Shown: positions 1 to 64,000 of the stretch, piece after piece
Layout: each line of letters opens with the position of its first letter
How positions within the stretch are numbered: position 1 is the first letter of the stretch
DNA from: Gibbula magus
Taxonomy: Eukaryota > Mollusca > Gastropoda > Trochida > Trochidae
Assembly: GCA_936450465.1 (NCBI GenBank)
Contig: OW388293.1
Span: 44,102,982 to 44,166,981, forward strand
DNA length: 64,000 bases
Direction: 5' to 3'
Notes under the pieces: model-generated
The model's database searches: none
The model's input: only the letters and a program-made list of their open reading frames with translations
What the model was told of the DNA's origin: nothing
Made by a program: the position numbers and the translations under genes

Positions 1-648
1 CATGGCGGCCATTTTATTGTGAACACAATTTATTATTTTGTATTACAAAAAACGATTCCCATGGCTTTACCGAAACATGTACACTCATTTTAAACTTTAT
101 TTTCCGAAGAGAGAAGGATGTTTTACTATTGGGGAAATTATTTTTCAAATACATTTCATCAACTTATTTGAGCGAAAAAACGTGCTACTGCCCCTTTAAG
201 GACGAATTGAGAATGATATTAAAATGTCCTTCATATTCTGTTTACAGAATACTATTTTCAATTCTTTTATTAATTTATACATGTACAATAGGATTAAAAC
301 TTATACAACATTTTAGAATTAACTTTGTCAAATTATTCTGTAATTTAAGTAAAATATTTATATAAGCCATCAATGTAATTGTACATCTTCATTTGTTATT
401 AATATCATTGCTATTGCCAGCATGTTCCTATTTATAAGCTGCTATCTTTAAAAAGCTACAGAGAGTCTTTTATATATTTGGATAATTTACAAGTAAGTTG
501 TTGACAATCACATAACCAATAATGTATTATAAAACATGTTCTAACGAATAACATTTCTTTAATATTATAGTTGTCTGGAAAATCACCCTCGTTTGCCCTC
601 ATTGAAAACACGAGTATACCTCACTGTTTTAATAGTCACGATATAACA
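1..648. other. Intergenic, no gene seen
   Basis: AT-rich sequence with many stop codons in all frames. A 78-residue open frame at 129-365 has low-complexity hydrophobic composition and no recognisable domain, so I do not call it a gene. Confidence 0.6.
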
Positions 649-822
649 TAAATATATAGAACATCATACTTGCGCATTTGGATCGTTTGTATTGAACGAG
701 AAGATGTCATGGAAGCGAAGGAACAACGAGTTCGAAGAACGAGTTGTTTCTCGCTTCCATGACAGCTTCGAGTTCAATACAAACGATCCAAATGCACAAG
801 TATGATGTTCTATATTTATTAT
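649..822. repeat. ~174-bp foldback (MITE-like) hairpin
   Basis: The left arm (about 649-698) and right arm (about 772-822) are near-perfect reverse complements; both contain the core GGATCGTTTGTATTGAAC or its complement. Inside them a second pair, GTCATGGAAGCGA at about 706-718 and TCGCTTCCATGAC at 751-763, extends the stem almost to the centre. A single strand would fold into one long hairpin. There is no coding capacity. I could not define a clear target-site duplication in the AT-rich flanks. Most likely a non-autonomous foldback element. Confidence 0.75.
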
Positions 823-1094
823 ATACCCCTTTTTATTAGCAAATTTGTAAACAAATAAAGTTGCGTAAATTTACTGGGACGACGTGCTGCGTATTGATAC
901 ACGGACGGTTGCTTGACCAGCACGACTAATAATATCTTTATTTTCTCATTTGTTAGCCCAAAAGAGCTTTAAGTGAAACTTTTTTCAGTGTGTTAACATA
1001 ATAAATCCATCAAAGATGCTTTACTATCATTTAATTACAAAGAACTGACAATAATAAACAAGATTCAGGCTTCCGTCCGTCGTGCTTCTTTCGA

Positions 1095-1144
1095 ATGACG
1101 TAACCATGGTTATGACGTCACAATAGTAAACCGTTGTGACGTCA
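1095..1144. promoter_or_regulatory. Paired CRE-like palindromes (possible)
   Basis: Two perfect TGACGTCA octamers lie at 1113-1120 and 1137-1144, 24 bp apart. A half-site-like TGACG is just upstream at about 1096 and a 12-bp palindrome TAACCATGGTTA at 1101-1112. TGACGTCA is the classical CREB/ATF site. No gene start is visible nearby, so regulatory function is only a possibility; the block may instead be part of a degraded repeat. Confidence 0.25.
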
Positions 1145-1392
1145 CAATGACGCAGCATCGCTAGCGAAGCTTTCGGCAAAGAGCTTTTCTTCCTTGGTAA
1201 TGATAATTTGAGTAACATTTTCCCTTCTTGTGCCTTTAATATTAGGTCTAAATCCAAATTGATACTTTAATCAACTGAAACATTACTAGCAGTGTTAATA
1301 AAACATAAATTTCGGAGATAGAAAAGGGAAAACATTGAAAATTACGGATAATTCCGAGAAGTGCCGAAGTTTAGAGAAAATAGAACCGTCAG

Positions 1393-1451
1393 CCGTGCAA
1401 TACGGAATTCACCGTGCAATACGGAAATCGACCACGGAAACCGTATTGCAC
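1393..1451. repeat. Short direct/inverted repeat cluster
   Basis: CCGTGCAATACGGA occurs twice in direct orientation (1393-1406 and 1412-1425), and its inverted form CCGTATTGCAC follows at 1441-1451. The arrangement can form alternative small hairpins and looks like the remnant of a foldback repeat. Confidence 0.55.
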
Positions 1452-2985
1452 CCCTGTATTACTATCTTAAGTTTACATGGGTATATAATAAATACAAATA
1501 TTACATAAATACTGCATTAGGTTTATTAAAGTCACGCCTCGCAACATATATCAAAGTCTGATTCAGTTCTATATTAAGTCAAAGACGTTTATTTGAAGTG
1601 ATTACTGGTAATCACATCTGACCGTAACACGTTTGTGCACGTAACTACTAGGTTGTACAATTAACATTTGATACATGTACTAAGTCCCGACACATAAACT
1701 AAACATATTTCCATTTGGATGTCGATTATCAGCAACATGTTTTATGGGTTTTTTTCAAATTATAACGGTGGATTTTAAAAATATATGTATTCAAAAACTC
1801 ACTAGTTTGGGAAATTACTCCAAAACATTAAATTAGTCAAAGAATAACTATACTTGTTTTTTTTAAAAGAAAAACATTTCCCCAAATTAAGTTTCATAAA
1901 ATACAACTATTCATCGACATATAACACATACTCTGTGTGAAAACCAATAAATGTACCTCGTTCTGCACACATTTACAACATTTTGAACATGGTAGGGGTC
2001 ATGTTGGTGTAAATTTTATTTCTAACCCCTGTCTACTTTAAATAATGATATTTTAGTTTTAAAAAAAACCAGTCACCAATTAAGACATTCAAACTACTGC
2101 CGAAAGGTATTATTGTATAGTGTCATAATCAAATGCATCTCATTCCTTTAAAATATTGTATTAATCTAAGTGAGTGAGTGTTATAGTTTATTTTGCCCAT
2201 CAGTTTATATATATGTCGATGTAAGTGTGTAGATGAAAAACTGAATTTATGATATGTTAAACACATCACCATTACTATAAACAAAGGTATTGATTTCAAA
2301 AGGCTCTTGAATGAAACCATGCAGGCCATTCTTATCGAGAGGAGTATCTCCTACAAGGTATATATACTTAATGCAGCTAACGCCAATGTCAATGTACAGC
2401 TACTATTAACTTTGCATAGATCAATGTGGGCAGATCAATCACTTACACAGTTTACACAAGCTGACGTACAAAATTAGTTTGTACTGACACCTTTATCAAG
2501 TTTCAGGGATCAATGCAGTCTGTTCCTACATATGTATGGAAGGGGATTTGTGCCAATAATGGAGACATGTTGACTTGTAACTTGTAAAGTGTAACATGTC
2601 GTTCTCAACCATACAAGTCTCGAAAAGACAAGTCCAATCTTGCAAAACTAACATTTTAATTCTGTCAATCGTAACTTCGCATTCTCAACTTTACAAAGTT
2701 GAAATGTAATTCTAGAAATCGTCGAAGTCGAAAAGTCAACTTGTCATTTTTAATTATTAAATCTAAATAATATGCACATTTTGTAATGTTACAAGTTACA
2801 TTTAACAAATGAAAAATGGAAAATGAGGAGTTGCAAAGTCAGCTTTGTAAAACCGACTTCAGCATTTCGAGACTGACGCGACTTGCATAATTAACATTTC
2901 GAGACTGACACGACTTGCATAGTTACGATTGCAATGTTTCAAATCACATCTCTGCACGATTTTGCATTGACCATATTTGGATTAT

Positions 2986-4615
2986 TACGGAAATTAGCGG
3001 AAAGGAACGAATAATCCCGATCCGATAAACACAATGTTCAACAATGGCTTCTCCCTTGGCAAGCATCTCCCAGCAACTACTAACACATATTTGAAAGTTG
3101 CATTCTTGTTTTCCTATTATCACCATACTGTTGACAAATGCACACTGACTAAAACATCATAGAGACCATCGCATTTTATTGTGGAGGAACGCTCGAGACG
3201 CGGTTATTTCTGTTGCGAGCCTGATGGTCGGGCACAGTTTTGAAGGGGGGAGGGGGCGGGGGGAGGTGGGGAGAGATCCGGACAGATACAACGTCAGATT
3301 GATCAAAGTCATCCAAATATACGACATCGGAGTTTCAGCAAATGTGCTTGTTATATGTGGAAGGCCAATCTACATTTTCACGGTACTGGTCAAACACAAG
3401 AAGGAAAATAAAACATTTGAATTGTTTCTCTACATTCTTTCCAGGGTGACCATATAAATAAGTATACAGTTCAAAATGCAAGCAGAATCAAAGTACATAA
3501 TTGAACTAATTTAGAGAAAAGTTGTGAATTGTCTATTCATTTGTTTTAAATAACATAGGAATATAGCTAGACCACACTTTTCAGAAATATGCCTCCTGGT
3601 CAAGATTAATACATATATATATATGTATTTTGTGATATTACAGTATTGTATGTATGTATGATTTGTTTGGGTTTTTTAATATACAAGATAGTTGGAGTAA
3701 ATCCTTTCTTGCTACATGCAGTTTTATATGTATAAACTAAAACACTCCCAATCCAGATCAGTGTATTTCGAATCAGTGACGTATTCCCATTTATGATAGT
3801 AAGTTAGTTTATCAAAATGTGTGATTCAAGTAATAAAATCGTACATTTTTTTGTGACCCAGAAGGGTGTTGAATTTTTTTTTTTTAATTTTGCATTTGAT
3901 TGTAAAAGGGTATACAGGATTCACAGTTTACACTCGGGTATAATGATACCTATACATGTATAAAGAGTTGGCATAATATAAAACTGCATGTTTAATGCCT
4001 TCATAAGTAAGACACTCTGTATCAATTGGGTATAAAGAAAACATTGCGTCTTTTGTAAAAAAATATAATAACACAAAAAAACAGTTGGTTGGGACATTTT
4101 TTCACATTCGATTTTTGTTAGATAATTTATCGACATTTTTTAAATAAATACTCGATGGTAAATATTTGTAACTTTTCAAAATAAACCTTACGTAATTTCA
4201 AGTGGTTTCGAAACATAAATTACTTTCAGTGTCACGGACTGCTTTGATTTTGGTCCACAAAATGATTGTCATTTTCCTGTCTCAGCTTTTGGATCGTCGC
4301 AACACTGGTCACAGTTCGGTATTTGTTTTCCCCGTTTCCATGGAATCTCAAATTGGATTCCTTTCTGGGCCAGAACTAAAAATTCGTAAGGTATAGCTCA
4401 ATGAAACATTATTTTCAAACGTTTTCTTAAGTTCATTTCACAGGTATACAGACAAAAGTGAAACACACATAAAGGATGTGCAGAGCTAAGAAACAAAGGA
4501 AATATTGTTTAAAAAATTCCATTTCGCATGGAAAGAAGGCGTTGTTTTTAATATACGAGCGAATAATGTTTGCAAAATTAGATACATCCTTGACAATATT
4601 TACAACACTGTCTAT
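2986..4615. other. Interior of large inverted repeat, no gene seen
   Basis: AT-rich DNA. The 92-residue open frame at 3179-3457 spans a G-rich tract (GGGGGGAGGGGGCGGGGG near 3245) and shows no domain. A short ATATAT run lies near 3613. No coding evidence. Confidence 0.55.
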
Positions 4616-4626
4616 GGATATTTTAA

Positions 4627-4944
4627 GTGAGTGAGTGAGTGAGTTGGGGTTTAACGCCGCTTTCAAGAGTATTTCACTTATATCGCGGCTGCTAGTATTA
4701 TGGCAGGGAGAAAGCCCGCAACGCCATGTGGCTATGCATTGCGGTGAAACCTGCGAGCAACGGCTGGAACTAGCGAACCATGGGTGGTACTGCACTGAAA
4801 TTCAGTGTAGCATTGCACCCAAACCTGACTGCGTGTAGAACAGTTCTCTACTGCAGACAAAGTTGCCGTGCCCCTGGCGGGATTCGAACCCCGGACCTCT
4901 TGATCCGAAGCCGAATGCGCTAACCACTGCGCTATCCCGCCCCC
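4627..4944 (-). mobile_element. tRNA-derived SINE, full-length, with 11-bp TSD
   Basis: Read on the minus strand, the head at the right end shows an A box (TAGCGCAGTGGTTAGCGC) and a B box (GGGTTCGAATCCC), as in tRNA-derived SINEs. The body includes TTTAACGCCGCTTTCAAGAG, which resembles the conserved central domain of molluscan SINEs. The far end is a GTGA/TCAC tetranucleotide run. Perfect 11-bp duplications GGATATTTTAA flank it (4616-4626 and 4945-4955). Two further copies lie inside the transposons and a truncated one at 23668. It encodes no protein; open frames crossing it are artefacts. Confidence 0.9.
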
Positions 4945-4955
4945 GGATATTTTAA

Positions 4956-7124
4956 TTTTTTGGAGGTAATGTAATGATATGATATCAGAGTATATATCGA
5001 GAATTTCACCCAAGTGTCTTCTGATATCAAATATATCAACACGAGTTCATTAAAGTTACAAATTAACTGTCTTTTACTGATTATATAATAGGATTATGAA
5101 GATTTGATTTTAGTGTTATCTACAATGTAGATATTGCTTGTCGATATCGCTTGATCTCACACAAGCACCATCTACTTAGGGAGCCAGTTTTGGGTGATAA
5201 AAGACGATTGTTCATGGAACTTTCGATTCCCCAAAAAAATTCATTTACGTGATTACATTTATGAAAACATACTGGAAACTTTCTGGTTCAGATTTACAGA
5301 AACAACTAATATTTGAATGACTTATTTTCATTTTCAGCAGCTCTCTTGTGTAGATCGCTCTATTTATAAATATATACTGAACATCTAAAATGTCACACTC
5401 TTAGTACAGTTTCTGGACTTTTCAAACACTAATCCTTGAAATATGTGTATAAACAAAGCCCATTCTGCAACTTCTAGCCGGATTGTGTTGTGTTTTTCCT
5501 TGACTTTAATTGAATTAACATTTCTTTTCTTTGAACTTTTAAATTATTAATTTGATATATATTTCTACTACAATGAGTCTGTTACATTAATGACTAACAA
5601 ACAAAAGTGTTAATAGACACGGCAGAGACGTATGTTTAGGGGAGACAGATTGTTGTAAAACATAAATTATCGGAACTAGTATCTAAATAAAAATTATCAT
5701 CGTTTCATATATGATTTAATAAAACACATATTTGATTTATTGAAAACAAAACGCATGTCAATGTATTCATAAAAAATTTGTATATCCTGTATATGTCACA
5801 GTCGATTAAATTTTTTAATTCAACAGTGCAATTATATTTTTGAAATTACCAGTGATACAATTGTATTTTTAGTTTGCATTCTATATTCATAATTATTTTC
5901 ATATTTTGGCATGTAGAAGTTGAATGTTTATTGTTTAAAGTGTGAAACAACCGATCTAGGCTTATGATTTACATTTCATACTTGAATTCAGTAATTTAAT
6001 TCTTTATATAGAATTAATGGACATATTAATCATGGACAAATTTATTTCTGTCCCACAACAATACACTTTTCACTGCTAAAAAATATAGTTTGCTTGATAA
6101 GTAAATGAAAATAGATAAATTAACATATTCAAAACCAATAAATAATTTAAACTAGTTGAGAAAAGTTTGTAAAATAATTAAAAGAGATAAATTCAACTCA
6201 GCTAAAGAACATTTCCCCTTGATTATTTGTCTGTAAGAATAAGACGTATTGACATTCAGAACAGTTTTCAGTTATAATTAAAGTGCAATGCATTTAAAAA
6301 AAAATTTAAACAAGTGTATGAAATTCCCTGATTGAGATCATTGCTTTGTGGTACATTTAAAATATTTTAAAATAAATAATAAAGTTATCAACACTGGCTT
6401 ATGTATTTCTTTCAATTTCTTCCCCACTAACTTTCAATATCAGGATTTTCTTTATCAAAACTTGGATATTCATTTTAGAATGCAAAAGACTTTACTGAAT
6501 ACACGTAAAATTGGAGTATAAAAAAGTGAATGTTGACATGGTTGAACTGAGAGAAGATAATGTGTAAATGAACGCACAGAAAGTAATTAATTTTTTCGGG
6601 ATGTAGGATGTCTATATTTGGTTTGTAAATCTGTAGTTTTATATATGTAAGTGAAATAAGTTTTATGATAACGGATCGGATACATTTATCATAGCTTCAA
6701 TGCCATTCAGGCTATGCGATCCTTTGTCTGTCAGTGTCATCCCACATTTACATTACTTCCGCATTCGTTTTGCGTTGCAAAAAAAATAATTGTTTGTCAA
6801 ATGACCTTAAAATTTATTGAAATAATAATTAGAATACCTAAGAATTAATTTTCAATTGGTATTTTCGTTTGGCATTTAATTACTAAGCGACACTATCAAA
6901 CGGAATGTAAGTGACAGTAGCGCTCCGTGAACTAACAACGTGCGTTTGTTTGTAGGACATAACAAGAGTTACGTCCCTTGATTTTCAGGGCGGCGTGGTC
7001 AATTCGTCCAGCGTTGGGCTCAAAATAGACTAAGGGATTCCCCATCTGGGACAGCGGCAAGGGAGGTCTCGTTTTATTGCAAATGCCTCTCGTCCTCGGA
7101 AAACATCGGCAATGTTCGGGAAAC
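4956..7124. other. Interior of large inverted repeat, no gene seen
   Basis: Very AT-rich. A fragment at about 5003-5055 (TTCACCCAAGTGTCTTCTGA onward) matches one arm of the hairpin at 53376-53494, so it belongs to a dispersed repeat family. Nothing else recognised. Confidence 0.5.
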
Positions 7125-7726
7125 TTCCAAATATGGTCAATGCGAATTCATGTAGAGATGTAATTTGAAACATTGCATTCGCAACTATGCAAGTCATGTC
7201 AGTCCCGAAATGCAAAAGTCCTTTTTACAAAGCTGACTTTGCAACTCCTCATTTTCCATTTTTCATTTGTTAAATGTAACTTGTAACATTACAAAATGTG
7301 CATATTATTTAGATTTAATAATTAAAAATGACAAGTTGACTTTTCGACTTCGACGATTTCTAGAATTACATTTCAACTTTGTAAAGTTGAGAATGCGAAG
7401 TTACGATTGACAGAATTAAAATGTTAGTTTTGCAAGATTGGACTTTTCTTTTCGAGACTTGTATGGTTGAGAACGACATGTTACACTTTACAAGTTACAA
7501 GTCAACATGTCTTCATTATTGGCACAAATCCCCTTCCATACATATGTAGGAACAGACTGCATTGATCCCTGAAACTTGATAAAGGTGTCAGTACAAACTA
7601 ACTTTGTACGTCAGCTTGTGTAAACTGTGTAAGTGATTGATCTGCCCACATTGATCTATGCAAAGTTAATAGTAGCTGTACATTGACATTGGCGTTAGCT
7701 GCATTAAGTATATATACCTTGTATGG

Positions 7727-7810
7727 CATCTTCCCACGCAAAGCCTAACAAGCGCCAGTCTCCAACTGGCTAATTTAGGCCTTGCAGTATTTCCCCACTA
7801 AACTTGTGCT
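7727..7810 (+). repeat. Left TIR of transposon A (84 bp)
   Basis: Identical to the left TIR of copy B and the inverse of the right end. It contains a nested palindrome (GCCAGT-loop-ACTGGC within AAGCCTAA...TTAGGCCTT) and an in-frame ATG that reads MQYFPTKL into the element. Confidence 0.95.
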
Positions 7811-7904
7811 GATTGCAGCGCCCTCACTGGCGTTTTTTAGTTACCTCCAGTTACCTCCCCTGCATCAGCCAATCACTGACGCCGATCCAATTGCACAACA
7901 AAAC

Positions 7905-9838
7905 ATGGCCGCGCCCACAGAAAGCGAGTTGTTGGGTCAAATTAAGGATAAGTTTTCCATTACAGACCTTTCAAACAGTCAGATTGAGTCAATCAAGGCA
8001 TTGAGAGACGGAAAGGATGTGTTTGTTGGCACAAGGACTGGCAGTGGGAAATCGTTAACATATGAAAGCGCTCCTATCGTATTTAAAGGAAAGAGCGTTC
8101 TAGTTATCGCACCACTCACATCGATCATGATGTGACAAATTAAATGCCCTCGGCTTCAGAGCAACATACATTGGGAAAGATATGGAAGAAAAAAAATTGA
8201 TAGAGCAGGGTCAGTTTGATTTTCTATTCTCAAGTCCGGAAAATGTGGTCGGGAACGAAATGTGGAGGGATTCAATCACTTCAAAAGGATTCAAAGATAA
8301 ACTTGGCCTCATCACTGTCGATGAAGCCCATACAGTTCTTCAATGGTAAGAAGTTATTAGCACATGAATATCAAAACAAGAATGTTATTAAATTCCAGTT
8401 ACCTCATGTGATTGTTTTTTTAAAATAGTGAATTTTTGATTTGTTGAATTCATAATTATTAAATTTACTTATTAACTCATGTAGCAACGGTTCAAAATAA
8501 ATAAATAAATTCCAAGTGAATGCTGTGACTACAGTGTATTTTGTTTAAAAAATCAAACACATTATTAAACAATAAGGATAATTATTATACAGTAAAGTCA
8601 CTGAAATAAAGATGCAATGATTTCCTTTACATGTTTCTCATAATGAATTTCTTTTTCTCGACAGGGGAGAAAGCAGAGGCGGTGACCATCCTTTTCGAGA
8701 ATGGTTCAGCAAGATCGGTGAACTGAGATGCCTTTTCACAAATACACCAATCCTTGCACTTACTGCAACTGCATCGCCTTTAAGTCGAAGGAGAATCATG
8801 AAGGGACTGTGCTTCAGGGCTGACAAGGAGATCATCATCGATTCATCTGACAGGTCTTACATTAAGATAACATCACAGGCTTCAAGTACATCGAAACCAG
8901 TAGAAGAAATATTCAGATGGATGATTCAGGACTTAGATGAACAGAAAGAAGATTTTCCTCGTCATCTCGTGTTCTGTTCAAGTATCAGCGACTGTGCTAA
9001 GATATACTTGACTTTTCTTACCCATTTTGGACGTGATCAACCGTATGTTGATATGTACCATAGCAAAACTAATGAAGCCGTTAAACAAAGGATAAGGGAT
9101 GATATGGGCATTGACTCTGGCAAAATAAGAATTCTCATTTGTACAAATGCTGCGGGAATGGGTGTTAACTTTAAGAGCGTCAACAACATTGTTCATTTTG
9201 GCCTTCCCAGAGAAATGGATACTTTTGTACAACAAATGGGGAGAGCTGGGAGAGACGGTTCCTTCGCCAATGAACTTATTTTGCTTAAGATGAACAAAAA
9301 TCACTTAAAACGATCAGAGCCAGAATTAGTTCGCTTAGCACGAGAGAAAGATACATGTCGACACAAGATTCTTTGTGATGCTTATTTGTGTAAACATGTG
9401 ACGATTGATCCATTTCATAACTGTTGCGATGTGTGCGAGTCAAAATGCAAATGTGGTTGTGATGATTGCCCGAAACCACACAGAGTCAACTTGACAAAGG
9501 AAGAGGTAATAGAGACGGAGCTATTTCAACGTGAAGTAACACAATCTGACAAGGAGCTGCTACATCAGCAACTCAAAAGCCTACAAAATTCTCTATCCTT
9601 TGAATGTACAGCAGCTCAATTAATTAATATGCCCAAAACATGTGAACTCTCAGACTCTCTAATTGATGCTGCTGTGGAAAACTGCTCTTTGATTTTCACT
9701 CCTGTGGATGTGATGTCATATTCAACATGTTGGTCCTACAATATCGCTTCAGAGGTATCATCCACAGTAAATGCAGTGTTTGGTGATACGGACATGTATG
9801 ATTATGTCGAGGAAATGTCTGAAGAATCGGACCACTAA
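7905..9838 (+). pseudogene. RecQ-type helicase, copy A, frameshifted
   Basis: Same two-exon gene as in copy B: exon 1 7905-8345, intron 8346-8664, exon 2 8665-9838. Compared with B, eight bases are missing at about 8129 (after ...ATCGATCATGAT). The frame therefore shifts in motif Ia and meets a stop at once, after about 76 residues from the ATG at 7905. Downstream of the break all helicase motifs remain: DEAH, TAT, TNAAGMGVN, QQMGRAGRDG and the cysteine cluster. Exon 2 alone is open from the ATG at 8798 (346 aa) but lacks the Walker A half, so it could not be a working ATPase. Two amino-acid differences from B were noted (Ser/Thr in exon 1, Tyr/Asn in exon 2). A sequencing or assembly error is possible but the flanking bases look clean. 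Confidence 0.85.
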
Positions 9839-11761
9839 AACTGTTAGCGAATCTATTATGTTATCCCAGATGTAGTTTGCAAGTTGTGGATACTTGCATC
9901 TATATATGCCTAACTCATTTTCTTTATGAGTGATTTAGAATAACACTTTGTAGATCAAAAAAGTGAAGATTAGACCACTGAATAAATATAATACAAGAAT
10001 GTGTAACCACACCTTACATAAGAAACTGTGTGAACTGAGGTATTAACTGTTCATAATACCAAAAATGAGTCAAATGTTTGTTCTATAAATTTATTTCTTG
10101 GAATGTTATTTGAAATACATATTATTTCTGACAAATGGTTTTCAAGTCTTATTCATTTTAGTAAAATAGACCCATGAAGCTCATCAGGAAGATTTATAAT
10201 CTAAAATTGAACTTGGGAAGATCTAAAACAACGGCCATTGGTGCATAGTCTTAGGTAGTTTATCATATAAACAAAAGTTAAAATGATTGACCCATATTTT
10301 CAAAGCTCTCTTTAAGATAGTCACAAGTACCATACATTAACACTGACTTGCGACTATCTTAGCATTAAGAGATGTTGGAAGATATGGGCCCTGGATGGCT
10401 CAAAACACAAATACACTATGTGTACATGTTATTAAGATGTTATTTTCAAAATTTTAACTTTCTATATCAAATGGTTTTGGAGAAAAGTTGTCTAAATATT
10501 TTAGAATTTCAGTTTTGAGGGTGCAGCGGTTCTGGTTGGGGGAATTCGGAAAATGTAAAAAGTTTATGACCGACGACCCATAAGCCTATCTTGCCTTTCA
10601 GGCCTGTTGAGCTAAACACTTTTAAAACACAGAGAATAAAAAAAAAAAAATTGGCATATCAGTTTGTTGGCCATATTTTCATTATCAACATTTATAACAC
10701 CTAGAAATTTCCAGATATCTTTAATCCGATTAATGTTAATTTCTCAGTTACAATGTTCTGGAATAAAAACTTTTCAAACACTTACACATGAAAAGTATAA
10801 ATTGCTTCATATGGAATGTAGATCATGAAATATTGTCTGACAAATACTTTAAATTCAGTTCAACAAAGCTTTGCAGTTCTTCAAACTGACACAATGAAAG
10901 TCCCAATTTAATGTATATTAAGGTATAACATATCAGTCCTTGCCTCATCAGGTATTACATTATTTATTATCTCAAAAGTAAATACTAACAAGTAAAAAAA
11001 ATACACTGCACAGTCACCAATTTAAATTCAAATTCAGAAACCACATTGTGTCAATCCAAAAATTAAATAAATACAGACATTTGCAATAAGTTTGAGTTGA
11101 GGTATTTCCTCTATTGACTTGTTTATATTAGAAGTTTGTTAAAGTTCACTCACGCAACCATCATCAAAAGAGCACAGAAAGTCTAAAACATTATTAACAG
11201 CAATTCTAAAAACCAACCTCCCCCAATTAGAGGCAGATTCCCCAATCAAAACTGTATACACAATTGTATACACAGACAATATCAGTAACAAGGTTATACT
11301 GGAAATTACAGCTTGGAATTGTATGTCAATTGGCTTCAGGAAAGAAGTAGTTAAATGTTTAAGGTGAAATGTCTGTCACACTCATAAGGGAGGGGAGGTT
11401 TAATGATCAGATGATCAAATTTCTACCAACAGTTCCGGGTGCAGCAGTACTGGAGAAGTCGAAAATGTGTAAAATTTTACAGACAACGGCCCATGCCATA
11501 GGCTAAAATGAATCACCTTTGGGAAAATAACAAATAATACAATAGTAACAGGAATAGTTGACAACAATATGAAATCTCTGTAATAGAAAATTGAATAGCA
11601 ATTCCTTATCCTTTCAGTGCAGTAAAATGCTGCAGCTGAACTTGATAGTGTGCTGTAATACAAAGAACAGTTAAAGAAGTGGGGCAAGGCTTAAATTAGC
11701 CAGTGATGGAAGTTGGCCCTGTCATGACTGGAAAAAACTCTCTCTCCCTGGATGTAAATAT
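9839..11761. other. Central spacer of transposon A between convergent genes
   Basis: Region between the helicase stop and the transposase stop, holding both 3' ends. An AATAAA polyadenylation signal lies at 9981-9986, downstream of the helicase. An imperfect foldback lies at 10291-10388 (CCCATATTTTC...GAAGATATGGG). Two related degenerate blocks occur at about 10518-10590 and 11435-11510 (GGTGCAGCRGTWCTGG...). A TIR-like core lies at 11684-11704. The 90-residue minus-strand frame at 11415-11687 has no domain and I do not call it. Confidence 0.7.
11684..11704 (+). repeat. Internal TIR-core motif, copy A
   Basis: The 21 bases match the TIR core at 18917-18937 with one mismatch (GCAAGGC[T/C]TAAATTAGC...), in the same orientation as the right TIR. 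Similarity fades on both sides. It sits 58 bp beyond the transposase stop codon. It may be an internal transposase-binding site or a relic of a nested end. Confidence 0.7.
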
Positions 11762-14700
11762 TTAAAGCAGTTCAAATGAAATTCTCTTCTTTTGGTCAGT
11801 AATCCATTTGTACAGAAGGTCATTCTTGACTCTTGAAAAGACGTCTTTGAATTTGTGGAACCCATCAAAGGAACGCCCAGGCACATGATTAAACACATCC
11901 GATCTTTTCAGTTCAGCGATGATTGCCTTCATGTCTTCAGATTTCTGTACTAAAGGCCTTGTTTTTCCAGATTTTTTGGCCTTGACTTCTCTCATGAGAT
12001 TGTCTTTGATCTCTTTTTGAGTGTTCATGCTGAGTGCAGCACTTTGTGCACTACGATAAGTGGCATTTGCTCCTTGCTGATGGATCTTCTTCTTTACTGC
12101 ATGGACGGTCATCTCCACCAGGTTGTCATTAGGAATGTTCTGTCCAACTCCGCCTCCTGTGTTGGATGTGCAGTTCCACATGTATTCCATGGCCTGGCGA
12201 TCTGAAAGAATGGCAGAGACGTAGGCCTGGAATCTGAAGAGCCACAGCTTATACTTGGTGTGATGACCAACATCACATAGGAGCATTTCAAACTTTGCGT
12301 TCCTCGCAATTCGGCTGCCGTCTCCTTGTTTGTAAGCATCATTTGTGTCCCTCAGAAGCAGTGCACATTTCATAAATGAAGATCTCCATGTTGAAATGTG
12401 GTCCTCAGGTCTGATTTGCTGGTTACCTTCACGAGGAACGGTGTGGGCACTTTTCACATGTCTCTCAAAATACCCTTTTGATTTGTAGGATTTGCCACAT
12501 TCACAAATATATCTGCCCTTGTCTGTGTCAAATCTTTCCTCAATAACTTTGTTGGCAGTGTCCAGATTTTCGGTGGCTTCAGTGATGTCTTTCACATCTG
12601 GAATAAAAGTATGCAAGATATAGATGAGATAAGATATAATGTGTATCACTATCGAATCAAAAGTCTGACACAGGATAGCAGAGTGGTTAGCACATTTGGC
12701 TTGGGATTAAGATGTCCCATGTCAAGGTCTGGGCAAATTTGTCTACTTTAGAGAAATGTTCTACAATGAAGCTTGGGTGCTATGTAATAGTGTATTTAAG
12801 CGAAGTGCCACCAAAGGTTTGTCTGTTCCAGCTTTTGATCACAGGTGTTACTGCAATGCATAACCACACTGGTGTTGTGTGCTTTCTCCCTAAACTTAAA
12901 GGAATAATGAAAATGATGATCTGTTTCATTCAGTTCAACTAATTGACACTGTCAGTCACTTCTGCAAGTCGTTCCCTAAAACTTCCAACACCTGGAAGCA
13001 GTTTCAATTACTACTGTAATGAACTATTTTTATAAACTTACCTGACAGTTTCACAAATTTGTTGATAATATCTTGTGCCATATTTTGGAGGAACTTGAGC
13101 TTGAGGTCATCATTCATAAGCATGGAGAGGTCTTGTGTTGGTTCCCCATCCAGCTCATCCAATCCCATCAGCTCCATACATGCTCCAAGTACATAGCCGT
13201 CTAGGCAGTCTTGCAGGAAAGAGTAGTGGGCTCTACAAGAGATGAAATAATGTTATTCTTGGATGAAAAAAAAAGAGTATGTCCCAAGAAAATTTCAGGG
13301 TTACAATGAAGTCAATGTTCTATATGTTTGAAAGTCATTAAATTTTGGAAAACAAATATCAAGCTAAGGTTGACTATCCACTATCACTGCAATTAGAACG
13401 CAACGTCATAGACTGACTGACTGACGTCACAACATCGCTTTGACTCAGTGATATTATGGCCTAATAAGAGTTTGAGATCTGGCTCCTAATGCTCCAGCTA
13501 GGGGCTGAAGGGTAACTATTTTCAGCTTTATAGTCTGTAATTATTCAGATGTAGTCAACTAGTTTTAAGTTTTTAGTTTTAGGTCCAGTCTACAATAATT
13601 TGTAACCCCATTGCCCATGGTACTTATAGACCTCCAGAGCTAGTTCATAAGAAGAAGTTGATAATTAAAAATAAATTTATTAATTGAAGCTTTGCCACTA
13701 TGCCATTCCATAGGCCTTGTAGGCCTGGATAGCTAAATATAAATCAAATCGTCCCTTATACCTGTAGTTTCCGATGACGGCTTTTCCTCCTTGGACGTTT
13801 ACCCGCTTCAAGACATTCCTCAGCTGATACAAAGTTCCTGGATCTCTGCATGAAGATGACTTGTAAAATTGTTGATAGATGAACTGAAACAAAAAATGTT
13901 GCAAATCTTTTTATTAATCCAGTCCACAGTATTTTTTCATTTGTCATCAGAATTTAACTGAAATACTTGAGGTGAGGTGAGTTGGTGTTTAACTGCGCTT
14001 TCAAGAGTATTTCTCTTTTTTCGCAGCTGCTAGTATGGCAGGGAGAAAGCCCGCAACGCCATGTGGCTATGCTTTGCGATGAAACCTGGGAGCATCTACT
14101 TGAACTAGCGAACCATGGGTGGTACTACGCTGAAATTCAGTGTAGCATTGCACCCAATCCTTACTGCTTGAAGAACAGTTCTCTACTGCAGACAAAGTTT
14201 CTGTGCCCCTGGGGGGATTCGAACCTCAGACCTCTTGATCCGAGGCCGAACGCGCTAACCACTGCGCTTGCCGCCTGAAATACTTAAATTGTATTTCCAT
14301 GGTAACCAACTTTGAATTCATTCTCATTATTTTGACAGGATATGTAGATTAAGTATGTACAGTTAAAATTCAATCTACATTTAAGAGCTGCAACACCTTG
14401 TTAGACTAAGTGCACAAATACAAACTAATTCTTTACTCCTGTGAATTCTGAGTCTGGGTGAATAGGCCTGAGTATATTAAATGAGTGATGTTCAAAGGCA
14501 AAACAATCTACTGAAATTCAGGAAATGCATAAAGGGACAAAAGAATGTTCAGATATATTCAATGCTGCGCAATGATAAAAACTCAATTCTATAACATCCA
14601 TAATACCTAACTTATTTTGTCATTATATATTGATAAAATGAGAATGATCAACAACAAAAGGAACTAATAAGTGTCAGTAATGAAATAACTGAAGAAACTG

Positions 14701-17700
14701 TAACATAAAATGTTTAGTAAAATCAACAGGCTAATTCTGATGACATGCATTATCCTTAAAGTTTGTCAATGATTTATTGGGTCAATCAATTTACTCATGC
14801 ATTATCAGTTACTTCAATTCTGGATTCTTAAGTGTATCAGGAACTCAAATCAACAAAAGAAATCAACAGCATTCAAAATTAACAAAACAAATCAACAGAA
14901 ATTTACATTTGGTACATGCAAACTGTTCAATAATGGAAACATTAGTACTACAGAACCAACCATTTGAACAATTACTACTGGCATGCTCAACAGTTGATAC
15001 CAGACAGAGGTTCATCATTCTGTGTAAGCCCTCAGGGCGGTGGATGACTCCCTTCAGCATAGTGTGATCAGTGGGACTATTCAACAGAGCCAACTGAGCT
15101 GAATAAGCCCTCTCATTCGTCAGGCAATCTCCACCAAACACTTTCTTTTGCACAACAGTGGGTGGGTCACCAACGTGAGGAATGTATTTGTCATGAATAT
15201 GTTCCAAAATTGAAATCATGTCGTCTGTTTTGTTCTCACTCTTGTCCAACAAATCTAAAACGGTGTAAACAGATTTTTTACCCGTTTCATTTTCATATGG
15301 ATGTTCAATGTGAGATGGTAGGCATGATTTCATGTTCTGGAGACATTTGATATGGGTCACCATGATATGCATTATGTGATGGACATAATCTTTCTCCAGT
15401 TCATCACAATCAGTCAGATCAGGGACAAAATTTCCATTAGAAATGTCCATGATGTTAGCTCTTGGACCTGCATCTGGAAGATGGGGAAAAAGAACTCTTT
15501 TCTGTACACCCAGCAGCAGAAACCAGTGCCAACTCTTTGTTCGGTGCTCTTTTGTCATTTGTGAAGGTGTCCTAGTGATATCAATATTGTCGCCAATGAT
15601 TTCAACTGAATGTGACATACCTATTTTTGAGTCTTCTGCACTGCTTGCAACACTACAGAACATCTCTTTCACTCCCTTAGCATGTTCATCCTGAAGTTGC
15701 TGCCGTTGACTCGAAACTGTTCTTGCTGCCACCGATAAACCCAACTTGTTCATTGTTGAGATTGCCTATAACATCAAAGTTATGTTTGAGAAAACATGAA
15801 ATAACAGTAATAATATCAAAAGTTAGGATAGTTTTGTAAATATTTTTACAAAGAAGCCTATGTTTACTTGCCTCATCAGTTGCCCCACAGTGATCTAGCA
15901 TCTGCCCTATCCCTTGTTGGAGCAGTGACATCATCTTGTTCCTTGAGAACAGCACCACAGCAGCAGTAACAGTTCTATGAGAAAGGTTACCCATGGTCAA
16001 GCTGGTAAGTGTCTTGTGAAACAACGGTGCGGACGTTTGCAGTTCAAGATCAATGCAGCTCAATTTCATGGCCCTCAAATTGTCAGGACTGACTTTCTGC
16101 AGGAGGAGTGGAACTTTCCGTGAACACAGAGTCTTACAATCACACACTAATTTCTTCAGGAAACAGTCTGTTAAATTCTCCTTTAGATGGGACTTGAAAA
16201 TCTTCTTTGCAATGCAGGGCGCTGAATCACCACGGTAAATGGAGGTAACAATACCCTTCAAGTCTGTATTGTGAATGGTTCTGGTTCTCACAGCACCTCC
16301 TTTCACACGATGTTGAACCTGTTGAAATGTACAAAATAAAAAATAGAGTCAACATTTCTATTTGGAAGTCATCCAGTTTTCTCCCATTCAATAACTTTTC
16401 AGTATTGATTCTCACAATCTCGAGTTTGCCACTAAGCTTTGAAATGTTTAAACCGGTTCAATCAGCAACATTTGTATAGCAAAAATGTTCAAGTCCTTGT
16501 TACTCTTAATTTCTTAATGCGTCTCAACATACTATCATTATCTTTCTCTATAATCAATGAGGTATGCAACCTTTACTTTTATAATATCTATTAGTCCTAG
16601 AGTGCAACTTTAATAGGGAAATGTCCTTTCAGCTCTCCATAATGTGCTTAATTATTTTTTAAATGACAATGTCACTGCTACACAACTGTTCATAATAATT
16701 TGTAAGAAGGATTAAATGTGAAAAGTGTTCCTCCATTAAGTGGTAGTCTTTTTGTTGAATTCTTAATGAATAAAGAATCAATTATATTTGGTCCTTTTGA
16801 TTACGTACTCGCATATGTTCAGGGCTGAATGGTAGTTCATCCTGTTTGGCTGGAGTTTTCTTTGGTAGGAGAGTTCCAAATCTTCCTGTAAAAAAGATTT
16901 TTTTAGAGCAATATAGAACATTAAATCATAATATGTATTACTTAATAATACATTTGCTGATTTCTGTACTAAAATGAAAAAAATATTTGTGAAATATAAG
17001 TATTTTTTTTATTGTAAATAATGAAATTCTAGTTTCTTCCAACTTACCCTTTGTTCCATAGGTATGTTCTGATGGTTGTTTACTTTTGGTTGGAGTTTCA
17101 CTTGAATCTAGAATTGGTCTTGCCAATACCTCCGGAGAATTCTGAAGAAATATATATACATATATATATACATATATTTCCATTTAACATAGAAACAATT
17201 GTCCTGACATCAGTGACACAGATTTTAATATGAACCCAAACTTGAAATTAGGGCATACAGCTATACACAACTGGCTTATTAAATAACACAAAACTTTCAT
17301 CAATTGACTGTGCAGAAATAGTGTTATGATATTTCTAATATGAGCTTTATTAGATGTAGTTTCAATCAATGAAAAGTTATCTGATGGCATTTTATTGCAA
17401 ATGTTTTTTAAACTAGTAGCTTAAGAACTATCTAAATCTTACTATTTCTAACGGTATGGAAGGAAATGCCCCAAAATCAAGCTTTTGTCGCTGCTTCTTA
17501 GGTGTTGACAGCAAAGCCTTCTTAGGTTTTCTTGGTGTTGGGGATCTCGCATAAGTTTTCCTCTTGTCCTGTGTCTTAGTAGGGGTTCTGTCATCTATGC
17601 AATAAAGAAATAAATATATAATAGAGTATTTTCAAACTAAGTCAATAAAATGTACAGGGCTGTAGGGTAAAGCTATACCTAAGCGATAAAGGGCCATTGT

Positions 17701-18809
17701 ATACCAGTATTAAAGGTATTACATATATGTGCAAAACTTATGTCACAAATAAATTTGTATTGATAAAATTAATGCAGAAAAATTCAAGTAGAAATGATTG
17801 TGACAGAGGCTCCAAAAGTTGTAGGATGACTACCCCTTTATTTCCAAAGGTGAGTGTAGGTAAACATATCTATGCAAAAATTTAATGGCCCTATATTCCA
17901 AGTTTTCAGATTTTTATAGAGGACTAGATGATGATTAAAACAATAGTTTGGTTACTACTGGCATTTTGTATGTGAGAAGGCATACTGACAATGTTTTGAT
18001 TCCTAGGAGTTTTATCCTTTTTTTTCATTTTAAAAATGTTTACATTTTACAAACATTGTATTATCAAAATGTCCAAACAAATGTGTGATATCATTTTATT
18101 TCTATTTTATATTTTATAATATATCTATTGCTTATGTTGAATAATCATTGCTTATGTTGAATTATCAGAATTGTGTGTAAGTGCATATATTTATCCGCGT
18201 ATCTTTGGCCTACACAACACAGCAGTTAACAATAATATCTTCGTAATCCAAATCACTAACCTGCATGTTGAGTCGTTGAAGTTTGCGGCTTCTCAAGGTT
18301 GCCAGTCCTCTGGTCGAGCAAGGTAGACCTCAGAGCCTTGATTATTGAAGTTTTTTCCTGAAATAATAACAGTGCAGTGTACAACAGGCAAAACTGAAAA
18401 CGAAAGTCAGAAAGAGCTATACGATGCGAATTCCTTAGTCAATATCAGTTTTTAAGTAACAACTATTCAGCATTTCTGTTTGACGTGTGTTGAATAACTA
18501 CGTATGTATGAAACTATGAAATGACAACAAATTATTTAGGGTGACAGTCAAAATATGTCTCACCTGGCGTAGCGCTTCAAGTCTGTGCTGCAAATCATGA
18601 TCGATCTTCGCGAGTTTGTTCAGTTTGCCGAAGCATTTCAGGCAAACAGTCTTTGACAGGCCGTCGTTTGCTTTGGGATTGTAGCATAATACTTGCGACA
18701 GCTGATTATAAACGTGAAAAGACGCAGAATATATTGATCTTCGCTTTATAGATGGAACTGTCGTTTGACAAATTCTGCATTCGACTGACAGCGACATGGA
18801 GGTCGCCAT
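11762..18809 (-). CDS. DUF6589-type transposase, 10 exons, copy A
   Basis: Exons (minus strand, 5' to 3'): 18809-18564, 18357-18261, 17594-17443, 17141-17048, 16885-16809, 16318-15872, 15765-15001, 13883-13762, 13232-13042, 12597-11762. All junctions keep one frame of 1008 codons plus stop. Eight introns have GT donors; the sixth has a GC donor (GCAAGT). I chose ATG 18809 (MATSMSLS) because its context is good and it precedes the Cys domain; the frame is also open upstream through the TIR from 18920. Domains and residues are described under copy B, whose exons are essentially identical. No stop or frameshift was seen here, so copy A may still supply transposase although its helicase is dead. 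Predicted nuclear. The exon model is inferred from splice consensus and phase, not from RNA. Confidence 0.85.
12665..12860 (+). repeat. Degenerate tRNA-like SINE remnant in last intron, copy A
   Basis: GGATAGCAGAGTGGTTAGCAC resembles a Pol III A box as in the other SINE heads, followed by a weak B box (GTCAAGGTCTGGG). The rest is not recognisable. It lies in intron 9 of the transposase gene and is also present in copy B at about 35457-35652. No duplication could be defined. Confidence 0.4.
13969..14274 (-). mobile_element. SINE inside transposase intron 7, copy A
   Basis: Same SINE family as 4627-4944: tRNA-like head at the right end (GGGGGATTCGAACCTCAGAC...CGCTAACCACTGCGC on the plus strand) and a GTGAGGTGAG far end. 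It is flanked by an 11-bp duplication CTGAAATACTT (13958-13968 and 14275-14285). It lies within intron 7 (13884-15000), on the same strand as the host gene. The same copy with the same duplication is in transposon B, so it inserted before the two transposons separated. Confidence 0.9.
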
Positions 18810-18891
18810 GTTTGTTTTGAGCCCCGGATGTAGTTTTGGAAGGTGGATTCTGATTGGACTATCAAGTTCAGCCGCAGCTAGCGGAGAGCCA

Positions 18892-18975
18892 AGCATAAGT
18901 TTAGTGGGGAAATACTGCAAGGCCTAAATTAGCCAGTTGGAGACTGGCGCTTGTTAGGCTTTGCGTCGGAAGATG
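18892..18975 (-). repeat. Right TIR of transposon A (84 bp)
   Basis: Reverse complement of the left TIR with two substitutions (18896 and 18967). The outer end reads GGCTTTGCGTCGGAAGATG where copy B has GGCTTTGCGTGGGAAGATG. Confidence 0.95.
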
Positions 18976-19065
18976 CTTGTATGGTTGAGAACGACATGTT
19001 ACACTTTACAAGTTACAAGTCAACATGTCTTTATTATTGGCACAAATCCCCTTCCATACATATGT
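18976..19065 (+). repeat. Fragment of the 2352-7723 arm repeat
   Basis: About 90 bp starting CTTGTATGGTTGAGAACGAC nearly duplicates 7459-7548 and, inverted, part of the arm near 2532-2621. It directly abuts transposon A. Similarity ends at ACATATGT. It shows that the pre-insertion site joined the tip of the large inverted repeat to an internal segment of the same repeat. Confidence 0.8.
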
Positions 19066-21136
19066 TACTCCCTTCAGATTGTCTATCATAACCTCTGTTA
19101 TATAAAGGCGTTATGTCACTATTTTGAAAGTTTGCTACACTGGTAAGGTCCTTATTTTTGTCCAATCAAACATCTTTTTACATCTGCGGCCGAATTTTGT
19201 GTTTTATAACTTGTTTATAAATTTGTCAACTGATCATGGACCACTTTCAATTTAATGTGTATGCAGTTTTAGTAGTAATGCTCGTAGCTTAGTTATACTT
19301 CTGTTATGAGAGGAACCGGGTATACAGTGTCCAACCTGTGAATCAGTCTCTCATTCAGTCCCGAAACATTGTCTGCTAAACCATACATGCTAACTATTTC
19401 ATACTTGATATACATTTACATGCAAACCATAACTCCTTGTATCTTCCTGGGATTAAATCAATTCAATATATGATTGTTTGTGCTAGTTTTAAGGAAATGC
19501 GATTTAATCTGTGACTGTATGAGAACGTTATCTTGTCCAGAGCATACGTATCTCCCACAGTTATGATGCTAACATGTTCAAACTTGGTACACATGTCAAC
19601 CATGATTCCGAGAGTTAAACGTATATGTCATTATCCTTTTTGGAGATTTTCACGGACGCAAGATTAAATGTACATGTAGTAACGTAGAGCTATCCGCGTT
19701 TACTGTATGCTGTGTATCATTGAAATAACACGTTAATTGTTCATCAAACTTCAAACACATATATTAATTATTACCCATTGTTGTGCATTTCCCTATTCTG
19801 AAGTTTGTTTGACTGAAGTGAGAAAATTGGTATATGAGTTGTGCTCGATTCTACACTTGTTTATTCAGCTGTTCGAAATGATCATTTAATCAAGTCTAAT
19901 CTGATCAATAAAGTTCTGATTAAAACATTGACCCAGAGCGACTCCATCACGGATGGGCAGGATGTGATTGACTGATTGTCAGACTCTTTTCTGGTCTCAT
20001 GTCCCCGATGTCAATGGACACTTGTCTGTGATAAATGATTGAATCTATCGTCCAAAACAGGTGACCTTATTATTTGGTCTGATCATCAATGAGCTTCAGG
20101 TCAATATAATTGTAATAGTTTTAATATTACTTAACATGTATGTATAAATGTGCACTTATAATGCTAGCCTTTGATCTGATAAAGTGACACATTATGTAAA
20201 ATATGAAAAGAATTAATGGGTAAATCCATTGGGAAAAAAATCTTCATGCACTATGCAACGAGATTCAAGCACTTTGTAAAGAACGCCTGTAGATTTCGCA
20301 AAAGTGTTTCAAATGTGTAAAAACAATACAATCGGTCCATTGACAAGTTGCTATGTTTTTATGACAATTCAAATGCTAACGTTCCTAAAATATTAATAAG
20401 TATAATGTCTTTGTTTGATGTAATCGAGATTACTCACAAAAAGGTGTACAAAAGCAGTCACATGTGTATTTAGATAATGTCTATTGGCCCTTAAATTAAA
20501 AAATAAAGACAACTTTGATCTTAGATCAAACAATTTTGTTTTATCTGTTAATGGTCACAATAAAAAAAACCTCAATATATTTCAAAGATTAATTTGTACG
20601 TAATAATGACGTTGTAGGAGACACGTTTTTACATTTTCCAACCTATTGTTTGTCAGTTTTGTAAGATCAAACGAGAATTGCAGACATGTTTTTTAACAAT
20701 ATCTACGGTAATCTGCATCTTCACCTTTAGCAGCGCTTTATAAATACAAATCATACAACTTCACTCCAAGGATTTGTGACATCTGACTTATTTGCCTTAA
20801 ATGCATTTTTTTGTTTTATCTTTTTCTCTGTCGTTTTCAGGAATAATCCAAAATCTTTAAATACGAAAGGCAGTTTTATAACTTTCAGGTGTCAACATAC
20901 CAGTGTTTGTAACCAGACTGAATCTAAATTCGCAATATCCTAGTTAGGTCTCTCGTTGATCTAAGAACCCCTTATTTTATCATTTATCAGAATGAAATAC
21001 AACTAATAGAACTATGAGAAATTTCGAATTTAAATTAGTTCAATACCCACGTACACAGTCTCACATTTATTTAACGATAATATTTATGGACATTATGCCT
21101 GTTAGCACTGGGGTTAGATGCATATGCACTGAGCTA
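19066..21136. other. Intergenic, no gene seen
   Basis: AT-rich with frequent stops in all frames. No repeat family or gene recognised. Confidence 0.55.
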
Positions 21137-21383
21137 AATTGAAGGGGTTAGAATAACACCGGGGTTAACTGCCATTTTAAAATTTGATAGTAAACAAAGC
21201 TTTTTTTTAAAATTTGAAAATTAATTTTTCTAATTGCATTGCCATAGACAAGGTGTTAATGGCAATCTTTTAAATAACATTGTAATCGAAAGAAAACAAA
21301 ATTGAAATATTTGAATTAAATATAATTTACTACAAAATTTTAAAATGGCAGTTAACCCCGGTGTTATTCTAACCCCTTCAATT
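21137..21383. repeat. ~247-bp MITE with 58-bp terminal inverted repeats
   Basis: The left arm 21137-21194 and right arm 21326-21383 are almost perfect inverses; both carry GGGGTTAGAATAACACCGGG or its complement. The ~130-bp centre is AT-rich and non-coding. The 86-residue open frame starting at 21345 begins inside the right arm and is an artefact. No clear target-site duplication was found. Superfamily unknown. Confidence 0.8.
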
Positions 21384-23667
21384 GTTAACTTAAGTCAGGT
21401 TCCAAGACTCAAGAGAAGTACATGTGCTATCAAGAGAAATGTGAATGTGTCCCAGGGGGTTAACACAATTAACATGAAGAATGCACAATGCCATGACATC
21501 ACATGTCTTCAAATACAACGTTGTTTATGTGAGCCCAAGGTCTGTGATCTTTCAAGTTGCTGCTGTATTTTCAATATTTCGAAGACTTTCGGAATAACAG
21601 AATAATGTGTGTATTTCACAAATAACTAGTACGTTAAGGTCACCGAAAGTCATTTTTTGTATGAAAATTGTATAGTGTATTTCATATTACTTCAAAGGTT
21701 TAGTACCATATTAAAATGGGTATATTTCTAGATAATCAAAGTTCAGAGATCAGGTTGGAGAATAAAATAATGTACATGTTTAAAATATTAAGAGGATCAG
21801 TTAGCTTGCATTAATTAAACAGCCTACAGAGGTGATGAAGGCAAGGGGTTGGAAATCTATGCAACGTTAACGATTTTTACTATATAACAAAATTAAAATA
21901 AGTATTACTAAAAGAGTAACTAGCAGCTTTATTGCTTAAATGAGTTGTAAATGCGCAGTATCAGTACATACAATTATGTGTTCCAGTATGCACATTATCA
22001 AGGACGAATTCATTCCCAAATCCGGCTTCACAAGGATGATAGAAATTGACAGGCCTGATGTTTGTAATGTTATTCACGCTGTAATCTCAATGCCACTGTC
22101 CCAGTGAATCCAATAACATGGCTTCTTTGTAATGAAATTCATTCAAAACGTGGATTGATGTTGCAAATCTTACAACTATGTGATTAGGCAATACGGGTTT
22201 TCTAACAATAAGAAAAACGTTAACCTTTGTTATCAACAAATTAGTATGACATCAAAGAAGTGTGGTTGTTTGAACAACTTTTATTCACATTGCTTAACCG
22301 TTAAAACCAGGGAACACATTTCTTCTCACACACGTTTTCATCATTAATGGCAGTTATTGCATGTCCTATGTTTGATAACGCTAATCATCAGTGAACAATC
22401 GTAGTTGAACAGTTGGCTTACGTGGAGTAAAGCTAACTACATGTATAGCAAACCATGGTTTATCATGAGTTACTCGGCTCTTATCGTATGTCGTAAAAAA
22501 GTGGGAAATCTGTCGGGGATTTAAAACATTTCCATCCGAATTCTTTTATATATAAATTTTATCATTGGGGTTTGTAAAAATAATATATTATTTTATTTAT
22601 CCAGTGTGGACAGGCTGTGAATATTTACATATATATATGATACAAATGTACATGTAAGGTTGTCAATAATGTTTAATAAGTGAATATATTTATGATTATG
22701 TTGTAAAAAGAAAATATATACTGTCTTAAAAGGAAGAAGGTTCACTGTTTCATTCCTGTTTGTTTCCAAAATGATTAAACGTTTTACGTGTCATATCTAT
22801 TAGTCAAAATGTCTTCATCGTATCATCGTTCGTGTCATAATTATTATGAATGTTTTACACACAGCAATGTCACGTATCGACTTTAAAGGGATCATTTTTT
22901 ATATTTTTTATTAAGATTATTTCCACGGTCGCATTAAATCAGTGAATTCCTCAGCACGGATATCTACATGTTTCGTTTGTCAACATGACCTTAACATCGT
23001 TGTCATTTTTAATTTGATTTTTATTGTTTTTAATTGTCATTTACCACACTGAAACATGTTAAGAAAATGCAACTGTATCATGTTTCCTTTGACATATACT
23101 TTCCTGTTACAGTACATGTTTGACCTCTTCTTTGTTTTTCTGCAGTTTTGAATTGATAATTAGTGCCGGGAGGGTGATCATGTCGGCTAAGTAAGAACTA
23201 CATGTACTTCATATAACATGTTGTCATATGAAAGATGGTACAATGTATGTCCATACACCTATAAGCAGTCCTTAATGTTGAAACTCTGAATAGAACAACA
23301 TGTTTCTACAATCCACATCTACAATATCATAACACATCACGTGATATCAAATAACTAATTTAATACAATTATCTTAGCATATATATTTCCGTTTTTCTAT
23401 GAAAACAAGAAAGTTAGTTACTTTGATAAAACATATCACCGTGTATTTTTGATCGAACTGACTTTGTACTTACTTATAAGAAAAGGCTAAACAAACATCA
23501 ACATTCTTGACATTACAGTGTGAGCTATATGTCTTCCTAAATGAGTTGCTGTGTGCAGTGTCGGGCTGCTATTCAACTACAGAAAGACAATTCGTCAGAA
23601 TATCTGCAGGCACAGCTCTTACCTTGTATTTTTCAACAATCATTAACATTTAAACTAGAGATTACAA
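21384..23667. other. Intergenic, no gene seen
   Basis: AT-rich, no coding signal. The string CCAGTATGCACATTATCAAGG at about 21985 recurs near 23966, next to block P1, suggesting an older local duplication. Confidence 0.5.
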
Positions 23668-23745
23668 GGGGCGGGATAGCGCAGTGGTTACATGGGGTCC
23701 GGGTCCGAATCCCGCCGGGGGCTCGACAACTTTGTTTGCCGTAGA
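23668..23745 (+). mobile_element. Truncated SINE head
   Basis: GGGGCGGGATAGCGCAGTGG (A box region) is followed, after a short internal deletion, by GGGTCCGAATCCCGCC (degenerate B box) and ACTTTGTTTGCCGTAGA, matching the head of the SINE at 4627-4944 on the opposite strand. The body is missing. The deletion between the boxes means it is not a functional tRNA gene. Confidence 0.75.
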
Positions 23746-23844
23746 TAGAGATTCGTTCATACATCATATGCGTGCAAAGCTACACAGAAACTCTCAAACA
23801 TTTTTGGCACAATTATTTATCTAAGCATAGTTTTGAAGTGAATG

Positions 23845-24080
23845 GGTTGACACAGATAACAGCAGCTGGGAAATAATGTTCTGAAATGCTATTGATGAGA
23901 CAAGCTAAATCTATTGACCACGTGGCTCTAAAAGTATCAAGCGGTCAATATGGACATGGGTGTTCCAGTATGCACATTATCAAGGACATCAACTTGCCCG
24001 AGGATGTAAATTGAGAAGCAAATACTTCTTTTCTTTGAAGAGTGGATCATTGTTAATACATGTAAACGTAGTTTTACTGG
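23845..24080 (+). repeat. Block P copy 1 of the diverged tandem array
   Basis: It shares an ordered set of words with 44190-44410 and 58890-59110: GAGACAAGCTAAATCTATTG, ATCAACTTGCCCGAGGA, CAAATACTTCTT and GTGGATCATTG. Direct orientation, clearly diverged with small indels. No coding potential seen. Confidence 0.65.
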
Positions 24081-27000
24081 CATAACACATATGTTCCTTT
24101 ACAATTGTGTTGATGATCATCTTTGATTACGTTCTTGTTCATATCATGGTCAGTATCAACAAGTTGTCTATGTTACAAAGACTCCATGCTACGATAATCC
24201 ATGTACTAGCATATAAGCAGTAGTAGTAGCAGTAGCAAAAACAAACAGTAATAACAACTAAATGCATGTTCCTAACAATGGTAATATGCTAAACCATCTA
24301 ATCAATGTGGTCTTGTTTAAACTTCGAGGATGAACTGAAACGTTCCAGTACAATAAGTTAATAACATTTATGGTACTGGAAAGGTATTCCACCATTACTT
24401 TCAGACATGAATAATCTGCAAAGGAAGGTGCCAGAATTGTAAGTATTCACTGAATGAACATGTGACAGATCAAGCGTGACTACATATATACATATAGACT
24501 TAATACTCCTTAGCTTTGATTCATCATAGCCTATGGTTTCATAATTGAAACATTGCTGTGAGTTTCTTTCTAAATTTACAAATGTCGAATATGAATTCTA
24601 CCATGACATTTTAAAATCCTTGTTTTGATTGGTGTCGAATTTTTTTAATTATCGTCGAATTTACTGCTTTGGATACATTATGACTTAAAAATCCAGACCA
24701 AACTTTGTCATTGAAATAACATGCGTATATCAGTTATCGTCGCTTTGCGGCTTTCATCATGTTTTCCTTCTACGCATTTTAATCTTTATCTGTTTGGAAA
24801 ATAATTCTAATTTTGACAGATGTTTTAAACAGTGAAACTATTGTAGCCGATCACGACAGGAATGAAAGTGGTCTCTGAGACTGTGTGTGCCGTTTGGAAA
24901 TCCCTTCAAACTGTTAGCTTCTACAGGAGAACATCGAAAGTAATGGCCATACTTTTCTGACGCTCGTGTTCTTAATCAAGTGACCTGATCGCATCTTTAT
25001 TATGCTTGTTCTGTCAAAGAAAACATACAAATTTCAAGATGCACGCTCTAACTGCATGATCGCGATAAGCAGGAAGCGAAGCGATTTACGCTCGAAAACA
25101 ATGACGTCATATAATCAATCAGTTATAATGTCACAGGGAATAGTCGTTTCAATTTGACAAGTGGTGAGTTCAGCTCTATTTGATCTATTTATACCTCAAT
25201 AATAATTTTTTCATATTAATGAATTATTAAGTTCACTATTTATTCAATTTCTACCGCATCGAAAACAACGGATTGTGATGCGTCATATGTATAGACATAA
25301 TCCCGAATCGTTGCTGTCTATACATCGTTGCTTATGTGAGTCTTTTAAAGTATTTACAAACAGGTCCGGGTGTTCATTAGTGTGAACATCTGGCAATTAT
25401 TGACCAGCTAACCCCCTCCAATTGATTCAAATGCTTGGATCAGGGTCAATTAAGCAATTTGCCCGGGTGTAGATATTCGGTTACATTTCTTTTTATCTTG
25501 AAAAAATAAATCATTGTCAATAAAATTGATAAGACTATTATTGTTGCATTTTATAAAGTAACGATTGTCACGACTTATTAATTTAACATGACAGTTTCAA
25601 CAATTTCACCGTGGTCGATATAATATAACTATGCTCAAATAATCTGTCAGCATGTCACCATATACAAACAGTTGTCTGAATACTGTGTGCTCATTGTAAT
25701 TATGGAGTAAATTGAAACAGTAAAACATATCTTCTTCGTTTAATTCACTAGCTATCACATAAGTGTGTTCATTGTGCATATCAAATATTGAAAGGAAATG
25801 CACTTGAAACAATTCCACAATTACACAGATTGAATACAATTACTGGCATCAAACTAATGAACAAGAATAAACGGTATCTCCATGCAATCAGCAGTACTTG
25901 GCACCTAAGAGATCTCTGCAAGGAGACATTCTATAGTTAATTGAAATTAAATTGGTGCCTCAAAGCAGTTTCTGGCACGAGTAGTATTCGCGTCAAGGGG
26001 CCAATACTATCAAAAGAACAATAGCAGCGTCCCAGAGAGGGACAAAAGATTATACCTCAATTTACTTTTAGTTGCGTTTTGGGACATTAGTCATAAAACA
26101 AGTGTATTATATTGTTTCAGAGTTGATATCAAAGTAGATAAGGGAAATAAAGTTTTCATAATGTCGAATGTGAGCTTTACTGTAAAATAAATGCAATGTT
26201 TCTCAACATATTCCCACCATGACTGTTTCTATCTCAAAGCACATATTCCCCGAGGGGTGTGACACATTATCTTAACCATTTACATCTTCTTGTTACAACT
26301 AACCTTAACTTTTCTTACATTTTAGTATCTAAACGTCCATAATAAAACGTATACTCTAACTTACTTTCAAATCATAAGATACGATGTAGCCAGCGGATTA
26401 ATGCAGTTATGTTTGTCGAAAATAAAACAGGTTTAAATCAAATTGTCATGAGCACTAAGGACAGTGATGAGAGCAAATGTGTGGGTTGTAATGCGTTCTC
26501 TGGATTCATGATTCCTGATTTGGATTACAAGTTACTTTCGAACAGAGAACCTGCTTTTATCTCATCAAATATATTAAGATATAATAGAGAAGATTATGGT
26601 TGAGTTATCACCCTATAACAAAATCACATCCAATGTATCTGTTACACTCTCTAAATCAAAACACACTGAAATAAAATTAGATGCCAGACGTTTCAAGTTT
26701 CCAAAGATCATTTGGTTTCTAACTCTAATATTAATATAAAAAAGAATTCAGATGCGGAAAATGAATGACTACATTTAAAATATGATTGGGTTGAATGTAT
26801 CACAAGAAAGGTCGTAATTTAATATAAATATAAATTAAAACTCGATTACTGGGTACTTATTATTGCGGACAGTATTTTAAATAATGTGTGGACTTCCGTT
26901 ATCCAAGTGACGAAATATTTTGGTATTCACTCATGTTTAGTCTAACAAATGTATCATATGATGCACTTAGATTTAGGAGATGCATTTAGAAAGAATTTAA

Positions 27001-27714
27001 CACTGTGGGGTTTTATCAATATGTAAACTTTCATTTTTGTTTACGATAAAAATCATCACAGATTGCATTTTCAACTCTTCTTCTCCTGAATACAGTAGTC
27101 CTTTGAATTGATGAACAGTGAGTGAAGTTCTCTTTCTCACATACTCTGCAAACTACTTTTTTTAATCACATCATCTCTATCCGTCTCGAATTTTCATTAC
27201 AGTAATGCACTGAAGGATGCATTGTTTAAACATGTGTAATCTACGTTACACAATACGCATTAATTAAATCTGCAATAAATTGTTTTGACAAAATATTGCA
27301 ACAAACTCTGTCTTTTTTGCCTTTGTACATTTTAATTTGTCATTGTTTCTTGATCCTGTGTATGTCTGATCTAATCTTATGGACGTCTGTTAAAACAGTG
27401 ATGGTTTTTGATGTTTCATGAATGGAAATAAATCATAATAAACAAACAAAAACATAATACATAAAACTAAGATCGGAGGTTGAACATGTTAGTGCTTCGT
27501 TGTTTGAAATGTACGAACACCAGTTTTACAGTTTATGATAGTTGATGTTAGCATAAGTTAGGGTAGATTATTGGGAAATATTATGTTCATATCAGTCAAC
27601 TATTCATTGTTAAACTATGCTATGCACATAAATTAACTTCTTTCATTTAATTGGTAGCGTGATATAAAAAAAAAAGTATTGGATTTGACTGAAGAAATTT
27701 TAATGTAATGTAAC
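24081..27714. other. Intergenic part of array unit 1, no gene seen
   Basis: AT-rich. A segment near 25955-26000 (AAAGCAGTTTCTGGCACGAG) recurs near 54790, supporting the array. A CpG-bearing stretch at 25050-25110 has no open frame of note. No gene recognised. Confidence 0.5.
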
Positions 27715-29510
27715 TGTAATGGATCTTGAAATTTGAAACAGCTGTAGCTGATTCTAATATGTTCATTAATTTATGATCTTTATGTTTATTAGGAAAGTGT
27801 CATATAAGAGACACAGTTTCATAATGAAGTAAGCATATGATGAATATCTGAAAACCATTAATGTAGGGGATATTAACTGCGAATGTTGAGGGTACAATTT
27901 TTGGATAAAGTTCTTCTGTCTGTTTATTTTTCTTAATTACAACATGTCCAGCTGTTATGCCCTTACCACAATGAGCCGTGCCTAAAGAATCCAAATTGTA
28001 TGTAATGATATAAGAATTTCAAATCCATCACTTATCAAAACCCTTAAAGAAAAAAAGCATCTTCGATCTGTGACCACTATTGTTCTTCTCACATCTGGTA
28101 AATGTCAATGTACCAAACTAAACATATTCCAAAGACTTGCTTGTACTATATAATGGATGTTAGCAGGCACACTGTTCCATTTGCACGCCTACTACTTTTT
28201 TAGTTCAGGAAGATCAAACGAGAGTCGCCCTTAATTTTAACCATACAATGTCTCTCAAAAAACATATACACTAAACCTCTTCTGAGGTAAACAGAACAGT
28301 ACAAACAGTAAGCTCAGGTGATAACTGCCAGACAGTTTATTGTAATAATTTAACAGAGTTTGGGAAGCAAATAATATGTGTAGTGTCCTGAAGGAAACAT
28401 ACAAACGTTAATCAATTTCAACAACTTAATCCAAAACGTCTCTCCATCAAGCCCAATTTGATCCGAAAGTTCATTCTTGATTTCAAATTTGAGTTATATT
28501 GAATGTTTAAGCTGGTTGCCTGCAGTAATTAGGTCAGACGAAATTAGTTTATTTAAAAGGAGCTTATCGTGCACTTGTCGATTCTCAAACGATTCTCATG
28601 AAGTTTCTTTCTACAAAACTGACTCCTGAAAATACAATGTGTTGTCCTTCTTTGTACAACCACATGACGTTTTTGAGACCTTAAAATGTTTTTAAAATCT
28701 TCACAAACTGCTTCCATGTTCCACCTTAAACACTAGATAATTTCTATCAACACAATTTGAGCTTAAATTTGCTTCCTGATATGCATTTGGATTCATTATA
28801 TGATGTTGAAGCTCAGTGAGGCTGTAGTCATTTGTTTAGACTAAATGTGTTCATTTAAACCGACCTGTTGGTGAATGTTTTATTTCTCAGAAGTGCAATG
28901 ACAAATGTCCATATGATATGAAGTTTGGCTCCGTAAAGTACAACGTGTTGTTCTTTGTACCTCCAGTCAACCATATGAATTAATTTGTTTTTAAAATAAC
29001 TCTTCACATCTTTTCACAAACTTGGTCCATGTGTTGGAATGGCAATTAATAATTGAGATATAAAGAATACATGTACATCTGGTCAAATTGATGCAAAGGT
29101 ACATAGCTTGGATAAAAGTCATCGTTTACATGTGTCTATCATTATTGGTATTTTCACATTAAAATTATGTATATGCAGCAATAAAAATAATACCTTGATT
29201 AGTATAACAATTTAGAAAGACAAATGCAACCATAATTTACTAAACCAAATCAAATCAATAGTCCTGTATTACTTAAGAAAGTGTCTGGATCTGATATGGT
29301 TCCCTGCATCGGTTTCTGACATGAGAGTATCAGTGTCAAGGGACACGTGCTATCAGAGGAAGCGTGTTAGTGTCCCGGGAGAAACCATCAAGCATTTACA
29401 TCAATCGACTTGTAGTTCCCTTAATGACAATCAGTCAAATAGTTCGTAGATGTTATTGATACAGCGTTGTGAGTCTTTTTATCTTTAGCTATTTGTAAAT
29501 AATAAATATG
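27715..29510 (+). repeat. Block Q copy 1 of the diverged tandem array
   Basis: It aligns by eye, with indels, to 55025-56620. Shared anchors in order: GAAATTTGAAACA, TTCCAAAGACTTGCTTGTA, GTTGAAGCTCAGTGAGGC (versus GGTGAAGCTCTGTGAAGC), GATATGGTTCCC and AATCAGTCAAATAG. No intact coding frame. Probably duplicated intron or intergenic DNA. Confidence 0.65.
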
Positions 29511-29938
29511 ATTGTACATATCAATGATCCTGGTGAATTGCATTCAATTCTATTGTTGTCAAAGCACAAACAGCGATTTACAATCGTCTGTAACATTCTC
29601 ACATTTACCTATCACACATTTTCCCTTATGTAAAGGACAAATTAAATAAAATGTGATAACTGCAGCTCAATAATTTTCAAATGACCACATGAGATCATTA
29701 CATACATAAGGTTGCAACATCGTCTGTATTGGCTGCCTTTAAGATGATGCGGGTGTATTTGTTCATTTAAAGATTTACCAGAGAATCAAAAGTATTTTAA
29801 AAAAAGATAATCATGCATATTGCATCTTGAACATTATACATATTTAAGCACTACTTTCGGTTAAAGTCAAAATCGGTTGAGTACAATAATAAAATGGAAA
29901 TGTCTAGCCAAATATTCCTTCAAAGATTATGTGAAGTA

Positions 29939-30080
29939 CAACATTTTGTAGACTGTTTGAGAGGCATTCTAGAAGTTGTTGTGATGAAGAAGACAAATAT
30001 TTTATGGATGATCAAATCCTTTATTGTTAATAAAGAAGTTGATCATCCATAAAATATGTGTCTTCTTCAACATTTTGTAG
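29939..30080. repeat. Hairpin element with 13-bp flanking direct repeats
   Basis: 31-bp arms (29985-30015 and 30039-30069), differing at very few positions, contain TTTATGGATGATCAA and its complement. The loop itself holds the palindrome CTTTATT-GTT-AATAAAG. A 13-bp direct repeat CAACATTTTGTAG brackets the unit (29939-29951 and 30068-30080), like a target-site duplication. Non-coding. Confidence 0.7.
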
Positions 30081-30501
30081 CATAAAATAAAAAAAGTTCA
30101 CATCACTATTCATCAATGTAGTCGCCGACCAGCAGTTGAAAATAACTTTAATGCTTGAAATTTTTTATCAGCTAAAACCCCACGGTGCTATGCAATCTAT
30201 GAATCACTCTAATGTTGTAATAGGTTGTTTTTATTTTGCACGAAGGGACTTAAGGTTTTGTAACAATAAAGTTAGTTATCATAACGATGATAAAGCATCA
30301 CCATTATGACGTTCGTATTTGTTCAAGGAGAAGATCAGGGACCTGCCTTGTTGCGAACCTAAAACTTTGCTTGCATACATATTCAAATAAACCAATAGGC
30401 TACCAAGGGCAGCTATGAAGGCAATGGTTTTGTTAGTATGACTCTACTTTCGTGACATGACACGTAAAGCGTGAATCACACGTGGAGAACAGGTGTAGCT
30501 T
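30081..30501. other. Intergenic flank of transposon B
   Basis: No gene. It ends at the 9-bp duplication GTAACAACC (30502-30510) that borders transposon B. Confidence 0.6.
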
Positions 30502-30510
30502 GTAACAACC

Positions 30511-30594
30511 CATCTTCCCACGCAAAGCCTAACAAGCGCCAGTCTCCAACTGGCTAATTTAGGCCTTGCAGTATTTCCCCACTAAACTTGTGCT
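30511..30594 (+). repeat. Left TIR of transposon B (84 bp)
   Basis: Perfect inverse of 41684-41767. Inner palindrome GCCAGT at 30538-30543 and ACTGGC at 30549-30554 with a 5-base loop. The outer stem AAGCCTAA (30525-30532) pairs with TTAGGCCTT (30559-30567) with one bulge. Probably the transposase-binding region and part of the promoter or 5' UTR. Confidence 0.95.
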
Positions 30595-30688
30595 GATTGC
30601 AGCGCCCTCACTGGCGTTTTTTAGTTACCTCCAGTTACCTCCCCTGCATCAGCCAATCACTGACGCCGATCCAATTGCACAACAAAAC

Positions 30689-32630
30689 ATGGCCGCGCCC
30701 ACAGAAAGCGAGTTGTTGGGTCAAATTAAGGATAAGTTTTCCATTACAGACCTTTCAAACACTCAGATTGAGTCAATCAAGGCATTGAGAGACGGAAAGG
30801 ATGTGTTTGTTGGCACAAGGACTGGCAGTGGGAAATCGTTAACATATGAAAGCGCTCCTATCGTATTTAAAGGAAAGAGCGTTCTAGTTATCGCACCACT
30901 CACATCGATCATGATCGAACAATGTGACAAATTAAATGCCCTCGGCTTCAGAGCAACATACATTGGGAAAGATATGGAAGAAAAAAAATTGATAGAGCAG
31001 GGTCAGTTTGATTTTCTATTCTCAAGTCCGGAAAATGTGGTCGGGAACGAAATGTGGAGGGATTCAATCACTTCAAAAGGATTCAAAGATAAACTTGGCC
31101 TCATCACTGTCGATGAAGCCCATACAGTTCTTCAATGGTAAGAAGTTATTAGCACATGAATATCAAAACAAGAATGTTATTAAATTCCAGTTACCTCATG
31201 TGATTGTTTTTTTAAAATAGTGAATTTTTGATTTGTTGAATTCATAATTATTAAATTTACTTATTAACTCATGTAGCAACGTTTCAAAATAAATAAATAA
31301 ATTCCAAGTGAATGCTGTGACTACAGTGTATTTTGTTTAAAAAATCAAACACATTATTAAACAATAAGGATAATTATTATACAGTAAAGTCACTGAAATA
31401 AAGATGCAATGATTTCCTTTACATGTTTCTCATAATGAATTTCTTTTTCTCGACAGGGGAGAAAGCAGAGGCGGTGACCATCCTTTTCGAGAATGGTTCA
31501 GCAAGATCGGTGAACTGAGATGCCTTTTCACAAATACACCAATCCTTGCACTTACTGCAACTGCATCGCCTTTAAGTCGAAGGAGAATCATGAAGGGACT
31601 GTGCTTCAGGGCTGACAAGGAGATCATCATCGATTCATCTGACAGGTCTAACATTAAGATAACATCACAGGCTTCAAGTACATCGAAACCAGTAGAAGAA
31701 ATATTCAGATGGATGATTCAGGACTTAGATGAACAGAAAGAAGATTTTCCTCGTCATCTCGTGTTCTGTTCAAGTATCAGCGACTGTGCTAAGATATACT
31801 TGACTTTTCTTACCCATTTTGGACGTGATCAACCGTATGTTGATATGTACCATAGCAAAACTAATGAAGCCGTTAAACAAAGGATAAGGGATGATATGGG
31901 CATTGACTCTGGCAAAATAAGAATTCTCATTTGTACAAATGCTGCGGGAATGGGTGTTAACTTTAAGAGCGTCAACAACATTGTTCATTTTGGCCTTCCC
32001 AGAGAAATGGATACTTTTGTACAACAAATGGGGAGAGCTGGGAGAGACGGTTCCTTCGCCAATGAACTTATTTTGCTTAAGATGAACAAAAATCACTTAA
32101 AACGATCAGAGCCAGAATTAGTTCGCTTAGCACGAGAGAAAGATACATGTCGACACAAGATTCTTTGTGATGCTTATTTGTGTAAACATGTGACGATTGA
32201 TCCATTTCATAACTGTTGCGATGTGTGCGAGTCAAAATGCAAATGTGGTTGTGATGATTGCCCGAAACCACACAGAGTCAACTTGACAAAGGAAGAGGTA
32301 ATAGAGACGGAGCTATTTCAACGTGAAGTAACACAATCTGACAAGGAGCTGCTACATCAGCAACTCAAAAGCCTACAAAATTCTCTATCCTTTGAATGTA
32401 CAGCAGCTCAATTAATTAATATGCCCAAAACATGTGAACTCTCAGACTCTCTAATTGATGCTGCTGTGGAAAACTGCTCTTTGATTTTCACTCCTGTGGA
32501 TGTGATGTCATATTCAACATGTTGGTCCTACAATATCGCTTCAGAGGTATCATCCACAGTAAATGCAGTGTTTGGTGATACGGACATGTATGATTATGTC
32601 GAGGAAATGTCTGAAGAATCGGACCACTAA
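30689..32630 (+). CDS. RecQ-type DNA helicase, 2 exons, copy B
   Basis: Exon 1 30689-31137, intron 31138-31456 (GTAAG...CAG), exon 2 31457-32630; 540 aa. The split codon gives Trp150 and rejoins the frame exactly. Motifs by residue: Q-like region 17-35; Walker A GTRTGSGKS 42-50; motif Ia 70-75; DEAH 142-145; TAT 183-185; motif IV about 250-260; TNAAGMGVN 310-318; QQMGRAGRDG 339-348; then a cysteine cluster (381-418) like the RecQ zinc-binding domain. The end is acidic. No winged-helix or HRDC domain is recognisable, so it is shorter than most cellular RecQ proteins. Role: presumed ATP-dependent 3'-5' unwinding during transposition or repair (inference). Start: ATG 30689 (ACAAAACATGG context); the frame is open from 30566 in the TIR, a possible longer form. 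AATAAA lies at 32773-32778. Confidence 0.9.
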
Positions 32631-33082
32631 AACTGTTAGCGAATCTATTATGTTATCCCAGATGTAGTTTGCAAGTTGTGGATACTTGCATCTATATATG
32701 CCTAACTCATTTTCTTTATGAGTGATTTAGAATAACACTTTGTAGATCAAAAAAGTGAAGATTAGACCACTGAATAAATATAATACAAGAATGTGTAACC
32801 ACACCTTACATAAGAAACTGTGTGAACTGAGGTATTAACTGTTCATAATACCAAAAATGAGTCAAATGTTTGTTCTATAAATTTATTTCTTGGAATGTTA
32901 TTTGAAATACATATTATTTCTGACAAATGGTTTTCAAGTCTTATTCATTTTAGTAAAATAGACCCATGAAGCTCATCAGGAAGATTTATAATCTAAAATT
33001 GAACTTGGGAAGATCTAAAACAACGGCCATTGGTGCATAGTCTTAGGTAGTTTATCATATAAACAAAAGTTAAAATGATTGA

Positions 33083-33180
33083 CCCATATTTTCAAAGCTC
33101 TCTTTAAGATAGTCACAAGTACCATACATTAACACTGACTTGCGACTATCTTAGCATTAAGAGATTTTGGAAGATATGGG
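33083..33180. repeat. Imperfect ~98-bp foldback in spacer
   Basis: The left side CCCATATTTTCAAAGC...TAAGATAGTC pairs imperfectly with GACTATCTTAGC...GAAGATATGGG. The same structure is at 10291-10388 in copy A. It may be an old MITE captured by the transposon. Confidence 0.6.
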
Positions 33181-34488
33181 CCCTGGATGGCTCAAAACAC
33201 AAATACACTATGTGTACATGTTATTAAGATGTTATTTTCAAAATTTTAACTTTCTATATCAAATGGTTTTGGAGAAAAGTTGTCTAAATATTTTAGAATT
33301 TCAGTTTTGAGGGTGCAGCGGTTCTGGTTGGGGGAATTCGGAAAATGTAAAAAGTTTATGAACGACGACCCATAAGCCTATCTTGCCTTTCAGGCCTGTT
33401 GAGCTAAACACTTTTAAAACACAGAGAATAAAAAAAATAAAAATTGGCATATCAGTTTGTTGGCCATATTTTCATTATCAACATTTATAACACCTAGAAA
33501 TTGGGAAAACCATTTCCAGATATCTTTAATCCGATTAATGTTAATTTCTCAGTTACAATGTTCTGGAATAAAAACTTTTCAAACACTTACACATGAAAAG
33601 TATAAATTGCTTCATATGGAATGTAGATCATTAAATATTGTCTGACAAATACTTTAAATTCAGTTCAACAAAGCTTTGCAGTTCTTCAAACTGACACAAT
33701 GAAAGTCCCAATTTAATGTATATTAAGGTATAACATATCAGTCCTTGCCTCATCAGGTATTACATTATTTATTATCTCAAAAGTAAATACTAACAAGTAA
33801 AAAAAATACACTGCACAGTCACCAATTTAAATTCAAACTCAGAAACCACATTGTGTCAATCCAAAAATTAAATAAATACAGACATTTGCAATAAGTTTGA
33901 GTTGAGGTATTTCCTCTATTGACTTGTTTATATTAGAAGTTTGTTAAAGTTCACTCACGCAACCATCATCAAAAGAGCACAGAAAGTCTAAAACATTATT
34001 AACAGCAATTCTAAAAACCAACCTCCCCCAATTAGAGGCAGATTCCCCAATCAAAACTGTATACACAATTGTATACACAGACAATATCAGTAACAAGGTT
34101 ATACTGGAAATTACAGCTTGGAATTGTATGTCAATTGGCTTCAGGAAAGAAGTAGTTAAATGTTTAAGGTGAAATGTCTGTCACACTCATAAGGGAGGGG
34201 AGGTTTAATGATCAGATGATCAAATTTCTACCAACAGTTCCGGGTGCAGCAGTACTGGAGAAGTCGAAAATGTGTAAAATTTTACAGACAACGGCCCATG
34301 CCATAGGCTAAAATGAATCACCTTTGGGAAAATAACAAATAATACAATAGTAACAGGAATAGTTGACAACAATATGAAATCTCTGTAATAGAAAATTGAA
34401 TAGCAATTCCTTATCCTTTCAGTGCAGTAAAATGCTGCAGCTGAACTTGATAGTGTGCTGTAATACAAAGAACAGTTAAAGAAGTGGG

Positions 34489-34509
34489 GCAAGGCTTAAA
34501 TTAGCCAGT
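34489..34509 (+). repeat. Internal TIR-core motif, copy B
   Basis: Same one-mismatch copy of the TIR core as 11684-11704, placed 57 bp beyond the transposase stop codon and oriented like the right TIR. Confidence 0.7.
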
Positions 34510-34566
34510 GATGGAAGTTGGCCCTGTCATGACTGGAAAAAACTCTCTCTCCCTGGATGTAAATAT

Positions 34567-37500
34567 TTAAAGCAGTTCAAATGAAATTCTCTTCTTTTGG
34601 TCAGTAATCCATTTGTACAGAAGGTCATTCTTGACTCTTGAAAAGACGTCTTTGAATTTGTGGAACCCATCAAAGGAACGCCCAGGCACATGATTAAACA
34701 CATCTGATCTTTTCAGTTCAGCGATGATTGCCTTCATGTCTTCAGATTTCTGTACTAAAGGCCTTGTTTTTCCAGATTTTTTGGCCTTGACTTCTCTCAT
34801 GAGATTGTCTTTGATCTCTTTTTGAGTGTTCATGCTGAGTGCAGCACTTTGTGCACTACGATAAGTGGCATTTGCTCCTTGCTGATGGATCTTCTTCTTT
34901 ACTGCATGGACGGTCATCTCCACCAGGTTGTCATTAGGAATGTTCTGTCCAACTCCGCCTCCTGTGTTGGATGTGCAGTTCCACATGTATTCCATGGCCT
35001 GGCGATCTGAAAGAATGGCAGAGACGTAGGCCTGGAATCTGAAGAGCCACAGCTTATACTTGGTGTGATGACCAACATCACATAGGAGCATTTCAAACTT
35101 TGCGTTCCTCGCAATTCGGCTGCCGTCTCCTTGTTTGTAAGCATCATTTGTGTCCCTCAGAAGCAGTGCACATTTCATAAATGAAGATCTCCATGTTGAA
35201 ATGTGGTCCTCAGGTCTGATTTGCTGGTTACCTTCACGAGGAACGGTGTGGGCACTTTTCACATGTCTCTCAAAATACCCTTTTGATTTGTAGGATTTGC
35301 CACATTCACAAATATATCTGCCCTTGTCTGTGTCAAATCTTTCCTCAATAACTTTGTTGGCAGTGTCCAGATTTTCGGTGGCTTCAGTGATGTCTTTCAC
35401 ATCTGGAATAAAAGTATGCAAGATATAGTCATGTGTATCACTATCGAATCAAAAGTCTGACACAGGATAGCAGAGTGGTTAGCACATTTGGCTTGGGATT
35501 AAGATGTCCCATGTCAAGGTCTGGGCAAATTTGTCTACTTTAGAGAAATGTTCTACAATGAAGTTTGGGTGCTATGTAATAGTGTATTTAAGCGAAGTGC
35601 CACCAAAGGTTTGTCTGTTCCAGCTTTTGATCACAGGTGTTACTGCAATGCATAACCACACTGGTGTTGTGTGCTTTCTCCCTAAACTTAAAGGAATAAT
35701 GAAAATGATGATCTGTTTCATTCAGTTCAACTAATTGACACTGTCAGTCACTTCTGCAAGTCGTTCCCTAAAACTTCCAACACCTGGAAGCAGTTTCAAT
35801 TACTACTGTAATGAACTATTTTTATAAACTTACCTGACAGTTTCACAAATTTGTTGATAATATCTTGTGCCATATTTTGGAGGAACTTGAGCTTGAGGTC
35901 ATCATTCATAAGCATGGAGAGGTCTTGTGTTGGTTCCCCATCCAGCTCATCCAATCCCATCAGCTCCATACATGCTCCAAGTACATAGCCGTCTAGGCAG
36001 TCTTGCAGGAAAGAGTAGTGGGCTCTACAAGAGATGAAATAATGTTATTCTTGGATGAAAAAAAAAGAGTATGTCCCAAGAAAATTTCAGGGTTACAATG
36101 AAGTCAATGTTCTATATGTTTGAAAGTCATTAAATTTTGGAAAACAAATATCAAGCTAAGGTTGACTATCCACTATCACTGCAATTAGAACGCAACGTCA
36201 TAGACTGACTGACTGACGTCACAACATCGCTTTGACTCAGTGATATTATGGCCTAATAAGAGTTTGAGATCTGGCTCCTAATGCTCCAGCTAGGGGCTGA
36301 AGGGTAACTATTTTCAGCTTTATAGTCTGTAATTATTCAGATGTAGTCAACTAGTTTTAAGTTTTTAGTTTTAGGTCCAGTCTACAATAATTTGTAACCC
36401 CATTGCCCATGGTACTTATAGACCTCCAGAGCTAGTTCATAAGAAGAAGTTGATAATTAAAAATAAATTTATTAATTGAAGCTTTGCCACTATGCCATTC
36501 CATAGGCCTTGTAGGCCTGGATAGCTAAATATAAATCAAATCGTCCCTTATACCTGTAGTTTCCGATGACGGCTTTTCCTCCTTGGACGTTTACCCGCTT
36601 CAAGACATTCCTCAGCTGATACAAAGTTCCTGGATCTCTGCATGAAGATGACTTGTAAAATTGTTGATAGATGAACTGAAACAAAAAATGTTGCAAATCT
36701 TTTTATTAATCCAGTCCACAGTATTTTTTCATTTGTCATCAGAATTTAACTGAAATACTTGAGGTGAGGTGAGTTGGTGTTTAACTGCGCTTTCAAGAGT
36801 ATTTCTCTTTTTTCGCAGCTGCTAGTATGGCAGGGAGAAAGCCCGCAACGCCATGTGGCTATGCTTTGCGATGAAACCTGGGAGCATCTACTTGAACTAG
36901 CGAACCATGGGTGGTACTACGCTGAAATTCAGTGTAGCATTGCACCCAATCCTTACTGCTTGAAGAACAGTTCTCTACTGCAGACAAAGTTTCTGTGCCC
37001 CTGGGGGGATTCGAACCTCAGACCTCTTGATCCGAGGCCGAACGCGCTAACCACTGCGCTTGCCGCCTGAAATACTTAAATTGTATTTCCATGGTAACCA
37101 ACTTTGAATTCATTCTCATTATTTTGACAGGATATGTAGATTAAGTATGTACAGTTAAAATTCAATCTACATTTAAGAGCTGCAACACCTTGTTAGACTA
37201 AGTGCACAAATACAAACTAATTCTTTACTCCTGTGAATTCTGAGTCTGGGTGAATAGGCCTGAGTATATTAAATCAGTGATGTTCAAAGGCAAAACAATC
37301 TACTGAAATTCAGGAAATGCATAAAGGGACAAAAGAATGTTCAGATATATTCAATGCTGCGCAATGATAAAAACTCAATTCTATAACATCCATAATACCT
37401 AACTTATTTTGTCATTATATATTGATAAAATGAGAATGATCAACAACAAAAGGAACTAATAAGTGTCAGTAATGAAATAACTGAAGAAACTGTAACATAA

Positions 37501-40500
37501 AATGTTTAGTAAAATCAACAGGCTAATTCTGATGACATGCATTATCCTTAAAGTTTGTCAATGATTTATTGGGTCAATCAATTTACTCATGCATTATCAG
37601 TTACTTCAATTCTGGATTCTTAAGTGTATCAGGAACTCAAATCAACAAAAGAAATCAACAGCATTCAAAATTAACAAAACAAATCAACAGAAATTTACAT
37701 TTGGTACATGCAAACTGTTCAATAATGGAAACATTAGTACTACAGAACCAACCATTTGAACAATTACTACTGGCATGCTCAACAGTTGATACCAGACAGA
37801 GGTTCATCATTCTGTGTAAGCCCTCAGGGCGGTGGATGACTCCCTTCAGCATAGTGTGATCAGTGGGACTATTCAACAGAGCCAACTGAGCTGAATAAGC
37901 CCTCTCATTCGTCAGGCAATCTCCACCAAACACTTTCTTTTGCACAACAGTGGGTGGGTCACCAACGTGAGGAATGTATTTGTCATGAATATGTTCCAAA
38001 ATTGAAATCATGTCGTCTGTTTTGTTCTCACTCTTGTCCAACAAATCTAAAACGGTGTAAACAGATTTTTTACCCGTTTCATTTTCATATGGATGTTCAA
38101 TGTGAGATGGTAGGCATGATTTCATGTTCTGGAGACATTTGATATGGGTCACCATGATATGCATTATGTGATGGACATAATCTTTCTCCAGTTCATCACA
38201 ATCAGTCAGATCAGGGACAAAATTTCCATTAGAAATGTCCATGATGTTAGCTCTTGGACCTGCATCTGGAAGATGGGGAAAAAGAACTCTTTTCTGTACA
38301 CCCAGCAGCAGAAACCAGTGCCAACTCTTTGTTCGGTGCTCTTTTGTCATTTGTGAAGGTGTCCTAGTGATATCAATATTGTCGCCAATGATTTCAACTG
38401 AATGTGACATACCTATTTTTGAGTCTTCTGCACTGCTTGCAACACTACAGAACATCTCTTTCACTCCCTTAGCATGTTCATCCTGAAGTTGCTGCCGTTG
38501 ACTCGAAACTGTTCTTGCTGCCACCGATAAACCCAACTTGTTCATTGTTGAGATTGCCTATAACATCAAAGTTATGTTTGAGAAAACATGAAATAACAGT
38601 AATAATATCAAAAGTTAGGATAGTTTTGTAAATATTTTTACAAAGAAGCCTATGTTTACTTGCCTCATCAGTTGCCCCACAGTGATCTAGCATCTGCCCT
38701 ATCCCTTGTTGGAGCAGTGACATCATCTTGTTCCTTGAGAACAGCACCACAGCAGCAGTAACAGTTCTATGAGAAAGGTTACCCATGGTCAAGCTGGTAA
38801 GTGTCTTGTGAAACAACGGTGCGGACGTTTGCAGTTCAAGATCAATGCAGCTCAATTTCATGGCCCTCAAATTGTCAGGACTGACTTTCTGCAGGAGGAG
38901 TGGAACTTTCCGTGAACACAGAGTCTTACAATCACACACTAATTTCTTCAGGAAACAGTCTGTTAAATTCTCCTTTAGATGGGACTTGAAAATCTTCTTT
39001 GCAATGCAGGGCGCTGAATCACCACGGTAAATGGAGGTAACAATACCCTTCAAGTCTGTATTGTGAATGGTTCTGGTTCTCACAGCACCTCCTTTCACAC
39101 GATGTTGAACCTGTTGAAATGTACAAAATAAAAAATAGAGTCAACATTTCTATTTGGAAGTCATCCAGTTTTCTCCCATTCAATAACTTTTCAGTATTGA
39201 TTCTCACAATCTCGAGTTTGCCACTAAGCTTTGAAATGTTTAAACCGGTTCAATCAGCAACATTTGTATAGCAAAAATGTTCAAGTCCTTGTTACTCTTA
39301 ATTTCTTAATGCGTCTCAACATACTATCATTATCTTTCTCTATAATCAATGAGGTATGCAACCTTTACTTTTATAATATCTATTAGTCCTAGAGTGCAAC
39401 TTTAATAGGGAAATGTCCTTTCAGCTCTCCATAATGTGCTTAATTATTTTTTAAATGACAATGTCACTGCTACACAACTGTTCATAATAATTTGTAAGAA
39501 GGATTAAATGTGAAAAGTGTTCCTCCATTAAGTGGTAGTCTTTTTGTTGAATTCTTAATGAATAAAGAATCAATTATATTTGGTCCTTTTGATTACGTAC
39601 TCGCATATGTTCAGGGCTGAATGGTAGTTCATCCTGTTTGGCTGGAGTTTTCTTTGGTAGGAGAGTTCCAAATCTTCCTGTAAAAAAGATTTTTTTAGAG
39701 CAATATAGAACATTAAATCATAATATGTATTACTTAATAATACATTTGCTGATTTCTGTACTAAAATGAAAAAAATATTTGTGAAATATAAGTATTTTTT
39801 TTATTGTAAATAATGAAATTCTAGTTTCTTCCAACTTACCCTTTGTTCCATAGGTATGTTCTGATGGTTGTTTACTTTTGGTTGGAGTTTCACTTGAATC
39901 TAGAATTGGTCTTGCCAATACCTCCGGAGAATTCTGAAGAAATATATATACATATATATATACATATATTTCCATTTAACATAGAAACAATTGTCCTGAC
40001 ATCAGTGACACAGATTTTAATATGAACCCAAACTTGAAATTAGGGCATACAGCTATACACAACTGGCTTATTAAATAACACAAAACTTTCATCAATTGAC
40101 TGTGCAGAAATAGTGTTATGATATTTCTAATATGATCTTTATTAGATGTAGTTTCAATCAATGAAAAGTTATCTGATGGCATTTTATTGCAAATGTTTTT
40201 TAAACTAGTAGCTTAAGAACTATCTAAATCTTACTATTTCTAACGGTATGGAAGGAAATGCCCCAAAATCAAGCTTTTGTCGCTGCTTCTTAGGTGTTGA
40301 CAGCAAAGCCTTCTTAGGCTTTCTTGGTGTTGGGGATCTCGCATAAGTTTTCCTCTTGTCCTGTGTCTTAGTAGGGGTTCTGTCATCTATGCAATAAAGA
40401 AATAAATATATAATAGAGTATTTTCAAACTAAGTCAATAAAATGTACAGGGCTGTAGGGTAAAGCTATACCTAAGCGATAAAGGGCCATTGTATACCAGT

Positions 40501-41601
40501 ATTAAAGGTATTACATATATGTGCAAAACTTATGTCACAAATAAATTTGTATTGATAAAATTAATGCAGAAAAATTCAAGTAGAAATGATTGTGACAGAG
40601 GCTCCAAAAGTTGTAGGATGACTACCCCTTTATTTCCAAAGGTGAGTGTAGGTAAACATATCTATGCAAAAATTTAATGGCCCTATATTCCAAGTTTTCA
40701 GATTTTTATAGAGGACTAGATGATGATTAAAACAATAGTTTGGTTACTACTGGCATTTTGTATGTGAGAAGGCATACTGACAATGTTTTGATTCCTAGGA
40801 GTTTTATCCTTTTTTTTCATTTTAAAAATGTTTACATTTTACAAACATTGTATTATCAAAATGTCCAAACAAATGTGTGATATCATTTTATTTCTATTTT
40901 ATATTTTATAATATATCTATTGCTTATGTTGAATAATCATTGCTTATGTTGAATAATCAGAATTGTGTGTAAGTGCATATATTTATCCGCGTATCTTTGG
41001 CCTACACAACACAGCAGTTAACAATAATATCTTCGTAATCCAAATCACTAACCTGCATGTTGAGTCGTTGAAGTTTGCGGCTTCTCAAGGTTGCCAGTCC
41101 TCTGGTCGAGCAAGGTAGACCTCAGAGCCTTGATTATTGAAGTTTTTTCCTGAAATAATAACAGTGCAGTGTACAACAGGCAAAACTGAAAACGAAAGTC
41201 AGAAAGAGCTATACGATGCGAATTCCTTAGTCAATATCAGTTTTTAAGTAACAACTATTCAGCATTTCTGTTTGACGTGTGTTGAATAACTACGTATGTA
41301 TGAAACTATGAAATGACAACAAATTATTTAGGGTGACAGTCAAAATATGTCTCACCTGGCGTAGCGCTTCAAGTCTGTGCTGCAAATCATGATCGATCTT
41401 CGCGAGTTTGTTCAGTTTGCCGAAGCATTTCAGGCAAACAGTCTTTGACAGGCCGTCGTTTGCTTTGGGATTGTAGCATAATACTTGCGACAGCTGATTA
41501 TAAACGTGAAAAGACGCAGAATATATTGATCTTCGCTTTATAGATGGAACTGTCGTTTGACAAATTCTGCATTCGACTGACAGCGACATGGAGGTCGCCA
41601 T
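34567..41601 (-). CDS. DUF6589-type transposase with ZAD-like N-terminus, 10 exons, copy B
   Basis: Exons (minus): 41601-41356, 41149-41053, 40386-40235, 39933-39840, 39677-39601, 39110-38664, 38557-37793, 36675-36554, 36024-35834, 35402-34567; 3027 nt, 1008 aa, all phases consistent. Residues 11-59: C11-x2-C14 and C56-x2-C59, a treble-clef/ZAD-like zinc domain. Residues about 105-220: basic, proline-rich linker. Residues about 370 to the end: DUF6589-type region with IGDNIDI (D430, D433), VFGGDCLT (D584), GTLYQLRNVLKR (in exon 8) and MWNCTSNTGGGVGQNIP followed by E892. I propose D430, D584 and E892 as the RNase H-fold catalytic acids (inference). An insertion at 762-782 holds a zinc finger, C-x1-C-x12-H-x4-H. 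Expected nuclear, binding the TIRs and catalysing strand transfer. The exon 6 donor is GC. The frame is also open from 41712 inside the TIR. Confidence 0.88.
35457..35652 (+). repeat. Degenerate tRNA-like SINE remnant in last intron, copy B
   Basis: Counterpart of 12665-12860: GGATAGCAGAGTGGTTAGCAC, then a weak B-box-like sequence. Copy A has 13 extra bases just on the exon side of this element. Confidence 0.4.
36761..37066 (-). mobile_element. SINE inside transposase intron 7, copy B
   Basis: Same insertion as in copy A, with the same 11-bp duplication CTGAAATACTT at 36750-36760 and 37067-37077. It lies in intron 7 (36676-37792). Shared inheritance shows the SINE rides with the transposon. 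Confidence 0.9.
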
Positions 41602-41683
41602 GTTTGTTTTGAGCCCCGGATGTAGTTTTGGAAGGTGGATTCTGATTGGACTATCAAGTTCAGCCGCAGCTAGCGGAGAGCCA

Positions 41684-41767
41684 AGCACAAGTTTAGTGGG
41701 GAAATACTGCAAGGCCTAAATTAGCCAGTTGGAGACTGGCGCTTGTTAGGCTTTGCGTGGGAAGATG
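41684..41767 (-). repeat. Right TIR of transposon B (84 bp)
   Basis: Perfect inverse of the left TIR. Read inward on the minus strand it contains the ATG at 41712 that opens the MQYFPTKL frame ahead of the transposase. Confidence 0.95.
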
Positions 41768-41776
41768 GTAACAACC

Positions 41777-42359
41777 GAACATTGTAATATGCTGTTAGTC
41801 TTATGCACTGCGTGGAAGATTTCCGCCGCATGTGCTTTGCATTTGATCTTAACTTTGTAACTTAAATGCTATGACGAAGCAATTTGACACATCCGCAGTC
41901 AATGACACAATACCAATCTTAGATAATAATGGCACATAAAGAGTCGGTGATTTTCTCTTTCAAACTAGCTGCAAAATTTGTATGTTACTAGATGGTGAAA
42001 GCTATACATAATGCTTAGTCTACTACACTAGTATATCAAACTACATGTTCCAATATGATGTTCTAAGTTATAACTGAAACGACAAAGGTACAAAATGTAT
42101 GTAAATAAAGTGATGTACAATAACAGAAGGTTGCAAAGAGGTTAACTTTTTTGTCTGGAATAAACACTCCCTTATGTCAACGCTTTTCTGAACACTGAGG
42201 TTTATAAGGGCCGATTAGAAAATCCAAACCCCCGATATCTTTAATGTAATTGTTTTATTTTGTTACCCATCCAAAGATTTGCTATTAGTTATAGAATTGG
42301 ATGAAATTATAACATTTTAACAATAATGAAAGAGATAAGTGATAGTGAATCATACTTAT
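41777..42359. other. Intergenic flank, no gene seen
   Basis: Begins after the 9-bp duplication at 41768-41776. AT-rich, nothing recognised. Confidence 0.55.
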
Positions 42360-42620
42360 TTATGATTTCAATATTTCGAATGTTTGTTTCCATGTTGCAA
42401 ATCGTGCACAGCTATGTTAATATATATTCCTTTTTTAACAATATTTCAATAACCGTGATGATTTGTTAAAATGACTTTTATTCATATAGTGAATCATTAA
42501 AATTATATAAGGTTCGCATTCCTTCCTTTCTTTTTTATCTCATCATTATACGTACATGTAGGCGTAATTAACTGCAGCGTGATGCCATATAACTTCAATT
42601 CCGGAGTGTGTAACTTCCTA
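42360..42620 (+). repeat. Block S copy 1 of the tandem array
   Basis: Shares CATGTTGCAAATCGTGCA, CTATGTTAATATATATTCC, GGATCATTAAAA-like and GGCGTAATTAACTGCAGCGTGATG-like words, in order, with 57405-57700. Diverged, non-coding. Confidence 0.5.
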
Positions 42621-43974
42621 CAGAAAGGAAAGATAGTAATTATACAGTTGTTTTACGGAATACATTTTACAAACCAAACGAATAACGTTCAATAAAACGT
42701 CAACACAATATCCTGTTCGTTTAAAATATTAAGAATTTATCGGTTTATGGCTGATAAATATATTCAATGCCTGTTTTACTTACAAAAATTTTTTCATTTG
42801 AAATGATAATAGAATATGTTATTGAAATTTCTTTCAGCTTAAATGAGTTTGGAGTTATGGCAGCTAAACAAGGACTTTCTTATTACAACAAGTTCTGTTT
42901 CATATGTAAACCATTACATATTGATTTATGAAAACTGGTACACCCTTGCTGTAGGATCATTATTTTACTCAGTACTTGTTCTTAATTGCAGGCTCTATTT
43001 AGTCAACGATATATAACTGCCAGTAATATCGTGTTAATTATCGAACAACATCATAATCACAGTCACATTATCTGATATCAAGTGTGATATCGGTGTGTTG
43101 TCTGATATGTACAATGCAGTCTCAATCGTCTGTTACACTAGTTTAAGAATGATTATCAATGTTATAAATCACAACAATAAGTCAGTGAAAAAGAAATCAG
43201 TGAGAGGAAGTGTTAATTACACTTTGATAAATCGCATGCTACAGTCATGCTACACCATTGCATAAGATTTGAATTCGAATTTTAACAAATGTTGTCCACA
43301 ATGTTGTATATAATAGGCAGTGTTCTCTACTCTACTTTTCTACGTATTCTTCCTTGAATATTCGTGAAATGGCAATTCAATTGGCGTGTCCCTAATATCT
43401 GTTAAGGTATCCTGACACAATTGCTCAACAATCAATGAAGGCACTGAAACGTATTCAATGCGTATGCATTACTTATCCTTTTGATGAATACACAGTCCAT
43501 TTTAGATTTATATTCATCAATATATAATCCGTATATCTAACTGTCCTTAAAACACAAATTGTTTATTAATCAAACACGTGCATGTGGCACTCTTCCCTAT
43601 ATCTACAACTGTCTTATCTGAAATCATAATAATTGTACATGACATAAGATACACAAATGTTTTGCATCTTCAGTCATGGTTGCTGAAATATGATGGTGTG
43701 TATTCAACACATCATTAATATATTGTGGCCACTGTCATCAATTATTCGTGTAGAAAATCAGTCCTTTTATAATGCGCTTAAGCCACACCGGAAGCAGACA
43801 AGATCACATGTGAGAGACACTTGAAAAAGAAAGAGCAAATATATGTCTTTAGATCAGCTTTTAAAAGCGCACTTGTACTCATTCAAAGGCAGCTGCGGCG
43901 TGTAATGAGCGAAATCCATATGACTTCAACCCCCAATTCGTGATGTGAAGCAAGTTTTTATCACAGAAGTGAAG
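42621..43974. other. Intergenic, no gene seen
   Basis: AT-rich, no coding signal. Lies between blocks S and P in array unit 2. Confidence 0.5.
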
Positions 43975-44184
43975 CTATGGAAGATATGGTTTTAGCAGTT
44001 CATTGAGAAAGGCTTGGACAGTACCCTGTTTGTTCTTGTATACAAGGGTCAATACTTTGAAATCTACTCTCACTCTGTTTGGCAGCCAGTGTTTCAGAAT
44101 AGGGTTCATAGTAAAATGTGTTGGTGCTTTGCAGCGATAGATTGTGTGTTTAACGCATATCCTTTGTACCATCTTTATAAGATA
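43975..44184 (-). pseudogene. Degraded non-LTR retrotransposon (RT C-terminal) fragment
   Basis: The last ~69 codons of a minus-strand frame read ...NPILK then HWLPNRVRVDFKVLTLVYK and end NELLKPYLP. This is the familiar tail of jockey/CR1-type LINE reverse transcriptases, where a HWLPV-RI-FKILLLTYKAL-GLAP-YL pattern ends the ORF. One or more residues are lost near the HWLP motif, and nothing upstream resembles an RT core, so it is a 5'-truncated relic. It sits immediately before block P2 and has no counterpart at P1 or P3, so it inserted after the array formed. Confidence 0.6.
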
Positions 44185-44189
44185 CTGAT

Positions 44190-44410
44190 ACACATTAAAG
44201 TAGCAGAGGAAATAATGGTTTGACATGTCATTGATCAGACAAGCTAAACGTATTGACCGCACTTGGCTTTCAAAATAGTTTCCGGAATCAATAAGAATCA
44301 GCGTCAATTTATCAACTTGCCCGAGGACGTAATTTGAGGAGCAAATACGTCCTGTCTTTACAGAGTGGATCATTGGTAATACATGTAAAAGTAGACTTAA
44401 TGACAAGTGG
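44190..44410 (+). repeat. Block P copy 2 of the tandem array
   Basis: Closest to P3 (58890-59110): TCATTGATCAGACAAGCTAA, CAAAATAGTTTC, AATCAGCGTCAAT and ATCAACTTGCCCGAGGACGT are shared in order. Non-coding. Confidence 0.75.
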
Positions 44411-44884
44411 TATTTTACCATGGTGTAGACCGACATATTGGATTACACTAGCCTTCTTATGCTGACTTCCTCGGATGAACCAGTAACACCTTACCTTTTG
44501 AGTTGATCAGTGTCACGTCAAGAAGTGATTCTGGTCTGGAGTGTGACAAGTGCTCTGTAAATATGAGATCAAGCAACTTGTAGACCATCATGTTTAATTA
44601 CACTCTCTTCAACAGCATGGTCACTATCATACAATTATAGGCTGGTGATGATGTCAATACCTGGACCCGAGAAAACAATATTGGCCAAGAACGAAGTCCG
44701 CGGTTCACCGAATTCAACAGACCATAATTGTTTTATTATGTATTTAATACAGAAAAGAAAGGAAAACTATGATATATTGTCAAACATGTACTTTGGTTTG
44801 AACAGTTAAGGATAACGATAACGATTAACGATATCATGACGTTATGCATTAATCGTTTGAAGGCATGCAGCAATCACTTGACGT
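44411..44884. other. Intergenic, no gene seen
   Basis: AT-rich. It continues the P-type similarity weakly at first, then shows nothing recognisable. Confidence 0.45.
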
Positions 44885-45065
44885 CACTCAAGTCAATACG
44901 GCTTTTGGTCGGCCTCGGGCTAAAGTCAATATGCTTTTCTGTCGACGGTCACGTGATCGCCATCCGACCAATCAGATCGCTGGAAAACATATTTACTCCA
45001 AAAAACATAATAAAGAAAAGACTCAAGCCCGAGTATGACCAAAAGCCGTATCGACTTGAGTTACG
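44885..45065. repeat. ~181-bp hairpin repeat (MITE-like)
   Basis: ACTCAAGTCAATACGGCTTT near 44888 is matched in inverse by AAAAGCCGTATCGACTTGAG near 45042, giving arms of about 36 bp with a few mismatches (GGTCGGCCTCGGGCT against AGCCCGAGTATGACC). GC content is above the flanks. The 82-residue frame at 44836-45084 runs straight through both arms and is an artefact. Confidence 0.7.
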
Positions 45066-45367
45066 CCAACCGATTGTTGCATGACGTCCCCGCTGAAAAG
45101 ATATACTGACATAATAATAACAATTACCTCGTGATACGTAGACAACGATGGACAGATGTGATTGACGTCCACCTGTTCAGTGTTGCTATAATTGTCAATG
45201 TGATATAAAACAAACAGTAGATAAGAAGAACAATAAGTAGATTAAAACAACTAAATACATTTCCAAAATTCCGAAAACCGCAAAGGAGGAAGTTGATCAA
45301 TATGAAATTGCTGTTTTCATGGGTATATCACGCATGCCATGGTGGCTATTTAACAAACATGAAATTA

Positions 45368-45370
<3 letters not shown>
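45066..45370. other. Intergenic, no gene seen
   Basis: AT-rich spacer between the hairpin and the TA microsatellite. Confidence 0.5.
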
Positions 45371-45434
<64 letters not shown>

Positions 45435-45435
45435 A
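45371..45435. repeat. (TA)28 microsatellite with short CA tail
   Basis: Uninterrupted TA dinucleotides at 45371-45426, followed by a brief CACACACAC run. Length is likely variable between individuals. Confidence 0.95.
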
Positions 45436-46599
45436 ATAATCACACAACTAATGGTGAAAGTGAATATTTAAGAATGTTTAATATCAGGTTGAAACAACTC
45501 TGACAGCTTCAGCCACAGATGGAAAAGTTCATAAATTATGAGTTGAACGAGATGTCCATATTGTCCATAATTCGAGTAATTCCTGTTTTCAAACAATAAC
45601 ACAGTTTTAAGTCACATTTAATCGTCCTTATCGAATGTGTCCACCTCTGTCCCGTATGCATTCCTCGAGACGCTACCAGTCTTCTCACGACAGCTAGGGT
45701 GATTTGACGTCACTCTTGAATCCCCTGCGTCAACGTCTGTATTTTCTGTGGAGGGAGCTGGCTTCGTCGTATTCGTCTCCCAAGTTGCTCCCTGAGGACC
45801 CGGTGTATAGACGTGTATTGCCATTAAATATATATAAAGAGGATATGCATATTGAAGATACAATTGTCAAGGGGTATCCATATCTCGAGATGGACATTTA
45901 TATTTTCCTATAAACTTTATTTATTTATCAATTAAGATTTATAATTTTACATTTAAAGTACTTCTTAAATGCAGTTTACTTGATAAGTTCATCTATGGCA
46001 CTATACAGATAACTAATTCAAATCTTTGAGCTAAGAGAACTAAGACTTTAAAGGGAGAGTTCTGCCGCCATATTGAATTGTTTGCATTACGTGAAATGAA
46101 AACACGTTATATTGGTCCTTATTTTGCAACTTTTTAATAACTAAAGACGTACACTGATAGAGTATTCCCATAGTAACACATAAGATGTCATTACACAAAT
46201 AAATTCGCAGCACCGATGAATGGCTTCAGTTCTCATTGTTTTTATTTTTCAAAACATGTACGCTTGTGTTTATCAAGTTGTGAAATATAAAGTCATCAAT
46301 ATATTACCTTCATTAGTATCTTTCAATTTGACTGAGTTTTAATCATGTATTTATAACAAATTATGTGTAAACAGGAATATCTGAGTAGGAAGGTAAGTAC
46401 TGACAGCTTCTACTTGCCATTGGCCACTCAAAATAAAAATGATATATTTGATACGTAATACCAACGTTACATCGTATTGAAAAAGAATACTATCTTTATG
46501 GAATATCCCGCAGTCACAAAAGTCTTGTATTCTCAGTTATGATATATGATATGATATCTGTGGTATACATGTACCTATAAAACATAGGGTGTACGACAG
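45436..46599. other. Intergenic with a GC-richer coding-like patch
   Basis: Mostly AT-rich. The minus-strand stretch 45786-45618 is markedly GC-richer than its surroundings. It is an open frame ending ...EVDTFDKDD with a stop, preceded by a CAG that could be an acceptor. It could be a terminal exon of an unseen gene, but no partner exon or domain is recognised, so I do not call a CDS. Confidence 0.35.
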
Positions 46600-49500
46600 T
46601 TGGCAACTTCATCGATAGAAACCTAGCTCTGTGTCTGTAAATAAATTACACAGCCTTACCAGAATGCATTAATACATTTGTAAAAAACATTTAAGAACAT
46701 ATGTTAGACGTATGATTATGAATGAAATGATCCCGACTTCATTTCACAAAACACTATGGTTATTGTAAGTCAGTAAGGTTGCTGTAATGTACTAATATTA
46801 TTATTGCGGTATACTTCGATATATTATATTAGATATATAACATTTAACATTTACATCAATACTATCACACAATTTCCCACATATAATATCCAACAATATT
46901 GATATGATGTTTTATTGCACAGTGTTTATCGTTCATATTCTTCCAATACAGACACGCTCTAGTCAATGGCGTGTGCTCATGTAGAGATAAACACATCGAT
47001 GAAGTGTCCCTTTGATGTGATGAACACACATAACATATTGCTGAAAATCCTGTTAATATCATCTGGACAGTATGGTCTGTTATCAGGAAGATCAATCTAT
47101 TCTAATCAATCCTCCTTTTCTCGTTTCACAAAGATCAAACACAATATAAAGCGATCTTATTGACATCGGTTACAAGCATAATGAATAGGTTAGGCAGTTA
47201 ATGTTTTCGGTTTTAAAGTCTTTCGTTCTTAAATACGTAGTTTCTTTTAGCACTAAGTCTGTGTGTAAATTAAAATTTTACTTTCACCGAGGTTGTAACG
47301 GCTGGTGTTCCATTTGCGAAATTTCTACCAAAATTTTATAAAATGGTATGACATGTTACATTTGGTAATTAACGCTATACATCTACAACAAAGCTTATGA
47401 CATGTTTGAGAAAAGGTTTCCTCTTTGAACGTATCGATATAAGTATCTCCTCTATGATAACTTCCTGTCATGAAGGAATGTTGCTCTCTGAAGTTATTGT
47501 GGGTGCTGCAGGCTCTTATAGCAACTGAAGAGAACTTATTTGGACTTGGTCAAATGCCTCAAAGGTCGCGTCGTATAGATCAGTGGTGGGGCAACTATGA
47601 CATAAAATTGATTTCAGTTATGTTTCTCAATGTTTCCTCCCAAAATATGATGAGAGTATATTCAATAATCAAAACCTAAATATGTTTTCAAAGTATTAGA
47701 TCTCACTTAAGTTGCTTCAGTTTGCTTCAGTTCCCCTGTCATCATTTATTTGCTTCTACCACGAGTTTAGCTGTTAATCTCCTCACTATCCGACCACCCC
47801 CAGACTTGTATAAAGTAAAGTTCTAAAGGCTTTCAAGTCTAAAGGAACACTCGAAGCAAGGAATAATGAATACGATCACAGTGAAAATGATCACATACAA
47901 TGTATAGTATTACATAGTGCTTAAACACGTTCCAATTATGTTCTAAATGTCTCATTCATCATCTGATATTCCAATCACATCTGTCTAATTTCTTCTTTAT
48001 CTTACATGGGTTTGTTTGATTTCCACTGGTGAAAAGGATGACAGTGTTCAATCACATGCCATCTACATATTTGATTTCAGATGTATAACATTACATCTGG
48101 TTGGTTGATAACAGCTTTCTCTGTCCGTCAATTAAGATGAAAAGTTTGCTGTCGATATGCTTAGATGTCTTGTCTGAAATTCACTAGTGATCATTTAAGA
48201 AGATAAATAGATACATTTTTGTACATGATTTGCAGAGAACTGATGAATTCGACCACTGTTTATTTTTTTTCGTATATAATAACCGTTTCGCCAAACTGTT
48301 ACAACAACGAAATTTTACCTCAGTATGTCTAGTTTGCTTTTGGCTTCACACCTAAACTTTGTTGCGATGAAATTGTCATCAAACTTTTAGAACCTATTTC
48401 ATGTTCACATTGGCTGACACACATCTGCATCAATAGGTTTCATATCTACATCAATGGGTTGCTGCGAGCAGTGTCTGTTGGTGATTACTCTACAGGAAGG
48501 TCTATGGTGCTCATAACCTCTGCGGGTATAGCTTTGATGAATGTACAATATCCATGACCATGTCTCAGACGTAAATTATCATGCAAGAAAATGTGGAACC
48601 GTTATTATACTACAGGATACGTCGATTTATTCGCAAAAATTACATTACTGATTAAGTCGTCAGTTGATAACAGCGATGAATATTATGCACAAGAATGAAA
48701 ACGATGGCCTCGATGTAAGATGAACTGGAGGTTTTCGCTATAAAGTATGTTTTTATCCAGTCTCAAAAGGTCATTTATTTTCTGATAATATCACCGATTG
48801 AACTCTTTTATACTACAGACTATGTCACTTAAGGAAATACTTGACATTACTGATTAAGTTGACTTGTCCCTTTCAAAATCACAAGAGCCGAATAGAAATT
48901 ATAATAGCAATAGTAATTTTATATAATAAATGAAAATTTTCCTTTCTAATCTTTGAAAATCAAGAAGTTGATATATATTAAATGTTTTATTTCTATTGTA
49001 CATTTTGTATCATATTCACCTGAAACATATTTCATCAAGTATTTTTCTGGTTTCAGAAAATACCCTGTCCCTTGAGAGAGTAGCTTTTCACAAATTAATT
49101 GATATTGCCTGGCTAAGCCATTTGAGCTGATGTGCCTTCATGAACTATAAAGGTGACAATTATTATTGACTTCTCCTTCGTTTTTGGCAAAAGGCGCATG
49201 TATATAACAAAACTGAAAGAGTATTGAATATGAAGTGGTATGTTACATTTGATGTGAATAGTATTGCAGAACATAATTATAATAGCATTACTATTCTGTA
49301 CTTAAAACAGGAACAAACGACGTTCAAACACTATTGAAAGTATCAGTAACTAGAATGTGACGATAACTACATAAAGAAATGCAACATTGGTCACTTGTAT
49401 GTGAATCTAACACTTCTCGGAAATATCGGCAATTACTTCTTTGTTAAAGATGTTAATAGCATATATAAAAAGCTTTAGCTTTCCTTACAGTAAAATACTC

Positions 49501-50660
49501 ATTTCCGATTGGCTAACGGTCGTTTTATTTTTCTCAATGTAGCCCGTCACTCTCACGGTGTACACATGTCATGTACCCCGCTGTCATAGTAACTCTTAGC
49601 TAAGTGTCGCATAATGGACAGATGACGTTATAAAATGACGCACGCGGTGTATGGAGTTTTGAACAGTTAGATCAGCTTTTTACGGGTCTATTAATTACAG
49701 ACTTATTGTTCCAATAGTTGCTGCTTTGTTTGGCAACAAATCCTATTTTGCATTGCTTGCACACTCAATCAAACAAAGAATAACTCGTTTTAATCATTTA
49801 AAATCTTGTATAGTATTACGTTTTACTACTTTTAACATTTCAGTCGAGATGGGTGACGCCATTTTTTTACATTTAGGATCAAGGTCATCCAAGCGATATC
49901 AGCTGATAAGTCATCGACAGTCAAAAACTTATAAATATAATAATACTAATCGTATTGACATGACGGAAAGATAAATGTGTTGTATACTTCTCCCTAGGTA
50001 CCATCTTAGTACCAGTGTCATCACTCGCCTGAAGGCTCGGGCGACATTGGTACATGAGACAGTTTTATCCTCGTGAGAAGCATACAACTTATATTGTTTC
50101 ATAGCCTCGACCTGTATGAAAGTACAATTAATGTGTGGTTATAAATTGATTTCAATTGAAAACTTTTAATAACGAGATCTAGACGTTAATGTTATCACAC
50201 ACTTCTATATACATAATATTAGATTTTTGAAAAGTGATATGTTTTAAGATTAGACACCCTTTATTCTAAGAGTGCATTATAAGTGAGTAAAATAATCAAT
50301 GAACTTTTTTCTTTGATGTGAGACAAAAGCAATAATGACGGCCATTTGATGTTAACTGGATGTTGTTAGCAACGAGATCAAATTTGTCTTAATTAATCTT
50401 TTCGTGCTGGTTTGCAATCACCAAACACGTTGATTCTTCTTCGTGCTGGTTTGAAAACATCAAACACGTTATTAGTGATATTGTTGACATTGTAAACAAG
50501 TGGAAGGTATCAATCGACTTAAAATTTGTAAAAGTTGGTTGCTTCATGATGGCTCCATATTATTCTTGGAATACTTTTTAATATTATAACAAGCTTTTTA
50601 TAAACAATGCACGATAACCTTAAATTTTACTTGGTGTAATAATTTGAATTAAGCTGGGAC
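46600..50660 (+). repeat. Block R copy 1 of the tandem array
   Basis: Aligns in order with 59780-63995. Anchors: CATGAAGGAATGTTGCTCTC (47470), GGTTTCATATCTACATCAATGG (48438), CTCTGCGGGTATAG (48519), GAGTATTGAATATGAAG (49221), and CTGGTTTGAAAACATCAAACACG with GCACGATAACCTTAA near the end. Open frames inside (for example 47470-47679) break in the other copy, so coding is unlikely. Spacing differs by 13.2-14.3 kb along the block because of indels. Confidence 0.75.
49470..50290. mobile_element. ~0.8-kb insertion in R1 absent from R2, with terminal hairpin
   Basis: R2 runs directly from GTAATAGCATGTATCAAAGG (about 63606) to TGAACTTTAGTCTTTGATGTG. In R1 the same two flanks are separated by about 0.8 kb. 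The inserted DNA includes CpG-bearing sequence and a hairpin at 49979-50088 (GTTGTATACTTCTC paired with GAGAAGCATACAAC, and nested GTACCAGTGTC/GACATTGGTAC). No protein is recognised; the 82-residue frame at 49726-49974 has no domain. Probably a non-autonomous element; exact ends are not resolved. Confidence 0.5.
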
Positions 50661-52940
50661 TCTCACTATTACAGATAGACATATATCCATAATGTAAGTG
50701 TTAATAAAGGACAAATTATAAATATACATGTAATATTTTTCTGAGTTTAGTGTCTTTATCTGAAGCCTGACGGGAGAGTGACAGCCCGGCATTTTCCTCT
50801 AAAAATATATATAAACAATTATCAAGTTGACCTTGGGCACATATTCAACAAATGATATTACTGGTGAGGTGTTTATATAGGCGAAATGCCTCTGTATCAA
50901 TCAATTCAACTTTTCATGATGTTTACTTCTTATAAACATTCATTTCATTGGAATGTCACCCCAATTATTAAGAAAGTAAGTTAGACATCAACATGTCTTT
51001 GTCTTGATATATATTCATCAATAGCCAATGGAAGTTGATACACGGCATCTTAAGTTCCATTTATATGAGATGATAGCAATGAAACAAATGTTTCCAATAA
51101 CAACCGAAAAGAGACGTAGAGTTACCTTACCAATGGAACTGAAAAGAGTTTAATATACAAGACTAATGTAATATGAACTCGCTAGAAGGTAGTGTACAAA
51201 GCCAGACAAATTTATTTTGAAAGCTATCTTGAATAGCTTTCCTGCAAGATCAGCACTGCCTTTAGAAACACAATCCACCGGTCCCGTTGATTGGTTTCAT
51301 AAACCTTTACAAATAAGATCACAGCTGTTACGTCAGTGCCAGTGCTTAACCTAAGCAAAACATGCATTTTGAAAGATGATTGTTAAAACGTACATGCATG
51401 TCCATTTGTTCATATGCAAAAGATTTAATGAACCTTTGAAGGGCAAATCATTTTATTTGAGCTTCAGCAAAAATAATCTGAAAATCAAACATGACATTAG
51501 CTGGCTTAGACAGGACACATTACCTTATATAATACTAGAAAATGATGCAATGTGAAAACATTTATTTATACAATGCAAAAATAGTGTTGCTACCCCCTAC
51601 ATTCTTATCGAAAATGTGATGCTGCGGCAATTTTTGAATATATGTACTGAATTAAACACTAAAGACATACAGATAGGATACTTAATGACTAATGTCTTTG
51701 AAGAAACATATTCATGTTGACATTTAAAGAAATTACGACTGAATTGGCAGTGGTACTGTTGTTTTAACCAAATAACTATTGTTACTGTGCCGAAACTATG
51801 CGATAAACATTAGGTATCAGAGGACGAAAACAAACATGTTGTTACCAACTTGACTTTCACGCATAACAACATCTTTTTTCAAGCAAAATATGGAAAGAAC
51901 TGGTTCTTAAAATTCCATTCCCTTTTTCAAAACTAGTGATAAAAAGGTCATAATCATACGATCTTTATGAGTTCGAGTCGTTAATCAAACACATCTCTGT
52001 GATTTAGAGGTGTCATTATAGTAATACAGACCGAATATCGTCAGTAAGCAAATTTGTTCAAATTTTTCTGTTTCTAAACAATCTGACTTTGAAGGTTCAT
52101 ACTGCTTTAACGAGTGACGTTTTGGTTAAAAGTAAGTTACTAAAGGTTCATCAGTTCACTTGAAAGAATGGAACTACTTACATAGGAACAACTAATGCTG
52201 ACTTTCAATTTTCAGTGTAACAATACTTGTTCCTGGACACCAATATAGCAGAATTTTATAATTGCAAATATCACAAAGTTGTGAAACATTATCTGAATGA
52301 AATTTGCATCGTTAAACTGGTAGATAATGCTTCTGTCATATCACAAAGGTTATTGTCCTGAAACATTGTCAACTTTCTTATCAGACAACTTTTACTGATG
52401 AAAAAACTTGGGGTGCAACACTATTTTTGCTATGTATATATACAAGTCTTCAAAAGAGCTCAGGTAAACAGTCACAATCACAATGTATTTGCTGTCCTTG
52501 GTGATTTCAGCTGGAGGCCGAGTAAGATGTCAAGACTGTAAGTGGTTTATATAGATACACAGCAGGAAACCACTTACAGACAACTCCACTACGTGCACAT
52601 TGGCACGTGTTGTTTTTCTAAAAGTGAACCAACATATTTGTTGAAGACAGTGACGTATCATTGTAACAGAAATTGGACTACTGTAACCTTCGGTGATTGA
52701 TAATGAGATATGTTTATAGAAAGATAACGATGAATAGTGGCCCAGCGATTATTAAATTCAAACACCTATTTGACTTAGCGATTCAATGCAGACGGTTATT
52801 TGAGGCATTCGATTATTTCTTCCGATACGTCTACAATTTAAAAAAAAATTGAAATAAAAACTTCATTGCCGTATATTTTAAGTTGTGAAAATTTCAAGTT
52901 CTTGCCATGACGTTAAACGTCGCATAATATGCCTATATGC
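50661..52940. other. Intergenic, no gene seen
   Basis: AT-rich, frequent stops in all frames, no repeat recognised. Confidence 0.5.
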
Positions 52941-53103
52941 AGGAATTTTCAGGGTAGGCGATTAATCAAGGCAGGTAAATATTCAAGGCAGGCGATTTTT
53001 CAAGGCAGGCGAATATTCAAAGCATGCGAATATTCAAGGCAGACGAATATTCAAGGCAGGCGATTAAAGAATGCGAATATTCAAGGCAGGCGAATATTTA
53101 AGG
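52941..53103 (+). repeat. 17-bp minisatellite, ~10 units
   Basis: Consensus unit GCGAATATTCAAGGCAG, with variants (GCGATTTTTCAAGGCAG, ACGAATATTCAAGGCAG) and one shortened 13-bp unit. The 60-residue frame at 52929-53111 is simply this repeat read in one frame and shows a repetitive peptide; I do not regard it as a gene. Confidence 0.9.
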
Positions 53104-53375
53104 ATTTATAGTATTCATGGTTTTCACCCAAATTCAATTTAAAACATCAGGAACATCTACACAACATTCACATTCAGTATCAGTCCTCTGACATGTATAA
53201 TTCTGATAACAATTTACTAAAACGAAAGCAAAGCAATAACTATTGGTACATGAGGAGTTGTTACATTAAAGCAAAGGTATTATCTTTGATAACATGGATA
53301 CCTTCAATTTTGCTGTTATGGTACATGTATTTATTGTTTTGGATGATGAAGAATGATTTTGGATGATAAACAGAA
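53104..53375. other. Intergenic, no gene seen
   Basis: AT-rich spacer, nothing recognised. Confidence 0.5.
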
Positions 53376-53494
53376 TCTCACCCTCGTGTCTTCTGATATC
53401 AAATATATATCAACACTCGTTGATAAAAGTAAAAATATTTGTAAATTTTATCAACCCTAGGTGATATTCGATATCAAAAGACACTTGGGTGAGA
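53376..53494. repeat. ~119-bp hairpin repeat
   Basis: TCTCACCCTCGTGTCTTCTG (from 53376) is matched inversely by CAAAAGACACTTGGGTGAGA (ending 53494), with arms of about 50 bp around a short AT-rich loop. A half copy lies at about 5003-5055, so it is a dispersed family. Confidence 0.7.
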
Positions 53495-55024
53495 TACTCT
53501 ATATATCGTTACTTTGTGTATCCTCTGTAAACTGCTCTCAACAACTGGTATCTAAAATAAATACCTTAAAGCAATTGAATATAGAATCGAAGCGGCAATT
53601 AATCTTCCTTATCATGGATCATCTCTAAAATTGTGTGCAAAATGACGCATGTTAGGGCATTACATCGTTGCTAAGTACTATCCGTTGTGGCATTTGTCGA
53701 ATATGACTCTTGGGGCACGATTTATCATTTTCATATTCATGTTTTATAATCCCCAAATACTGCTTGCAGCATCCCATTGATGTACAGAATAGAACTCAAA
53801 TGTGATTAATCAGGGTGTATCAGTCAGATCAAAGCCTACCTGAACAGATTTGTAATGTTTTATGACAGAACAGGAATTAAAAGACAGATTTGGGTAACAT
53901 ATCCACTTTCAACTAGAGAAATGATTGCAGTCGATACGACAAAGCTTTTTGATCATTTTCAGAGTCAGAGTGTTCTATTATTATAAATGATTGCTTATAA
54001 CTTGTTGATCTCCCGCGGTAGCTCATTTATGAGTCTATAACATGCCTTTTTAAGAGTTAGTCTATACTTGTCAGTCACAATCAAACCTGACTATTGTTTT
54101 CGTTGTGAGAAAATGACAATTTCAGTCCAGATAAATAATCGCAGGTATGTAGAAAGTTCTGTGAAACGATATATATTATGAATTCAAATGTTTCCGTCTT
54201 TGTCACACCATAATTATGAAATATGCGGAACAGTTCATCAGTTTTATAAACAATACATAATAAAGTCAAATGTTTTCTTAAATTTACACTAAATTGACTA
54301 TGTAATGAACATAACAATCACTTGATTTCCTTGTTATTTCATTTCTTAAATAATATAATCAATCCAAAGCTATTGAAAATATTCATACAGTGTATATATC
54401 TGTTAGAAACAGTGGTGCATAAAACATTACATTCATCTATTTATCTGAAGTCATTTATTTGTGACAACAACATTTACAAACTGTTTAACAGCAGTGGTTC
54501 ACTGTTGTTCGATTTATATAAATACTAATTGGGTTGACACTTACTCCCCAACAGGTACAGCCAGACAGAACGGCTTCATTCAATTACACCACATACAAGC
54601 GCTACAATGTGAAAGTTAACCAATATCATATCAATCAGTATTTCAATAATTGTTTTAAAAAACATCTTCACTTAGGTTTCTTCAATATGCATCTCAATAA
54701 ATTAATTTATTTTCTCTAAATCGTCTTACCTGGTAATATTATTTACCTCATAGATATCTGCACTGATACATTTTCTATCAATTCAAATTGAAAAGCAGTT
54801 TCTGACACGAGACCTAAGGCTCGTACGAACGTCAAGGGACCCATACTAGCATACTGCCTTCCTGTGATGTGTTCAACATATTTTAATTATATTGTAGTCA
54901 AGCATTTGCTCAATCCAAGATATGAGTGTTTCTAAATGATAATATATGTTACGTAGTATATGCATTCTCTCACTTGAATTGATAGTTTAATGTCTGATTT
55001 ATCGTACATCATGTTAATCGTCTC
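53495..55024. other. Intergenic, no gene seen
   Basis: AT-rich. Near 54790 the segment AAAGCAGTTTCTGACACGAG repeats 25960. Open frames of 60-78 residues here have no recognisable content. Confidence 0.5.
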
Positions 55025-56620
55025 TTATGGATAATTCGAAATTTGAAACAAATGTAGGCGATTCAAGTATGTTCACTGATTTATGATATGTATGATTATT
55101 AAGAAAGTGACATCTTATGAGATACAGTTGATAAACCTTTAAATCATGCGTCTTTAGCGGTCATTATCTGCGAATGGTGAATATAATAATTCAAAATGTC
55201 AAGTATTCCAATGACATCTGGTATACCCTTACCAACATAAGTGGTCTAAAGTGTATGTAATGATAGATGAATGAAGTCTGATCACCCATCTTAAGTCTTT
55301 AATCACTAAGGGCTATTTATTCTTTTCCCACAGAGGTCACTCCACTCAGTAAAGTCTGTTACATATAGATACAATTTTACGTATCTTGCAAAGTCTCCTT
55401 GGGGTAAAAAATGCCAAGGAAATGGTTTTTATTTCAATCAGATATATGTTCACATCAACGAACACTTTCTGTATTGTAAGAGGTGTGTGCACCGCACAGA
55501 TGAAGCGACAGTTACATGCACAGACCAATGTTGCTGATCGCGATTCGGTGTCCAGCCCAGAGAATGGTCAATATGCAACCGAGTATGTGATGGAAGAACG
55601 GAGTAGAAAAATCACCGTGGGAAAGGATTGAGGTCTTTCTCATATTTGTTAATTTCATTATACCAAAACAAAACCTATTCCAAAGACTTGCTTGTAATTT
55701 ATTGTGGATTGTAGCAGACATGCTCACACGATTTCCCGCCTATCACGTTTCTAGCGATCAAAGGGAGTCGCCGACTTTTTTTTCTCACATAAAGGTAATC
55801 CTCTTCTAAGGGATAGCAGGGAGAACAATAAGCTCGGATGACGACTGTCTTTGTAGACTTTGGGAACCAATAATGTTGATACTGATATACAACCGTTAAT
55901 TTATGTCAACACATTGACCACAGATATTCATCCATCAACCAACATTCGAGCTGAATATCCTTCCTGATAGCCAATTGAATTGATTGTATGATGGTGAAGC
56001 TCTGTGAAGCTGCAGTCATTGATTCAGTTGTTTTATTTACTATTAAGATGACCAACTGGTGCAATGTTTTATTTCTCAAATAAATATCAAAATAGTATAA
56101 AATGTTTCTTTATACAAATGCTGACGTGGTTCCATAAATTGCACTTTTTTTCTTCTTTGTACAGCCATACTATTTTATACACACCTTCGTAAAACTTAAA
56201 TTCTGTTTCACAAACTAATTTAATGAATTTAGCATTGACTTTATGTGCATATTAAACTTCAATATTTCCAGCAAGAAATTACATTTGCTTATACAATAAA
56301 CTTATTGAAACATGAAACAGCAATGAACAAAACCACATCGTGTTGAAATTCATAGTCTTGTTTCCCCTCAGAGAGTTCTGCATATAGACTGATGTGTCTG
56401 GAATTGATATGGTTCCCCGTATCGGTTTCTGAAGTGAGACTTACGAGAGGTATCAATGTTAAGGGACTCGTAGCATCAAAAGTAGCGTGTAAGTGAAGCA
56501 GTGGAAGCCATCAAACAGTTGCACCAAGTTCATTAGTTCCCTTGAGGATAATCAGTCAAATAGATTGTATATTTCATTGATACCACGTTGTGAGTTTGGT
56601 TTTATCTTACAATAGATATA
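55025..56620 (+). repeat. Block Q copy 2 of the tandem array
   Basis: Counterpart of 27715-29510. Between about 55330 and 55640 it has sequence with no match in copy 1. That stretch includes a GC-richer plus-strand frame ending 55631 (VSSPENGQYATEYVMEE, then a stop) that looks coding-like but has no recognised domain. Confidence 0.65.
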
Positions 56621-57404
56621 GAGTACAGCAGACTGATATCTATCTCATATTACGTTTAGTTTGCTATAATCTCTGCAATACTGCTCAACATCCTTCCATT
56701 CCACTGTTGTTGAAAACTTGCGAAGGCGTTTTTTAATCGTCAGAAAGCCTTTTCACATCGCTTGGTCACATATTTTCTTCGAAAACGCTGTTATATTCAA
56801 GTATCTTTAAAATTGACTAGTTTCAACTATCAACATTACAAAATAAATGTATCACATTCATAGAAGAATAATGCATTCGAAGTTTATTTGATTTCAAAGT
56901 AAGGTCAAATTAAATCTATGTTAATATTAAGTCATAATACAATCAACATCTAAGATAAAAACAGCTTTATAATATAGATATTAACAACCTGCTTTGATTC
57001 GTCTAGAACACCCACACTGTCTCATTTGGGACAGTTGGTAGTATATATCATGACAACGTTCAAGGCACCAGCATAGATATGAAACAGCCATCTGAAGTAA
57101 TTTATCAATAGTGTATGCTTTTGAAGTCTACTGTGCTTCATTTATGTGAAGTTGTCATGCAATCAAATAGATAAAATGATACCAACAATAATGCATGAAC
57201 AATAATACATATATAACATAATGTGTATTCATCGCTATCGTCACATACTTTGCACTCCTGACATGTATATCTTTCTTGTGATAAATCAAACAATATATTT
57301 TTATTGTAGTATTGTAAATGTTTTTGCATCATCAAAGATTAAGAATAAACCAAAAGACCATTGAAATTTGAAAATGATACATGATACATTATGTTTCTCT
57401 ATGA
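56621..57404. other. Intergenic, no gene seen
   Basis: AT-rich. Corresponds in the array to the interval that holds transposon B in unit 1, and is empty here. Confidence 0.5.
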
Positions 57405-57700
57405 TTTCATTCATTTAAAAATTTGTCATGATATTGTAAATCGTGCAACTATGTAAATATATATTTCCTCTTTTCTTTCTCTGATGAAATCGAAGTAGAA
57501 ATAGTCTGTTTGAGATACGTTATTTGCAATCCTGGATCATTAAAACAGACTTTTATGTCTTCCCCATCACGTTCTCATCCTTATGCGTTGGCGTCATAAG
57601 CTACAGTTCGATGTCCTGTTTTAAGATTCTTTTACTGTTTTGTAAACTTGTAATTCGGTGAATGATTATAACTAAACAGTTGTGTTTTCAGAATAGGTAA
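57405..57700 (+). repeat. Block S copy 2 of the tandem array
   Basis: Shares GTAAATCGTGCAACTATGTA-like and GGATCATTAAAA-like words in order with 42360-42620. Diverged and non-coding. Confidence 0.5.
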
Positions 57701-58889
57701 AACAAATGAATCATTTTCAGTCAATAAATATGTTGCCTAAAGTTTACATATGAAAAAAAGGAAATAATAAGAAAGCCTCATTAGCTGCACCAACTGAAAT
57801 GTCCTTTATCGTGTTAGAATCCAATATAGATTCCATCTACTTCCTTTGAAACTACACCGAAAGAAGAGTTTTCAACCAAAATGCACGGAAGAAGTGCATG
57901 AGGGAGAGATACGACTGAAACATAGTTACACCATGTCTCATAAAGCCAACTAAACCTACGTTTTGAAACAGTATCTGTTCCTGGTTCTGAAAAACAGAAC
58001 TTTTAAAACCTCCTCGTTTTGAAACCTGATGAGATAGGAGATTGGAATATGGTTTTATAGCTTTGTAGTTTTATGATGTTCTACAGCAAAGATGCGTCAT
58101 CGATTTAAAATTCAAGAGGGTATATTATGCCGACAACATCTTGTACAAACATAATGTCCATACATTCAAAATCGACTTAATCCAGCAAACATAGTTTGGA
58201 CTCTGTTGAAAGTTGGTATTGTTTCTTTTTCCGATCTGTGCACATATGTATATCTATCCCACAAGGGACTCGACCACCCACAGAAAGTAAAACATTGTCT
58301 ACTATTGCAGACAGTGTGATTTCATATATAACAATGTTACGGTTTTTCACTATTGTTTGATGCATGCATTAATTGCATGTATTTCTAATACATTCATCAT
58401 TGAGAGCTGTGCCACTTTACATCGATCAGAGGGGTACTTATTCTTCAAAATAGCTTAACTGGAAGTCATCGAAGTGTCGGTGGCTGAATCGATAAGCTCT
58501 TTGGGCAGTTGGAGCTGACGATCAACAATCACTTTTCACCTTATCAGTGAACCAGTTTGTATTGACATTATGAAACAACAACAGTCAGTACTACTTTTCA
58601 GCTGAGATGAACATCCCATTTAACGGTAGTCACTTTATTTAATCTTGTGGAGAACTCTTTTGTGTAGAACGTAGTGCTCTTGAAACACGAACGTGGCATT
58701 CCTGTCGGTCAATCTGTATACACTGTATGTCATAATATGAAATCACAGTTATGAAACATGGGATTAGATATACAATGGTTATGCATCTCCATATCAGTAA
58801 ATGTTACTGAAACATGACGATATATACATGTATGTATACAGATTATGTTGCGGCAACTCTAATCGTTATTATTGTTCCAAGGTAGTGAC
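57701..58889. other. Intergenic, no gene seen
   Basis: AT-rich, no gene recognised. The interval before P3 lacks the LINE fragment present before P2. Confidence 0.5.
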
Positions 58890-59110
58890 AAACATTAAGG
58901 TAACAGGGAAAATAACGTTCTGACAAGTCATTGATCAGACAAGCTAAACGTATTGATCGCACATGGCGCTCAAAATAGTTTCAAGTAATCAATAAGGATC
59001 AGCGTCAATGTATCAACTTGCCCGAGGACGTAAGTTGAAAACCAAATACTTCTTATCTTTGCAGAATTGATCATTGTCAGTCCATGTACAAGACATGATA
59101 CCTGTTCTTT
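58890..59110 (+). repeat. Block P copy 3 of the tandem array
   Basis: Direct repeat of 44190-44410 at a spacing of about 14.7 kb; also related to 23845-24080. Non-coding. Confidence 0.75.
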
Positions 59111-59779
59111 AACCATGGTGTACACCAACAACTCAGATGATGCGCTTCTTCTTATGCCAACTTGCTCGCGATGTAAGAATCAGTAACTTCTTATCTTTTA
59201 AGAAGATAATTTTCAAGTCAAGAGGTGCTACTGGTGCGTGAAGAGTCTTCTGTTGAGATGAGATCAAGCATGATTTACACTATTATTTACACCTTTACAT
59301 CATTCCCAATATTAACACTTATCTTGTGATACACAAACATATGTCATGCAGCATCTTCATAGTGGTGTCATGAGCAGTTTTATTATCAATTACACTTTAG
59401 CGTCAGTCTTACAACATGTATTAAGTGAAATGGTAGACATTTTATCACTTACATTTCTGAATCGGTTAAATATTTTTAAACGTTAATCTAGCATATTACA
59501 TTTCATGTGTTCATGTTTATCTCGACAACTATTTAAAACCTCTTTTAGTTATTTTTTATAGTGGGTAGTAGTATGTATATAAATCGTATGATATTATTAA
59601 AAAATGTGACCAGGAGCTCTCCTCTACAGCCATTTAAAATTGAAAAATACATTTATGGGAGGTTATACTAAACATTACATCGTACAATAAAAATATACCT
59701 TATTTATCCCATCTCCTGATGTAGCAAAAGTTGCAAAAAGTGAGTTTTGACTCATAATACCCTTGGCATACCTTTGGAA
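59111..59779. other. Intergenic, no gene seen
   Basis: AT-rich link between P3 and R2. It is much shorter than the P2-R1 interval, which carries the hairpin, the TA tract and the coding-like patch. Confidence 0.5.
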
Positions 59780-62700
59780 CAAAGGCTATATAACAATTGC
59801 CAACAACTTCATTGACAGATACCTAGCCTGCGGTTTGTATATTATTTCCGCAACATTCAAATATTTTATGAATAAAGTTTAAATAACAATCAGCATACAT
59901 TCGTACATAGAGTTTAGATAATCTGTCAAGTGTATGATTTAAAAATTTGGACGGGTTTATCCGAAACAAAGCATGGTGGTGATCATAATTCACTAAGGTT
60001 GCCGTTATGTAATACAGAAGGGTTGCTTTGTACAACAGTAACCAGCTGTGTACTATTCACGTATAGTTCAGGTTAGATATAGATAGTTTAACTTCTCATC
60101 AATACTAAGGCACTTTCACACAAAACTATTAATATCCTGTCTTATTGCACATATAGTATTGAAAAATAAGTGAATATGTTTCATTGGCACGCGTTCGCCA
60201 CTTTGATGTGGGGAAAACACATGGCATATTGTTGAAAACACCGTTAATATGATCTGGACGATGTTTACCGGCAGATTAATATATTTTTTCAATCTCCTTA
60301 CAAGTATAAAAGATCAAACTCGGTTTACAGTGATCTTGTTGAAAACAGTAACAAAAAGTTGAAGAATTTGATTCAATATATGTTTTCGTCTTTTCCATCT
60401 TTCGCTCTTTTGTACACATATTTTCAATCGTTAGGATGTATGAAAAAAATCAATTTCACCGTCAGCAAAGTTGTAATGATTTGATTGATATTGTTTTCCA
60501 TTGTAACCGACTGATACAATTTGTGTTGTTAGGTGTTATATATGACTGGGTTGTGAACAACTCGGTAAATATTCCCTAGGTTGTCCTAATAGATTCGCAA
60601 ACATAACAATGTACATAAACATACTCATAACATAAAAGTGAAATGTCTTACAAGAGTCTATGTTTTATATTATTGGGAGCATTTGATGAAAACTGAAATT
60701 AATGTTTTCAAGCATGTTTACACAAAACAAATAGAAATGACATTGTATGATATGAAGATGTTATCATGCTCGTTTATTTTGGGATGGTAATTATCCAGGA
60801 ATTTAATTAATTATCTAGGAATAAACACAATGTATTTTATGTACAATGTTTAACCCTAATGCAGGATATTGACCAACCCAAAACAAACTCGCATGAACAA
60901 ACTTCTATGTACCTACAAATATGCAAAAATGAAATTTTACTGAAGGAAATAAATATAGTTTATTTATTCTGGAATTTATTGAACTAGATTATATTAATTT
61001 ATGGAACAGACGTTTTAATTACTAGGCCTACCATTCAAAGATTTTAACACCTTTATTAAAATGATGAACAAGTGTAATACTATAACGCTTTTTATTTTAT
61101 AAATTGTTGCAGAAGTTATGTCTATCAATATTAATGCTTATACATATAAACATTTGTAAAGCGTTAATATCCAGCTACGTTAAGTTGCTCAAAGGCGCTT
61201 TGATTGCCCACGATCATTGGATGTTACTGTTAACGACATGCTTTGTCAATCTCAGCTCCATTTGGAGTATGCACATTGCAGCCATTAGGCCACACACTTA
61301 AAACAGCATGCTCATCCTTACGAGGTACCCATACATATCTGACTGGACTAGGACACATATATAGTCACAGTATTGTGTCCAAGGATACTGTAAGTTGTTG
61401 TACCTGCAACTACATTTTTGTAGGTGTCTTCACGTATTCATTTGGCCACCATCTGGTCATTTACCAACGGATTCGTTGTTTGTGTACTAGGGGGTTGTGA
61501 CAACACTGAAATAATATGCTTATTCGAGACAAATACATTATCGAGACTACATCATTTCTTTTTAGAAATGGGGAATTAAACAATTGTTATTTATTCCTAA
61601 TAAAGTAACTTCAATTGAGGAATGTGTACAATATATCATATAATCGAATACAAAAAATAACACATGATGTTAACATTTGGTAAATGACGGCAATTGCTGC
61701 AACAAAGTGTTATGAAATGCGGGAGTAGGGTTTGTTCTTTGAAGTATCTCCTTTATGATAACCACCTGTCATGAAGAAATGTTGCTCTCTGAAGTTGGAG
61801 TGGATGATGCAGGCTCTTAGAGCAGCGGAAGTGAATTCGTTATAACGAATAAGGACTTGGTAAATGCATCAAAAGTCCCGAATGCAATTGTAGGTCAGTT
61901 GAAAGTGGCGGTGCAAATGTTGAATAATACTGACATTAATATTCAGTTATTTTGCTCTAACGGCAATATGTTAATGATGATGTTAATAATTATAAATCCT
62001 AAATTTTATTTGCTTATTGTCTTTTTCTAAATAACTGTATAGTTAATAGTTACATATTCTCTATCACCCTTTGCTGTTGCAGGAGCAATGTCTATCTGTT
62101 AATCTCTTGACTTGACACCCACGCCCAACTCTACTTCAGTATACTTTAGTTTAGCTTCATAACTAAACCTTTGTGTGATTAAATGGTCAGTAAGCTATTT
62201 CATGTCCATGGTTGGAGAGATTATATCTGCATCATTGGGTTTCATATCTGCATTAATGGGTTGCTGTAGTGTCTGTTTGAGATTATTCTACAGGAAGATC
62301 TATGTTGTTCGTATAATCTGCGGGTATAGTTTTGATGGATCTTACGTACAATAATCAAGATGATGACCTAGACGTAAATCATTATCCCAGCAAATATGGT
62401 CCCATACATTTTCAGAAAATCTTCTTGTTCCATTTGATAAATGTTATGACATATGGTCAAAATCGGATTCATTAAAATAGGATGTCAATTTGACAATTGC
62501 TCGATTTTAAATTTCTGAAATCGGTCCATAAATTACTTATAAACGGCTTTTTTTAAAAACCGCCTAATTTAGCCCCGTCGACCAGAATGAAAATCTGCGA
62601 GGGTGTGGTCCCTTAAGCGATGTCTCCAGTGACGTCACTTGAGAAATGTCATTATCGGTCATAATTCAACGTAATTTCGCAACAATTTTATTGTTAATTC

Positions 62701-63995
62701 ACTAACAAATCTTAAATAAAACAACTTAAATTTTCCATATATCGAATGTTTAGATATCCAACTAGGTAATTCCGCAGATGACAATTACATAACTATTGCA
62801 TAAACATGTGTTTTTGGCGATTTAACACACCTCATAAATTTAGCAACAGTGATAATCATCATTAATTAATTAATGAGGCTCCACGGAGCGGGTCACATAC
62901 TGTGGTTAATCAGTCACGCCTCAAGGATTTTTTTCAAAACGGATCGCGGACGGTGATGAGGCAATATTAAAATGGGTAAATTAAAATAACCTTAATAATC
63001 AATTGCAAGTGTATATTGTATCGATTTTATGCTCAATTGATTCCGATATATAATGTACGTAGAGGTAATAATCTGTCATTCTTGAGAAAAATGCATTACA
63101 CGGGATCTTTAAGCACAATAATACCAGCGATGGCTCGACGTAAGACGGACTGGATGTTTTCATTGCAAAGTACATATATGCATCCGCTCTCAAGAGTCAT
63201 CCACCTACTGATACTATCACCGGTGAACTGTTGCAGTACCATAGGCGTATGAACGCTTCAAAAGCTGGGGAAGGGGTGAAAAAAGCCGAAAATGCCAGAT
63301 GGGCTTACAGTGTTGGGTAACGGCATTAGACAGGTAGTGTTGAAACATATTTTTGAATTGGTTTCAGAATAGGCTCAAATTATCTCCTCCATTTTTGGTA
63401 AACCTGTAAGAGTATTGAATATGAAGTAATATGTTGTATTTGATGTGAATAGTATATTTGCATTCGGTTAATATATATATATTTGGAACATTTATGTAGA
63501 CACGAAAAAGAAAATATAACACCATTACACTCTTCACATGAAAAGTAAATTATCAGAAACTAGAATGTATGGAAATAACCATCAATTGCTACTTAAATGA
63601 AACAGGTAATAGCATGTATCAAAGGAATTGTCAAATGAACTTTAGTCTTTGATGTGAGACAATATCAATGCTGAAGGTCATTTGATATTGACTGGATGTT
63701 GTTAGCAGTGAGCTCAATCTTGTTTTAATTAATCGTCTTCGTCCTGGTTTGAAAACATCAAACACGTTGTTGGTGATCTTGTTGACATAGAAAACAAGAT
63801 GTGGAAGGTGTCAATCTGTTTCACTTTTCCAAACCTTTGGTTGCTTCATGTTGGCTTAGAAAAACTCCGCATTATTCTTGTAATTGTTGGACCATGGTAA
63901 AACAATCTAATATAATGATTTCCTAACGAAAAGCCGTTTAATTTTTATGAAACTATGCACGATAACCTTAATGTTACTTGGTTTAATTAGATGAG
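59780..63995 (+). repeat. Block R copy 2 of the tandem array (reaches window end)
   Basis: Counterpart of 46600-50660. It contains CATGAAGAAATGTTGCTCTC (61770), GGTTTCATATCTGCATTAATGG (62239), ATCTGCGGGTATAG (62317) and CTGGTTTGAAAACATCAAACACG (63745). Unit 3 continues past the window. A CpG-richer patch at about 62560-62650, with TGACGTCA at 62630-62637, is not matched by an obvious gene. Confidence 0.75.
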
Positions 63996-64000
63996 TTTAC

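Follow-up and report, generated by a model that had tools for sequence, protein, structure and literature searches.

Does the stretch at 30502-41776 of this Gibbula magus sequence hold a transposon that brings its own helicase and, if it does, what would a transposon need one for? The window, by which we mean the whole 64-kb stretch analysed, lies at 44102982-44166981 in a genome of 1.47 Gb in 140 contigs, and the stretch in question is occupied by an 11,257-bp DNA transposon (W1), those coordinates including its flanking 9-bp duplications. The initial annotation had proposed such a duplication together with perfect 84-bp terminal inverted repeats (TIRs), and both are there: GTAACAACC stands at 30502-30510 and again, exactly, at 41768-41776 as a target-site duplication (TSD), and the left TIR (30511-30594, plus strand) is 100% complementary to the right one (41684-41767, minus strand), giving identity over the full 84 bp. 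Between them two genes converge: a plus-strand gene for a RecQ-like helicase enters from the left end, and a minus-strand gene for a DUF6589 protein enters from the right; the lengths, coordinates and phases proposed earlier for both were recovered on recomputation. At the gathering score, Rfam finds no RNA families in the 64-kb window. W1 is apparently an intact, two-gene and recently active DNA transposon.

Copies, duplications and recent activity

The left 699 bp of W1, used as query, gave at least 56 matches in the genome, with scores computed for 40 of 563 candidates. Besides W1 the genome has at least six long copies, one of them within the window, together with derivatives of 88-106 bp. 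From the matches we chose 17 insertions, seven long and ten short, to survey for duplications, and 14 of the 17 are bounded by an exact 9-bp duplication, every one of a different sequence. As these exact, mutually different duplications lie at the same ends, the ends and duplication of W1 are not a product of chance. Among the long copies, exact duplications of differing sequence bound W1, W2, C15, C3, C2 and C9, and C8 has a near-duplication with two mismatches in nine; among the ten short insertions (88-290 bp), eight of 88-106 bp are exact, one of 156 bp has one mismatch and one of 290 bp has no duplication.

The second full-length copy in the window, W2, lies on the plus strand at 7727-18975, with its own duplication, CTTGTATGG, at 7718-7726 and 18976-18984. 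W1 differs from it at 16 of 11,236 compared bases, from C15 at 31 of 11,234, and from C3, C2, C8 or C9 by 0.89-0.99%; in a comparison of six full-size copies, W1 and W2 have 10 minority states in common. That the two are close together (22.8 kb), in the same orientation and with different duplications suggests a local hop; with six copies in 1.47 Gb, a pair this close would arise by chance with a probability of about 5e-4, a post hoc figure computed from a minimum copy number. When 300 bp of each flank were joined and compared with the window, no clean empty paralogue was found there for W1 or W2. The right flank of W2 has a 90-bp block in common with 7458-7547 and, inverted, with 2528-2617, a match that is not carried on by the left flank.

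Frames were read in W1 and, over aligned exons, in five other full-size copies, and W1 alone has both frames open. In W2 the helicase frame is broken and the transposase frame is open over aligned exons; C8 retains an open transposase frame and has lost the helicase, and in C15, C3 and C2 no stops interrupt the helicase frame. The 3.8-kb C9 is chimeric, joining 3.7 kb from the element's left side to a 95-bp palindrome of TIR ends, and is bounded as a whole by one exact 9-bp duplication. Six further loci matching at 80-86% were read: L029, L030, L031 and L033 hold the first coding stretches of one or both genes as remnants near diverged ends, and are related, internally deleted elements. For the distant C17 element, a search up to 12 bases from the repeat ends turned up no TSD of 7 bp or more.

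A RecQ-like helicase gene

Splicing two plus-strand exons gives a predicted helicase of 540 aa. The first (30689-31137; Pfam DEAD, 1.6e-17) covers motifs 0, I, Ia, Ib and II (DEAH), and the second (31457-32630, TAA stop included; Helicase_C, 2.4e-18) covers motifs III-VI and a Cys-rich region, so that a fitting stretch exists for every motif of the SF2 scheme (0, I, Ia, Ib, II, III, IV, V, VI), as initially proposed. The exon junction falls in sequence that aligns with Pecten P0023. The RecQ-like character also stands: the top PDB matches are RecQ (1.4e-37), BLM and WRN, and the family to which they belong has 3'-5' polarity. PDB alignments extend to residue 426-430 (RecQ5, a bacterial RecQ), where the Cys-rich region lies. 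The Pfam families RecQ_Zn_bind, RQC and HRDC have no match in the W1 helicase at E 1; RecQ_Zn_bind falls below its cut-off in three of six relatives and is unmatched in the other three.

We placed the helicase in a midpoint-rooted tree of 39 rows, W1 and 38 of 120 listed relatives, in which no host animal BLM, WRN or RecQ1/4/5 was knowingly placed. The 31 rows most like W1 are split from eight bacterial, fungal, plant or unnamed RecQ rows by a branch supported at 100/100, and W1 groups with a Patella protein (80/72) inside a molluscan clade of 14 rows (97/95).

The DUF6589 protein and its exons

On the minus strand, ten predicted exons splice in phase to exactly 1008 aa, the length and exon count first proposed. 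Exon 1 (41356-41601) encodes a ZAD-like domain with four cysteines (C11, C14, C56, C59). Exon 2 (41053-41149) is followed by two linker exons, 3 (40235-40386) and 4 (39840-39933), the junctions of exon 3 lying beyond the reach of homology, and by exon 5 (39601-39677); these four are predicted by splicing. Exons 6 (38664-39110), 7 (37793-38557), 8 (36554-36675) and 9 (35834-36024) rest on splicing and alignment. The intron that follows exon 6, after 38664, has a GC donor instead of GT. Exon 7 holds D430 (38383-38381), D584 (37921-37919) and the motif E616xxH619, and exon 10 (34567-35402, with the stop) holds a C2H2-like finger (aa 762-782, 35310-35248) and E892 (34920-34918). Six of the nine junctions (aa 82, 222, 371, 626, 667 and 731) fall in sequence alignable with Pinctada P0001, that at aa 731 with a one-residue gap; the other three (aa 115, 165 and 197) lie in a divergent linker that cannot be aligned with it.

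A probable DDE/D transposase

The assignment to DUF6589, made in the initial annotation, is borne out by Pfam (E 1.9e-31; 109.6 bits, where the cut-off is 27). Its RNase H-type core likewise finds support, at moderate scores, in the structure model of a relative and in conserved acidic residues. The model, of a 45%-identical protein, is a confident one, and its best alignments, with moderate scores, are to the P-element, Hermes and RAG1 transposases; Foldseek by itself returns zero matches below E 0.001. In the P element, Hermes and RAG1 folds, a large helical insertion interrupts the RNase H core ahead of its last acidic residue. An RNase H fold like that of DDE/D transposases is supported, at moderate scores, for the DUF6589 core. 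P elements and hAT make duplications of 8 bp and Transib of 5 bp, and none of the three is known to carry a helicase of its own. These groups (P element, hAT with Hermes, RAG1-Transib), which by the model are the best-aligned folds, differ from DUF6589 in that no similarity in sequence was found: in a PDB search with a profile built from 35 DUF6589 relatives, the 60 of 170 matches listed all fall at profile positions 459-544, the zinc-finger part, and include no solved transposase.

Acidic residues are conserved in nearly all rows with a residue at the position (D430 in 24/24, D584 in 29/29, E892 in 28/29), and together with the ExxH motif they are kept in relatives at about 22-28% identity. 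We regard D430, D584 and E892 as the probable catalytic triad, judging from this conservation; E616 is conserved as strongly. Nine DUF6589 frames of the same genome show the motifs GDN, GDxLT, ExxH and PxDxxxE again, each in all the frames that are long enough to include it.

The two accessory domains of the initial annotation fared less evenly. For the internal zinc finger, a C/C/H/H pattern is there in the alignment, the first Cys pair in W1 being C-x-C, but Pfam C2H2 reaches only 14.2 bits against a cut-off of 25.2 and stays below it in all ten relatives scanned (best 22.1); the family profile matches C2H2 fingers of solved structures, the best at E 3.2e-08. Three of the nine same-genome frames (L039, L041 and L042) lack the finger, which makes it an optional part of the insertion. 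For the ZAD-like domain, the four cysteines stand and one relative attains the zf-AD (PF07776) cut-off of 28 (P0013, 28.1 bits), but W1 itself scores 19.5; P0001 scores 25.9, P0009 21.3 and P0149 18.0, and six of the ten relatives scanned have no zf-AD match at E 0.1. The model of P0001 (1065 aa) is poor (pLDDT 57.8) and leaves the ZAD fold unconfirmed.

Transposase and helicase travel together

PF20231 matched 96 times in this genome and not once in 14 control genomes. We inspected the best 12 of the 96 (L035-L046), none of them a copy of W1, reading extra flanks for L035, L036, L040 and L041. At seven of the 12 (L035, L036, L037, L039, L040, L041 and L043), the DUF6589 frame is followed on its 3' side by an opposite-strand stretch of RecQ-like helicase, convergent as in W1; that of L039 is short (76 residues, E about 1e-5). 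At L038, L042, L044, L045 and L046, no helicase was seen within flanks of about 1.5 kb. The transposases of the seven paired loci have about 22-28% identity to the W1 protein. The best-matching named relatives of both W1 proteins are molluscan. In Saccostrea cucullata, the genes for the two proteins (LOC134260556 and LOC134260557) are on contigs of equal length (102807), as they are in Mizuhopecten (LOC110463036 and LOC110463019; 925227). Judging by these sequences, the DUF6589 transposase and the RecQ-like helicase are kept together as a unit. Relatives of DUF6589 occur in molluscs, hemichordates and amphioxus; observations of the pairing are confined to molluscs and this genome.

A viral or prokaryotic origin was also considered and set aside: each scan used two short patterns from the A2 alignment, and of the 16 viral and 26 prokaryote stretches that they hit, not one encoded a relative by tblastn.

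Discussion

We read W1 as an autonomous AcademH-type transposon that is moved by a DUF6589 DDE/D transposase and whose helicase would act in repair of the donor gap after cleavage, a reading to which we give a probability of roughly 0.8. AcademH was reportedly described by Kojima in 2020, under a title that is said to place it in animals and fungi. The nuclease of AcademX is of the XPG type. In the excerpts of PMC10045372 and PMC10799480 on which we draw, AcademH is the helicase-encoding lineage of Academ; those of PMC10045372 give duplications of 9 or 10 bp for AcademH and of 3 or 4 bp for AcademX, and tie the difference to helicase versus nuclease. Excerpts of other papers note a RecQ helicase in Academ (PMC3627910, citing Kapitonov et al.) and a bivalve-specific amplification of Academ (PMC10294476). 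W1 has 84-bp TIRs of 100% identity, an SF2 helicase of RecQ type and a family with 9-bp TSDs in 14 of 17 insertions, and because its RecQ gene, duplications and animal host fit AcademH as described, it is very probably an AcademH element. The comparison was with descriptions in other papers; on that footing, W1 and AcademH are alike as animal TIR transposons with helicase, transposase and duplications of 9 bp (9 or 10 for AcademH), W1 is like the RecQ-bearing Academ element of PMC3627910, known here by description alone, and W1 possibly differs from AcademH in its ZAD-like N-terminus, its C2H2-like finger and its Pfam DUF6589 identity. AcademX would have its superfamily in common with W1, if the Academ assignment is right, but has by the same excerpts a nuclease gene and 3-4-bp duplications; in either W1 protein, no Pfam nuclease family scores above its cut-off, and the duplications are of 9 bp. 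The 'under-described' of the initial annotation should therefore be softened: the kind is little studied, but the pairing of transposase and RecQ has been named already as AcademH or as RecQ in Academ. What we did not find in the open PMC papers searched is the DUF6589 assignment and the architecture of ZAD and zinc finger; relative to the excerpts consulted, these and the probable DDE residues are new.

Could W1 belong elsewhere? A Kolobok lineage that gained RecQ independently seems very improbable to us: Kolobok makes a TTAA target duplication, and the W1 family makes one of 9 bp. There is a likeness: in the excerpt of PMC9587614 KolobokH has a DDE transposase with RecQ downstream, and one rhodophyte Kolobok has RecQ on the complementary strand, as W1 does, but the same text gives KolobokH as occurring in fungi only and with a C/DxxH signature, where W1 has ExxH at the matched position. 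That this position in ExxH matches C/DxxH of hAT, P, MuDR and Kolobok is our own reading. We also think it distinctly unlikely that W1 stands for a separate, un-named superfamily related to hAT, P and Transib, equipped with RecQ and distinct from Academ. Such a superfamily would fit with the profile reaching only the zinc-finger part of solved structures among the 60 of 170 matches listed, and with DUF6589 not being found in the open PMC papers searched; against it, RecQ gene, 9-bp TSD and animal occurrence agree with AcademH as excerpted.

The helicase, for its part, might chiefly serve target capture or set the stagger at 9 rather than 3-4 bp. We consider this unlikely, as it is normally the transposase that sets duplication length; derivatives without the helicase still have 9 bp, but they may have moved in trans, which leaves both readings unseparated. 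That it is a host RecQ gene, captured and without a role in movement, we find scarcely credible. RecQ genes are common in hosts, C8 lacks the helicase and is nevertheless bounded by a near-duplication, and the tree holds no knowingly placed host animal RecQ genes; yet the 31 rows nearest the W1 helicase are split from the eight other RecQ rows at 100/100, and the two genes remain paired and convergent even where the transposase has no more than about 22-28% identity.

How would an AcademH-type W1 move? Its family has defined ends with duplications, multiple recent copies, two genes and a conserved pairing. The DUF6589 core would bring D430 and D584 in its first half, then a large helical insertion with the C2H2-like finger, then E892, and the ZAD-like domain ahead of it could serve dimerisation or binding. 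The transposase would recognise the 84-bp ends, excise the element and insert it through cuts staggered by 9 bp. The duplications show this stagger; cut-and-paste catalysis by D430, D584 and E892 we infer from the fold class. Host BLM unwinds or guides strand synthesis in the repair of P-element gaps, and the RecQ-like helicase most likely would do likewise after cleavage, during repair of the donor gap from a sister copy. Such repair would contribute to restoring the donor copy; where synthesis stopped early, internally deleted derivatives would result. The C9 chimera and the palindromic TIR-only copies would be expected products of interrupted or template-switched gap repair. Their existence indicates that TIR sequence alone is enough for mobility with enzymes in trans. 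They are no proof of a role for the helicase.

A bolder generalisation, which we hold only tentatively and think rather doubtful, is that all DUF6589 proteins form an un-annotated class of RNase H-fold transposases with an ExxH signature, locked to a convergent RecQ helicase from a time earlier than the split between molluscs, hemichordates and amphioxus, the helicase rebuilding the donor. Were the helicase to rebuild the donor copy, the element would cut and paste and yet gain copies, and the ZAD-like domain may represent a non-insect, transposon-borne version of a domain of insect zinc-finger proteins. To DUF6589, a Pfam family of unknown function, our analysis gives a likely function, with its probable catalytic residues named. 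And with a young two-gene element at hand, alongside natural derivatives that lack the helicase or consist of TIRs alone, the purpose for which a transposon carries its own RecQ becomes testable in cells.

Copies and derivatives of the transposon

The window holds a second full-length copy of the transposon (W2, 7727-18975), which is bounded by a 9-bp duplication of its own, and in which the transposase reading frame is open and the helicase frame broken. Beside it lies a pair of inverted arms of 552 bp each (2341-2892 and 7183-7734), 97% complementary and separated by 4.3 kb, the right arm extending into the W2 target duplication; this pair is probably a further long-TIR element, distinct from both W1, the copy under study, and W2.

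Elsewhere in the genome, a chimeric element of 3838 bp (C9, read at loci L017-L018) is composed of the left third of the transposon and a 95-bp palindrome cap built from the transposon's own TIR ends, the whole being flanked by a single exact 9-bp duplication. Within W1 itself, immediately 3' of the transposase gene (34434-34510), two 21-bp stretches resemble the right end of the element: 34434-34454 is an inverted match to 41650-41670 and 34489-34509 a direct match to 41709-41729, each at 95%.

Among the relatives of the transposase, a predicted Pinctada protein (P0183) joins a DUF6589 piece to a Harbinger-type DDE_Tnp_4 domain, which could be either a real fusion or an artefact of the gene model.

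Other repeats and duplications in the window

A SINE-like repeat, tRNA-like in appearance on our reading, occurs three times at a similarity of about 88-90%: once in an intron of W1 (36769-37060), once in an intron of W2 (13977-14268) and once outside these two copies (4639-4933). Short inverted-repeat hairpins (arms of 65-91 bp), together with a tandem array in which the 17-bp unit GAATATTCAAGGCAGGC is repeated 9.7 times, are found at 654-815, 21137-21383, 44859-45088 and 52943-53103. On a larger scale, diverged blocks pair 27.7-29.5 kb with 55.0-56.6 kb, and 42.3-50.5 kb with 57.4-63.8 kb; these blocks, 70-89% alike, recur at spacings of ~13-15 and 27 kb and suggest a large duplication of old date.
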